Assembly (NCBI GenBank): GCA_036172665.1
Contig: CM069877.1
Span: forward strand, 24,329,001-24,393,000
Length of the DNA stretch: 64,000 bases
Reading direction: 5' to 3'
Origin: Prosopocoilus inquinatus
Taxonomy: Eukaryota > Arthropoda > Insecta > Coleoptera > Lucanidae
Below, one piece after another: positions 1-64,000 of this stretch. How positions within the stretch are numbered: the first letter of the stretch is position 1; each line of letters starts with the position of its first letter. Both the position numbers and the translations under genes were made by a program. The notes below the pieces were generated by a model, which saw only the letters and a list, made by a program, of their open reading frames with translations, was not told the origin of the DNA and ran no database searches.

Positions 1-109
1 ACGGGTGGCTCTCAAAAGCCACCATGAAAAGGATACGTTGAGCAATAAGGTGTGTCTGATTCGACGTATCTGCTGTACAAAGATGACCGAAAATGACAAC
101 ATGGAGAGC

Positions 110-700
110 ATATTGCAAAGCTAACAAACTTGTTTCAAAAATTAATAGATCTTGGTGAAGAACTTAAAGACAGATGGGTTGTTGGAATGATTTTAAGCAG
201 TGTTCCTCGAAGCTACGATACTCTTGTTACTGCATCAGAGACAAGACCAGAAGCGGATTAAACACTGAGTTTGGCTAAGTCAAAAATCCTCAGTGAATAA
301 AATCGGCGAAAGAAAGTAAATGATAGTCGGAAAGAAAGTAAAGAAGCTGTCCTCAAAAGTCCTCAAAAAATATATCTTGCTTCTTTTGTAAGAAAAGTGA
401 TCACGTAAAACGTGATTGCACTAAATACAGGATGTGGAAAGAAAAACAGGGCAAAATAAAAAAAGTTAAGAAGGATCAGCAAGTAAAGAACGAGAAACTC
501 AATAAAGGAAAACAATTGGAAGAATTCTTATTCATGGTTCATACAGGAAAAGGTGCAGGTGGGGCAATTGATTCAGATGCAACTTGCCACATTGCAAGTG
601 ACAAAAATTATTTAATGTCCTTAGACTATGTAAAATGCAACGATATTCATGGGACTAATGGTACGAAAATGTAAATGTTGTAGGAAAAGGTACTATAGAA
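110..700 (+). pseudogene. copia Gag and protease remnant
   Basis: From about 120 the translation resembles the copia Gag UBN2/DUF4219-type domain (LGEELKDRWVVGMILSSVP). It is broken by a TAA near 258 and by a frame change. A CCHC zinc knuckle, C-x2-C-x4-H-x4-C (CFFCKKSDHVKRDC), lies at about 379-420 and would bind genomic RNA. After it the same frame (432-674) holds the aspartic protease motif, but the expected DSGAT reads DSDAT, so the active-site Gly is replaced. The frame ends shortly after. Non-functional. Confidence 0.82.
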
Positions 701-924
701 TTGAATTTGTCAACGCAAGAAATAAAAATCAACTGCTGTAGTTTCCGACGTTCTGTATGCTCCTGCTATCAAGGGCAATTTACTCTCAGAAGACTATTGG
801 ACAAGGCTTTAAAATAAATTTCATCCCCGGTGCTTGCGAAATTTTACAGAAGGAAAAGCAAATCGGAATTGCGGACGAACATTCAGGTTTATTTCTTCTA
901 CGTTAACCCAGTAAAGCATATGAA

Positions 925-1720
925 GTGACTGAGCATAAACCAAATTGCATTCATCATTGGCATAGAGTGTCCAGTCCAGAAGCAATAAAAGGATTATGTT
1001 CAAGAGGATTGGTGGATGATTTGATAATTAAAGACTGCGGCACGAAAGTGTACTGTGAAATATGTCCAAAAGGTAAAATGACACGTTTGACATTTCCCAA
1101 AAAGTCATCGCAAAATTCGACAGTATTAGATCTCATTCATAGCGATGTTTGTGGACCTATTTAGACAGTTTCACCAAGCGGCAAGCGCTACATACTTCCA
1201 TTTATCGACGATTTTTCTCTGTATACAGTTATTTACCTGCTAGAGCAGAAATCTGAAGTCGAAACAAAAATCAGGGAGTATGTAGAATTGGTGAAAAATA
1301 AGTTCGAAAGAAAGCCTAAAATAATTAGATCGGATCGAGGAAGAGAGTACATGGCAAGCAAAGTTATCGAATTTTTACGAAACGAGGGGATCCAAATTGC
1401 CTTTTAGTTTTTGGGCTGAAGCTGTTGACACCGCTAACTATCTTCAAAATCGTTCACAAACTCGAGCTGTTGAAAGAACTTCTTAGGAGTTATGAAATGG
1501 AAGCAAACCAGGTACCAAACATTTGGCGATTTTTGGATGTCAATGTTTTGTTCATATTCCAGAAGAAAAGCGGAGAAAGTTGGACAGCGTAGGGACACCG
1601 ATGATTTTCGTCGGCTACGATGAACATTCGAAAGCCTACAGGTGTTACGATCCAAGTCGAAAGAAGATTGTCATAAATCGTGATGTTCGCTTTACAGAAA
1701 GTCTTTATCAAGAGCCAAGC
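925..1720 (+). pseudogene. copia integrase remnant
   Basis: The GAG-pre-integrase zinc-binding part (HHWHR, then CEICPKGK) lies at 940-1075. The catalytic core begins with HSDVCGPI near 1140 and is stopped at once by TAG (about 1162). It continues in frame with DDFS and RSDRGREYM (about 1330-1353), the DDE-type metal-binding residues. Another break comes at about 1405. The C-terminal half (from 1523) shows the copia signature FVGYDEHSKAYRCYDP followed by RDVRF. The enzyme would insert cDNA into the host chromosome; at least two stops make this copy dead. Confidence 0.85.
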
Positions 1721-1980
1721 AGAGATTTGGACTTGACTAAAAGGGACAATAAAAGAGATTCAGACGAATTTGTCGATATTGGAATCGACGTAAGCCGTAG
1801 TGAAGGAAATTCGGAAGAAGAATTACTTCAAGATAACTTCGATCACTCAAGTGACGAAGAAGAAAACTTTTCGGAACAAAGACAAGTACGCGTATCTCAG
1901 CGTGCGAATAAAAGAAAACCAGCGCGTCGATTAATCGAAGAGATTAGTAAGGTGCAGACTGGGTAACGGAGCTAAAAACT

Positions 1981-2803
1981 TTGGAAGACGTTATGGTCAG
2001 TAATCAAAAGGTCGAATGGATCAAAGCCATGGATAGCGAGATGAATTCTTTAAAGAAAAATGGAACTTGGGTATTGTGTAAACTGTCGAGTGATCGGAAG
2101 GCAATTGGTTGCAAATGGGTTTACAAAATAAAAGCTGATGCAGATGGTAATATACGCTGTTACAAGGCACGGCTTGTTGCCCAAGGATTTTCTCAGCAAT
2201 ATGGAATAGATTACGACGAAGTATTTGCTCCTATGCTAAGGCAAGCGATATTCAGAATTTTATTAACAATTACTGCGAGTCAAGAGATGTTTGTGCGACT
2301 CTTGGACGCTAAGACAGCGTTTTTAAACGGAAAATTTAAGGAAATCATTTACATGAAGCAGCCACCAGGGCATGAAGAAGAGACCAAAGTAGACCATGTT
2401 TATTTGCCTATATGGGCTCAAGCAGGCTGCGAGATCGTGGAATTAAGCTATTCATGGTGTATTAACTAAAGCAAATTTTAGTCAAGGCACCGCAGATCCA
2501 TGTTCATACACGAAAAATTACAAAACTGAATGGTGTTTTGTACTGATTTACGTTCATGACTTGATTGTGGCATGTAAACTACAGGAAGGAATAGAACAAG
2601 TGAAGAAGATGCTTTCATCGGAATTTGAAATGCAGAATCTTGGTGATATCCGACAATATTTGGGTTTAGAGACTCTAAAGGACCAAGACAGACATTATCA
2701 AATATCTCAGACGGGATATATCAATCGAATTGCGGTATTATTTGGGTTAAAAGGTGCAAAGTTGTCGAATGTATCAGTTGATTCAAGCTACCAGAAATCA
2801 TAG
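1981..2803 (+). pseudogene. copia reverse transcriptase (RVT_2) remnant
   Basis: The frame 1981-2469 carries RVT_2 motifs: WVYKIKADADG, YKARLVAQGFSQQYGIDY, and LLDAKTAFLNG around the first catalytic Asp. A frameshift near 2410 moves the rest to the frame 2561-2803. There the YVDD box reads YVHD (about 2549-2560), losing one catalytic Asp, followed by GDIRQYLGLE. RNase H is missing and the element ends near 2803. Inactive. Confidence 0.87.
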
Positions 2804-3438
2804 ATCCAATTCTTGCAGTTTTTGGTCTGCTTAGGCTAAGTTAGGGTTAGAAGATTTGTGTAATTAAGAAATCTAAAGTAATAACATAAAATTTAATGTA
2901 AAAAAAGCCTACATCAGATATATGAAAAATCGTTTCAAATTTTCTTGTGTACGCAACAATTAAAAATCCAAGAGCAAATTTGATTGTTTTAAATACTGCT
3001 TATGGATATAAATGAATGAGCTAACGATTCGTGAAAGGTAAGTACCAGATCCCCATTTACTTCTTCACTCTTGAGCAAAACTGAGAATATAGAAAATCTT
3101 GCTTTTCTCGCAAATACTAGAATACTAGACCGAACAAAATTTTGTCTGGCAATCAAGACACACATTTTGTAAATAACTATTGAATCCTACTAAAACTTTG
3201 TCTACTATGCTCAGCAATTCCAAATTACAACAATTTTTAAATTTTCGTATCTTGAATAAGTGCTATTTTTAGCAACACTGAAAGTTGCTCACCAGCGTTG
3301 TCCTACTTATATTTGGTTATCGAACATGCACAAACTATTGGCGCAAAAAGGTTTAAAAAAATCAATAATAAAAAATTTTCCCATATGGTGCCAACTTTTT
3401 GGCGGTCACTGTATATTGATAATATCGATATACAACTC
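2804..3438. other. Unassigned AT-rich sequence
   Basis: No coding region, RNA gene or clear repeat structure recognised. Confidence 0.5.
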
Positions 3439-3440
3439 TA

Positions 3441-3629
3441 CACAGAGAAAAATTAATGTCAAAATGAAGACAGAAACAAATGTTATAGGAAATATTTGCA
3501 CAATTGTAGGACAAGACGCTATTCTTATAATAAAATTTACTACAATTGTACACATATTTGCTACAATTTGTTTCCGTCTTCATTTTGATTACAATTTGTA
3601 TTACTTTTTACTATTCATTTTTCTCTGTG
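3441..3629. mobile_element. TA-flanked MITE, 189 bp
   Basis: The ends are inverted repeats beginning CACAGAGAAAAA, and a second inner match (AAAATGAAGACRGAAACAAA) makes the element largely palindromic. TA dinucleotides sit at 3439-3440 and 3630-3631, as expected for a Tc1/mariner-mobilised MITE. The open frames inside are by-products of the palindrome. Confidence 0.7.
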
Positions 3630-3631
3630 TA

Positions 3632-4711
3632 TTATCGAATGCCGATGGAAAAAAATAAAAATTATCGATATATCGATGAGTAGATAATACAGAATTTGCG
3701 CAAAGGCACCGTTACGTTATAAATGCATCGTTACAAATTAGAAAAAGCAGTTAATACTTTAAAATGGAAAGGAAAAGCACAAAATTTGAAGAATATGCGC
3801 TTAAACTTTGATAATATTTGAATACGGTGCTTCTCCTATTCGTTTCCAAGCAATAATTGCATTTTAAATTTTATAACGTTTGCATTTATAACATAGCGAG
3901 GTATCTGCGCAAACTCTATATTATCAACAAGCTGATGAATCAATTAATCGATATATCGATTTTTGAAACTATCGTCATTCAATAGGGAAATTTTGTTATC
4001 GCACAGCCCTAGTTGCAAGTCAGTATCGATTGCAGTGCACTGCAAGAGAATCCCTTGGACACTTATTTCGACTCTGTTTGGGGACTCCTCAGTAAAATGA
4101 GTAGCTCGTTAATTTCGTTGAAGTGAAACTGACCTGTCCGGGTTATATCGAAATTGAGTGCACATGTTGACTACAGTTTCCAAAGCGTATTCGCACGACC
4201 AATTTTTGTCCTAACCTTATATCAAAAATGCCATCCTGCACGAAATCAGGTCATAGCGGGGAATTTTGAAATGCAGCAAGTCGGTTTCGATTGCAGTAAA
4301 CTTGCAGATTAAAATTTGTTCTATGGATGGGGGAAGAAGTACAGAATGTCTCAATTTTTAAGGAACTCAAGGTTTACTGTGTTAAGAAGATAAATAACGC
4401 TATTCCATTCCAAAGTTAGTATATGAGAAATTGTCTCACACGCTTAAATTTACATGCATAAAGCCAAATGCCTGGTGGTACTGGTGGGGGTATGCGTGCG
4501 GTCTCTCGTGACGTCAGAATAGACTATGACGATTTTGATTGGTCGCGATCCACGGCGCATGAACAGTCGGTACCGTTACCAATAACAACGCAACTGTATA
4601 TGATGATTTTAAATTGAGCTTCAGTTTGGACGAGTAGACGACGTAGACCTGAGACCCATACGAAAAATGTCGAATCCGTTCCATATTGGATGAGGCAACT
4701 TCCCATATACT
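3632..4711. other. Unassigned non-coding sequence with two ATCGATATATCGAT palindromes
   Basis: No gene seen. A 14-bp palindrome (ATCGATATATCGAT) occurs near 3665 and again near 3952; these may be ends of an old element, but no further pairing was found. Confidence 0.4.
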
Positions 4712-4712
4712 A

Positions 4713-4838
4713 ATAGCGTTTTTCGCTGGTTGCACCAGTGTGCACTGAGTGTATCTCTGTCTCGTTTTAATATATAAAGTTGAACCGAGATGGAGATACA
4801 CTCAGTGCGCACTGGTGCAGCCAGTGGAAAACGCTATA
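4713..4838. repeat. Palindromic MITE-like hairpin
   Basis: Inverted arms of about 55 bp (left AGCGTTTTTCGCTGG, then GTGCACTGAGTGTATCTC; right reverse complement with few mismatches) surround a short AT spacer. The outer motif AGCGTTTT and inner TGCAC resemble the elements at 21826-21931 and 32024-32132. Confidence 0.6.
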
Positions 4839-4839
4839 A

Positions 4840-6209
4840 CTTTGATTCCATTCCACGTTTCTCGTCCCCTAAATTAAAAATAAGATTTACTTACAAAAGA
4901 AACTGTATCGTCGAACTGAAAAGTATTAGATTTATAATAAGGGTTACTAAGTTTTGAAAACCAATTTTCAATATTTCACCGTGCACTTACCTAAGTATCA
5001 CCAAAATACACGATATTTCATCGCCTAACGGCTTTTTTTATCAAAAAGAAAAAAGGAATAATGTTTCTTTTCACGAAACACTACTTTTATTTCGGTTGAA
5101 TCTTAGAATACATGAAAAATTAACTACAAAGATTCAAAAAAATGTCATCTCCCCCTCAATTATCCTACTTCATTTGCAGATATTCGAGAAGTTTAATGCA
5201 GCCTAGCATTTAGAGTGGTATTGATCCAATTATGTTTGTATGTAGTAGGTCCATTTAATGCCTTGTTGACACACAACGTTCCATGTTTGCAACTATATAT
5301 TTTCGTTTGTAAAGAGTGGAAGCGCGGTAATTAATAATTGTCTGATTTCCTCTTGATAACCGATTTCAATTTATCACCTTATCAAGTTTATAAATAATAT
5401 AATTCGCTCTGTGGAATAGGTAGGTACATCTCAAGAATATCACTTGTTTACTTCTACCGTTTCTATGCTAATTAAATAATTAATTGTAAATTTCGGACAA
5501 ATAATTCCATGACCTACTTTTAAAATTTGTTTAGTCAAATGGTACCTATTTATACTTACCTGGTAAAAATTACATTCATTTGATTCCCTATTTAAATTGT
5601 AAATATCTAAAGAGTAGTAGATCAAAGATTTTTGTACCTGCTTGGCATCTCTTATTATATTGTTAATAATGTTTCCTACATTCACATACATACATGTCCA
5701 TCTGAAAAGCATAGCCGTATGTCTTCCGTATTCCGATCAAAGCTGGAATCGAAATATAGTTTTAATAACGGGAATAAAAAAATAATGATAAGTGCCTCAA
5801 AATCATGAAATAAAAGCAATAAACAGGCAATGTAATTTAGTTAATTTTCTCCTGTTATTACCAGTCGATACAAAATTAAGCTATGTCGCAAAGTGAGAAC
5901 CACTACCGATTCATAATGTATAAAGCTGCCCCCATACTGATGAAGCAAAAACTTACTACAATGTGATACGTTACGACTTTTCACACATTGATGAAACATT
6001 TTACTGTATTCTAAACAAATAAAATCCCTTTTACAAAAAAATATTTAACCTCTCATACATAATATCTGCTTTTTATTTATTTACCATCAAGTAGGTCGTG
6101 ATTTTATTTTATTAGGTTGGCTATTAAAGTAAAAGTAGACAATGTCATTATAACATATGCCAAAATGTGTAACTTTAAATCAAATAGATCAACCGGTGTT
6201 ATCAACTGT
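4840..6209. other. Unassigned AT-rich sequence
   Basis: No supported gene. TTAGGTTGGCTATTAAAGT at about 6114 looks like a mariner inverted-repeat end, but no partner or transposase was found next to it. Confidence 0.4.
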
Positions 6210-6476
6210 CAACTTTTAGAAATTTCCGTTTTTATTTAAAACCTCGAACAGCCCCTGGACAGCTGCTTCAGCCCTGCTTGGGGCTTCTTCAGCAGAGACG
6301 CAGCTCGACATTCCCACCGCAGACCAAAAACGACTTGCCCAATTTATTCGCAATTGCGATGTAAGAATGATGAACAGATAAAATAACGACATCTTACTAT
6401 CGCTTTTTGACCTGACATTGCAGTAGGATAGACAAATTGAAGCGGGATTTGCTCCTAATGAGTCCCCCATGGGGGA
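6210..6476 (-). mobile_element. Hammerhead retrozyme unit (family A), minus strand
   Basis: About 267 bp homologous to the 312-bp monomer of the array at 8338-9653, in minus orientation, with an internal deletion just after the ribozyme (near 6215-6240). It includes a complete hammerhead. It is cut off on the right in the GTCCCCCATGGGGG palindrome, where the 6478-7190 inverted repeat begins. Confidence 0.8.
6251..6299 (-). ncRNA. Type I hammerhead ribozyme (family A)
   Basis: Minus strand 5' to 3': stem I GUCUCUG, core CUGAAGA, stem II AGCCC-CAAGCA-GGGCU, GAAG (GAAA in the other copies), palindromic stem III, cleavage site GUC, then CAGGGGC closing stem I. Relative to the array copies, changes on both strands of stem I keep all seven pairs. 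Confidence 0.85.
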
Positions 6477-6477
6477 T

Positions 6478-7190
6478 AATTTATCAAATTATATTGCCTA
6501 ATCAGTCGATGCAATTTTTTTTTAAACATGTAATTTAAAAATTTATCGGCAGCAGTACATTTGCCAGAAGAAGAACTTTTCAATTTGTCTCGTTTTTTCG
6601 TCAATATATCCCCTATACACTTTTGTGACGTCTCCAATAAGTATTTCTAAATGAAAAGTACGCTTACAAATTTAAAATATTGTAGTCACTGCAAAAATTC
6701 CCTCTAATCTTTCGATTTGCTCCTAATGAGTCCCCCATGGGGGACTCATTAGGAGCCACTTCAATTCCCACTTCAATTTGTCTATCCTACTGCAATGTCA
6801 GGTCAAAAAGCGATAGTAAGATGTCGCTATTTTATCTGTTAATTATTTTATGTCAAAATGGTGAAAATTGTAAGATGCGGCATGAAAATTACTACACAAA
6901 AAGCATTTTAAGGTACCAAACGGACAGGCCAGAATTGGGGAAAATGGAAATTATCGAAAGATTAGAGGAAATTTTTGCAGTGACTACAATATTTTAAATT
7001 TGTAAGCGTACTTTTCATTTAGAAATACTTATTGCAGACGTCACAAAAGTGTATAGGGGATATATTGACGAAAAAACGAGACAAATTAAAAAGTTCTTCT
7101 TCTGGCAAATGTACTGCTGTCGATAAATTTTTAAATTACATGTTTAAAAAAGATTTGCATCGACTGATTAGGCAATATAATTTGATAAAT
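6478..7190. repeat. Inverted repeat (about 235-bp arms) around a retrozyme fragment
   Basis: 6478-6712 and 6952-7190 are near-perfect reverse complements. The centre (6713-6850) is a plus-strand retrozyme fragment, so together with 6210-6476 the locus is again head-to-head. The arms contain an unrecognised coding-like stretch (KCIGDILTKKRDKLKSSSSG on minus). This may be a fragment of an unidentified element. Confidence 0.75.
6713..6850 (+). mobile_element. Retrozyme fragment (family A) without ribozyme
   Basis: It matches the monomer from GATTTGCTCCTAATGAGTCC to GTCGCTATTTTATCTGTT, and includes a perfect local hairpin around CCCCCATGGGGG. It ends at the same monomer position that bounds the other insertions. 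Confidence 0.75.
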
Positions 7191-8324
7191 GAAAAATACA
7201 CCTTGTGACGAAAAGAAAATAGTGCACATTGTTTCATTTGCAATAACTTTAAACTCAAAATGACTTTCATTGTCAAAGTTTAGTTACATGCATAAGTACC
7301 ACTTTTTCCCTAAATTTTCACGGCATACTTCGATGGTAAATAAATAAAAAACAGATATTAAATCAAAGAGTAAGTTTTAATCACATTGATGCAAAGCAAA
7401 TCATGAGTCGAAAGTTTAATTACTGTCGTGAAAGTAATTATTGCCGGTATGAGAACAACTATTATAGAAACTATCATCTATCGTCGTGTAAATTACTTGA
7501 AAATCGCTTTTACGCTCGCGATAGTATAATTCGTCTAAAACATTCGTTTACATGATAGTTTCTGTGAGAGTTGCTGTCAGGAGAGCAAAAGTTACTCTCA
7601 CGAGGGCTACTATCGCAAAAACTCGCACCGTAAAAACGAAGCTCAAGTCTGTCTATTTGACAAAATTGGTTTTCAGAGCCGTACAAAGCGTATCTCTGAA
7701 TTCGGTTCTTACTCTCACGAGAACAACTATCACGGAAACTCTCACCGTGACAACGAGGCTTTCGAACACAAAATTATTATTTCTAATGAAACGTTCTATA
7801 CAAAAAAAAAAAAACTAAAAAATGTTGCCTGATGGAAAACGAGTAAATGATCAACGATACTTTATTTACGAATTCTTTTTAGCTGATTGAATAGTAAGAA
7901 TCTTATATTTGAGAAAATAATGTGTGGTACTCAGACTAAAGTGACTAGATTAACAAAATAACATTAACGGGAAAAGAAACAGTAATAGATTCATTCGCGT
8001 TATATTCGTTCTGCTCTTATCTGAAATATGCGATAAAATATGCGTATCGTTAAAAGATCCTGTTATACTATATGCATAAAAAAATTTTCAGTATTGCAAT
8101 CAAATCGAGTCCTTATGTGTTAACTTGAATACATTTCTATATTGTAAGTAGTTCAGTGTTCAGTGTACAGTAATAACGGCGAAACAATTAGGGATGTGTG
8201 GTGGAGACATCGTATATGGAATGAAGTATTGGAAAAGCCACACACCATAACCATGGGCATAGGCATCCTTATAAAATAAAACACAATAACAAAAATAATA
8301 CGACTGAAAAGAAGTTTTTAAAAC
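7191..8324. other. Unassigned; contains a degenerate direct repeat
   Basis: 7585-7640 and 7705-7760 share ACTCTCACGAG..ACTATC..AAACTC..ACCGT, a degenerate direct repeat about 118 bp apart. The 88-codon frame over it reflects the repeat and is not a supported gene. The rest is AT-rich. Confidence 0.45.
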
Positions 8325-8337
8325 GAAAAGAAAATAA
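8325..8337. repeat. Target-site duplication, left copy (13 bp)
   Basis: GAAAAGAAAATAA; identical copy at 9654-9666. Confidence 0.8.
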
Positions 8338-8526
8338 ACATATAAAATAGCGACATCTTACTATCGCTTTTTGACCTAACATTGCAGTAGGATAGACAAA
8401 CTGAAGCGGGATTTGCTCCTAATGAGTCCCCCATGCAAGGCGGCCATGCTTGCTGTCAAAGCATAATGAAAGATTTTAGAAAAATTTTGTGCAAATCGTT
8501 TTTGATTGCAGTGAGAACCTCGAGCA

Positions 8527-8575
8527 GCCTCTGGACAGCTGTTTCAGCCCTGCTTGGGGCTTCTTCAGCAGAAAC
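8527..8575 (-). ncRNA. Hammerhead ribozyme, minus-strand monomer
   Basis: Minus strand: GUUUCUG / CUGAAGA / AGCCC-CAAGCA-GGGCU / GAAA / ACAGCUGU-type stem III / GUC / CAGAGGC. Stem I forms seven pairs, two of them G-U. Predicted cleavage is between 8534 and 8533 on the minus strand. Confidence 0.9.
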
Positions 8576-8931
8576 GTAGCTCGACATTCCCACTGCAGAC
8601 CAAAAACGACTTGCCCAATTTATTCGCAATTGCGATGTAAGAGTGATGAACATATAAAATAGCGACATCTTACTATCGCTTTTTGACCTAACATTGCAGT
8701 AGGATAGACAAACTGAAGCGGGATTTGCTCCTAATGAGTCCCCCATGCAAGGCGGCCATGCTTGCTGTCAAAGCATAATGAAAGATTTTAGAAAAATGTC
8801 TATCCTACTGCAATGTTAGGTCAAAAAGCGATAGTAAGATGTCGCTATTTTATATGTTCATCACTCTTACATCGCAATTGCGAATAAATTGGGCAAGTCG
8901 TTTTTGGTCTGCAGTGGGAATGTCGAGCTAC

Positions 8932-8980
8932 GTTTCTGCTGAAGAAGCCCCAAGCAGGGCTGAAACAGCTGTCCAGAGGC
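8932..8980 (+). ncRNA. Hammerhead ribozyme, array unit 1
   Basis: Stem I 8932-8938 pairs with 8974-8980. Core CUGAAGA is at 8939-8945; stem II is 8946-8950 with 8957-8961; GAAA is 8962-8965. The self-complementary stem III (ACAGCUGU) is 8965-8972. Cleavage is predicted after C8973. The 8-nt palindrome cannot form a long hairpin in one molecule but can pair between two copies, so dimeric cleavage is expected. Confidence 0.92.
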
Positions 8981-9243
8981 TGCTCGAGGTTCTCACTGCA
9001 ATCAAAAACGATTTGCACAAAATTTTTCTAAAATCTTTCATTATGCTTTGACAGCAAGCATGGCCGCCTTGCATGGGGGACTCATTAGGAGCAAATCCCG
9101 CTTCAGTTTGTCTATCCTACTGCAATGTTAGGTCAAAAAGCGATAGTAAGATGTCGCTATTTTATATGTTCATCACTCTTACATCGCAATTGCGAATAAA
9201 TTGGGCAAGTCGTTTTTGGTCTGCAGTGGGAATGTCGAGCTAC

Positions 9244-9292
9244 GTTTCCGCTGAAGAAGCCCCAAGCAGGGCTGAAACAGCTGTCCAGAGGC
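9244..9292 (+). ncRNA. Hammerhead ribozyme, array unit 2
   Basis: Same as unit 1 except that stem I reads GUUUCCG, which gives one C-A mismatch. Cleavage after C9285. Core residues are intact. Confidence 0.9.
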
Positions 9293-9555
9293 TGCTCGAG
9301 GTTCTCACTGCAATCAAAAACGATTTGCACAAAATTTTTCTAAAATCTTTCATTATGCTTTGACAGCAAGCATGGCCGCCTTGCATGGGGGACTCATTAG
9401 GAGCAAATCCCGCTTCAGTTTGTCTATCCTACTGCAATGTTAGGTCAAAAAGCGATAGTAAGATGTCGCTATTTTATATGTTCATCACTCTTACATCGCA
9501 ATTGCGAATAAATTGGGCAAGTCGTTTTTGGTCTGCAGTGGGAATGTCGAGCTAC

Positions 9556-9604
9556 GTTTCTGCTGAAGAAGCCCCAAGCAGGGCTGAAACAGCTGTCCAG
9601 AGGC
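9556..9604 (+). ncRNA. Hammerhead ribozyme, array unit 3
   Basis: Identical in core and stems to unit 1. Cleavage after C9597; the unit ends 56 nt later at the target-site duplication. Confidence 0.92.
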
Positions 9605-9653
9605 TGCTCGAGGTTCTCACTGCAATCAAAAACGATTTGCACAAAATTTTTCT

Positions 9654-9666
9654 GAAAAGAAAATAA
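9654..9666. repeat. Target-site duplication, right copy (13 bp)
   Basis: GAAAAGAAAATAA; identical copy at 8325-8337. It also marks the first base of homology with the segmental duplicate at 54404. Confidence 0.8.
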
Positions 9667-10328
9667 TGCAATTTTTGACTTGGACATATTTAATTAGTCC
9701 TACCTAATAATTAAATTAGCGATTTGCCACCGACCAGCATTAAATGAGGTACTATGCCCGCCAAAAAAAATCCTGGACAACTCTCTACATGCATTTGAGT
9801 TATTTATTAGTTTGAATTGAGCTTTAAGCCATTCATCTTGTTATTTAGAGCTTATTTCTATGGTAACGTAAAAACAGTTCGATATATTTACAGTAGGACA
9901 TATTACGTGTCCCAGATTTTTTTGGCGGGCATAGTACTTCACTGAAAATTAAAATTAAAATTAAATTAAAAATAAATTCTAGTTTTCATCGAAACATACA
10001 ATATCTAAGTACTCAAGTAGGTACAGACTTAGAATTAATTCTTCTAAATAAAATAGTTTTAATTCAATTAAAAATGTAATTATAAGTTAACATAGAGGAA
10101 AAAGTGAACGTTTAACTTAACTTTTTCTCTGGACTTAGTACTCTTTATTTGCTTTGGTTTCGTTTTTCTTCGAATATCCTGTTTTATATTGTTTCAAAGC
10201 TAACCCGGAGGAGGAACGACTTTAGACAAACACAAGTTCCAAAAATAAATGAAGACTGTTAAAAGCAGATAAACAATTGGAGGTAGAATTAATAATCCTT
10301 TGAAGTAATTACATCTCAAAAATTAAGA

Positions 10329-10498
10329 TCAATTCTCACACGGCAGCGCGCCACGACGCGTTATTTTGCTGCCTCTAAAAGTTGTCATGGTTTTAAATGA
10401 AGCAATTATTACTCGGCAGCATTTTATGTCAAAAAATTACATGTAAAAGCATAGGAACCAAAATGACGCGACGCGACGCGCTGCCGTGTGAGAATTGA
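10329..10498. mobile_element. MITE with 22-bp inverted ends (copy 1)
   Basis: TCAATTCTCACACGGCAGCG at the left end is repeated inverted at the right end. A GC-rich GACGCGACGCG block lies just inside the right end and its counterpart inside the left. The paralogous copy is 56306-56475, so insertion predates the duplication. Confidence 0.7.
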
Positions 10499-11079
10499 GC
10501 CTTAGATGGATTTATATAGCTACAGTTGATTGCAGAAAAATTGAATGGGTATACCGACAAAATCAAAACAGCAAAATTTTACAATTTGTTGACAATGTAA
10601 ATTCACTTTTCCAATTCTCAAGTTTTATATTTCAGACAGGATTTATTTGAAAATTAAACATCTTTCACATTGACATTAAAAGTAAGACTAACACGAACGA
10701 ATTAAACCAGAAAAAAATAACTGTACTCGATTTTTTTTAATTAACTGTACCGTAACTTTATCTTTGCTTGTACCTTATATCTTATTTGATTCCAAATTGA
10801 CAGTGGGGAAAGGACATCAGACTGACACTGTATAAGAAGAACCTGTACAAAACCAATCAATCACTAATCTATTAAGTCTATTCTATAAGTATTTCGTATT
10901 GATTTTTATGCTTATTACGATTGTTGTGTAACAAGCACAATTAATTTCTTTAAAAAAATCTCTTCAAATGATTGTTAAGGCATACCCATGTGTAGGTATT
11001 CTGTGACCACCAACTCATTTCAATTAATATCTAAAAATAATTGAAGAGAAATGAATTGGTATGTAACTTAACTATCAAA

Positions 11080-11263
11080 CCAACCATAGAAAACCACCAA
11101 TCAGACTTCAATATGCCGTAACGATCAATTGAAGAGAATACGATCTTTAGGAAATCAATTATTATGCTCGTTACATATCAATCGTAACACGCATAACAAT
11201 CAACATGAAACGCTTACAAAAGAAACCTAATTGACGTTTGATTGGAGGGTTTCTGTGGTTAGA
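11080..11263. repeat. Imperfect inverted repeat, MITE-like (copy 1)
   Basis: CCATAGAAAACCACCAATCAGA at the left pairs imperfectly with the right end near TTGATTGGAGGGTTTCTGTGG. A counterpart lies at about 57030-57212. Confidence 0.5.
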
Positions 11264-13380
11264 TAATTATTAAGATGATGGGCTTCGATATTTTAAATAG
11301 TAAGTCTACATCCAGCCATTTATCAGTCTTCATTTATTTTTGAATTAATTACAGGGAACTTGTGCTCATCTGAAATCGTTTCTCCTCCGTGTTAACTTTG
11401 AAACAAAATAAAACAGGAAATTCGTCAAAAACCAAATTAAAGTACCGAGTCCGAAGATAAAATTAAAATTTTATTCGTTCATTATATTATCTATTTTTTA
11501 CTTTTGTTTTTATGAGTTGCCTTTTTGTATTAAATTGCAAAACACCTTGTATATTAAAGGTGTAAAATTATTCGTCATTGCTAAGTATGAATAGTTAGCT
11601 ATTCTTGAATAAAGTTACGAATAATTCAAATAATTACCCAACTAAATAAATATTTATTCAAATAATGCCAAGTCGTAATAACAGAATCATCGGATCCTTT
11701 ACAAGATTTAATTTTCTGTTAAGTTTCTACGATAATTGTAGCACTCAAAAGAAAATTTGTGAGGTTTTTCGATCCTTCTGATGTAAGTTTCCTCTCATAG
11801 GAAATCTTGATAAGAATTTGCAAGAAATGTACAATAGCGGACAATAAAATCCAGGTACTTTATTTGGATAATGTTCATATTTCAGTTATTTATGTGCGAT
11901 TGTTTCTGAGTTGTACAAATTTCTATGTAAAATTCATGGATTTAGTAGTACAGGATACGCCTAGCCCTACAAATTCAGGGAAAACATCGACACCGGTACA
12001 TCTCTCTATTTCACTCGATATAATGTCAATGTGTTTAACCTTTCTTTCTGGCTTATTATTCATATGTGAATAAAATCTTTGAAATATCAAGATGGAGGTA
12101 TAACCTCCAGCACGAAAACCCGGTCCAATTTTTTAAACGGCAATTTTCCAGTAGGGCAAAACAAACTTTTTCAACACATGGACGGCACTCGGCATCGAAA
12201 TTAATAATATTATTTATTGCACTCATCAGAGTGTCACATTAAGAGTTGTTTTCTGACATTTTTAGGGCCAGTAATGTATATAAGAGCAGAGCAGGTACCT
12301 AAACATGTAATTTAGCAATCAATTAGCAATCTCTATTTTGTCCATGTTCAATTATTGAATATTTGGAATGTGAATGTGTGAATGTTGGCAAATTTTATAG
12401 TCCGAGAGTTAGTGGACTTTTCTGACAAAGTTACTCGTTATCGTTCCCGGGCAGTTCTGAAGGAGTCTTAACAACTGAGATGTTTCTCCAAATCTAGATT
12501 CGACTCTGTCCACGATAGCTACTTTCCATTTCAAGCTGTTATGCCCCAGGGTTTAAACCCTGAAGCCGCCCAAAGTTTCTTGTTTAATGGAATGCTCCCT
12601 GTGTTTTGTGAAAAGGAATACAGAGCTTGAAGTGCCTGAAGTGTTCGGAACAGCTCCTTTGTATAAAAGGAAAAAATCTGATGCATGTCGTTGCTGCGGA
12701 TTCTGACCCGTCAACCCAGTTATCAGAGTGAGCGAATTGTGGGTCCCAGGGTTCGCAGAAGGAATTCTTAAGAACGTCTGCACTCTAAAGTTAATCTACT
12801 TTCAATTACTGATTTATTGCATAGTAAAAAGGTCGTGAAGGGATAATGTACATACATTCATTAAAAATATTGCCATACATAAATTCGTTGAAGCCTAGAG
12901 AGAAAATAGGTTTTCAGAATCAATACAAACACCCTGCTTAGATTTGACGTCCTTTGTTTTAAAGGACGCCCACCATTTTCAGACTCAAAAATAAATCTTG
13001 TCCCATATTTTAAAATCAAGAGTAGAGGACAATAATAAGTATTTTTTATTTTTATTCATTTTTAAATAACTAAGTACTTACTATTGGCTTCAATTAAAGA
13101 CTATGATATGTTGCATATTAAAATTGCTCTTTTTATCGCATACAAAATAAAGCAAACAATAAATAAAGCAGCATTTAGGTGCCTACGAAACCCTCAGTGC
13201 TCAAGTCTGATTTGCACTTAAACAGGTTTTTATTAATAAATGACACTATTGATACCATAACAGAGAATTTTAACAACATGATGTCCCTTATTTTCATCGT
13301 TGGTTCTTTATTCTATCATATCAACAAATACAAAACGTAGAGCTGATAACCCCAACCTCACTTTATGTAAACGTCCAAAC

Positions 13381-14115
13381 CAAAGATAAAGGATCTAGGA
13401 AGATGTGACACTAAGGCCGAGTTAAGTGAACGGTCAAATTGCACAGAATCGTCAAGTCAACGATCCGACTAACCCCACTGACCAATCAGCAATTGAAAAA
13501 AGTGATCACGTGATTTGGTCTGACCACTTCGACCGTTCACTTACCGCAGCGTTAATAAAATAAAAATGGAACGAAGTTTAGTTCGCAAAAGTGACTCCAC
13601 CTGGATTTTGGGCACCGCAAATGCGGGAGTTTTAAACTTTAATGTTTTAAATAAATACTTATTTCAAAACTTATAAAGCAATAATATGCGTTTTAAATAT
13701 TCACGCTTTATTTCAAACTAAGAAATTGACAGATACAAAAACGAGAACCAAATTTCCTTTAAAAATACTAATAACTCACTGCATAAAAAATCAATAATTA
13801 TTCTGTGATTTTCGGGAGGATTCACACTTTAAACGATTCCTTGTCTCTTATATTTGTTGTTACTGCAACAATCACTGAACAGCGAAGTTTTTTGGACCTA
13901 GATATTTATATGCAGCTATGATGTTAATCGGAATATCGGCCGCTATCTTTGAATTGTGATTAATTTTTCACCATTGTCTCCATTTACAATAAAACGTATT
14001 ATTTTCTCTATTCCCTTCCCTTTTTTTTAAAAGTATCACAGTTATTGCGTACGATTGAATTCGATACAATATTCCTAGATTCAAGTGCCGAATCTTCTTA
14101 GATCCTTTATCTTTG
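13381..14115. mobile_element. Non-autonomous DNA transposon, 735 bp, 8-bp TSD
   Basis: The inverted ends begin CAAAGATAAAGGATCTA (one mismatch further in). GTCCAAAC is duplicated at 13373-13380 and 14116-14123, and the paralogue near 59363 has the uninterrupted site. An 8-bp duplication suggests hAT mobilisation. No coding region. It inserted after the segmental duplication. Confidence 0.85.
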
Positions 14116-14149
14116 GTCCAAACGTTAAAATTTCCTAATTTCTTATTAT

Positions 14150-15185
14150 AATTGCATGAAATTTACATGTAATTTATGACAAAACCTATTTTTCGACGTG
14201 TATAGCGAGCAAAAAGAATTACATGAATTATATATGTTGTCATTGACAACAAAGAGCAAGTTCTATTTCTCAAGGTTTTTGATGTGAAATTTTAGTAAAT
14301 TCTAGTAACTTTGATTATTGCTAAATAATTTTAGCTTGAAGATAGTTTAATCATTGATAACCAAGTGCTCTCTGTTTGGATGATACCCTTGATAACATAA
14401 TCCAACATTCCCAGCTATTCAAAGAAAATAACTGAAAGTTAGAAGCTTTAATAAGTTACCATTTTCACCAACATTAACATTCTAAATTACTGTTTAGTGC
14501 AACATCTTTTTATTAATATAATTGAAACGTGTATTGCGAATTACAATTCATGAATTTATACACACATGTTTACATGAATTTTTACGTGAAATTATTGGAA
14601 CATGTATTGCCGGCTTTAGGGATTGCTAAAATACAAGATCACCCGTCTTAAGCCGGCAATATATATTCCAATAATTTCACGTACAAATTCATATCAACAT
14701 GTGTGTATAAATTCATGAATTGTAATTCGCAATACATGTTTCAGTAATATTAATAAAAAGATGTTCCGCTAAATAGTAATTTCGAATGTTAATGTTGGTG
14801 AAAATGGTAACGCATTAATGCTTCTAACTTCAAGTTATTTTCTTTGAATAGCTGGGAATGTTGGATTATGTTATCAAAGGTATCATCCAAACGGAAAGCA
14901 CTTGGTTATCAATGATTAAACTGTCTTGAAGCTAACATTATTTATAAACATATACCCACATAAACTAGCTGAATTCGTTATTCATTCATCTGAGCCAACA
15001 GCCAAAGCAACAATCAAAGTCACTAGAATTTACTAAAATTCTACGTCAAAAACCTTGAGAAATAGAACTTGCTCTTTGTTGTCAATTTTACACGTATAAA
15101 TTCATGTAATTCTCTTTGCTCGCTAAACACGTTGAAAAATAGGTTTTGTCATAAATTACATGTAAATTTCATGCAATTTATGATC
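14150..15185. repeat. Long palindromic (foldback) element
   Basis: Two arms of about 470-540 bp are reverse complements around a short centre (14619-14641, GGGATTGCTAAAATACAAGA). The paralogue at 59410-59440 keeps only the centre and lacks both arms. Large palindromes are prone to such deletion. Confidence 0.8.
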
Positions 15186-15282
15186 GTCTATTGCGGGCTT
15201 TATAAAAAAATATCCACGTGAAATTTCAGACGTTTAAGCAATTTTATTTACGCTACGTAAACAAATTTTTTTAAAAACTTTC

Positions 15283-15400
15283 ATTATGCTTGACAGCAAG
15301 CATGACCGCCTTGCATGGGGGACTTATTAGGAGCAAATCCGCTTCAATTTGTCTATTCTACTGCAATGTCAGGTCAAAAAGCGATCGTAAGATGTCGTTG
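15283..15400 (+). mobile_element. Retrozyme fragment (family A), no ribozyme
   Basis: It matches the monomer from CTTTCATTATGCTTGACAGC to GATGTCGTTGTTTTTCTGT with about 8 % differences. The ribozyme half is missing. Absent from copy 2 of the duplication. Confidence 0.7.
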
Positions 15401-15404
15401 TTTT

Positions 15405-16206
15405 TCTGTAAACATTAGTAATCACAAAAGGGAGGATCTAAGAAAGTGAACTGCTTGAAACCAGTTTGAGACAGCGGCAGTTCGACTCGACGCGGGGGTC
15501 TAAATCGAAGCGTTAAATGTTCCGCCCGCTTATACGTGATTTTTAATCAATCAGTCTAATATCGCCACGGTAACAACGTGAATATAATTCCGGAAGCTAA
15601 TAACAGCTCTTTCTTGAATTTAGAAACAACAATTTAGTTGATTTGAATTAAATAGAAACACGACACGTCTCTGCAGCACACTCTCTCGTGCGCATCCTGT
15701 CCGAGCATCGCAGTCAATCGCGACATTATTGTGAATCATGCCATCCTAACGAATGCATTATTACTTTGGCTTACCGATTGTTCACTATCAGCTAGACGCG
15801 CTGCGCCGGCAAATATGAGGCGTGTACACAATCTATTTATAACATCGCACCGCTTCGTTGCAATAGCAAAGTTTTACACTTTTTTCTGTCCGCCAAGTGG
15901 TAATCACGCTGGTCGTGTGACCGCCGCATGGCTATTGCCACCGCTGCGCAATAAATATGCAGGTACAACGTGCTGTTTTCGCAAGCCAGAAAGAGGACAA
16001 ATGCATCGAAATCATATCGAGTGAAATGGAGAGATGTACGGTATTCTGTAATATGCTTTCCCAATAAGCGACGTACGTTTATATGGAGACGGCGTATCTT
16101 TACTTATATATCTATGGTAAAATGTGAATGCCGAAGGGAACACATGCTCTTTCTATTTCTCTACCCTAAGACCTGTTTACAACACTCAGAAGGTGAACAA
16201 ATACAC
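15405..16206. other. Unassigned, relatively GC-rich
   Basis: Richer in CpG than its surroundings. The overlapping open frames here resemble no family I know. 15905-16109 pairs with 59545-59749 in the duplicate. No splice-linked gene could be supported. Confidence 0.4.
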
Positions 16207-16218
16207 TACAATTTTTAC

Positions 16219-16436
16219 AGATAAAATAGCGACATCTTACAATCGCTTTTTGACCTGACATTGCAGTAGGATAGACAAATTGAAGCGGGATTTGCTCCTA
16301 ATAAGTCCCCCATGCAAGGCGCCCATGCTACGTATCTGCTGAAGAAGCCCCAAGCAGGGCTGAAACAGCTGTACAGAGGCTGCACGAGGTTTTCACTGCA
16401 ATCAAGAACGATTTGCACAAAAAATCTTTTCTAAAA
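16219..16436. mobile_element. Head-to-head retrozyme insertion with 12-bp TSD
   Basis: 16219-16327 is minus-strand monomer sequence and about 16329-16436 is plus-strand, including the ribozyme. TACAATTTTTAC is duplicated at 16207-16218 and 16437-16448. Both outer ends fall at nearly the same monomer positions as in the 8338-9653 array. Confidence 0.88.
16332..16380 (+). ncRNA. Hammerhead ribozyme (family A)
   Basis: GUAUCUG / CUGAAGA / AGCCC-CAAGCA-GGGCU / GAAA / ACAGCUGU / cleavage triplet GUA / CAGAGGC. One stem I mismatch; core intact. Confidence 0.88.
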
Positions 16437-16654
16437 TACAATTTTTACGTATACAAAATGTCACTAGCAATTCTGACGTTTAATCAATGATGTAATAAGG
16501 TTAGATGGAGTCTAGCAGCATTTTGAATAGGACTGCATCGGCAACATTAGAGAGAGAAAGATAATATGATATGCAAAAAACTAGCCATTCAAAAACAAAT
16601 CGCAATAAATATTTTGCATATTCAGAATGCATCTGAACTAAGCTTAATGCAAGT

Positions 16655-16740
16655 ACAAAGTTTTTTTAATCTCGAACCGGACAGAAATATGAAGGGAAAA
16701 CACTCAACGTTTCGCTGTAGATTTATAGCTTCAGGAGCCT
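16655..16740 (-). mobile_element. PLE terminal-repeat fragment with damaged hammerhead
   Basis: It is homologous to 54827-54919 (AAGTACAAAGTTTTTTTAAT, then CGGACAG, then the ribozyme). In the ribozyme (16701-16738, minus) the core CUGACGA has lost CGA. Probably inactive. Confidence 0.7.
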
Positions 16741-17885
16741 GACGAAGCTATAAATGTATTATTTTTAAATAGTGGGCTATGAAAACTAGAGAAATTATAA
16801 TTTTTGAAATCATCTGTCCAGTAGGAATTAAAAAAAAAACAATTTAATCGCTACGAAGAACCAAAAAATGAATAATCAAATACAGACATATTAAAGGTAT
16901 TTGATGATAAAAAAAATCGACAATTCAAGAAGTTAATAAAAAAAAGTTGTTATGTAGAGGAAAATGAGTTATTACTTAGATATAGTAGAAAGTTATTACT
17001 AATAAATAATAGTCCAGGACAGCTTAGAGACAATATTATAACCAACAATTTGTGTTGTTTGTTAAATTTTTATAGCACACTATTCAGGAGTAATACTGAA
17101 AAGTGAAAAAAATGATGTGCCAAAGGGAAAACCATGAATAGAAAGAGAAAGGTAAGAGATAGGTATAGGGAATGCTAATACAGTTCGAAAGAACATTTAA
17201 TTATGATTCTTACGGTATAGAAAAGTACTGGGTGTTCTATTTAAAAAAACATGACTTTTCGACAGTTGAAATCAGTTCGAATAGAAGTTACTTTTCAACT
17301 AGCCGTAAACGATTTTGTGTAAAATTAGGTATGATCTGAAAGCTTATGAGCATAGCCTACTACAGGCCAAAAATTGAAATTATGGCTTTTGTTACACAAA
17401 GATGGCAGCATCATAAACAAGGTACTACAACTTTAATCTTTTAAAAAAAAATGGAAATATCACTAAAACGGCTAATTTTTTTTGTATATAACATGTTACA
17501 CAAAATATTTTTAGAATTTCATGAAGATTTCAGAAATGCAATAAAAAAATGGGGTATTCCATTTAAAATAAGAAAGTTGACAGCAACTTCCGGTACAAGC
17601 AGAAGTATCCGAAAGTTGGAAATATTATATTTTAATAGATCATTATCTCTAACTTATAACCGCAAAATATGAAATAGAAATTCAAAGAGGAAGTCCGTAA
17701 ACTTTTAATGAATGGGTTGCCTGAATCTCCCTGTAGAATAAATGTTAATAAATGAAAGGGGGAAATTCTTATAACCCTTTTGTTTACTTCATCACTTATG
17801 TAGGACTGTACGAATTCCCCCCTTTTATTTATTTAAGAGATCTTTAAATTAGAGAATAACAGAAAATTACAGAATAACCAAAGGG
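16741..17885. other. Unassigned AT-rich sequence
   Basis: Two short segments near 17228 and 17552 resemble the ACTGGGTGTTCCATTTAAAA ends of the element at 25010-27640, so some of this is probably old foldback-element sequence. No gene supported. Confidence 0.4.
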
Positions 17886-18067
17886 CAATTCAAATATTTT
17901 CAATTTTCAAATAATTTAATGCCTCGATCTCATTAGGGGCTATTCTGCATCGAGTACTTTAAATTTAGAGATCTGTTGCTGTCTTTAAATTCAACGTACT
18001 TCATACACAATAATGAGACCGAGGCATTTACCTGATTTTATTGAAAATTGAAAATATTTGAACTGGC
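17886..18067. repeat. MITE-like inverted repeat, about 180 bp
   Basis: AATTCAAATATTTTCAATTT near 17888 and its inverse near 18064, extended by AATGCCTCG..TCTCATTA on both sides. Confidence 0.6.
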
Positions 18068-18834
18068 TTTTAGTTTTTCCTTATCGAAATTAAACAGGGC
18101 GTTCTTTTACTGTGTGCTAATATTTAAACCTGTAATACCTCGCCATAAATGGCATCGATTAAACTTATATGCCCTTAACACCAAGTTAATAGTTTTCGAG
18201 AAAAATGCATTGGAAAGTCTTACCAAACTGTTTGAAAACTGCTGGTATAGCTAACGACTGGATGGTACGCTGCCTTGCCAGTGTGAATGACGACCCGAAT
18301 GTAGGTTAGTGTTTTACGATGTCGTAAACGAACATCTGTTTGATTCGTATGAGGTCTATTAATAGTTCGTAACAGTCGAAACATTTTAAACGCGCCTGGA
18401 TTAATTAAAACAAGCGCCACATCGCTCCAAGTAATTACAATTTTAGGTATTTTCATATTATAAACCGACGATTATGATTACTGCATAAAAAATGCGGATG
18501 AGTTAAATAATGACATCACCGTCATTCATCGTTCCTTTTTCGGAATTTTTACCCTCACAAGTAATAAATTGCCTTTCTATTTCTAATTAAATAGATTAAG
18601 ATTTCTTTAATTTAATAAAATAAGTAGTAATTTATGTGCTGTTTGTACTGCTTAAAATCGGCCGCATTACGTAATCACACTAGGGAGAATAAAATAGCTG
18701 TTAAAACTGATATGTGCTCACTACCAATATGACTGACATTAAATTTATAATTTCTATTAATTCAATTATGAAATTCGGCCAAGTAAAGCATTTTTAACGG
18801 GCTTGCATTGCAAATTCCAAAATTTACAAATTGA
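18068..18834. other. Unassigned AT-rich sequence
   Basis: Nothing recognised beyond AT-rich non-coding DNA. Confidence 0.4.
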
Positions 18835-19143
18835 TTAATATCTTAAAACAAGCCTAATCATGCGAGGGGAATATGTCGGGGTATATTCTCCTTCTACCAC
18901 CGTACAGGCAGTGCCGGTTCCCGCTTGACGCTCAGTCGCTTCAATTTCAACAACCAACGATATACAAAACTTATGTAGATAATATTCTTTATGGAAAATG
19001 TTGTAGTGACGAGCAATATTATATCGTTTTGCGCTCAACAGTTTACCGCAAATAATACATTCTGCATTACCTGTACTGTTTATAAAACACAGGTATTTAA
19101 ATTCATAATTTTGGTTCATGTTTGTATTTCTCGAGAGCCACAC
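18835..19143 (-). pseudogene. hAT-type N-terminal zinc-finger fragment
   Basis: A 102-codon frame on the minus strand contains C-x2-C followed by H-x5-H (CIICGKLLS then RHYNIFHKEYY). This is the N-terminal zinc finger typical of domesticated or mobile hAT proteins of the GTF2IRD2/EPM2AIP1/SCAND3 type. Nothing of the catalytic region follows, and the sequence degrades after the finger. I read this as a fragment of a hAT transposase gene. It could be an exon of a derived host gene, but no partner exon is visible. Confidence 0.55.
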
Positions 19144-19915
19144 GTTTTATAACTTCTGTTGGTACACGATCGGCTGGCAGGCTGGCTCATTCTTATTGAC
19201 GTTTCATTGACGACTATGGAATAGTGGGAGATACTATAACGTGGCCCTTAATGTATTCTCGCATGCATTTGATAAAGTCGCAGTTTCGCATTTCTATTGA
19301 TGCTTTTTATAACGGCAATTTTTTGTGTTTTTACAATAGCGCGGCGGCCGCTGTAGCGCGTTTAAGGTAGGTCAGTATTACATTAGCGTTCTGCAGATAC
19401 AAAAAATTTGACAACCGAAGAAAGATTTGATTCGTAAAAACGCATATTAAGATCGTAGTGGCATTTACAAATAGTGAAAAAACAGATATTTTATTGGCTT
19501 TTATCTATTATTATAGTCTTATGTATTTTTTCTTATTATTTTTATTTATACTTATTTTTTCTTTAAAATATTGATTTTTTTGACACTTCATTAAAATTTG
19601 AAAGAAATTTCGTTCTTTTTACTTAATGCGAAATTTCTTGGAAATGTTATTGCATTTTCTGTTGAAACGTTTCACTTTAAAAATAATAAAATTTCCATAT
19701 TTCTTTGAAATTTTGACAACAGTATAACCTCAATAAAAGCCTGATTTACTGAATTTGTGGAAAGAGGCAGGAAATGTCAAATTCTTATCCAGATTTTATC
19801 GTCAGCTGCCGTACAGTATTTACGAATTGTCTTGATACTCATGATCAATTAATATAATTGATATCATCCAATTAATAATACATTTCTTTCAATTTTGATA
19901 TTCGTACTTGTTTAG
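19144..19915. other. Unassigned AT-rich sequence
   Basis: A short GC-rich patch (GCGCGGCGGCCGC) lies at about 19340. No gene or repeat supported. Confidence 0.4.
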
Positions 19916-19923
19916 TGAATACG

Positions 19924-20399
19924 CAGGGCCGGCGAAAGCAGGCGCTGCTACTGAGGGGGCGCCACGGCCGGTTTCTTAGCTTAAAACTAAAAAAAATGAA
20001 TTTAAAACATTAAGAAAAACATGTTTAAAACATAAAAATAAAGAACAAAAGTGTTCTTTTTTAGTTTAAAATTACAAGAAATGAATTTAAAATATTAGCA
20101 AAAAAAACATGTTTAAAACAGATGCTATGTTTTTAATTCGGTGTTTTAAACTTTCCAACCCTGGTTCTTTACGGAACTAAACAAGCTTTTCTAGCCAAAA
20201 TTTGTTGTTCAATATAAAATTTTAATTAGTAATATTTGCATTTTTGAATGTTATAAAATTGAGGTTATAAGACATACGTTCGTTAATCGTAAACTGTAAA
20301 TAGGTTATTTTTTATCGTACAAAAACACATACCCGAATCGTTACAGGGGCGCTTAAATCGAAATTGCATGCGGGCGGCAAATACTCTGCGCCGGCACTG
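19924..20399. mobile_element. Non-autonomous hAT element, 476 bp
   Basis: Ends CAGGGCCGGCG and CGCCGGCACTG are the typical short hAT inverted repeats. Flanks TGAATACG (19916-19923) and TGAACACG (20400-20407) are an 8-bp duplication with one change. Internal direct repeats contain AACATGTTTAAAAC. No coding frame. Confidence 0.8.
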
Positions 20400-20407
20400 T
20401 GAACACG

Positions 20408-21825
20408 GTATAGAAATAAGACTTTTGCGGAAAATAATTAATTTAAAAAAATCTGGAACTTTTTGGTGATCACTGTATACTTAACTCTTGGAGCACTGAT
20501 AAAGTGATAAGACAGTTTTTCTTCATTCCAAGCAAGAAATCGAGTGCTTCTTAAACTTAAAGGACCAAACTCGAGGACGTGTGAAAACAAATAGGGTGGA
20601 CTCTTATCAAGTGATGCAGAAAGTGTCCATGCGTTCTGCAAAACCCTCAAAAATACTTCATCAGCAATTTAATATCCTTTGAATGGCTTATTTGTAAAGA
20701 AACGAATCAAACGTTCAATTAGAAAATTCAAAATAAAAAAATGAAAACATATCTCTCTCTATTGTCATGTAATGTAAATTATTTATTTTTTTTTAATTTT
20801 CCCGTGCTTTAAACACAGTGAAACGATTGCATTAAGTGCGGTAAAACCCGTTAGACGTTTAACGAAACGAGGGTGAAAATTCGACAGTAGCAACCCTGGG
20901 TGGGGTAGGTTTGTATCTAACTGAAACCGGGATATTGACCAAATCAAGCAAGCATTGTTTACAAAAACCAGGATAATTATTAAACCAAAACTGATGTAAT
21001 TATTACTCAGGAGAAACTAAAATTTAACAAAAAAATAGGAATAAACAGAGAGAAAAGCGCCGGTGTTAAGAGAGCTAGTCAAAATTAATTAATGTAATAC
21101 TGGTCGCTACGGCAAACTATAATTTTTATGCGCACGAGGGCTGATTCGAGATATAATGCAAATTTGCAAAATGTCAATACCGCCCTTCGAAAGGGTCGCT
21201 CGCTTTAAACACGTACAAAACACATAAATTTGGGATTACTCACCCGTCGCAGAGAAATCTAGCTGAACCATGACTTGAAGCACTTACGCAATTATTTCGC
21301 ACAACTTTTCATTAATAAAATACATCGAGTCCGTTTAAATTACCAGATTTTTTCAGTATTCTCGTGCGCACGAAGCACCAACACATACCCACATTCACAC
21401 GCTAACCAGATAGAAGTAAAGTTAAAATTGGAAAGGAACTAGGAATTCGGATTAATTCGGAGCCCTCGGAACCTCACGACTTCCCCGCAATATTGCCAAG
21501 TGTGTGGTATTCTCTCCAAGCTTACGATATTTCTCTGAGCACAAAGATTTTTATTAGTCATAGGCACTATCCAATAAAATGAACTATCGCATTACTAAAT
21601 GTTCGTTCGAATATACAGAGTGATCAAAGTTACTTCCGCAATATTGCTAACTTCATTATTGGAGCTATGAAGTCGTTCAAATTTGCAAAAATTAACTGTT
21701 TTTATTCAGGTAGTGGCGGCTTTAGGAACGGACGAGCCAGGCAATCGCCCTTTTTTTAATATTTGCGTATCTATATAAAATGAACGTATTAAAAACCAAA
21801 AGTCAAAAATAAAGAGAAAAATGTT
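20408..21825. other. Unassigned AT-rich sequence
   Basis: No gene supported; short frames do not resemble known proteins. Confidence 0.4.
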
Positions 21826-21931
21826 ATAGTGCTTTCGATTCACTTGCACTCAACCCGTATTATCACATGACGTCAAAACAAGATGCTAATACCCTGAGTG
21901 CAATTAGTGCAAGTGAATCGAAAACGCTATT
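21826..21931. mobile_element. Short MITE, inverted ends TTTCGATTCACTTGCACT
   Basis: Inverted ends of about 22 bp around a 60-bp centre. The same family is seen degraded at 32024-32132, and its outer motif also at 4713-4838. Confidence 0.65.
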
Positions 21932-22240
21932 AGTAATTTGCAATTAAACAAATAGATCTTAATACTCCTCGAACAAATCGTGTCTTAAGACACAATTTTT
22001 CAGACCTGCTCTCATTATTAGAATAACATCCGTTGTATTAGGACTAGATTGTGTGGTTTCCAATAATGTTGTGCGTTTCCTTGAAATTTAAGTTGGATTG
22101 TAAACAATCGTATTCCTGTAACAAAAATGGTACAAATTTCAAAAATATGTACAGAGTACCGTAAACTTCCGACAAAGTCCAATAATGCCCCTTTAAATTC
22201 ATTTTATCAAGATCTTACGAAAGGTCTTACAGAAAGTTGT
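21932..22240. other. Unassigned AT-rich sequence
   Basis: Nothing recognised. Confidence 0.4.
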
Positions 22241-23360
22241 GCATGTTTTCATTCGGCATAATTTAAAATTATTTTCAAATATACGAGTTGTTTATTTAGT
22301 AAGTTACAAACTTAACTTATTGTTTTTTTTTTAATGAAACACTATATATTTTATTGCAGTTTCGGTTAGCCCTTGAAGAGACGATAAAAATGATATAGCA
22401 TTATACTTAGTTATTTTTATTTTTTACCGAGTTATTTTTAATTTTATGAAAAAAAATGGGTCATGTTTGATCGTCTGCCAAATTGTCAATTTTAATGATA
22501 CGACAATCAACCTTGGAACAAAATATTTCCAAATCTCTCTCTCTACTTTCACAATATTCATCATTTTTAAAAACCTAGCGTCTATCAACAACACTACGAC
22601 TCAGTTCGCGTATTGTAAAATTCATTTTTTTTTCAAATAGAACAGCCTGTATATTATAATATAATTTTCTACGAGCTTCCAATCGTTAAGTTCCTGTATT
22701 TATTCCATACTTCTATTGCAACCGCTAAAACAATGATAAAGAAATTGTTAATTTGAACAAAAATAAAGTGTTTGGATAAATGTCTTGAATGATACAACAG
22801 ATACAATATTTCTGAGACGAATAAAAATATTATACAACACGTCCCTTAAGTTGATTATAGAGAAGTGATAATAACTCAAAGTTAGAAATCTGAAGACCAT
22901 AAAATATGGTATGATAGGAAAGCTCGTCGAAAGAACTATCCAAATATACTATAATATACAGAGAGTGTCCCATTAAAAAAAATTACTAATTTTACAATAC
23001 GCGAACTGAAACATAGTGCTATTGATAGTCGCTAGGTTTTTAAAAATGATGAATATTATGAAAGTGGAGAAACTTAGAAATATTTTGGTCCAGGGTTGAT
23101 TGTCGTATCATTGGAATTGACAATTTCGCAGACAATAAAACTTGACAAATTTCTTGCAAAAAATTAAAAATAACTCGGTAGATACTAAAAATAAGTGAGT
23201 ATAATGTGATATTATTTTTATCGTCTCTTCAAGGGCTAACCGAAACAGCAATAAAATATATAGCTGTTCCATTTAAAAACTAATAAGTTAGGATTGTAAC
23301 TTATTAAATGAACAGCCTGTATATTTGAAAATGATTTAAATTATGCGGAATGAAAACCTA
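22241..23360. mobile_element. Foldback element with about 420-bp inverted arms
   Basis: 22241-22665 and 22948-23360 are diverged reverse complements, including CGGTTAGCCCTTGAAGAGAC and GACAATCAACC on both arms. The short spacer holds no gene. The inner ends carry ACAGCCTGTATATT, a motif common on insect foldback and MITE ends. Confidence 0.75.
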
Positions 23361-25009
23361 CATAGTTTTTGTTAAGATCTTTTCTTTATAAAATATATAT
23401 ATAAATTTTCCATAAGTTTGGGACGACCTGTATATGAGAATGATTATTGCATTTTAGATTTAGTTTATGTTTATAAACTTTTGATATTAGCATAATAGCC
23501 GACTTAAAATAATTAAAACATGTTTAAGAAATTCGATAACCTAAGATTGGTTTTCAGCATTAGGTTCTTACGGTTTGAAAAACCACATTCAGAGTCATCC
23601 TGTATATGAAGAATTTTGTGCCGCATTTATTGTTAATAACGCAATAATCATATGGGGATATACACAAGTATTATGTGAACATCTTGGTGTTTTCTTCGCC
23701 TTTACTTTTTTACGCTGGAACTATCTTTTTATTGCAATATCCGTCGTGCATTTTATAGCGTTAATCACTTCCCACGTTTTCGGTCTGTTTTGGTTTGCAA
23801 TTCGTAGTCAGTTTTTATATACCTCATGGGCACTCCTACTCCTATTATTGCCTTGATTTAAACGTCTCGTTGACCTGGAGTCTGTATTTTTTGCGTTGGT
23901 TTCGTAATTTCGTTTTTCACAATATTTATTGGGAATTAAATAGATTGTTAACCTTAACCGAGACGGGGTTGTAAAGCTCGGCGTCGGGTCTTTGTGTTCC
24001 TGCGAAATAAGCTTTTTGACACATTGTTTTCCGGCGGAATTACAAAGTGCCTTCGCATTTGGCGTTTATCGTCATTGGTTCCTTCTTTCGGACTTTCAGG
24101 GCGAAGCCAAGCGTCGGATTTATTAATCTGCTCCTCATCTCCGGTTAAGATTAAGCGGAGCTTAATATATATTTTTTTTCGCGTTTAAGTAAACCTTCAC
24201 ACCCGTCACTGAGCTGCTAGTTGTACTGTAAGTTAATTTCCTCAGCACAATCTTGTTACGACTCGGGTCGCTAACTTCAAAAAGAAAAAAAGAACAAACA
24301 AAAAAGAAAGAAAAACAAGTAACGATCGCAATCTTTACGAAAGAAAAGACGATAGAAACAGAAAAATGAAGAAAGTCGATTAATTCGAAGCGAAAATGGT
24401 GCAATATCTTGTTTCCTGGGAAATAAGCTATTTGCTAGCATTTTATTTCGGTGGCTCACATTGATATCAATTTTTACTCGGTTGGTTCTGACTTATTGTT
24501 TGTTTGTTCTTAATAGCAATAATAGGAGTAGTATTTTATGCAAGAGGGTTTATAAAGCATGTCTTCTTTTACGAGTGAGAAACTCACTTACAATAATTGC
24601 TGTATCTGTAATAGAAATTGAAGCGTGTCAGATGACAGTCATTGACGTGTTGCGAAATTTTTTTACCTACTTTATTAATTTTTAAAAATTTATTTAGTAT
24701 TTTCTAATTTTTGTACTCAGGATTACAGTGGTTGTATAAAAAAAAACTATTGCGTATCGCATTCTTCTAAATACAAATCTTTCTTTAGTATTTCTCACTT
24801 AAAAATAAAAAATGATTTATTGTGATATTTGTATTTATCATTTACATTAAAAGCTAGTTTACGCGGGTAAAGTAATGAGGCAAGTACATGACAGAGTAGA
24901 GTATCTCTACCCTAAAGGCTAGTTTACACGGTTAGAGTAACAAGGCACGTAATTGATAGACTGAGGTGTAACTCAATCAGCTCTATTTTCTAAAATTATT
25001 GTTGGCTAT
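23361..25009. other. Unassigned, with a CTAGTTTAC repeat
   Basis: A 93-codon hydrophobic frame at 23575-23856 has no recognisable family and sits in repeat-like DNA, so I do not call it a gene. At 24853-24960 GCTAGTTTAC..GGGTARAGTAA is tandemly duplicated; relatives lie at 27773-27850 and 30505-30590. Confidence 0.4.
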
Positions 25010-27645
25010 ACAGGATGTTCAGTAACTAACAGCCATACCAAAGTTATATTTTTTTAAATGGAAGACCCAGTATTTTTACATATTTCGAAAGTATGTATAA
25101 CGAGTAGGTAATAACCAAAAATTTCGGAAGTTTTATTTAAAAATATAAAAAATTGCTCTATTTTGAGCTCTTATAGTTTGACTATTTATTTATATTCCAT
25201 AGTGAATGTTTGTAGGTACTCAATACAATATCTCATCTATAGAAATTTCACAACAGATTCAATCTATTAGTTATTATTTGCGCAGGGTGTTGAGTTTTGA
25301 AAAAGTTAATTTTTCTCAAAATTTTCAAATGCAACACCCTATATGTCTAAACTCTTGTCAAACACTGTCTTAATCAGCTTTCATAAAACGCCAAATGTTT
25401 TGTCCAAACTGAACAAATCGCGACCGGTCCTTCTGTTTTATTTTGTTGATAAATTAACAAATATTAGTTAATTTAATTAATAAATTAGAAAATAACAAAA
25501 TAATGTACAAATTAAAAATAATAAGTATTAAATTAGAAAATAATAGAAAACAATGAAAAAATTAAGAATGACAAAGAATCATGGGATCTAGAAAAATCAT
25601 ATTAATATTCTAATTGTTTTTCAGCTTCTTGTAAATACTTCTTACTTCTTGTAATCTTGACGCCAAAAAACAGTTTTGGTTGCTTTCTCCTATTAGGTGT
25701 GTCACGTCACGTAACTTTTCATTAATAAAATCCATTTTGTTAACACAAAAAGAAGTACAAATTTGTAAAAGTAGTGTGTCGCTAATCTAAACAATTGTTC
25801 TGTCAATTAAAAATTCATGACAACTGTTTAACTATTTTCTAGCAAACGATAACGTAATTTTAACTTTTATTTTTTTTAATTATTTTAATAAAGTTACTTA
25901 AATATTTTCAAAGTAAAGGAAAATTGAAATTAGTTTAATAGAAACATATTCATTACTTTGAACACAAAATAAAACTTATTCATTGATTTGTCATCTAACT
26001 GAAACAGAAAAATCAGACGGAAAGGATAAATAACGTTAATATTGAAAGAAAAAGAAATATTATATTTCATTGCTGTCTCGCGATTTCTTCAGTTCAGACA
26101 AAAACAGATGGCGTTTTATGAAAGCTCATTAAGATAGTGTTTCACAAGAGTTTAGATATAAGAGAGTTTAGATATACAGAGTTTAGATATAGAGGTGTTC
26201 CATTTGAAAATTTTGAGAAAAATTAACTTTTTCAAAACACAGCACCTCGTACAGATAATAACTAATAGATTAAAGCTGTTGTGAAATTTCTGTAGATGAG
26301 ATATTGTATTGACTACCTACAAACATTCACAATGAAATATAAATAAATAATCAAACTATAAGAGCTCAGAATAGAGCAATTTTTTTATACTGAGTGTCCC
26401 GCGCCATGTGCTCACCCTTCTAGAATCTTTATTTATTAATCGATTAACCTGAATCTTGGAGACAATAAATTAAGCAAAATATGGAATGTTTCGACATACT
26501 GCTAGTCGTCATAGGACTTCTGGTTTCGCCGGAAGTGATATCAACTTTCTTATTTTAAATGGAATACCCTACATATTTTTACATATTTGAAATTTACGGA
26601 TCATTATGAGTCCGAATACGTATTAATTGTTAATTTTGATTTCCATGGCAACGAAGAAAAAACGTTTTTATTTTTCAATCTAGAAAGCTATGAATCGCAT
26701 TTTTTCAATCTAATGCGACCCAGTGTTTCGAGAAAATCACTCCTTTCATGGTATTTTGATTTTTAACATTTTTACAGCATTTGAAATTTTCATTAGGTTT
26801 TAACTCATCTTTTTCGATAGAACTTTATATGTTTCTTAGCTTAATTCAACAGAACATTTTTTCTGTATACGCTTATACCAAATACGTCATATTTTCTTTG
26901 AAAATAATTTAAAATAGAGCATGTCTTATTGAAATTTTACACTCCCATAATTTCAGATAACTTTCAAAGAAAATATGATGTATTTGGTATCAACGTAATC
27001 AGAAAGAAATGTTCTGTTGAACTAAGCTAAGAAACATATGAGTTTCTATTTTAAAAAATGAGTTACGACCTAATGAAAATTTCAAATACTGCAAAATGTT
27101 AAAAATCAAAATACTATCAAAGGAGTGATTTTCTCGAAAAACTTGATCGCATTAGATCGAAAAAAATGCAATTCATAGCTTTCTAGATTGAAAAATAAAA
27201 AAGTTTTCTTTTCGGTGTCATGGAAGCCAAAATTATCAATTGATATGTATTCGGACTCGTAATGATCCGTAGATTTTAAATATGTAAAAATATACTGGGT
27301 GTTCCATTTAAAATAAGAAAGTTGATATCACTTCCGGCGAAACCGGAAGTCCTATGACGACTAGCAGTATGTCGAAAAATTCCATTTCTTGTTTAATTTA
27401 TTGTCTCCAAAGTTCAAGTTAATCGATTAATAAATAAAGATTCTAGAAGATTGAGCACATGGCGCGGGACACCCGGTATCATTAATATTTTAAAAACTCT
27501 TAAATAAAACTTCCGAAATTTTTGGTTATTACCTACGCGTTATGCTTACTTTCGAATTTTGTAAAAATATACTGGGTGTTCCATTTAAAAAAATATAACT
27601 TTGGTATGGCTCTCAGTTACTGAACATCCTGTATAGCCAAAAATA
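25010..27645. mobile_element. Foldback element, interrupted by a second palindromic element
   Basis: Left arm 25010-25422 pairs with 26079-26389 plus 27477-27645. The right arm is split exactly by the palindromic element at 26390-27476. Outer ends read TACAGGATGTTCAGTAACT and inverse; the middle (25423-26078) is AT-rich with no gene. Confidence 0.8.
26390..27476. mobile_element. Near-perfect palindromic MITE, 1087 bp, TA target
   Basis: Two arms of about 535 bp (outer end CTGAGTGTCCCGCGCCATGT, inverse on the right) meet near 26935 with almost no spacer. TA flanks lie at 26388-26389 and 27477-27478. The intact right arm of the host element can be read across it. High arm identity implies recent origin or arm conversion. 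Confidence 0.85.
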
Positions 27646-28772
27646 ATTTTGCAAAATAGAGCTGATAGAGTTACACCTCAGCTCGTTCGAATTTCTTTTC
27701 TATCTTGTATACTTTAGGCGGTAGAGAAGACTGCAGCACTCGGTGGACACCTGCATACCTGTAAACCCGCCTTTAAGGGTGATTTACAAGCAAAGAGTAA
27801 CGAGGCAAGTAGGGTGCTTGATAGAGCAGAGTAACTCTACCCGTAAAATCGAACATTAGCAGAGAGTAGCGAGGAGTAGAGTCCGTAGTAGGTAGCAGAG
27901 TAGAGCAACTAGCAATGGGCGCGTTCAGGGACGCTCAGCGGCTGAGTTGCTTACTCAGCAATCGTTTGTGATTGGCTCATCTTAAGGTAACTGCCAATCA
28001 CAAGCGACTGCTGAGTAAGCAACTCAGCCGCTGAGCGTTCGCTGAACGCGCCCAATATGTGGCACAGTAACCCTCCTCTGCTACCACCACCACCGTCAAA
28101 ATGTCAACTCGCCTACACACTCCACCCGTGGAACGCAGAACCTTTTTATTAATCTACGCGCAGAACACAGTATAGACATCAATGAGTAGGGACAGCTTCT
28201 GTCGGCACCTTTGAAGTTCATACTACAATTTTCCGAACCTATGTTGGCGGGCAGTCATTCTAATGCTACCAGATGTCGCTACTTGAAGGACTTATTTATT
28301 TCGTAAGATATACTTCTTATTTTAAAAAACAAAAACTTGTTTTATTAGAAAAATTACAAGCGAGCTCAAAATAGTCGAAACATGATGAAATTCGATAAGA
28401 TAATCTAATGGTTACTTATCCACCAAAACAGCTGATCGGTAATTGACGGCCATATTGAATGTGTGCCGGAATTCTGGCGGAACGTCCGCTTTTTGGCCAT
28501 GTTCAGGTGATCACTGAGCCTGAATGCAGACTCAACATATTGAAAGTTAACAACTCGTGTTCTTAAAGGGTTAATGTGAGAATACTAGCTGCTGAAGCTT
28601 GACACTCCAAAAGCATGTCTGTTCAAAAGCTAAGTTGAATTAGTAACTCAGCTCCTGTGGTTACCTGAACGAGGCCATCAACCATTGACCGTTGCGCCAC
28701 GCTCGGCCGCTTGATGAGTGCCCGCTCATTTCGCACATGCACTCTCAGAAATGATAACAGCGAAAAGCCCAA
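27646..28772. other. Unassigned; contains a 137-bp hairpin MITE
   Basis: No gene supported. 28160-28195 is inverted relative to 29443-29478, the right flank of the neighbouring hAT MITE. Confidence 0.4.
27917..28053. mobile_element. Hairpin MITE, 137 bp
   Basis: The ends GGGCGCGTTCAGGGACGCTC and inverse continue through GGCTGAGTTGCTTACTCAGCA, leaving only a short loop. AAT flanks both sides (27914-27916, 28054-28056), a likely 3-bp duplication. Confidence 0.75.
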
Positions 28773-28780
28773 GCTGTCCC

Positions 28781-29442
28781 CAGGATTGTCAGTTTGGGCG
28801 ATTTGTCGCCAATTGGGCTACCTTTAACGTCTGTTTTGCGACAAAAAATATATATTGGCGACGGGCGACATTTTGGGCTACAATAAGAAATAATTTAGGC
28901 GATTTGGGCTACATAAAACATTGCTAAAATAAGTCAAAAATTCAAAAAGATGCTCAGGGTAATCAAATTCGCAGGGTTATTTTTATTTAAATGTTGGTGA
29001 GAAACTTAACAACTCACCGTGTAGGGTGCCGATGGCAATTTTGATTGTCAATTTAGAGTACGTCAGTTGTAAAGACGTTCAAAAACGTTTATGTATTTCC
29101 TCTATCGTTACTAACGTATAAACTCTAGAGATAAAATTCAGATGTATCTACCTATATTAAGAATAGAAGTAAAAGACGGAGTTCAATCAGTTTGAAAATC
29201 ATTTGATTACTCTTCCAGTCAGTTTAGGAAAAAGGCTAAAATATAAAGAACAAACAAACATCGAAAGTCCCGTAGCTTTTCCGTAGAATACTGGTGCCAA
29301 ACGTAGACCAGTAGAAAATTTAATAATCGGTTATGTAACCTGTATACTCACTGTAAGGGTAAGGATCGTATAAAGTAGGCGATTTGGGCGATATCGGTTA
29401 ATCTATATGGCGACTTGTACTGTAAAAATACTGGCAACCCTG
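28781..29442. mobile_element. Non-autonomous hAT element, 662 bp
   Basis: Ends CAGGATTGTCAGT and ACTGGCAACCCTG are hAT-like. GCTGTCCC is duplicated at 28773-28780 and 29443-29450. The internal GGGCGATTTG-type motifs repeat near both ends. The 69-codon frame is not a gene. Confidence 0.85.
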
Positions 29443-29539
29443 GCTGTCCCTACTGATTGATGTGTATACTGTGGAGTAGGTAGGTACGTGAAGACGCGGT
29501 TACTTCGGCTGGACGCTGGAGTTACACTTGCTTGCAATA

Positions 29540-29840
29540 AAATCGCGTACACCTTCAAAATCAAGTAGACGAGTTTTTACCTATTTTTTGCTTTGTAAAT
29601 GGGTATTTTGAGAATTTTGTCATGTTACCAAACGTACAGGTTAGGAACTGAGATTGAAATGATTACTATTTTACCTGGTATGAGTCAGACAGTATGATTT
29701 GTTCCATAAATATTACGCCATTCCAAGTATTTAACGGTCCATAAATGTAATTCAACCGAAACAGAACTGTCGATTGCTTATGTTCTGCTATTAATCTATT
29801 TTTAACACTTGACAAGACTCTTCAAAGTTGAATTTGTAAT
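29540..29840. repeat. Inverted paralogue of 35550-35768 plus 38688-38727
   Basis: Its reverse complement matches the sequence on both sides of the hAT at 35769-38687, so it shows that hAT site before insertion. Sequence between the two copies is unrelated. Confidence 0.75.
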
Positions 29841-30604
29841 TTTCGACGTGTTGTTGACAAAAGTATTGGAAAATTTGCGATTTATATTGGATTTTCTCTT
29901 AATTCAGAAGGGCATTATCCGAATCATGAATCGTTATTTTTGGACATCTATCTCCAACCATCTTTTCTATTTGTAAATTTTTCTTCTTCCCACATATCAT
30001 TTATTCATCATAGTATTTTTTTAAGCTGTAATCATTCGTTTACTACTGAGAATCACTATTCGTTTTCTAACTTACTCGTTTTCTGTCAGTCTGAATTTTA
30101 ATTGTTTGACACTGACAAATTAAATCTCAAGATCAACTTAACACAACGAAAAGCAGGTGTACACGATTTTTTTGCAAGCCACAGTACATTGTGTTTTGCT
30201 TAAATAGCGAAAATGAAATTCAGCTAAGATGAATCTTTAAAATTTGTAGAGCTGTACGGCGACTATGAGTGTTTATGGAATTTTGGTAGTGCAAAATACA
30301 GAAATAAAAATATGAAGTAAGCCGCGAAGGATGAAATTGTGAAAAGAATGACAAAGCAGGGCTTTGGAGTGAGCGAATTAAAGCAAAAATCAAAAATTTA
30401 AGATGTACTTATAATATTTTTTCTAGAATTCATTTTTCACCGAACACCACACTCCGCACTATATTAGCATCAGTACTATACTTTGTGTGACCAGTCCCAG
30501 AGGTGAAACGGTAGAGTAGCAAACAGTGCGTTCTACTTGCTACTCTACTCTACCCACAACTATCCCCGTGCAAACCAGACTTAAAAAGTTCCCAAGTAGG
30601 TAAA
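29841..30604. other. Unassigned AT-rich sequence
   Basis: No gene supported. A TAGAGTAGC..CTACTCTACTCTACC stretch at 30505-30550 belongs to the CTAGTTTAC repeat family. Confidence 0.4.
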
Positions 30605-30690
30605 TGGTTTTTAAACTTGAACCGGATAGAATTATAATTAGAAATAACACTCAACGTTTCACTATCGATTGATAGCTTCGTGACGAAACC
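30605..30690 (-). mobile_element. PLE terminal-repeat fragment with degenerate hammerhead
   Basis: Minus strand 30684-30648 shows ACGA-A-GCUAUC-AAUC-GAUAGU-GAAAC-GUU-GAGUG. Stem II differs from the other copies but keeps pairing (C-G replaces A-U; one G-U). The 5' CUG of the core is lost. Confidence 0.65.
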
Positions 30691-31177
30691 TCATCTAGCC
30701 AACTTTAAGCTGACTTAAAGATGATGCAACGACATGCTAATTGTGTCTGCATTGACGTGTAAGAGATAGTTTACAAGAATAAGGGCTAGTTTTTTCACTC
30801 TTCTTCTGATAGGGCCTCAGTTAGTGCAGCAATCTCTATAATGTTTGAGTACCTTATTGCAATTTAGCCGATTTGTATTGAAATTGATAGTGTGACATAA
30901 TTTACTCAGATATTTAAGTAATAAGTATTATTTTGATTGAAATTTTGATCAAAATATTGACAGTGGGATATCGGCTTAACTCATTACAAAATAGGAAACT
31001 TCATAATTTTTGACAATGTCAAACTTTGACTTCTATCAAACTGCATTCACGTAATCCAACGAAATAAAACAGCCTACTAGAAAGTCAAAAGATCGTTAAT
31101 ACTTAATAGCTTTACGATATTACATTTTTTTCTTTAGCAATAAAATATTTTAATATTTTAATTTCCTGATTTAATTG
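30691..31177. other. Unassigned AT-rich sequence
   Basis: Nothing recognised. Confidence 0.4.
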
Positions 31178-32023
31178 TACAAAAGCAGAAGCGGCGTAAG
31201 GCGTGGGCGACGTAGGCCATCGCCTACGGCCTCGCGGCCTGAGGGGCCTCGCACCTCGCAGGTTTATACAGCTTTCTTTAACCATTGCTCACGATATGCA
31301 GAACACTGGTACGCGCACTTCCCTATCTTCCCCATACAAAACCAGGAAGTCAAAAGTAGTGCCTAGTTACGTGATTTAAATTTTACCACTAGATGACACT
31401 AATGTATGAAGGACTGTCACTAAACGTCATTATTCTACTCCTGTAGGTTATATTACGTCTTATTGGCATGGTTGTAGGCGACGTATATTCAGTATTTACG
31501 TGTGTATTAATGGTAAATTTTGGTTGGTGTGTATGAAATAAAGAATAAATGGCGAGTGTCAAATTTAGCAAGCAAAATGTAGATAGATATTTACTAATGT
31601 AACGAGCAAGTACGTTTTGCTGTGATTTTTACAAACCTTTCAGAGGCTATTGGTATTATTTGTTTCTTGTATCTGTTTGGTAGTGGTGGAAGAAAGGGCA
31701 GATGTGAGATTAGCTTTAGTAGGAGCATACATTTAGTTGAGGAATAGCATCATCTGTCAGTGTTCTTCGAATCATTTCATTTCCACTGACTTAACGATTT
31801 TTTACAATTTTTTCTTGAAAATGTATCAAGCACACAAAATGTTGCTTTAATATTGTGACACCTGCATTTTGATTAATTCTTGAAGTCTTTCCAAAATCTA
31901 TAACTAACAATATTTCACAATTAATGGTAAGAATCGTAAGTCTACATCCATAACCCAAATTGGTTTGACAGCAGTTTATTCTGGTTAACTGAAAATTTAA
32001 TGATGCTTTAAATATGTACTAAT

Positions 32024-32132
32024 GTTTTTGATTCACTGGCATTGAATCAACACACAACACAACATCTTGTATTATTACAAGATGCAAGCACTCTGACTGC
32101 AACCAGTGCAAATGAATCGAAGATGCTATTTG
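32024..32132. repeat. MITE relative of 21826-21931
   Basis: TTTGATTCACTGGCATTGAA and, inverted, CAGTGCAAATGAATCGAAGA flank an ACAAGATG-containing centre. Diverged. Confidence 0.5.
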
Positions 32133-33216
32133 CTTCACTGTTCTTTAGCAATTTCTTCGAGATTAATAAATAATTTTATTTTCTGAAAGAGCCAGAGTGA
32201 AACGTAGATAAACTTTCATTACGTTGGTCATCATCATCAGTTTTTTCAAACTTGTGATGCAAATGAAGACAAGTGCTACTTTTACAGTAATCTTGGAATA
32301 AGGGATGTAATCAGATTAAACAATATGTTTATTAAATTAGAAATAATATAAATGTTATGAGCCTCTCACATAATACTTGATATTTTCAGCTTCGATGGAA
32401 TTAATTTGCAAGGTCATCAAACTTGAAGGAAACAAGCTGCAGTAACGTTTAGGTGTTTTAACTTTAGGCACTTTTGGTGTCACTTGCATGCAGAACTGAT
32501 GTTGCTAGATAGGTACTTTTGTGAGTTTATATCCACTCATTATATTGAGTACATTTTAATCAGTACATCAGTCAGTTTAATGCCAGATGGATTGGTGGAT
32601 ATTCTAGGTTAGATAGCAATCTTACGATGAGTTCATGTTTATGTTAAAATCTCCTTGCTTCGATACAAATTAACTCTGAGAAGTCTATTTTCACTACAAT
32701 GTAAATAAATTAGGAAACGAATTAAATTATTCGCCAATACATACCCTCTTTACATTAAAATTTCTACACCTGACAACTTCGCTTTAAATTCATAGCTAAA
32801 ATTAAAATGCAGTATCTAACCTCAAAGCAGTTTGTTGCGTACTGTTTACCTCTGTTTATCTCTGCTCATGTGTTTTGTGTTTAAACAGAGAAAAACCGAT
32901 TGCGGAATTTGATAAAAATGACAGTCCGCGATACGGTTCTGCCATCTAGCGAATTTTTACAAACTACTCAACTTGCTCAAAATTTTAAACTGAAAATGGC
33001 GGCGAGTGAGCGTACCAGTGTTCTCTATATCGTGCCATTGCTTTAACTCATGAAAAGTATTTAGATGCCATTCATTGAAAAAAAAACTACTCTAACAATT
33101 AGTGTTGCCAAATTACGGATAATTACCTGAACTGCGAATAAATTTACCTTATGCGGGTAAGGTAATGGGCAGTTTTGGGTAACTGGTACTCTTTTTTATA
33201 TTACATTACCTTTATT

Positions 33217-33515
33217 GAACAGATAAGACAGCGACATCCTACGATCGCTTTTTGACCTGACATTGCAGTAGGATAGACAAATTGAAGCGGATTTGCTACC
33301 TAATATGTCCCCAAGCGGTTGTAGGATGTCGCTGTTTTATCTGTTCATCACTATTACATCGCAATTGCGAATAAATTGGACAAGTCGTTTTTGGTTTGCA
33401 GTGGGAATATCGAGCTACGTCTCTGCTGACGAAGCCCCAAACAGGGCTGAAACAGCTGTACAGAGGCTGCTCGAGGTTTTCACTGCAATCAAAAACGATT
33501 TGCAACAAAATTTTT
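33217..33515. mobile_element. Head-to-head retrozyme insertion, 299 bp, 12-bp TSD
   Basis: 33217 to about 33308 is minus-strand monomer sequence and about 33311-33515 is plus-strand with the ribozyme. ATTACCTTTATT is duplicated at 33205-33216 and 33516-33527. Outer ends coincide with those of the other insertions. Confidence 0.88.
33419..33467 (+). ncRNA. Hammerhead ribozyme (family A)
   Basis: GUCUCUG / CUGACGA / AGCCC-CAAACA-GGGCU / GAAA / ACAGCUGU / GUA / CAGAGGC. The core has C at the free position of CUGANGA, which is allowed. Stem I pairs fully, with one G-U. Confidence 0.9.
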
Positions 33516-34612
33516 ATTACCTTTATTATTATTAAATTTTCTATTTTTCATTAAAACTATTTCATTGTCATAGCATATCAGTATAACACAACATATCAGT
33601 AAAAGATAAGTTATTGCATTTTAGAACATTAAATATAAGGACCTGATTTTAGGTAAAACACCTTTTTTTCAGATTTTTAGATTTTACAGATTTCTTTGCA
33701 TATCTTTTCGTTTCATTAGAAATAGAGCCATTTAGAGTACCTTTTCTCAATTTTTGTTCACCTATTGCAACTTTACCTATTTTGCCCTTTTATCACTTAA
33801 ATAAAAAAAATGTTTATTATTTAAACGGGATTCTTTTTGCTATCGCTGCCTAAAATAAATAGATAATAAATTGTCGTTATTATACCGTCAATGTGACTTA
33901 CAAAGGCCGCATTCAGGTAACCGGAGCAGGTGAATTGCTGACCCATTACGTGGATTTTCAGCGAATGGTAATCCTGAACGGGTAACAAAGCGAACTTTAA
34001 AATGCGAACTATTAAAACTTAGCACCATAAGCTATTTGTCTGTGCTATGCATAAGCTGAGTCAGCAACTTAGCTGCTGTGGAGATCTAAACGCAGCCCTT
34101 TCAGGTAAACCGAAACAGTGTAATAATAAACTAATAAGAAAATATGCGGAAAGTTAAAAATCTTTCAAAGGCGTTCTCAGTGACTGAATCAAATAATAAT
34201 TAAATGTATTTCAAGCTTTAAAAGATAATTTATTATTCTACAGAGTTTATGGCAAGCCAGTAAATCAGATGATCAAAGTATTAATATTAAATCTGAACGA
34301 TTCAAAATAAGGTGAAAGACAGCCAATAATTTATTTAAGTTTTTACAAAATTCAAGATAATGATTTTAATTTTAATGTTTTATTTAATTTTATTGGACGT
34401 TTTTAAGTACCTCTCATGAGAGAAGAATAATAATATACGACCTAAAAGTTCGGTCTTAATAGTGTTAGTTAAAGTGAAGATATTTGCATTTTTGTGAATA
34501 AAAATTTGAGTTTCTTAATTTTTTTTTAAATGTGTCTTGCGCCACCAAAGGGCCTCGCAAAGTTTATTTTGCCCACATCAAATTTAGATCTGGCCCCGCC
34601 GCTGTACAAAAG

Positions 34613-34984
34613 GTGTCGTCCAACAGGATTTCTTCAATAATGCTTATACAGAAATTAGTTTGGAATACATATACACTGTGAAACAAGAGTATCGAAAAAT
34701 GACTGTAACGTTAATATTTGAAGAGTTATGAAAAAATGTTTAATACTTAAGTTCTTTGATGTATTCCTACGCATGCTTTGACGTATGTACATAGTTTCTC
34801 CGTGTTCTCTTTTGTCTTGTTGCTAAGGCTTAATGAACTTGTAACTTAATTTCAAATGAGCGTATTTTTCTCGATACAGTAATATAATTTTGTTGAAGAA
34901 CATTAAAAAAATTAAATCAGCGAGAAAAAATATTTAGTACGACTCAATCTTCAGCTTTAATCAAGAATTCTGTGGAAACATAAC
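34613..34984. other. Unassigned AT-rich sequence
   Basis: Nothing recognised. Confidence 0.4.
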
Positions 34985-35205
34985 TAAAAATTGCGTTTTA
35001 TTACTGAATCAATTTCTTCTCCTTTATTTTATTTTATTTTTTTGTTGTATCACTGAAGAAGAGAAAAATATGTTTCTTTCAAAATCGCTAAAAATGATTT
35101 TGAAACAAGCATATTTTTCTCTCTCTTCTTCAGTGATACAATTTTGTCATTATGGGCAAGAAATAAAATAACGGAGAAAAAATTAATTCAGTAATAAAAC
35201 ACAAT
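34985..35205. repeat. Palindromic MITE-like repeat, about 220 bp
   Basis: TGTATCACTGAAGAAGAGAA and the inverse share a hairpin centred near 35092. The outer TTTTATTACTGAATYAATTT is repeated inverted at the right end. Confidence 0.65.
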
Positions 35206-35760
35206 TATCATTTTTTGGTCAAGCAATGACAATTGACACTACAGTTAAAACTATCACGGTGAGTAGAACTGTGTCAGCTGGTAAAACACAGTTGAAGTTG
35301 TTGAATTTGTAACAATTCATTATTAGAAAGCCGGAGGAGGGAAGGGCTACCCCGAACAGAAAAAAATGGCATGTAGTCTACGAGGCAAAAAACTGCACCT
35401 TAATAACACATTTGTGGTCCTGTGTCCTTTTCAAGGGGCAGTTTTGAAAGGGTTTCAGTATTTTATCCTTAACTTTTTTTACATATTTCATCAAAAATTT
35501 CCGAGTGAAATTTTCTTTGAAGAGTCTTGTCAAGCGTTAAAAAATTATATTAATACCAAAACATAAGCAATCGACAATTCTATTTCGATTAAATTATATT
35601 TATGGACCATATTTATGGAATAGCGTAATATTTATTGAACAACTCATAATGTCTGACTCATACCTGGTAAAATAGTATTAATTTCAATCTCAGTTCCTAA
35701 CCTGTACGTTTGGAAATATGACAAAATTCTCAAAATACCCATTTACAAAGAAAAAAATAG
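35206..35760. other. Left flank of the hAT; paralogue of 29583-29840 inverted
   Basis: The 66-codon frame at 35366 is not supported as a gene. Confidence 0.4.
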
Positions 35761-35768
35761 GTAAAAGC

Positions 35769-38687
35769 CATAGGCGCCGCTTCGTCGGGTGCACGGACCT
35801 GGTGCACCTGACAAATGATTTTGTGGGGTGCAAAAATATTAAAAAGCACCCGACAAAATAATTCGTTATCACCTCGTGAAAGAATTAGTAATTAGGCATC
35901 GTTCAAAATATAACATACTATTTTAGTCTATTTTTAGTATAACATGAACTTGTATCAAACATGAAGCTAGTTTTACAGTGTAACTAACAAACCGTGGGGA
36001 CATTTCGCGGGTTTTTAATTGATAGGCGCATGACCGTAAACTGGCGCTACTTTCCACAGTTTGCCGCTAGGGGCGGGCGAGGCTACTGAATTATGCGTCA
36101 TTCTTCATTTAAATAAATCTTGCAAACGCAACTTCAAAAGTGCTACCACGACCTATCTCTTCTTACTGTTTTATACATACTACGGTGGTGTAATCGTTTT
36201 GTTTAAAGCACGTTTGCAAGCAGTTATCTGTTTAATTTTCTGAGTAGTAAGTATTATGTGTTTTGTCCGATTTGGATTAATTTTAATTATTTAATTATTA
36301 AGTATTCATAGTGGATAAATTTGTTTATAAAATTGATCCAAAGGAAAAAGGAGAGTCAAGCAGTTTTACTACAATTGCATTGAACGATAAACTTGAAAAT
36401 AAAGAAAATAAATTAAATGTATGTCCAAATCCTAAGCAAGGACGATCTTTTAATGAAAAATGGAAATTGAAATATAACTGGATACATTATAATGAAGAAA
36501 AAGATAAGGTTTTTTGTTCGTTGTGATGTGATTCAGTAATAGCGGAAGTTCCTTTACCCAGTACCACAACGGCAGAACAACGCACAATCAAATGTTTTAC
36601 TCAGGATGGATTTAATGGTTGGCATAAAGCACACGAGCGTTTTCTTGCACATGAACAATCAAATGTGCATAAAAAGGCTTTCGTCGCAAAAACTAGTATG
36701 GCAGCTGGTCAAAATGTTTCGTCATCCACTGGAAAAAGTATGCAAATGAAAGAAGCTCGTGTTGCTCTTTTAAAAATAATCTCGTCTTTAAGGTATCTCG
36801 CTCAACAAGGATTACCAATTAGAGGACACTTCGACATAAATTCAAATTTTATGCAGTTATTGCATTTAAGAGCTGAGGACTGTCCTGAACTTAAAGCGTG
36901 GCTAAATCGTAGTGGACACAAGTGGTTATCACACGATATTTTAAATGAAATTCTAACACTCATGTCAATAACTGTCCTTCGAAAATTGTGTTTGTTACTA
37001 AAAGATACTTATTTTAGCATAATCTTGGACGAAACTACTGACATCGCTACCAAAGAGCAAATTTCACTGTGTTCGATTTGTCGACCAAGAAAATAAAGTA
37101 AATGAATATTTTCTTGGATTTTATGAAACACCAGAAACAAATTCAGAAACACTGTTCAATATTGTCATGGATTGCCTTGCACGACTTGACATTAATATTA
37201 CAAAATGCAGAGGACAGTGCTACGATGGTGCTAGCAATGTTAGTGGTCATGTATCTGGACGTCAGTCTAGAATTAGAGAAATCGAACCCCGAGCAATCTA
37301 TGTTCACTGCTTTGCTCATTCTCTGAACTTAGTGGTACAGGACAGTTTAAACAAAATTGATAAAATAAGAGATTTTGTAGGCACAGTTAAAGAATTAATT
37401 AATTTTATTAAAGCTTCTCCTAAAAGACTGTCTGCATTTACTAAAATTCAATCTTCTGGTTCTGAAGATGAAGAGATTGCACTGTCAACGTCAGTGGCAT
37501 TACGATCTTTTTGTCCAACACGTTGCTGTTTTCGCATTACATCTTTAAAAGCAGTATTGAATAATTATGTCAACATTTTAGAATTCATGCAGGTTAGTGC
37601 TTCATCGGTAAATTCCTGTGAAATTACTTCCAAAGCAAATGGATTTTTAAAATTCTTACAAAAATTTGAGACCTTATTTTTCTTTCTTGTAACTATTAAC
37701 ATTTTTGAACGAATCGAGGAATTATATTCTGCCCTCCAAAAGATAGATTTGTCTTTGCAAACGGCGCGAAACTTGATTGATAATGTTCTCAATATGTTAA
37801 AACTGAAAAGAGATAAAGGATTCGAGGAGCTGTGGAAAAGTAGCGTCAAAAAGGCTAACGAATTTCAGATTAGATGTCCTAAGCAGCCAAAGGTAAGGAA
37901 AATTCCTAAACGATTTAATGACGCAGGACCACCCTTTCATCCAAATTCTCCAATGGAATACTACAGGCCTCTATATTTCGAAATATTAGATACAGCTATT
38001 TCAAGTATTGTCAACCGCTTTAATTCAACAGCTTTTGAAAATTTGATAAAAGTCGAGCAATTTTTAATTGGCCATACTGATACAGATAAAGATGTTATAC
38101 TATTGTATGGTGATGATTTTGATAACAACAGGCTTCTAATTCATCATAATATGCTACTGGATTTAGCCAATTCAAAGAAACATAAGTTTAATAATTTATT
38201 TGACGTTACACAGTTTTTTAACGAAAACCCAGAACTGTCAGAATTACTCCCAGAAATTCACAAATTGATTAAAATATTGCTAACCGTTCCCGTCTCGTCA
38301 TCCACAGCAGAAAGATCTTTTTCTACATTACGTCGAATAAAGACTTACTTAAGATCTACAATTGGTCAATCACGCCTTAATCATATGGCAATTTTAAATA
38401 TCCACAGAAAAGAAACTAACGTGCTAGACTTGGAACAAGTTGCAAATGAATTTATTTCTAGAACTGCTACAAGGCGCAACATGTTTCATATAATATAAAG
38501 TAACCTACTATTTTGTTTATTAAATGTTTAATATATGTAAATATGTAATGTCAACAATTACCTGCATGTTTTCAATAAATTTAACAATGTTTATAATACG
38601 TTTTTTATTTTGTGTATATTATAGACTGAACATACGAATGACAAAGAAAATTGCATCCGACAATATTTTAAAAATCCGGCGCCTATG
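35769..38687 (+). mobile_element. hAT transposon, 2.9 kb, 8-bp TSD
   Basis: Terminal inverted repeats CATAGGCGCCG / CGGCGCCTATG. GTAAAAGC is duplicated at 35761-35768 and 38688-38695. The inverted paralogue at 29540-29600 has the uninterrupted site. It encodes one transposase, now broken in at least three places. Confidence 0.92.
36311..38498 (+). pseudogene. hAT transposase (ZMYM1/DUF4371-like), broken
   Basis: This is a cut-and-paste transposase of the hAT family most often annotated as zinc finger MYM-type protein 1-like. An N-terminal TTF-type zinc-finger region (WHKAHERFLAHEQSNVHKKA) is followed by the DUF4371-type core. The first catalytic Asp lies in ILDETTD (about 37023), the second in CYDGASNV (about 37218). 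The C-terminal hAT dimerisation domain has VPVSSSTAERSFSTLRRIK with the conserved Glu (about 38290-38340). Damage: the expected start reads GTG, an in-frame TGA is at 36524, and a one-base shift near 37073 splits the first catalytic motif from the rest. The downstream 443-codon frame (37167-38498) is clean, so decay is recent. Confidence 0.9.
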
Positions 38688-38695
38688 GTAAAAGC

Positions 38696-39577
38696 TCGGC
38701 TACTTGATTTTGAAGGTGTACGCGAAGGCACTCTATTTGGCATTAGAGTGCCTTAAATAAGAGTGTGGACATACGTGAAGTCGATTTCTATTGGTCGCGA
38801 GCGATTTTCGACTTTACTTACCAAGGTCGGTAGCCATATTTGTTCTAAGCGCGGTAAGAGGAATGTTATTCATATTGTTACGTTTCTAGGGTTTAAATTT
38901 ATTTATTTAAACGAATAAAACACTCGGTAAAAACTTAACCGTAATTTAATACTGCTTACGAACTAATTTATTTGTAACAATTTATTTTCACACTAAAATC
39001 TAACTTCGACGATCGCTGTTAGAATTCGACTGACTCCTGAGTAAACCCCGGGCGATTTTATATCCTTTGCTGCCCTCTCGAATTTTCTAACGCTGGAAAA
39101 GTCTAGTCTGTTCGATGTAGGCCCCGGTGGCGTGATGGCCGATGACGCATAATAGCGAACCGACTTCTTGACGCCGTCAGTGTGACGTAGTGCTGACTGG
39201 CTCGCCACTATATTGTAAGCAAGTGTAACATTGGAAATTTACCGTAAGGTAACGTGGTACTTTTAGTAAAAATGTAAAATATTTAGAAAGGGGCCTCAAA
39301 ATGGGATTGCAGTTGGAGAACCTCACGGACAGTGTTAATCCAGGGGCCTCAAAGTTAAAGGACTACTTCTGCAAGAAATAATAAATCAGCATAATGAGAA
39401 TCACTAGATTTTCGGCGCCACATGAAAAAGTCTTCTCCATAGATAAAACTCTATAGAATGTAAACTCCCTAATACGAAAGTGATTCCTTGCGTGCGCGAC
39501 CTCTTGTGGCCATTAAGAACTCCTGGCGGGAAAATTCAAAAGGGGTTTGAATTTTACCGCTGAAAAACTTGAGGATG
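38696..39577. other. Unassigned; small hairpin at 38735-38757
   Basis: GGCACTCTATTTGGCATTAG forms a perfect small hairpin with the AGAGTGCC that follows. No gene; the 71-codon frame near 39000 is unsupported. Confidence 0.4.
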
Positions 39578-39579
39578 TA

Positions 39580-39696
39580 CTGTTGTGAAACACTTCATTC
39601 TGACGAACATTCGCTGTTTTTACATCTCAATGAGTCGAAAATTAGTCCAGACGCAAAAATCGCTAATATACGTCAGAACAAAGTGTTTCACAACAG
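39580..39696. mobile_element. Mariner-type MITE, 117 bp
   Basis: Perfect inverted ends CTGTTGTGAAACACTT, TA on both sides (39578-39579, 39697-39698), and inner CTGACG..CGTCAG pairing. Confidence 0.75.
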
Positions 39697-39698
39697 TA

Positions 39699-40431
39699 CT
39701 TAATATAAATGTGGCAAAATAAGGTACACTCAAAAACATAAGAACACATATTTTCAGATATTTATTTATTTGAAATATACCCAAAGTGAGTTTATAAAAG
39801 TTACATTAAGTATTAGGTAATGATTGTTAATTTTTCGTTAATAATTGTTATTAGCATTGAAATAATTATAAATAAGGAATTGCAAATTGGTATAAAGTTA
39901 ACTAAATTTAAGTCATGATTGACCATGCCGATATATTTGTTATAAAAACACTTATTTCTAAGAAATGGTTAAATTTTACTAATGTTGATGAATTTGGCAC
40001 ACACTTTCACTTAATGTATGAAGGCTGGCGTTTCATTCTTCATTGCAAAAGAACTTTCTCAGGGCTGCTGATGGTGGTGGTGATGATGCTATTAGTCATT
40101 GAGACTGGATTCGTACAGGTTGTGTTGATAATCCGTACCAAGTCTTCACTTCCATACCTCATACGTTTCCTCAAATTCTGTGGAATTTCTTTGGTGGCTT
40201 GAAATTTTGTAATTGGGTAAAATTGTAACGGGCTGTGCTGAAATCTATGCATTTTGCGTTATAATTTTCAAGCACAGCATTATTAAGCTTACCTCTCGCT
40301 GATGATATTTTCGTAAGTTCGACACTATGCCACAAATATAACATTTATTGAACTGACACACCTTCTTTGTTATTGTTTTAATTGTTGTCCTATGGAACAA
40401 AATGGCTACAAATCTATGGTGGCATGGTTAT
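39699..40431. other. Unassigned sequence
   Basis: No supported gene; overlapping frames of up to 95 codons on both strands resemble nothing known. Confidence 0.4.
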
Positions 40432-40833
40432 AGTTGTCTTTTATTTACAACGCAGATTAGTTCAAGTCAGTTCAGTTTAACCCAAAGTGAACTGATCTTA
40501 AGTGACCGATTTAATAGTAAATAAAACATGCGAGATGTGATTACTGCATTTTAATCTTCAGATGAAGATATTAATTTTGCATCACTTTACAACGAGTTAA
40601 GCGAAAACAAAAGGTTATTTGGACGAGTAATGTCATTTGACAAACATTTGAAATAACATCCCCTCTTCAAATGAACCAACTGATCCAAACTGATCTAGAA
40701 TTTTCGAGGTGTAGTATCAGCAAGTGTTTTGGATCACTTTGGGTTAGATCATGTAGCCAAATAAAACAGGCAAATTTTTGAAAGTGATCCATGGTAAAAC
40801 TGAACTGATCTGACGTGCAAATAAAAGACAACT
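40432..40833. mobile_element. MITE, about 400 bp, ends AGTTGTCTTTTATTT
   Basis: Inverted ends of about 30 bp with sub-terminal GATYAGTTCA; TAT on both sides. GTGAACTGATC / GATCACTTTGGGTTA repeats occur inside. Confidence 0.65.
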
Positions 40834-41149
40834 TATGTTCACAAAATTCTATTATTACCGTCTACAGTTTCCTATACATGTCGCTAGCGCCATCTCGTAG
40901 CCATGAAAAACTGATCCGCCATGATGGAATCAGGTCGGGCTGACGACCGATCTGACAAAAGCTTTTTTGTTTTTATTAAATATGAATGCACGCAAATTTA
41001 GTTTGATACATCTCCGATTTTGTTATATTTTACTATTTGTGTGTTTGTTTTTGTTTTTCGTTTTTTTAATAAAATATAACTCAAGAGAAAAAAAAGAAAG
41101 CTTAAATTAGTTCTAATTTAGTTATTATTACCTTTATGTTTATCCAAAC

Positions 41150-41308
41150 GACTTGTATTTTAGTGTAAAATCATGTTATCTTTTCGCTTCTCTTGACAAC
41201 TTGTTTATTTACATTTTTTCATTCCTGGCGAAACTATGAAGCGATAGCGAAACGTAGAGTGTTCTTGAGATTTCACAGTGTCCAGTTTAAAGTTTAAAAA
41301 CTATTTTC
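41150..41308 (+). mobile_element. PLE 3' fragment with hammerhead-like motif, left of the LINE
   Basis: It matches 55840-56020 (AAATCATGTTA, CTCTTGACAACTTGTTTATT). The ribozyme at 41222-41260 reads CUGGCGA-A, stem II of about 4 pairs, GAAAC, GUA, GAGUG; stem I is weak. It ends at CTATTTTC, which is where the LINE begins. Confidence 0.65.
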
Positions 41309-41455
41309 TCTCACATGGTAAAATATGGCGCGCACTGAATAGTCGATAAACTGTGCCGCTCTTGCTAAACCGCATGTTTCTTGTGTAAAATTAATTCTAT
41401 TTAAAGTGAAACCAGTTATAAAAGTTGTGTAAGTGTTTGTAGTTGTGCTGCTAAG

Positions 41456-42172
41456 ATGGTTTTCACCAAAGCCCAAAGGGAAGAGTATATGGACCTCATT
41501 AAGGAAGTGCTCCTTTCGGTCAAAGACGATCGAGTTCATGATACAAAAACTGGCTCAGGTCAAGAACTGGCTGCTCTTCAGGACAGTCTAAATGCTATTA
41601 ACCTGAAACTCGATAGCATTGTTAATAAATTGGAAACAAAAATTTCCCTGCTAGAAGCTGAGAACACAGCTCTTCATTCAAGAGTAGATCAATTAGAGCA
41701 ATACTCTCGTCGTAGTTGTGTCAGGATCTTCGGGGTACATGAGGAGAACGACGAGGATGTGAGAGCGAAGGTTCTAGGGATTTTAAAGGAGAATTTGAAA
41801 ATGCAGGTCGATAGTAGCGCCATCGATGTATGTCACAGGGCGGGTGCACCTCCGGGTAATGTAAATGTAAATACCTCTAAGAAGTTCAATCGTGCAATCA
41901 TTGTGAAGTTTTGTACTCACAACCTTGCCCGGGAAGTGCATGCTAAGAAGAAATTGTTGAGGGGCACGAAGATTAGCATTCGGGAGGACCTAACTAAATA
42001 TAGGCTAAAGCTGTTAAAAACGGCGTACGAAGAGTTCGGGTTTAAGAATGCCTGGTCATTTAATGGAAAAATTTATGCTCTTGTCTCTAACGTCCGCTAC
42101 GAAATCAAAGAACTAGATGACATTGAACGGTTGCGAGAGCAGCGTGCTGCGCGGCGCTTATCGTCTCTCTGA
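41456..42172 (+). CDS. LINE ORF1 RNA-binding protein
   Basis: A 238-residue ORF1p-type protein. Residues about 35-85 form a coiled coil (ALQDSLNAINLKLDSIVNKL and following heptads ending RVDQLEQYSRR). About 85-165 resemble the RRM-like domain of L1-type ORF1 proteins (RIFGVHEENDEDVRAKVLGI), and a basic C-terminal domain follows. In related elements the protein forms trimers, coats the element RNA and acts as a chaperone during target-primed reverse transcription. The frame is open from an ATG near the start of the element to its stop, 268 bp before ORF2. No gag-type CCHC knuckles were seen. Confidence 0.85.
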   Translation: MVFTKAQREEYMDLIKEVLLSVKDDRVHDTKTGSGQELAALQDSLNAINLKLDSIVNKLETKISLLEAENTALHSRVDQLEQYSRRSCVRIFGVHEENDEDVRAKVLGILKENLKMQVDSSAIDVCHRAGAPPGNVNVNTSKKFNRAIIVKFCTHNLAREVHAKKKLLRGTKISIREDLTKYRLKLLKTAYEEFGFKNAWSFNGKIYALVSNVRYEIKELDDIERLREQRAARRLSSL

Positions 42173-42440
42173 AGTACTTTTGCACCATTGTTTATCGGCA
42201 ACTTCTTATTTGTTTTGAATTCTTCCTTTTTCTATTGACCTGCTCTCTGTTCTTCTTTTTCTATTCTTTTTTCATTTTTGCCATTACCGTCAGGTTTTAT
42301 TTTACTTCTTGCTTGAACTCCCTTCCTTTTCTTATTACGAACGATATCTCCGTTGTCTACTATTAAGAATTATTTGTTTATTTACTTAGTGTACCTAATT
42401 ATTCTTCCTTCTTCTCTTTATATTTAGAGCAACTTGTTTA

Positions 42441-45238
42441 ATGAGTGATCAACACTTGAAAATTGGGCATCTTAATGTAAGATCTTTGTTAGGTAAGCTC
42501 CATAATTTAAGTGATGTTATCCGACTTTGTAAATTTGATGTCTTAGCATTGTCAGAAACCTGGTTATCTGATAATATTGTTGATCGTAATCTGGAAATCA
42601 CAGACTATAAGTTCGTTCGATGTGATCGTGTTAAACGTGGAGGTGGTCTTGGTTTGTATGTTTGTAATTCTCTAAACTGCACCGTCATTGAGTCAACCAT
42701 CACTGACTTTATCGAAATATTATGGCTCAAACTAGTTTCTCGTACTAAACATGTTTTGCTGGGCGTAGTGTACAGACCACCTACCTACTACAACTTTGCT
42801 CAATTTCTCTCATATTTCGAAGACACGGTGTTACGCTTATCCATGTGTTATGGTATATACTCGGAGACTTTAATATTAACTTGATAGCACCCCTAGATAC
42901 CCATGCTTTGCAGTTCTTGGAACTTCTGGATTCGGTTAATTTAAAGCAGCTTATTACGAGCCCGACGCGTGTTACTGCTAGATCTGAAACGCTCATTGAC
43001 CATATCATTACAAACAAAGATAACACTGTCGTAAACTCTGGCGTCCTGGACGTACATGATGTTTCTGATCATTCACTAGTTTGGTGTACTTTCGTTTGCG
43101 ATACTGTTGTCAAACGAACATTGTCAAGCTTTACTTATCGTAACTTTAAGCGCGTAGACTTAGATCGTTTTAACGCTGATTTATTATCTGTAGCTTGGGA
43201 TGAGATTTACGATATGGAAAATATAAATGATAAAGTTGACTTTCTTAATTCAAATCTTTTAGCGATATTTGATAAACACATGCCTTTGAAAACTTGTAAA
43301 ACCGGGTGTAAATACCAGCCCTGGTTAACAGATAATCTTAAACTGATGATGAATCTTCGTGATGGTGCGTTTAAACGTTTTAAAAAATCTCGGCTGCAAG
43401 GGCATTGGAATTACTACAAGGAGCTAAGAAACTTGGTTACTTTGTCAGTGAAATCTGAAAAGAAAGCTTTCCTTGAACACAAAATTAGGAACAGTAAATC
43501 TGGTGAAGTTTGGAAACAGTTAAAGAAATTTGGTGTTTATAATTGTAGCAATAATGTAATTCCTGAAGGTATTGGTAATGTGAATAACTTAAATGAATAC
43601 TTCTCAAACCCTATGGTTACATCCAATACGAATTATGACGATACTATTCGGTCTTACATTTACAACTCGGAAAAGTTAGAAAATAACTTTTCTTTTCATC
43701 CCGTAACTGAAAACGTTATATCGGACCTACTTCTTAAGTTTTCTAGTAAAGCCTGTGGCACTGATAATTTGAATATTGACTTGATACATTTTAGTTGTCC
43801 GTTTCTTTTACCTATTTATACGCATCTCATTAATTTTTGTGTTATTCATGGGTTGTTTCCTGATTGCTGGAAAGAGGCTAGAGTCCTGCCTCTACCAAAA
43901 ATCAGTAATCCGCAATCCCTGAGTGACGTCCGTCCCATCAGCATCTTGCCTGTTTTGTCTAAGATCTTGGAAAAAATTATAGATACACAACTTCGACAAT
44001 ATCTTGAAACTCATAACATACTGCCTGAAACTCAGTCAGGGTTTCGACCGCATTATAGTTGTGCAAGTGCTTTAACAGCAATCACAGATGACATTGTTGC
44101 AGCCATTGACAGTAATAAATTTGTAATACTAGTTTTACTCGATTACTCCAAGGCATTCGACCGCATTAATCACGATATTCTCTTTTCTATACTAAAATTT
44201 TATGGGTTGGGTGATATTGCCTTAAATTTTTTCCGTAATTACTTAATGGACAGGTCCCAGAGGGTCTACTGTCACGGTCAAGTTTCTAACCCCTTGCGAG
44301 TCACTCGAGGTGTACCACAGGGCTCTATCCTCGGTCCTCTTTTATACTGCTTATACTCATCTCGATTGTGTAAAGTAATTAAACATTGCAAATATCATCT
44401 TTATGCAGATGATTTACAACTTTATTATATTTTTGATAACGATCAAGTTAACTCTGCATGCGCTTTAGTTACGGAGGATCTTAACTGCCTAGCTGAAGTT
44501 TCAGTGCAACATGCTCTTCAACTTAATGCGGAAAAAACCTCAGTTATGTTATTTGGAAGAAAAGGTATTCGAGCTGATGTGGCGAGCGTCGTGGACTTGC
44601 GTATTGCTGACATGGCACTGACGATTTCTGAGTGCTGTAAAAATTTGGGTCTGTACATGGATTCTGAGCTTAAGTTCACTAAACATGTCACTAATCTCAT
44701 ACGCAGGGCTTACGCCAATTTAAAACTAATTTTCGTTAACAGGCACATATTATCACGTAAAGTCAAATGCATGTTATGCGATTCTTTGGTTCTGTCGCGT
44801 TTTAATTTTTGCGACACAGTCTATGGTCCATTCTTGAGCTGTTTCGATGCTGCGAGAATCCAGAAAGTCCAAAACAGTTGTATGAGATTGATCTGTGGTG
44901 TTAAGCGTAGAGAACATATTTCTCATAAACTTATTGAGCTGGGCTGGTTAAGTATGCAAAATAGGAGGTATTTACACTGCGCACAGTTTTATCATAAGAT
45001 CTTAACATTTAGGTGCCCTCCTTATTTATACAATCGGATTAGATTCCGTACGGATGTTCACAACATCAACATTAGAAATCGCGGTCTTTTGTCAATACCC
45101 AGTCACCGACTGGAATTCTTTAAGCGTTGTTTTAGATACAAAATAGTTGATGTTGTGAACGACCTGCCAAGAGGATTTCTTCAGCTGTCTCCTTCATTAT
45201 TCAAGAAGAAACTTAAATTAAGATTGCTCAGTTATTAA
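42441..45238 (+). pseudogene. LINE ORF2: endonuclease and reverse transcriptase, one frameshift
   Basis: The N-terminal part (42441 to about 42855) is the APE-type endonuclease, with GHLNVRSLLGK and the catalytic Glu in ALSETWLS. A frameshift at about 42848-42860 moves the rest into the frame 42845-45238, which resumes with ILGDFNINL and ends the domain with SDHSLV. Reverse transcriptase follows: LDYSKAFDRINHD at about 44138, GVPQGSILGPLL near 44310, and the YADD catalytic box at 44402-44413. The C-terminal thumb and connection region runs to the stop. The enzyme would nick the target and copy the element RNA in place. Repair of one indel would leave about 930 codons open, so this copy is young. 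Confidence 0.9.
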
Positions 45239-45637
45239 CTACTGTTGTCAATTATGGAACTTATTTATTTTTTCCTTTCTTTCTTTTCCTTCCTTTTGTT
45301 TTCTCTTTTTTTTTTTTTTTTTTTTTCTCTTTTACCTTTTCTCTTCTTTTCTTTTCTTCCACATTCTCATTTTTTTTTGTTCTTCTTAGAATAAATTCTT
45401 TTTTGATTATTTTTGTATCCACGCCCCGATATTAGCGTATTATCAGCCTTACTTGTGCGTCTTGTTTTTTTTTCTTTTCTTTTTTTTAAGGTCTTGGTGG
45501 TAGATCAGGGATCTGACTTTTGTCAGCTCGTCTGAACCTTGACCTTTTAAGCATGGGAATTTATTTATTACAATTATTGAATGTCTGTGTTATAATTCAT
45601 GCTTAATAAACTCTATTATTATTATTATTATTATTAT

Positions 45638-45860
45638 ATTTCATCGAACAAGAGTCGACTTCAATTATATTTTTTATAGAAGTCGTTTCTTGTCCGATGG
45701 AAATTGTATAAAAATTGTTTTCAATTTTAAAAAGATATTGTGAAAATTACGGGAACGTTTAACGTTTCTTTCTAACGAAGCTATAAACCGAAAGTGAAAC
45801 GTTGAGTATTCGTGCAATTTTGACTGTTTAAAGATTGAAAACAATTTTTTTTATAAATTG
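45638..45860 (+). mobile_element. PLE fragment right of the LINE, with degenerate hammerhead
   Basis: It starts with the PLE end missing from 41308 (ATTTCATCG.ACAAGA), then an inverted copy of the same end (45678-45705), then a ribozyme relic at 45770-45808 (CUAACGA, weak stem II, GUGAAAC, GUU, GAGU). This is the same inverted arrangement as other PLE copies here. Confidence 0.6.
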
Positions 45861-45899
45861 AATGATCATTTTCAATAGAAAGTTAGACAGGAACTCTTA

Positions 45900-46410
45900 T
45901 CAGAACGGTCGCTGAAAACGATAAAACGGAAATTTGTAAATTAACGCAAACACGAATTTATTTACGCAGCCAAAACTTTGAAAATATTTGAAAGCTCGTT
46001 AAAATTTAATAAAATAAAAAATCTGCTCCGTATTAAACCCAGCCTACTGAGACTAGGATATTTACGCAAGGATAATAATAAAAATGACAGTTTTTCCTAT
46101 TAATTATAAGAAATAAACCCAACAACTAAATTTGCGTGCATTCATATTTAATAAAAACAAAAAAGCTTTTGCCAGATCGGTCGCGATGGGTGCTACATTT
46201 CTCAAACGGAATTTTGTAAAATAAAGTGAATATGAAATTCTTTACGCGGCCAAAACTGCCTAAAGGTTTGAATGTTCGTTAATATTTAATAAAAATTAAA
46301 AAGAATGTTGACACTGCACTGAAGTCAGCCTACTGAGACTAGGATACGCAAGGCTAATAACAAAAATGGCAGTTTTCCTCTTAATTATAAGAAATAAACG
46401 CAACAAAGTA
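45900..46410. repeat. Degenerate tandem duplication, about 285-bp unit
   Basis: 45900-46130 and 46180-46410 share CGGTCGC, TTTACGC.GCCAAAACT and CAGCCTACTGAGACTAGGAT in the same order. Confidence 0.65.
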
Positions 46411-46971
46411 TATATTTTTGAAAACAGAAAAAAATCTCTATTTAATGAAGGCATTGCCTACTATGATTTCCATATAAAAAAAACATAACTTTATGTTATA
46501 TCTCGAAAATTTAAGTAAATATTAAAAAAGCAACTACACCACTGAATTGTATTTCAAAAAGTGTCCTAATAATGATCAAACAGTTTTCTAATATCTCTAA
46601 AAATAAACGAGATATGACCGAAAAACGAAAAGTCGAAAATGTCAATTTTTGACTATAACTTGAAAACAAAAGAAGATAACCATTTTTGTTTACGGTTTTG
46701 ACTTAATCTCCAAAAAAGTGATCAAGACTCGGCCACTACTTTTTTTCTATCACTTATAGTTACGGAGATGCCCACAAGAGACATCGAAATTAATCCACCT
46801 TGTACATTTGTGCTGTCTGATTCTTTTAATCGGTAGGACCGATATTTGACTAGTAGCGGTATGAAATCATGAGGGTTAGACGTTAGTGTCCCCTGTGGAG
46901 TGTAACGACAGAGGTACGTAATTGATAATTGTGAGTTTTAAATAAATTGATAATATGTGTGTGCATCAAAC
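46411..46971. other. Unassigned AT-rich sequence
   Basis: Possible remnant of a repeat; no gene supported. Confidence 0.35.
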
Positions 46972-47151
46972 ATGGTACCTACTGTTTGTGGTATATTTGC
47001 AGATTTTTTTACGCCTGCGGATGAGCGCATCGAGAAGGTTTTGCTAAAAAGAATCTGTAGGCAAGATCTCTCAACAAACAATAGCCAATGTAAAGAAAGG
47101 CTAACCAGTATGCAAAATATATTTCGATCCAGTTTGTAGGGATCAAGCAGG

Positions 47152-47589
47152 GTGATTAAAAAGATTTTCGTTACCTACATTTATTGCCTAATTTACCTAC
47201 ATTGCGTTTGCCAGGTAGGATGTATGATCTTTATTACATGTCCCCAGGATTGGTTTAATATTATGTATAATACAGCAAAGCATGAATTCAGATTTCACGT
47301 TTTGACATCAAATTTGACACTAATTTATTTAGCACTATGCAGACCTGAACTACAAAGCATGACATTGATTTCAAAAATGTTTGCTGCATTAAAAGTAAAA
47401 ATTTCAGAGTTTAAAGGTCCTGCCACTCAGGAAACATGTTTCTCATATCCTAATGTAAAACAAAGAATAATTACACCTCAGAAAATAAGAGGTATGCTAT
47501 TTCCAGATAGAGAAAGAGTTAGACATTTAATTTATTTAAGGTGTCTGAGCACTTCTACACTGAATTTTATTTTTTCTAAGTTTGAATAA
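47152..47589 (+). CDS. Unrecognised frame, possible 3'-terminal exon
   Basis: A 145-codon open frame, longer than expected for this AT content. TTTGCCAG at about 47205-47212 could be a splice acceptor, giving a terminal exon from about 47213. The stop at 47589 is followed by AATAAA signals near 47760 and 47930. I do not recognise the protein; it has no transposase or RT motif. It lies about 1.3 kb upstream of NEMF in the same direction, so it could be the end of the neighbouring host gene. A small frame at 46972-47139 could be an upstream exon or chance. Confidence 0.3.
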   Translation: MIKKIFVTYIYCLIYLHCVCQVGCMIFITCPQDWFNIMYNTAKHEFRFHVLTSNLTLIYLALCRPELQSMTLISKMFAALKVKISEFKGPATQETCFSYPNVKQRIITPQKIRGMLFPDRERVRHLIYLRCLSTSTLNFIFSKFE

Positions 47590-48480
47590 TGTGCATCATG
47601 TGCTTAATTTCCAGGAAAAGAGCCACGTTTGTATGCACCTCTGACACTGTGACACAGACATTAAAAGCCTTTGTGACTGTTTCTTCTTAATTGTATCTTG
47701 AATAATATGAAATATAAAGACTTTACCTTATTAACACGATAAACATGTTTGTCCCTAAAATAAATTTAAGATTAAATCATAACTTTTTTATGTCAATCTA
47801 ATGAAGTGTTCGCTGGTAAGCATAAGTTACAACAGTGCAGAGTTGTACTTGAAATGTAAATATAAGTAATGTAATGTAATATTAACTTGTTTATGTGTAT
47901 TGTATCATATCAATTTTTAGAAAATAAAACTGTATAAGGTTAGTCAATCTTGTGTTGGGTAGGTATGTATTTTTTCTTATTGTCACTTTAGATGTTGAAT
48001 AGGTATAGTTTCTCTGTTGTCTGATTATTGCGATAGGTGTAAATAGTAATTCAACTTTTTAGACAACTGGCAACTACTCCACATCCCTGCGCCCACATTT
48101 CATGTTCATTTAATTACCTACTAAATTTAAAACATTAATTATAATTTTCTTCATGATTATATCTATTCTTATCTATTTATAAGTCTTATTTTGTTAAGTA
48201 TGTTTACATTATGTTACGTTTTAAATAAATTTTAATCGCTATTTATGTACTTTATTTTGTATCAAATTAATTAGTAATATATTTGATTTTACTTAATTCT
48301 GATTTTAAATTTGCGCATTTGAAGTCAACTGATATTGAGGCAGCTTTTGTGAATCGATGTGAAAACATCAACATAAAATTTTTCATTTTAATTGTATGGC
48401 GATAATCAGTTTATATAAAATGGATTTTAACAAATGGGAGGAAAACAACCAGAAAACAATTAAGTTAACAAAACGATAAA
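47590..48480. other. AT-rich spacer upstream of NEMF
   Basis: It contains possible polyadenylation signals (AATAAA) for the frame ending at 47589. Nothing else recognised. Confidence 0.4.
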
Positions 48481-48610
48481 GGTTTGGTCTTTCCGTCTTC
48501 TGATAAATTTACCTGTTAGTTATATTCTTGGAAATCATTATGTTGATAATGGTTTACCAAGATATTATCTGGCAGATAAATTTATCAGGAGATGGAAAGA
48601 CCAGAACCAA
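48481..48610. mobile_element. Hairpin MITE upstream of NEMF
   Basis: GGTCTTTCC..CTGATAAATTTA and inverse (AAATTTATCAGGAGATGGAAAGACC). The inner CTGATAAATTTA part is shared with the 128-bp MITE at 59076-59203, so they may be related. It lies about 280 bp from the NEMF start codon. Confidence 0.65.
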
Positions 48611-48892
48611 TTCAAAAAGTTTTATTTGAATCGCCCACGTAATGGATTAGAGTTATCTGAATTTTTGCTTCCTCTGAAATGCAAAAGTTCTGTGTGGTAA
48701 TTACAGATGGTACTGAAAGTTGATGCCAAAACTCATTTAGGGACTTCGCCATCTGTCCCTGTGTAATCTGTGATGTATCCCTGTGTAATCTGTGGGTAAA
48801 ACGAAGACGTTTTTGACAACTGGTCAGCTTAATAGAAGTTACTTTTGCTAAGAGCTGTTATACATAACATACTTATTTTAATCATTATCAAA

Positions 48893-49177
48893 ATGAAGAC
48901 ACGTTTTAATACTTACGATATAGTTTGTTGCGTTACGGAATTACAAAAGTAAGTTACATAACCCAACATTAGTTGCAATTTTTCAAACTTATGGTGATAT
49001 TTTAGATACATTGGGATGCGAGTTAATAATATTTATGATATAGATAGCAAAACTTATTTAATTAGACTCCAACGTGGTGAAGAAAAAAGCGTTTTGCTTT
49101 TAGAATCTGGCAATAGGATACACACATCTGGATTCGAATGGCCCAAAAATGCTGCTCCTTCAGGTTTTAGCATGAAG
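48893..49177 (+). CDS. NEMF: NEMF / caliban (Rqc2) homologue, coding exons 1-2
   Basis: Exon 1 is 48893-48948 ([19 protein letters not shown], last codon split), donor GTAAGT. The intron is 57 bp with acceptor TTTTAG. Exon 2 is 49006-49177 ([19 protein letters not shown], then [18 protein letters not shown]-like FEWPKN), donor GTAAAA. Exons join in frame to 76 codons. This matches the extreme N-terminus of NEMF, the start of the NFACT-N domain. NEMF binds the 60S subunit with stalled peptidyl-tRNA, recruits Listerin and adds C-terminal Ala (CAT) tails in ribosome-associated quality control. No third exon (expected to begin near RKHLK) was seen in the next 15 kb, which is filled with PLE, Polinton, mariner and hAT. 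Either intron 2 is very long, or this is a severed 5' fragment. Confidence 0.88.
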
Positions 49178-49740
49178 GTAAAAATTTTGATCCTTTTTTT
49201 ATTTTAACTACATCTTAAGCCGCTTTACAGTTCACAATTTTCATTGCTGGCAATTTATAATTGCAGCGATTCTTATTAAGCACATGCACAGTATTTGTAT
49301 TTCGATCAGCTCAGGCAAGTTTCATTGCAATTGCAGAAAATAGCTGCAAACCTATTTTTCTTGCAATGCAGGAGTGATTCTAGAAAGTTTGTTGGTAATT
49401 TTTGAAATATCAACTTTAGAAACTCAAGAAATAACATGTATGACTGTTACTTGAATCTCTTCTTCTGTATTGGTTTGTGCAATTATCAACAATTAACTGC
49501 GAGTCTGGGCCTGCTCTGATAAAAGCCCCCCCCTGCTCAAAGATTACTTGTGTCAGATACTTAATTTTCTATTTTTCCTTCCTTTGACTTGACAAGACCT
49601 ACTAACTTTTGGAGTGTTGCTATTACCAGACTGGTGTGTTTTATTTAAATTCAAACAACATACAAATATATGCATTACATAATAACATAAAAGAATATGT
49701 AAAACAATATTGATTTTCAGTTACACAGCCTCTTTATTAT
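49178..49740. other. Start of NEMF intron 2, non-coding
   Basis: No exon recognised. Includes a CCCCCCC tract near 49528. Confidence 0.5.
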
Positions 49741-49754
49741 TATTATTTTTTTTT

Positions 49755-49797
49755 TTGTAAACGTTTCACAGCCTTATTAGCTGCTTCATCAGTACAA
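49755..49797 (-). ncRNA. Complete hammerhead ribozyme (family B, PLE type)
   Basis: Minus strand: UUGUA / CUGAUGA / A / GCAGC-UAAUAAG-GCUGU / GAAA / C-G-U / U / UACAA. Stem I has 5 pairs, stem II 5 (one G-U). The core is canonical except for one additional A before stem II, a feature shared by all family B copies here. Stem III (ACGU) is minimal, as in known PLE hammerheads, implying dimer cleavage. Confidence 0.8.
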
Positions 49798-50113
49798 TCT
49801 ACAAAACAAAAAAAAGGGTTTACGAACCAAGAATTTACAAATAGTTAATTAAACATCGTCTTACCTAAATGTAAAAGGGGACAAAACAAACACTAAAAAT
49901 TTGGAACACAAATTGCATTGTGAAAATGTTAAGGGAAGCGAGTGACAGTTAATAAGCACAGATTGTCGAACATGGGTTGAGCCTTGAAGACAATAACGCA
50001 ATATCTAGTTTTTCTGCTTTTAAAAGAACAATGAATGTGTAAAAGAGGAAAAATACCTGCAAGCAGCAAGCTAACACCATTTATTTATTAATATGTATAA
50101 ACAATAAATGAAA

Positions 50114-50392
50114 CTATTTAATTAGGTCATGAGTGTAATATTTAATTTCTTGGAAATCACTTATGTGATTAATATTATTAGGATTCATAATAATATGTAA
50201 AGATTCTTTAACTAATCTTTCAAATTTATTATTTTCATTATCTAATACAATACAGTTGTCGAAATCAAAGCTATGAGTGTGGTTTATTGAATGTTGTACT
50301 AAAGCACTATGATTAGGGTTTCCTTTATTAATATGATAATTGTGTTGGTAAAGTCTGGTTTTTAAATATTGCGAAGTTTCACCTATATAACA
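50114..50392 (-). pseudogene. PLE GIY-YIG endonuclease, N-terminally truncated
   Basis: Ninety-odd codons open with the second half of the GIY-YIG motif (CYIGETSQYLKTRLYQHNYH) and continue to the element's stop. The family nicks DNA for target priming of PLE reverse transcription. The first strand (KCxxC..VYxI) is cut off by an adjacent PLE fragment. It is about 45 % similar by eye to the copy at 55099-55428. Confidence 0.8.
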
Positions 50393-50429
50393 AGAAAGTA
50401 AAATAAAAGCACTCGATATTGTTTCACTT

Positions 50430-50970
50430 AATATATTTAGTACTCAGTGAACATTTCGGCTGTTATGACATCGTCAGGAGTCAGGGATTTATAAACTGAA
50501 ATATTCGAACTGTAATAAATGTTACATAGGACAAACAGGAAGGAATTTTAAAATATGGTTTGATGAACATATGAGAGTAGCCAGACTAAATCCAGGTAAT
50601 TCAACATTCGCTAATCATTTGCTGGATTGTGATCACACCACATCTTTAAATAATCTAGAAATTTTATTTTGTTGAGAACAAAAGCTATAAAATGAACGTG
50701 TTAGAATCGTTATTTATTTACAAAGAAATTACCGAGAACCCGGATAATCTGCTCAATGACCAAACAGATCTGACAAATACATCCCTAGTTAACAAGAACC
50801 TAGTTTCTAAGATCCCCCGCAGTAATAGTACCCATAGAAAAGTATTGTAAATAGTTATTAGTTTAGGCAATATTTAAGAGTTCGCACAGTGGTTTTAGAT
50901 TAGTTTTTTAATAACTCCTGACGATGGCACAACAGCCGAAATGTATACTGAGTACTAAATATATGAATAG
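50430..50970 (+). mobile_element. Second PLE fragment bounded by inverted hammerhead-like repeats
   Basis: The ends are about 55-bp inverted repeats, each holding a hammerhead-like motif (50442-50481 minus, 50914-50953 plus), with ACUC/GAGU stem I, CUGACGA, a GC-rich stem II and GAAA. The base before the cleavage position is C where U is expected, so activity is doubtful. Between them lies a GIY-YIG remnant. Confidence 0.7.
50493..50850 (+). pseudogene. PLE GIY-YIG endonuclease, one frameshift
   Basis: Translation from 50493 gives KYSNCNKCYIGQTGRNFKIW, including the Cys pair and YIG of PLE endonucleases. A TGA near 50671 is followed, after a one-base shift, by a typical PLE C-terminus to the stop at 50850. 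A different PLE lineage from 50114-50392. Confidence 0.78.
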
Positions 50971-51339
50971 TATAACTTGCGGGATTTTGGGACAGTTTGA
51001 CCTTGAAAAAAATTGCGGATGACATGTGACCATCGTTGAAGGTCATCCCCTAAGTTAGGGGAGTCGTTTAAAAGGTGAAGAAGCTCTTGTACGAAGAGGC
51101 CGTTGCAGAAAAATCTTTAGTTCTTGTAGCTCTGAAGAATGTTGGCAATGACGTCATAATACCAGAAGAGGTTGTTGAGAAAAAAAATAAATCTAACCCC
51201 CGTTTAGTTCTTGAAGAAGGGTTGTAATTTTATCAGGCGTGTTCGTTCAGTATAACGAGTCAATGAACTTTTAAAAATGTGCAGATTCAACAAAACTAGT
51301 CCAACGCTTCTTTTATCGAACCCACTTGTATATGTGTGT
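50971..51339. other. Unassigned sequence
   Basis: Includes a GTCATCCCCTAAGTTAGGGG hairpin near 51045. No gene supported. Confidence 0.35.
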
Positions 51340-51712
51340 CTGTCAAAGTGCAAGCTGGCTTACATTTTTTTACGTTTATTTCTGTAAATATTAAAAGAAA
51401 ATATTTTTTAAGGACGTTTCTTTCCCATCAAAGAACTCATGAAAATAAATTACATGTACTCTTTGTAATTGTCAAACACAAAGGTATTTCGTTGAAATGG
51501 GCATCTTTTTTTAGAACATTTTTACCACATATATTGGCGGATTGTATTTATCTAATCTATCGTGTAATATTAAACAATAAGCGCTTGTATTTGCGGGAAC
51601 TTTTTGTCGGTTTCAAATTCAAGTCTGATATCGATCACCGATCCTCCAAGTTCGTATCTGATTTCATCGCACAGAAAAGCTATACCAATATTTACAAAAT
51701 GTAATGTGTTTT
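51340..51712 (-). pseudogene. Polinton major capsid protein fragment
   Basis: Minus-strand translation of about 51706-51620 gives FVNIGIAFLCDEIRYELGG, a strongly conserved stretch of the double-jelly-roll capsid protein of Polintons and adintoviruses. Downstream it breaks into three frames. The protein would build an icosahedral shell; only a short N-terminal part remains. Confidence 0.7.
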
Positions 51713-52025
51713 TCTTATGGTAATAACTGGAATCCTAATGATAATAAAAACTGCTTATTTCAGGTGTTAACTCCTTCAAATGCTGCTGTAAACTGAACTT
51801 TTGGCTTACGACTTTTCTTTTTATATCCTTATACGGAAAAATATGGTATTGAAACACCATTTTTCTTTCTTAGCTCTTATTTTAACTTTTTTAAGTGAAG
51901 TCTTACCGTTCTGATCTTGTTTTGGAAAATAACTAGATTTTTATCGTGATCTAATATTTTAATGACAATTTCATCGATACATTTTGTACTGATTGGCAGA
52001 TAAATGACGTTGTTTACTTTTTCCA

Positions 52026-52330
52026 CTATTCGAAAACCAGGGTTTGGTATAAACTATGATAATAAAAAACTTTACACGGCACTCTCGAATTAAAATACGC
52101 TGTGATTTTCCGAGGTGGTTTTAAATTTCCAAAACTGTCGAAGTAAATCACTTGAGATTCCGTTTTCTTGTGGGCCGTCCAATGAGTGCCGGGGCCATTT
52201 GTACTGTCCAAATTAATTATTCCTCTTTAATTTTTTCCAATTTTTTCGGTAATGCATAAAGACACCTTTGAAAGGTGGAATTTTCATAATTAGTGCATAT
52301 TTTTCTAAATCAATGTTAGTCATCGGTCGA
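52026..52330 (-). pseudogene. Adenovirus-type cysteine protease of Polinton, broken
   Basis: The start is near 52322 (MTNIDLEKYALIMKIPPFKG), then a frame change, then the 61-codon frame 52211-52026. That frame holds the catalytic His (GTHWTAH) and the following acidic position (YFDSFG). The second half with the catalytic Cys is missing or scrambled. In the family it matures virion proteins. Confidence 0.75.
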
Positions 52331-52354
52331 TTCTGTGGAATTTTTAATTTTTTT

Positions 52355-52781
52355 TTAATGCTGGCGTAAAAAAAGTCCAAGCCCAGTTTTGTACGGTTTC
52401 AAATATAATCCTTTGCCCATCGCTATCGCTTCCATCGATTTATTATGACGCTGTGATTCTTTCAATTGCTCTTTCGCGTCTCTCGCTTCGATTACTGCTT
52501 TTATTATTTGACTCATTCCGCCGGCTAGAGCCCCTAAAGCGCTGAGGCCAGGAAAAATTGGTATCAAAGGTAACACTCCTCCTGTTTTAGGAATTTTAAC
52601 TATGTGCTTGAATGGTTTTATTTTATTTTTAAATTTCTTAGATAAATTTAAAGCTATTTTAACTTCATTATTTAGAGTGCTTTGGTTTTTTTATAAGCAC
52701 TCGTTTCTTTATTTGCTCTATTACTTTCGAAACAGGCACTTTTTTATTCTTTGTTTTAGTTTTCTCGTTTAGTTTTGCCAT
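52355..52781 (-). pseudogene. Polinton minor virion/membrane-active protein, one frameshift
   Basis: A basic N-terminus (MAKLNEKTKTKNKK) is followed by a frameshift near 52672. Then comes a hydrophobic segment (LPLIPIFPGLSALGALAGG), an alpha-helical stretch and a conserved tail GKGLYLKPYKTGLGLFL. This layout occurs next to the protease in insect Polintons. I cannot assign a function beyond a small core or membrane-active role. Confidence 0.65.
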
Positions 52782-53168
52782 CTTTAGTCATTGAATTTTA
52801 GTTACAAACTGAAGTAATATTTTTACCCTCGCGTAATTTATTAAAATAAATTTACAACTTCATGCTATTCACGTTTTCTTTTAGCACAATTTTCTAGGTT
52901 GTCATCATCATCATCAATAGTTAATTTTCTTTTCAGTGTAACAGGATCACTTGGATTTATTTTTATTTTTTTAGATTCGAAATCATCGTTATTGTCTATA
53001 TATAATTTTCTCTTTTCAGACACGTATGGTTTCATCGGAAAGTCGTTAGCAATATCTACGTCCATTTTTAGTTCTTCATTTTTCCCTTACTTCTTTCACA
53101 TTCTTGATCTGTACTGATTTGTTTTGACTTCTTGGATTTATTTTGATTTTTTTATGTTCAAAGTTATC

Positions 53169-53311
53169 CATAATTGAAATTGGTTCTTGTCCGATGAAAA
53201 TTATAAGTACAAAGTTTTTTTTCTCCTGGCGAAGCTATAAATCTATAGCGAAACGTTGAGTGTCTTCTCTTCATATTTCTGTCCGGTTCGAGATTAAAAA
53301 TACTTTGTACT
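53169..53311 (+). mobile_element. Solo PLE terminal unit (143 bp) with hammerhead, 12-bp TSD
   Basis: TTCAAAGTTATC is duplicated at 53157-53168 and 53312-53323. The insert is only the hammerhead-bearing end, with inverted AAGTACAAAGT / ACTTTGTACTT near its limits. Confidence 0.82.
53221..53262 (+). ncRNA. Hammerhead ribozyme (family B)
   Basis: CUC / CUGGCGA / A / GCUAUA-AAUC-UAUAGC / GAAA / CGUU / GAG. The conserved A of CUGANGA is G here, which should reduce activity; stem II is perfect. Confidence 0.65.
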
Positions 53312-53619
53312 TTCAAAGTTATCGTTGTCGTCTATTCTCTTTTCAACTTTGTAAGGTTTCATTGGGTAATCATCGGTAATTTCTACATCAATTTTATCAC
53401 ATACATTAATTTTATTTTTATTCCGTGCAGTAAGTTTTTGTTTCGCGACCTACTTACTCTTTTCTGTACTGATTCGTTTTGATTTTGTTTTAAAACTCTT
53501 ATACTTTGTTTAGTGTTTTCAACAGAAGATTCTATTACTGTTTTTATTTTTTCTAGTTTTTTTAAACATTCGTTAATATTTTTATCATAATTTGTTTTCA
53601 TCTTTAATCCTCATCCTAA

Positions 53620-53715
53620 TTATACTTTGGCTTTCATGGCCCGTGCTACTCCTAATGCAGTCGCTTTTTCACTCCACGAAGCGTCATTAGATTGAAATCG
53701 TTCCATTGCACTCAT
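53620..53715 (-). CDS. Small ORF of the Polinton block (31 aa)
   Basis: The ATG at 53715 reads MSAMERFQSNDASWSEKATA and ends at 53620, just upstream of the next ORF on the same strand. Part of the same block; function unknown. May be a truncated larger ORF. Confidence 0.35.
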   Translation of the reverse strand: MSAMERFQSNDASWSEKATALGVARAMKAKV

Positions 53716-53739
53716 ATAACTTATTATCTGCCACCTGTC

Positions 53740-54403
53740 TACGTGTTACGTGGTGGGCTGCTGGAAAAGTTTCTGGAAACGGTATGAAAAAGTGCATATG
53801 AAATTTGGTAAACGGTATCATAGTTTTTCGAAGTATTCGCCTTTGACGTCACTACACTTTTGCATACGCTCGAACCAATTTCTAAAGCACGTTTTTCATT
53901 CTAAAGATGATACCTCAGAAACCAGTGTCCGGAATGTTTCAACTGCTACTTCAGCCGACGAAAATCGCTCACCACGCATTTTATTTTTGATATTTGGGAA
54001 TAAAAAGAAATCATTAGGTGATAAATCAGGTGAATATGGACAATGAGTCATTAATTCAACATTTTTTTGGACGGGCTGAGTGAGAGCTGGCGTTGTCATG
54101 ATGGAGAATAATTCGTCGATTTCGATTGTTTCTTCTTATTTGATCGATGACTTCCGGGAAACAAATTGTAGTGTACCAATCAGCATTCATTTTTAAACCA
54201 AAGAAACAAGTAATCATTTGCTTCGCAGCACTGCGTGAACGGACAACTTTTGTTGGTTTTGGTTCATTTTAAAATACACAAACGATAGATTGTTGTTTAC
54301 TTTCTGGCTCGCTCGTACGAATAGATCCACGTTTCGTCACCAGTAACGATGTTATAAACCATGGATATAGTAGTAAAAGATACACCCTGCCTTATAAGTC
54401 CAC
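53740..54403 (-). pseudogene. Mariner transposase remnant (DD34D)
   Basis: Minus-strand translation, across several frames, gives VTGDETWIYSYE-like sequence near 54310-54340, HHDNASSH near 54090, and YSPDLSPNDFFLFP at about 54020-53980 (the last catalytic Asp). It ends with NWFERMQKCSDVKGEYFEK. This is the catalytic core and C-terminus of a mariner cut-and-paste transposase. The N-terminal third is missing because the segmental duplication boundary cuts it at 54403/54404. Confidence 0.85.
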
Positions 54404-54877
54404 GAAAAGAAAATAATGCAATTTTTGACTTGGACATATTTAATTAGTCCTACCTAATAATTAAATTAGCGATTTCCCAACGACCAGCATTAAATAAGGT
54501 ACTATGCCCGCCAAAAAAAAATCCTGGACAACTCTCTACATGCATTTGAGTTATTTATTAGTTTGAATGGAGCTTTAAGCCATTCATCTTGTTATTTAGA
54601 GCTTATTTCTATGGTAACGTAAAAACAGTTCGATATATTTACAGTAGGACATATTACGTGTCCCAGATTTTTTTGGCGGGCATAGTACTTCACTGAAAAT
54701 TAAAATTAAAATTAAATTAAAAATAAATTCTAGTTTTCATTGAAACATACAATATCTAAGTACTCAAGTAGGTACAGACTTAGAATTAATTCTTCTAAAT
54801 AAAATAGTTTTAATTCAATTAAAAATAAGTACAAAGTTTTTTTAATCTCAAACCGGACAGAAAAATGAAGGGAAACA

Positions 54878-54919
54878 CACTCAACGTTTCGCTATAGATT
54901 TATAGCTTCGTCAGGAGTG
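54878..54919 (-). ncRNA. Hammerhead ribozyme (family B), full pairing
   Basis: CACUC / CUGACGA / A / GCUAUA-AAUC-UAUAGC / GAAA / C-G-U / U / GAGUG. Stem I 5 pairs, stem II 6 pairs, core canonical except the extra A. AACGUU is self-complementary, allowing stem III in a dimer. Confidence 0.82.
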
Positions 54920-55049
54920 AAAAAAAGTAAATAAACAAGTTGTCAAGAGAAACAAGTCGTCAAGAGAAACGAAAAGGTAACATGATTTTTAAACTAAACT
55001 ACGAGTTGTTCGGAATAAAAGTAACGAGAACTAATTAAAGCTACTTTTT

Positions 55050-55080
<31 letters not shown>

Positions 55081-55098
55081 ATTAATTAATTGACAGAT

Positions 55099-55428
55099 CT
55101 ATATCTTGTTTAAAGAGTCCAGAAAACTACAAAATATGTCATTTAAATTTTCAAAGTCCGTACGTTTATTAATAGAATTTCGAGACATTTTAATTTTACA
55201 CATTTCTATGAAACGTCTTTTAAAAATATTAGATTCACTGTACAAAATATCAGTATTATCAAAATCAAAATTATGATTATTAACTAATGAATGCTCTACA
55301 AGCATTGAATGATTTTGATTATTTTTTTGAATATGATATTTATGTTGGTCTAAACGTTTTTTTAAATTTTGGCTCGTTTCACCTATATAAACAGAATTAC
55401 AATTTGAACATTTGATTTCATAAACCAC
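55099..55428 (-). CDS. PLE GIY-YIG endonuclease domain
   Basis: A 109-codon frame with EIKCSNCNSVYIGETSQNLK, containing the Cys pair and the VYIGET form of GIY-YIG, and the RLDQHKYHI helix. It runs to the element's C-terminal stop. In PLEs this domain is fused after the RT and nicks the target. No RT is attached here, so it is the 3' fragment of a PLE ORF with an intact domain. The start is set only by the inverted junction upstream. Confidence 0.85.
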   Translation of the reverse strand: MVYEIKCSNCNSVYIGETSQNLKKRLDQHKYHIQKNNQNHSMLVEHSLVNNHNFDFDNTDILYSESNIFKRRFIEMCKIKMSRNSINKRTDFENLNDIFCSFLDSLNKI

Positions 55429-55560
55429 GTTAGGTTGTTTTGATTACGGTATTTTCGTTTTTAAATTCGAAAAAATTAAATTTAAATTATACACAGATTT
55501 ACTGGCTAAAATTAAATTATGTTTTTTGAAAATGTGTTTAAATGTATTGTGTAATGGTTC

Positions 55561-55739
55561 AATATAATTTTGATTTTGATAATACTGACATTTTGTACAG
55601 TGAATCTAATATTTTTAAAAGACGTTTCATAGAAATGTGTAAAATTAAAATGTCTCGAAATTCTATTAATAAACGTACGGACTTTGAAAATTTAAATGAC
55701 ATATTTTGTAGTTTTCTGAACTCTTTAAACAAGATATAG
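55561..55739 (+). pseudogene. PLE GIY-YIG C-terminal fragment, inverted copy
   Basis: Inverted duplicate of the last 55 or so codons of the preceding frame (NFDFDNTDILYSESNIFKRR onward), with one substitution near the end. It lacks the GIY-YIG motif itself. Confidence 0.85.
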
Positions 55740-55915
55740 ATCTGTCAATTAATTAATTATATATATATATATATTAAAAAAAAAAAAAAAGTAGCTTTAA
55801 TTAGTTCTCGTTACTTTTATTCCGAACAACTCGTAGTTTAGTTTAAAAATCATGTTACCTTTTCGTTTCTCTTGACGACTTGTTTCTCTTGACAACTTGT
55901 TTATTTACTTTTTTT

Positions 55916-55957
55916 CACTCCTAACGAAGCTATAAATCTATAGCGAAACGTTGAGTG
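55916..55957 (+). ncRNA. Hammerhead ribozyme (family B), core G changed
   Basis: Same as 54878-54919 but with CUAACGA: the invariant G of the core is A. Probably inactive. Confidence 0.7.
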
Positions 55958-56305
55958 TGTTTCCCTTCATTTTTCTGTCCGGTTTGAGATTAAAAAAACT
56001 TTGTACTTACTATTTTCATCGGACAAGAACAAACTTCAATTCAATTAAAAATGTAATTATAAGTTAACATAGAGGAAAAAGTGAACGTTTAACTTAACTT
56101 TATCTCTGGACTTAGTACTCTTTATTTGCTTTGGTTTCGTTTTTCTTCGAATATCCTGTTTTATATTGTTTCAAAGCTAACCCGGAGGAGGAACGACTTT
56201 AGACAAACACAAGTTCCAAAAATAAACGAAGACTGTTAAAAGCAGATAAACAATTGGAGGTAGAATTAATAATCCTTTGAAGTAATTACATCTCAAAAAT
56301 TAAGA

Positions 56306-56475
56306 TCAATTCTCACACGGCAGCGCGCCACGACGCGTTATTTTGCTGCCTCTAAAAGTTGTCATGGTTTTAAATGAAGCAATTATTACTCGGCAGCATT
56401 TTATGTCAAAAAATTACATGTAAAAGCATAGGAACCAAAATGACGCGACGCGACGCGCTGCCGTGTGAGAATTGA
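56306..56475. mobile_element. MITE with 22-bp inverted ends (copy 2)
   Basis: Paralogue of 10329-10498; same ends. Confidence 0.7.
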
Positions 56476-59075
56476 GCCTTAGATGGATTTATATAGCTAC
56501 AGTTGATTGCAGAAAAATTGAATGGGTATACCGACAAAATCAATCACTTTTCCAATTCTCAAGTTTTATATTTCAGAGAGGATTTATTTGAAAATTAAAC
56601 ATCTTTCACATTGACATTAAAAGTAACACTGACACGAACGAATTAAACCAGAAAAAAATAACTGTACTCGATTTTTTTTAATTAACTGTACCATAACTTT
56701 ATCTTTGCTTGTACCTTATATCTTATTTGATTCCAAATTGACAGTGGGGAAAGGACATCAGACTAACACTGTATAAGAAGAACCTGTACAAAACCAATCA
56801 ATATTGCACTAATCTATTAAGTCTATTCTATAAGTATTTCGTATTGATTTTTATGCTTATTACGATTGTTGTGTAACAAGCACAATTAATTTCTTTAAAA
56901 AAAATCTCTTCAAATGATTGTTAAGGCATACCCATGTGTAGGTATTCTGTGACCACCAACTCATTTCAATTAATATCTAAAAATAATTGAAGAGAAATGA
57001 ATTGGTATGTAACTTAACTATCAAACCAACCATAGAAAACCATCAATCAGACTTCAATATGCCGTAACGATCAATTGAAGAGAATACGATCTTTAGGAAA
57101 TCAATTATTATGCTCGTTACATATCAATCGTAACACGCATAACAATCAACGTGAAACGCTTACAAAAGAAACCTAATTGACGTTTGATTGGAGGGTTTCT
57201 GTGGTTAGATAATTATTAAGATTATGGGCTACGATATTTTAAATGGTAAGTCTACATCCAGCCATTTATCAGTCTTCATTTATTTTTGAATTAATTACAG
57301 GGAACTTGTGCTCATCTGAAATCGTTTCTCCTCCGTGTTAACTTTGAAACAAAATAAAACAGGAAATTCGTCAAAAACCAAATTAAAGTACCGAGTCCGA
57401 AGATAAAATTAAAATTTTATTCGTTCATTATATTATCTATTTTTTACTTTTGTTTTTATGAGTTGCCTTTTTGTATTAAATTGCAAAACACCTTGTATAT
57501 TAAAGGTGTAAAATTATTCGTCATTGCTAAGTATGAATAGTTAGCTATTCTTGAATAAAGTTACGAATAATTCAAATAATTACCCAACTAAATAAATATT
57601 TATTCAAATAATGCCAAGTCGTAATAACAGAATCATCGGATCCTTTACAAGATTTAATTTTCTGTTAAGTTTCTACGATAATTGTAGCACTCAAAAGAAA
57701 ATTTGTGAGGTTTTTCGATCCTTCTGATGTAAGTTTCCTCTCATAGGAAATCTTGATAAGAATTTGCAAGAAATGTACAATAGCGGACAATAAAATCCAG
57801 GTACTTTATTTGGATAATGTTCATATTTCTGTCATTTATGTACGATTGTTTCTGAGTTGTACAAATTTCTATGTAAAATTCATGGATTTAGTAGTACAGG
57901 ATACGCCTAGTCCTACAAATTCAGGGAAAACATCGACACCGGTACATCTCTCTATTTCACTCGATACAATGTCAATGTGTTTAACCTCTCTTTCTTGCTT
58001 ATTATTCATACGTGAATACGAAGTTTGAAATATCAAGAAGGTGGTATAACCTTTAGCACGAAAGCCCGGTGCAATTTTTCAAACGGCAATTTTCCAGTAG
58101 GGCAAAACGAACTGTTTTAGCACATGGTCGGCACTCGGCATCGAAATTAATATTATTTATTACACCTATCAGTGTTGCATTGAAAGTTGTTTCCTAATAT
58201 TTTTAGAGCCAGTAATGTATATAAGATACCTTATTGAATATTTAGAGTGTGAATGTTAGCAAATCTTATACTCCAAGAGTTAGTGGACTTTTTTGACAAA
58301 GTTAATCGTCATTGTTCCCGGGTAATTCTAGAGGAGTCTTAACAACTGAAATGTTTCTTCGAATCTGTCCACGATAGCTACTTTCCATTTCAAGTTGTGA
58401 CGCTCCAGGTCTTAAATCCTGGAGCCGCTCAAAGTTAGTTGTTCAATGGAAAACTGTTTTGTGAAACGGAATACAGAGCTTGAAGTCCCTGAAGAGTTCG
58501 GAGCAGCTCCTTTGTGTAAAAGAAAAGAATCTGAGGTATATCATTCCTTCGAATTCTGACCCGTGAATCCGGTTATCAAGAGTGAGCGAACGGTTGGTCC
58601 CTGGCTTTGCAGAAGAAACGGTTAAGAACACCTGCACTGTAAAATTAATCTACTTTCAATGACTGACTTGTTGTATAGTAAAAAGGTCGTGAAGGGATAA
58701 TGCATATAAATTCATTAAAAATATTGCGACACATAAATTCGTTGAAGCCTAGAGAGAAAATGGCTTTTCAGATTCAATACAAACACCCTGCTTAAGTTTG
58801 CCAGATGTCATTTGTTTTAAAGGATGCCGCCATTTTTAGACTCAAAAATAAATCTTGTCCCATATTTTAATATTAATATTTATCTATGTCCAGACAATAA
58901 GAGCTAATTTTATTCTTGTTCATAATTAAATAACTAAGTACTTACTATTGGCTTCAATTAACTATTACGATACGTTGCATATTAAAATTGCTCTTTTTAT
59001 TGCATACAAAATAAAGTAGAAAGCAGCATTTAGGTACCTATGAAACCCTCGGTGTTCGAGTCTGATTTGCACTTA

Positions 59076-59203
59076 TGCCCGATTTCTTCACATTCTGATA
59101 AATTTATCAGCCAGGTATTATCCTTGGAAACCATTGTATCGATAATAGTTTCCAAGGATACTACCTGGCAGATAAATTTATCCGTAGGTGAAGAAATCGG
59201 GCC
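59076..59203. mobile_element. Hairpin MITE, 128 bp, TTA target
   Basis: GCCCGATTTCTTCAC ends and long inner pairing (GATAAATTTAT, TCCAAGGATA). TTA at 59073-59075 and 59204-59206; copy 1 shows the empty site near 13216. The TTA duplication suggests PIF/Harbinger mobilisation. Confidence 0.82.
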
Positions 59204-60229
59204 TTAACCAGGTTTCTATTAATGTCCTTAGCAATACCATAAAAGAGAATTTTATTGAAAAGAACGATGTCTCTTATTTTCATCCTTGGTTCTTAATTTT
59301 ATTTTATCAAATCCTCTAAAATATAAAGCTGGGAACTGGAAACCTTAACCTCACTTTATGTAAACGTCCAAGCATTAAACGCTAAAATTTCCTAATTTCT
59401 CGCACACACACATGTTAGGGATTGCTAAAATACAAGATTACCGTTTTTATAAAATTTATTGTATTATTTGACCTTATAAAAATATCCACTTAGAATTGGA
59501 GACGTTTAAGCAATTTTATTATTTACGATACTTAAATAATACGCTGGCCATGTGACCGGCGCATGGCCACTACCACCGCTGCGCAATAAATATGTATAAG
59601 ATTCAACGTGCTGTTTTTGCAAGCGAGAAAGAGGGTAAAGGCATCGAAATCATATCGAGTGAAATGGAGAGATGTACGGTATTCTGTGATATGTTTCCCC
59701 AATAAGAGACGTACGTTTACATGGAGACGGCGTATAATATCTTTACTCATACTGGGTGTCTCATAACTAGAGACCGGATTTATAAGTTTTTACAAGTATT
59801 TTACGCTAACATACCTAAACTTGGCGTTTTGTATTTATATGTTTGTCGATTAGAGAAGCCCAAAAATGGTAGTTTTATTTCGCATATAACTTAATATTTT
59901 AGACTTTTAGCGCATATTTATTTATTTATCCATATATTGATATAAATAACATTATAATTCCATATACGGTCAATATTCAAGTCTGCAGCTTTTCCAAGAA
60001 GTAATTTATTCTCCTCAACGTCTGGCCACTTTATTTTACGATTTCCCGGAATGTGATTTTCTGGGAATCTGTAGCGACTTGCACTTGCATTTTGCACTTA
60101 TGTTTTGCATTTCAGTTTGAGATAAGAACTCCGTGAATGTGTGTGACTAGTGTATTTATCAACGCGAATTAGTTGTTATTTTCTTATTTAATTTAAAGAC
60201 GAAATAAATTCAGTGCTTATCTTTTCAAA

Positions 60230-61771
60230 ATGCCGAAAGTAGCATCCTCTCGATCCGAGCTATTGAAAAAATGGATTAAAGCATCTAAATATCTAACTAC
60301 AGATGGAAAAGTTATTTTTTGCAACGCATGCTCAAAACAGGTAGATACCTTACAAATTCTCTTAAAAATCACATTTTCATTTTGACAATATTTTAAGGTG
60401 TCGTCAGACCAAAAGTACCAGATTGATCAACATTTGGCTACAAACCTCCATAAGGAGTCGGAGAAAAGATGTGTGTCTAACTTTAAGCAGTCTTTTATTT
60501 CTTCAACAGCCAGTAACTCACAGGGCAGTGACACAGGAAATGAATTCTTTTTAGACTTGTGCAGTGCTATGGCAGAGTCAAACATTCCTTGGCATAAACT
60601 TGAACAAGCAAGTTTTCGAACTTTTTTGGAAAAATATTGCAATCGTCATATTCCAAATGAATCGACTTTGCGGAAAAACTATCTAAGTATATGCTACCAG
60701 CAACGGATGAAGAAAATAAGAGAGAAGCTTAGCGACAACAATATTTATATAGTAGTTGATGAAACGACAGATGCCTGCGGTCGTTATGTAGCAAATATGT
60801 TAGCAGGAGTATTAAGCAACACAGTTGCACCAATATCTTATTTGGTAAATAGTGCAGTTTTGGAAAAAACAAATCATTCAACGATCGCACGTTTTATTAA
60901 CGACAGCTTGACACTTTTATATGCACCTAATCAAGTTAAATCGGAAAATATATTACTAATGGTGTCTGATGCAGCAGTCTACATGATAAAAGCAGGACAG
61001 GCTTTACAGGTGTTTTACCCAAATCTGATGCACTTCACTTGTATGGCTCACGCAATGAATAGGCTCGCTGAATTGGTGCGACTAGAATACCCAACAGTAA
61101 ATAAGTTGATCAATAACGGAAAAAAGGCGTTTCTTAAAGCCCCACTGCGTATACAACACTATAAAGAATTAGCTGCTGACCTGCCATTACCACCAGAACC
61201 AATAATTACGAGATGGGGTACGTGGCTTGAAGCAGCAAATTTTTACGCAGATAACTTTAAACAATTAAAGGAAATTTTCTTAGAATTGGATGATTCCAAT
61301 TCAGCGGCTTTAAGAATTTGTAAGGAATGCATGTCGAACACAAACATCGGGAATCAATTAGCATTCATTAAAACTCATTTTTCGGTTTTAATATCCACCA
61401 TTAAAAAGTTGGAATCATCCCAGACGGCTCTATTAGATTCTTTTGAAGTGGTCGATGATGCAATTGAAAGTGTAAAATCAATTCCAGGGGAGATAGGAGA
61501 GAAGTTAATGGCAAAATTAGACAAGGTTCTATTACGTAATCCTGACTACAATAAAATGAGGAAAATCTGTTTAGTTTTAAAAGGTCAAAGTGAAGAGGAT
61601 TTGGACATGGACCCCAAAGATGTAGCATCCATGAAATTTGCGCCCATTACTTCATGCGATGTCGAGCGTTCGTTTTCCTCTTATAAAAATATTTTGACAG
61701 ACAGACGACAAAATTTTACCCCAAATAATTTAAATCAACTGTTGATTATATTTTGTAATCCTACTATTTAA
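60230..61771 (+). CDS. hAT transposase (CGGBP1/DUF659-like), two exons
   Basis: Exon 1 60230-60340 encodes MPKVASSRSELLKKWIKASK through CNACSKQ. The intron 60341-60397 is 57 bp (GTAGAT..TTTAAG). Exon 2 60398-61771 continues in frame, giving 494 residues. A BED-like zinc finger spans the splice (C-x2-C in exon 1; H-x4-H in QHLATNLH). The catalytic region has VVDETTD (about 60753) and VSDAA (about 60964), then TRWGTW. The dimerisation end has CDVERSFSSYKN with the conserved Glu. It is typical of small hAT transposases related to CGG-binding protein 1. The frame is intact and the ends with TSD are present, so the element could be recently active. Confidence 0.9.
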
Positions 61772-61940
61772 GTGTTAAGTGTTAAAATTACTTATATGAA
61801 ACAATTTATGTTTTTATTATTCTAAAGTATGTATAAGTAAAATAAAATTTTTATCGCATATAATATCCATATTTTGATCCATTTTAATCGCATAAAAAAA
61901 AACTTATTTTCCACTTTTTTAGCACATATAAATCCGGACT

Positions 61941-62971
61941 TTATTAATATAGTAGTTGATGAAACGACAGATGCCTGCGGTCGTTATGTAGCAAATATGT
62001 TAGCAGTAGTATTAAGCAGCACAGTTGCACCAATATCTTATTTAGTAAATAGTACAGTTTTGGAAAAAACAAATCATTCAACGATCGCACGTTTTATTAA
62101 CGACAGCTTGACACTTTTATATGCACCTAATCAAGTTAAATCGGAAAATATATTACTAATGGTGTCTGATGCAGCAGCCTACATGATAAAAGCAGGACAG
62201 GCTTTACATATGTTTTACCCAAATTTGATGCACTTCACTGGTATGGCTCACGCAATGAATAGGCTCGCTGAATTGGTGTGACTAGAATACCCAACAGTAA
62301 ATAAGTTGATCAATAACGGAAAAAAGGCATTTCTTAAAGCCCCACTGCGTATACAACACTATAAAGAATTAGCTGCTGACCTGCCATTACCACCAAAACC
62401 AATAATTACGAGATGGGGTACGTGGCTTGAAGCAGCAAATTTTTACGCAGATAACTTTAAACAATTAAAGGAAATTTTCTTAGAATTGGATGATTCCAAT
62501 TCAGCGGCTTTAAGAATTTGTAAGGAATGCATGTCGAACACAAACATCGGGAATCAATTAGCATTCATTAAAACTCATTTTTCCGTTTTAATATCCACCA
62601 TTAAAAAGTTGGAATCATCCCAGACGGCTCTATTAGATTCTTTTGAAGTGGTCGATGATGCAATTGAAAGTGTAAAATCAATTCTAGGGGAGATAGGAGA
62701 AAAGTTAATGGCAAAATTAGACAAGGTTCTATTACGTAATCCTGACTACAATAAAATGAGGAAAATCTGTTTAGTTTTAAAAGGTCAAAGTGAAGAGGAT
62801 TTGGACATGGACCCCAAAGATGTAGCATCCATGAAATTTGCGCCCATTACTTCATGCGGTGTCGAGCGTTCGTTTTCCTCTTATAAAAATATTTTGTCAG
62901 ACAGACGACAAAATTTTACCCCAAATAATTTAAATCAACTGTTGATTATATTTTGTAATCCTACTATTTAA
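61941..62971 (+). pseudogene. Second, tandem copy of the hAT transposase 3' part
   Basis: It repeats codons from VVDETTD to the stop of the first copy with about 2 % changes. A C-to-T change makes TGA at 62279-62281 (CGA in copy 1), and DVERSF reads GVERSF. It has no promoter, zinc finger or start of its own. Confidence 0.92.
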
Positions 62972-63734
62972 GTGTTAAGTGTTAAAATTACTTATATGAA
63001 ACAATTTATGTTTTTATTATTCTAAAGTATAAGTAAAATAAAATTTTTATCGCATATAATATCCATATTTTGATCTATTTTAATCGCATAAAAAAAACTT
63101 ATTTTCCACTTTTTTAGCACATATAAATCCGGTCTTTACTCATAACCTACGGAGGAAATTAAAAGGGTAGCTAGGGGAGATCAAATTAAAGATTTTTTCT
63201 TAATAATTTTTTGGGGAAAAAGCAATAACTAAAAAGTTACAAGAGTTTAAAGCGAAATTTATTAACAAGCAAAAGTTATTCGATGTAGTAATATTTTACG
63301 TTTTAAAATCATATTTGAGGCATTTATAAGTTAATTGGACACCGATTTACAATAAACAACCATTTTAAAATGTAGTCACGTTAAAGTTATGGCTATTTCA
63401 TTTTTTCTTCTAATGACCAAAAACGGGTTTTCATGTCGTTGTGCATCGCCTACTAAGTAAAAACAAAACTAGAAAACAGATTAACATGGACATTTTATGA
63501 ATGGTGGTTTTGACAAATTTAGAGTTCATTTAATAATAAAGTTGCATTTTGTGAAATAATTTTTATTAATTAAGAAACTACAGGTGTAAATTAAGGAAGA
63601 AATTAAGAAAATTAAGCTGCTGTTAACTTTCTTATTATTGCGTTTTGATCAAAAGCCAATTAAGAAAAAAGCTTTATTTTGATATTCTACAGCTGCCCTT
63701 TCAATCTCCTCCGTTCGTTGTGAGACACCTAGTA

Positions 63735-64000
63735 TATCTATGTTATAAACTAAGGCACTCGATCTCTGCCTAAGGACACAGGTACTGCCATCATATGTTT
63801 TTGACACACGACAGTGGGTATTTGACCTTGAACGAGTAGGTTGTCAAAAATGACAAACTGGAATATTTTATGTAAATCAAGACGAGGCAGATTACTTTAA
63901 AAAAATGAGGCAGATTACTTTAAATTTAAATTAAAAAATATATATATAAATTTATAATAACTCCAAGCGTTTGTAATATAATATAATTTATAATAGGAAT
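63735..64000. other. Unassigned sequence at window end
   Basis: AT-rich with a small direct repeat (ATGAGGCAGATTACTTTAAA near 63890 and 63906). No gene seen. Confidence 0.4.

Follow-up and report, generated by a model that had tools for sequence, protein, structure and literature searches.

The 312-bp repeat array at 8338-9653 is probably a recent retrozyme insertion in which a Penelope-type enzyme extended both ends of the target on an RNA circle. Its two arms lie head to head, and this anatomy is common to the retrozyme and to Penelope-like elements in the 64-kb stretch of DNA analysed here (the window), which is the surprise of this locus. The initial annotation overlooked the head-to-head fold-back, four relatives in the window and the insertion architecture common to Penelope-like elements. 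This window bears on the question of which enzyme mobilises animal retrozymes. In the portions of two earlier papers that we draw on, Penelope elements are a strong candidate on the basis of co-occurrence, tandem copies and shared ribozymes (PMC7229834, PMC7761336). One 64-kb window now gives a structural footprint, consisting of two-armed insertions, a duplication length and one end distance common to retrozyme and Penelope copies.

The array is a single head-to-head insertion bordered by 13-bp duplications

The array (copy B) is a single insertion of 1316 nt that contains 4.2 units of 312 bp in total. It folds back head to head, with 1.47 antisense units (460 bp) followed by 2.75 sense units (857 bp) and base 8797 common to both arms (Table 1). 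TRF on the sense side returned a period of 312 with 2.8 copies and 99% matches over 8797-9658, and the distance between direct repeats is 312 twice on the plus side and 312 once on the minus side, so that the 312-bp period previously proposed was borne out on both strands. Three plus-strand units had been described; three hammerheads are indeed present (cores at 8939, 9251 and 9563), but the array itself covers 2.75 units on that strand. The minus-strand set has the same 312 spacing as claimed and extends over 1.47 units with one hammerhead (8568 to 8534). Likewise, the 312-bp units are tandem, but the array as a whole is not a simple tandem, since the antisense arm precedes the sense arm. The sole base difference among the units is 9249 T>C in the plus arm, and the minus arm (8338-8797) has 0 mismatches against the unit.

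Table 1. Coordinates of the array, its relatives and other elements in the window
Feature	Position	Strand	Basis or remark
Copia-type remnant	342-2803		Pfam
Copy A, fold-back	6240..6843	.	Ends at unit 18 and unit 200; CCATGG palindrome at inner junction (by eye)
Left target-site duplication of copy B, 13 bp, GAAAAGAAAATAA	8325..8337	.	Sequence comparison
Copy B antisense arm, 1.47 units	8338..8797	-	Runs from unit ~196 (Y, outside) to unit 49 (inside)
Antisense-arm hammerhead, core to GUC	8534..8568	-	Predicted cut between 8534 and 8533
Copy B sense arm, 2.75 units	8797..9653	+	Runs from unit 136 (inside) to unit 56 (X, outside), 56 nt past cut
Hammerhead 1, core to GUC	8939..8973	+	Predicted cut after 8973
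Hammerhead 2	9251..9285	+	A.C mismatch in stem I from 9249 T>C
Hammerhead 3, core to GUC	9563..9597	+	
Right duplication of copy B, 13 bp	9654..9666	.	Same 13-mer joined to right flank in the 54404 repeat
Empty target site of PLE-1	10061..10075	.	In paired repeat copy
Copy C, single sense arm	15264..15407	+	Ends at Y; weak 7-bp duplication GTAAACA
Copy D, fold-back	16219..16436	.	Unit positions: antisense arm 196-84, sense arm 266 to about 60
Copy E, fold-back	33217..33515	.	Unit positions: antisense arm 199-103, sense arm 165-54
hAT transposase	36527-38498		Pfam
LINE with endonuclease and RT	42399-45238		Pfam
PLE-3, miniature fold-back, 143 bp	53169..53311	.	Tailed antisense arm, short sense arm; 12-bp duplication TTCAAAGTTATC
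PLE-1, fold-back with GIY-YIG fragment (55099-55443 -)	54827..56037	.	15-bp duplication AATTCAATTAAAAAT
Two DUF659/hAT-type copies	60386-62971		Pfam

The 13-bp direct repeats reported at the borders of the array are present on both sides, and their length was reached by 4 of 2000 random position pairs drawn from the window with the same tolerance. A repeat that starts at 54404, 98% identical over the first 250 bp, has the same 13-mer contiguous with the right flank. This empty site is one-sided: its right half is seen at the 54404 repeat, where the left flank is matched for no more than two bases.

The 54404 sequence belongs to a large repeat found twice in the window, at 9654-13378 and 54404-59371, as collinear pieces that are 74-99% identical. 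Copy B stands at the left edge of the first large-repeat copy and the Penelope-like element PLE-1 inside the second; with one insertion in each, every copy consequently displays the empty site of the other (one-sided for copy B). Both large-repeat copies also contain a short MITE-like element whose inverted ends carry GGTACTATGCCCGCCAAAAAAA (9746-9941 and 54490-54697).

Each unit carries a type I hammerhead with a very short helix III

All four hammerheads of copy B have the core CUGAAGA, the stem II strands AGCCC/GGGCU with loop CAAGCA, the GAAA and the GUC. The GAAA is followed by the palindrome ACAGCUGU, which spans helix III, then by C and by the strand that pairs upstream of the core. Six pairs between this strand and the pre-core sequence form stem I, which continues into an internal loop and a long extension, while helix III (A-C/G-U) has two base pairs and a palindromic tetraloop, AGCU. 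Core and stems I and II are intact in this arrangement, a type I layout with a short helix III. Judging from the letters, in a dimer the palindrome may give a longer shared helix III in place of the two pairs. The earlier claim that every complete unit carries a hammerhead with intact core, stem II, GAAA and GUC stands for all four; the copy at 9251 has a mismatch in stem I. The cut site predicted there after 8973 agrees with our own reading.

We searched the window with a structural descriptor that demands the core, three stems and UH, using a core motif that we take to be that of hammerheads. It matched four times, at 8939, 9563 and 33426 on the plus strand and at 8568 on the minus strand; three of these lie in copy B and the one at 33426 in a relative, copy E. 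The descriptor missed 9251 (the 9249 mismatch), copy D (a stem I mismatch) and copy A (G at 15.1), and on 100 dinucleotide-shuffled windows it gave 0 matches. Rfam did not confirm the hammerhead: in a search of the 64 kb no family reached its gathering score. With E up to 10 the sole hammerhead family listed was Hammerhead_HH9 (14.5 bits against a gathering score of 52, E 4.5), whose sub-threshold matches cover three of the four copy B hammerheads. The type I family is absent from this E<=10 listing, where overlapping clan members are reduced to the best one. We read the miss as a poor fit of the models to a very short helix III, and it remains a negative result. It is the one observation in favour of a chance motif or an assembly artefact with no ribozyme behind it, an explanation that we consider extremely improbable in view of the empty shuffles, the four dispersed relatives and the one-sided empty site.

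When the hammerheads of copies A, B, D and E are aligned, differences fall, among other places, at N7 (A or C), at 17 (C or A) and in loop II; under the numbering that we assume, these are presumably tolerant positions. Copy A has G for A at 15.1, a change that should weaken its hammerhead if the sequence is a guide.

The unit RNA is highly self-paired and probably non-coding

The 312-nt unit in its C-variant folds at -116.9 kcal/mol (z -8.3), and 0 of 100 shuffles were equally stable. Folded as a circle, the T-variant reaches -112.1 kcal/mol unforced and -106.1 kcal/mol with the hammerhead forced, a gap of 6 kcal/mol. In the forced fold the ribozyme sits at the tip of a long rod, a prolongation of stem I, whereas in the unforced optimum GCUG pairs with CAGC across the core and hides the hammerhead, tertiary contacts being outside the model. 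This core-masking pairing might, as modelled, protect the circle. GC content is low (0.39 over 8001-10000). Three microRNA families (MIR821, mir-5928 and MIR169_2) gave low E-values over 8582-8925, all below gathering; we set them aside, taking them to reflect the long perfect fold-back.

The array had been described as having no coding capacity, and this needs one qualification. The length of 312 is divisible by 3, and one frame of the circle, closed by just one stop, gives 96 codons from ATG (9052-9363); this frame is also open throughout the 232-nt arm of copy A. The retrozyme frame has no Pfam match, hence no RT or GIY-YIG domain was found in it. Single-base indels shift the frame in copies C and E (the three inserted bases of copy D keep it), and the changes by codon position 1:2:3 are 28:14:19, with no third-position bias. 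On these grounds we rejected a coding circle, although the frame is open in copy A.

Relatives in the window have the same two arms and recurrent outer ends

BLASTN with the unit retrieved four more insertions in the window (copies A, C, D and E), each with less than one unit per arm and with arm identities to the unit of 90.6-95.4%, against a single difference across the 1316 nt of copy B. Fold-backs with the antisense arm first make up 4/5 of the retrozyme insertions (A, B, D and E), copy C having one arm. Duplications of 12-13 bp border three of the five: besides the 13 bp of copy B, copy D has the 12-bp TACAATTTTTAC (16207-16218 / 16437-16448) and copy E the 12-bp ATTACCTTTATT (33205-33216 / 33516-33527). 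Their lengths were reached by 2 and 1 of 2000 random pairs, respectively, and that of the weak duplication of copy C by 26/2000. Copy A showed no target duplication beyond a 6-bp match. The hammerheads of copies D (16339) and E (33426) have GUA.

The outer ends recur. One of them, which we call Y, falls at unit 190-200 in all five insertions by BLAST (193-200 allowing for the duplications), at CTGT or ATGT of GCTATTTTATCTGT, and in some copies the match runs on into the flank for one or a few bases. The other, X, lies 56 (B), 55 (E) and 63 (D) nt after the cleavage site. Second ends other than X are found in copy A, at unit 18, and in copy C, at unit 47 in the opposite sense. The inner junctions vary (49|136 in B, 84|266 in D and 103|165 in E, with a palindrome in A), as would be expected if cDNAs stop at random.

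An inverted repeat could also form by snap-back on a single template or by later DNA rearrangement, with unequal crossing over accounting for the tandem units. The palindromic junction of copy A would suit snap-back, and self-priming has been proposed for rotifer Penelope elements in the sections of PMC3846280 that concern us. In B, D and E, however, the sense arm sets in at another unit position than the one at which the antisense arm stops, its end is not Y, and each of the three insertions is bordered by a 12-13 bp duplication. We rejected self-priming as a general origin since the three junctions do not fit it, and we regard this whole group of explanations as very unlikely.

Several further observations concern these copies. 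Unrelated sequence at about 6478-6714 interrupts copy A between duplicated stretches of ~30 bp and recurs inverted downstream, at about 6925-7190. A distant relative of the unit near 4014-4108 (-), with 67% identity over 95 nt (E 0.11) and a diverged hammerhead-like motif of its own, is perhaps an older retrozyme subfamily, to judge by its sequence. A candidate clean empty site for copy C was dropped: the paired repeat is without a further stretch of about 490 bp. A GUC at unit 137-139 (e.g. 9422-9424) stands ~57 nt upstream of the Y end and resembles the cut-to-X distance; no second hammerhead core was seen before it, and the sequence suggests that the resemblance is probably chance. Exact-pattern scans of viral contig and genome contig collections gave no match, nor did a search of a phage collection.

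Penelope-like elements in the window share the fold-back anatomy

GIY-YIG matches were obtained in two minus-strand frames, at 55099-55443 (E 3.1e-7, above the Pfam cut-off) and at 50114-50443 (E 0.0045, below it). The scanned frames of at least 90 aa (34 of 39) gave these two matches only and no Penelope reverse transcriptase. None of 6 candidates was a homologue of the GIY-YIG fragment at E 0.001. The second relic (50114-50640) has pieces in both orientations, its plus-strand piece having been recognised by eye.

The first GIY-YIG fragment lies in PLE-1, whose arms are 99% complementary over 234 nt. Its minimal hammerhead reads ...GCGAAACGTT^GAGTG..., with the cut assigned from stem I pairing; the core is intact in the left arm, alone among the Penelope hammerheads read, and in the right arm is CTAACGA (G5 to A). 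Counted from its own cut, the short end of PLE-1 is at +56 and its tailed end at +85 (29-nt tail). In PLE-3 the short end is at +54 and the core is changed to CTGGCGA; past the common GTACTT, the tailed arm runs for 36 nt in PLE-3 and 29 nt in PLE-1. A third Penelope-like copy, at 16651, is without a whole hammerhead core and has its short end at +55, so that the three short ends lie 56, 54 and 55 nt after their own cuts (PLE-1, PLE-3 and 16651, respectively). Further Penelope-like copies at 30608, 41188 and 45772, whose ends are ill defined, were left out of the end counts. PLE-1 and PLE-3, the two Penelope copies for which both ends could be set, are fold-backs with a duplication. Rfam returned nothing relevant on PLE-1, and Penelope-type hammerheads are unlisted there at E up to 10. 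A search for RNA sequence common to PLE-1 and the retrozyme unit gave a best E of 0.87; a common sequence was rejected, and no similarity supports a start signal common to the two.

A Penelope-type enzyme probably extended both target ends on the same RNA

The purified Penelope protein of the anole cuts and extends both strands of its target (Frangieh et al. 2024, PMC11167929). It starts internally, 111-118 nt into an ORF that has its hammerhead cut at +26, which by subtraction places the start 85-92 nt after the cut; the Penelope tail is the stretch between two start sites (PMC11167929). The tailed end of PLE-1 at +85 fits this figure. With two arms, the RNA 3' side outward, 12-13 bp duplications and preferred starts, the retrozyme copies look like Penelope-type products. 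The retrozyme X ends, at 55, 56 and 63 nt after the cut, compare with the Penelope short ends at 54, 55 and 56, while Y and the +18 end of copy A differ. The match was noticed post hoc and ends within one family are not independent; allowing 3 nt of slack and two sites each for Penelope and the retrozyme, we estimate its chance at roughly one in ten. Two points fit less well: in the anole enzyme the start site does not differ between strands, unlike in B, D and E, the arms of which use different start sites, and its insertion went ahead without hammerhead cutting (PMC11167929).

We infer the following course for copy B. A tandem source locus would be transcribed and its hammerheads would cut the transcript into 312-nt units, which would then be closed into circles, as in the retrozyme family. 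A Penelope-type reverse transcriptase/endonuclease would bind such a circle, cut both strands of an AT-rich target with a stagger of 12-15 nt and extend the two 3' ends of the target along a single RNA from internal starts at unit ~190-200 (Y) and ~54-60 (X). Each cDNA might make more than one lap of the 312-nt template (the arms here measure 460 and 857 nt), and joining of the two would produce a head-to-head array with the RNA 3' side outward in each arm and the duplication at its borders.

That both arms of copy B exceed one unit and that all 4.2 units have one sequence implies that either a circle or an exact multimer was copied. The circle is the simpler template on our analysis and agrees with published family biology. 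A linear multimeric transcript of a tandem array, with the rest of the mechanism unchanged, is a somewhat unlikely substitute for it: multimeric retrozyme RNAs exist in the axolotl, according to passages of PMC7229834, and the anole Penelope enzyme accepts uncut RNA in vitro (PMC11167929), but with one unit sequence and one difference over the 4.2 units of both arms a single circle is the simplest source.

Mobilisation of the same retrozyme by a LINE through ordinary twin priming appears unlikely to us, although it would yield the same two-armed anatomy, and although a LINE is present in the window (frame 42749-45238 with RVT_1). Among the best 120 of 2411 relatives of this frame, identity is at most 48%, and the 7 with an organism name are all from beetles (Photinus, Callosobruchus and Brassicogethes), which makes a beetle host likely. 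The duplications too resemble LINE products, with a median of 13 bp in the relevant part of a human study (PMC12016303). The same part of that study gives 5' inversion for 18.4-21.9% of L1, 13% (3/23) of processed pseudogenes, 0.02% of Alu and 0 of SVA insertions, against the 4/5 fold-backs here. At 21.9%, the probability of at least four fold-backs in five is 0.0095, with the reservation that five copies make a small sample and that rates from humans may not apply here. Furthermore, no poly-A run is visible at the retrozyme outer ends, and the Penelope copies in the window share the anatomy. Extension by a Penelope-type enzyme remains the reading that we prefer.

The end distances also suggest, tentatively, that the hammerhead could be a positioning device as well, from which Penelope starts lie at set distances downstream (about 55 and 85-92 nt). 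Retrozymes would then parasitise the Penelope-type enzymes by offering them a hammerhead on a circle, along which both target ends would be extended by rolling-circle copying into head-to-head arrays; we hold this to be rather doubtful. The anole enzyme inserts uncut RNA equally well, so that insertion needs no hammerhead cutting, and catalytic hammerhead mutants left insertion in vitro unchanged (PMC11167929). The mutant result fits the positioning reading, since position and not cutting would matter, although the mutants probed catalysis, not position. If true, a positioning role would give a reason for hammerhead conservation in Penelope elements.

Comparison with known retrozymes and Penelope-like elements

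From features readable in its sequence, the array is best supported as a metazoan non-LTR retrozyme, in line with the initial annotation. These features are a type I hammerhead layout, a 312-bp tandem unit within the range of 150-450 bp, low GC, duplications of more than 4 bp, a non-coding unit and a self-paired RNA. In the portion of the description by Cervera and de la Pena (2020, PMC7229834) that bears on this class, insects are named among the hosts and Penelope elements are proposed as helper. Shared with that portion are the type I hammerhead with short helix III, the tandem unit (170-400 nt there), low GC, duplications longer than 4 bp and the highly self-paired RNA; the head-to-head arms with recurrent outer ends set the present copies apart from it. 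The main text of PMC7229834 contains neither 'head-to' nor 'orientation', and in the 12 of 14 places covered its 'invert' is part of 'invertebrate'. Among the titles and abstract openings listed from the open-access literature on inverted or fold-back retrozymes, Penelope twin priming or inversion, and beetle hammerheads, none described head-to-head retrozymes.

Fold-backs, duplications, two alternative outer ends and a hammerhead upstream of the starts are common to these copies and to Penelope-like elements (PMC11167929, and PMC3846280 in the sections cited). Rotifer Penelope duplications are 8-10 bp in the latter, compared with 12 and 15 bp in this window. A Penelope-like element proper has an ORF with RT and GIY-YIG, unlike the retrozyme unit, which is without a recognised protein or a 30-40 bp tail. 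The palindromic helix III of the unit is longer, and nothing at the distance of the Penelope tail corresponds to its Y end.

The satellite retrozymes of newt and axolotl are similar in their repeats of 330-350 bp, their palindromic helix III tetraloop and the possibility of dimeric action, as far as PMC7229834 describes them. Axolotl Amex1 has a one-base-pair helix III in that description, as opposed to two base pairs here, a distinction drawn from the description. Plant LTR retrozymes, as the relevant parts of PMC7761336 present them, are also non-coding, and give rise to circles processed by hammerheads; theirs are type III ribozymes with 4-bp duplications, whereas the present copies combine type I hammerheads with duplications of 12-13 bp.
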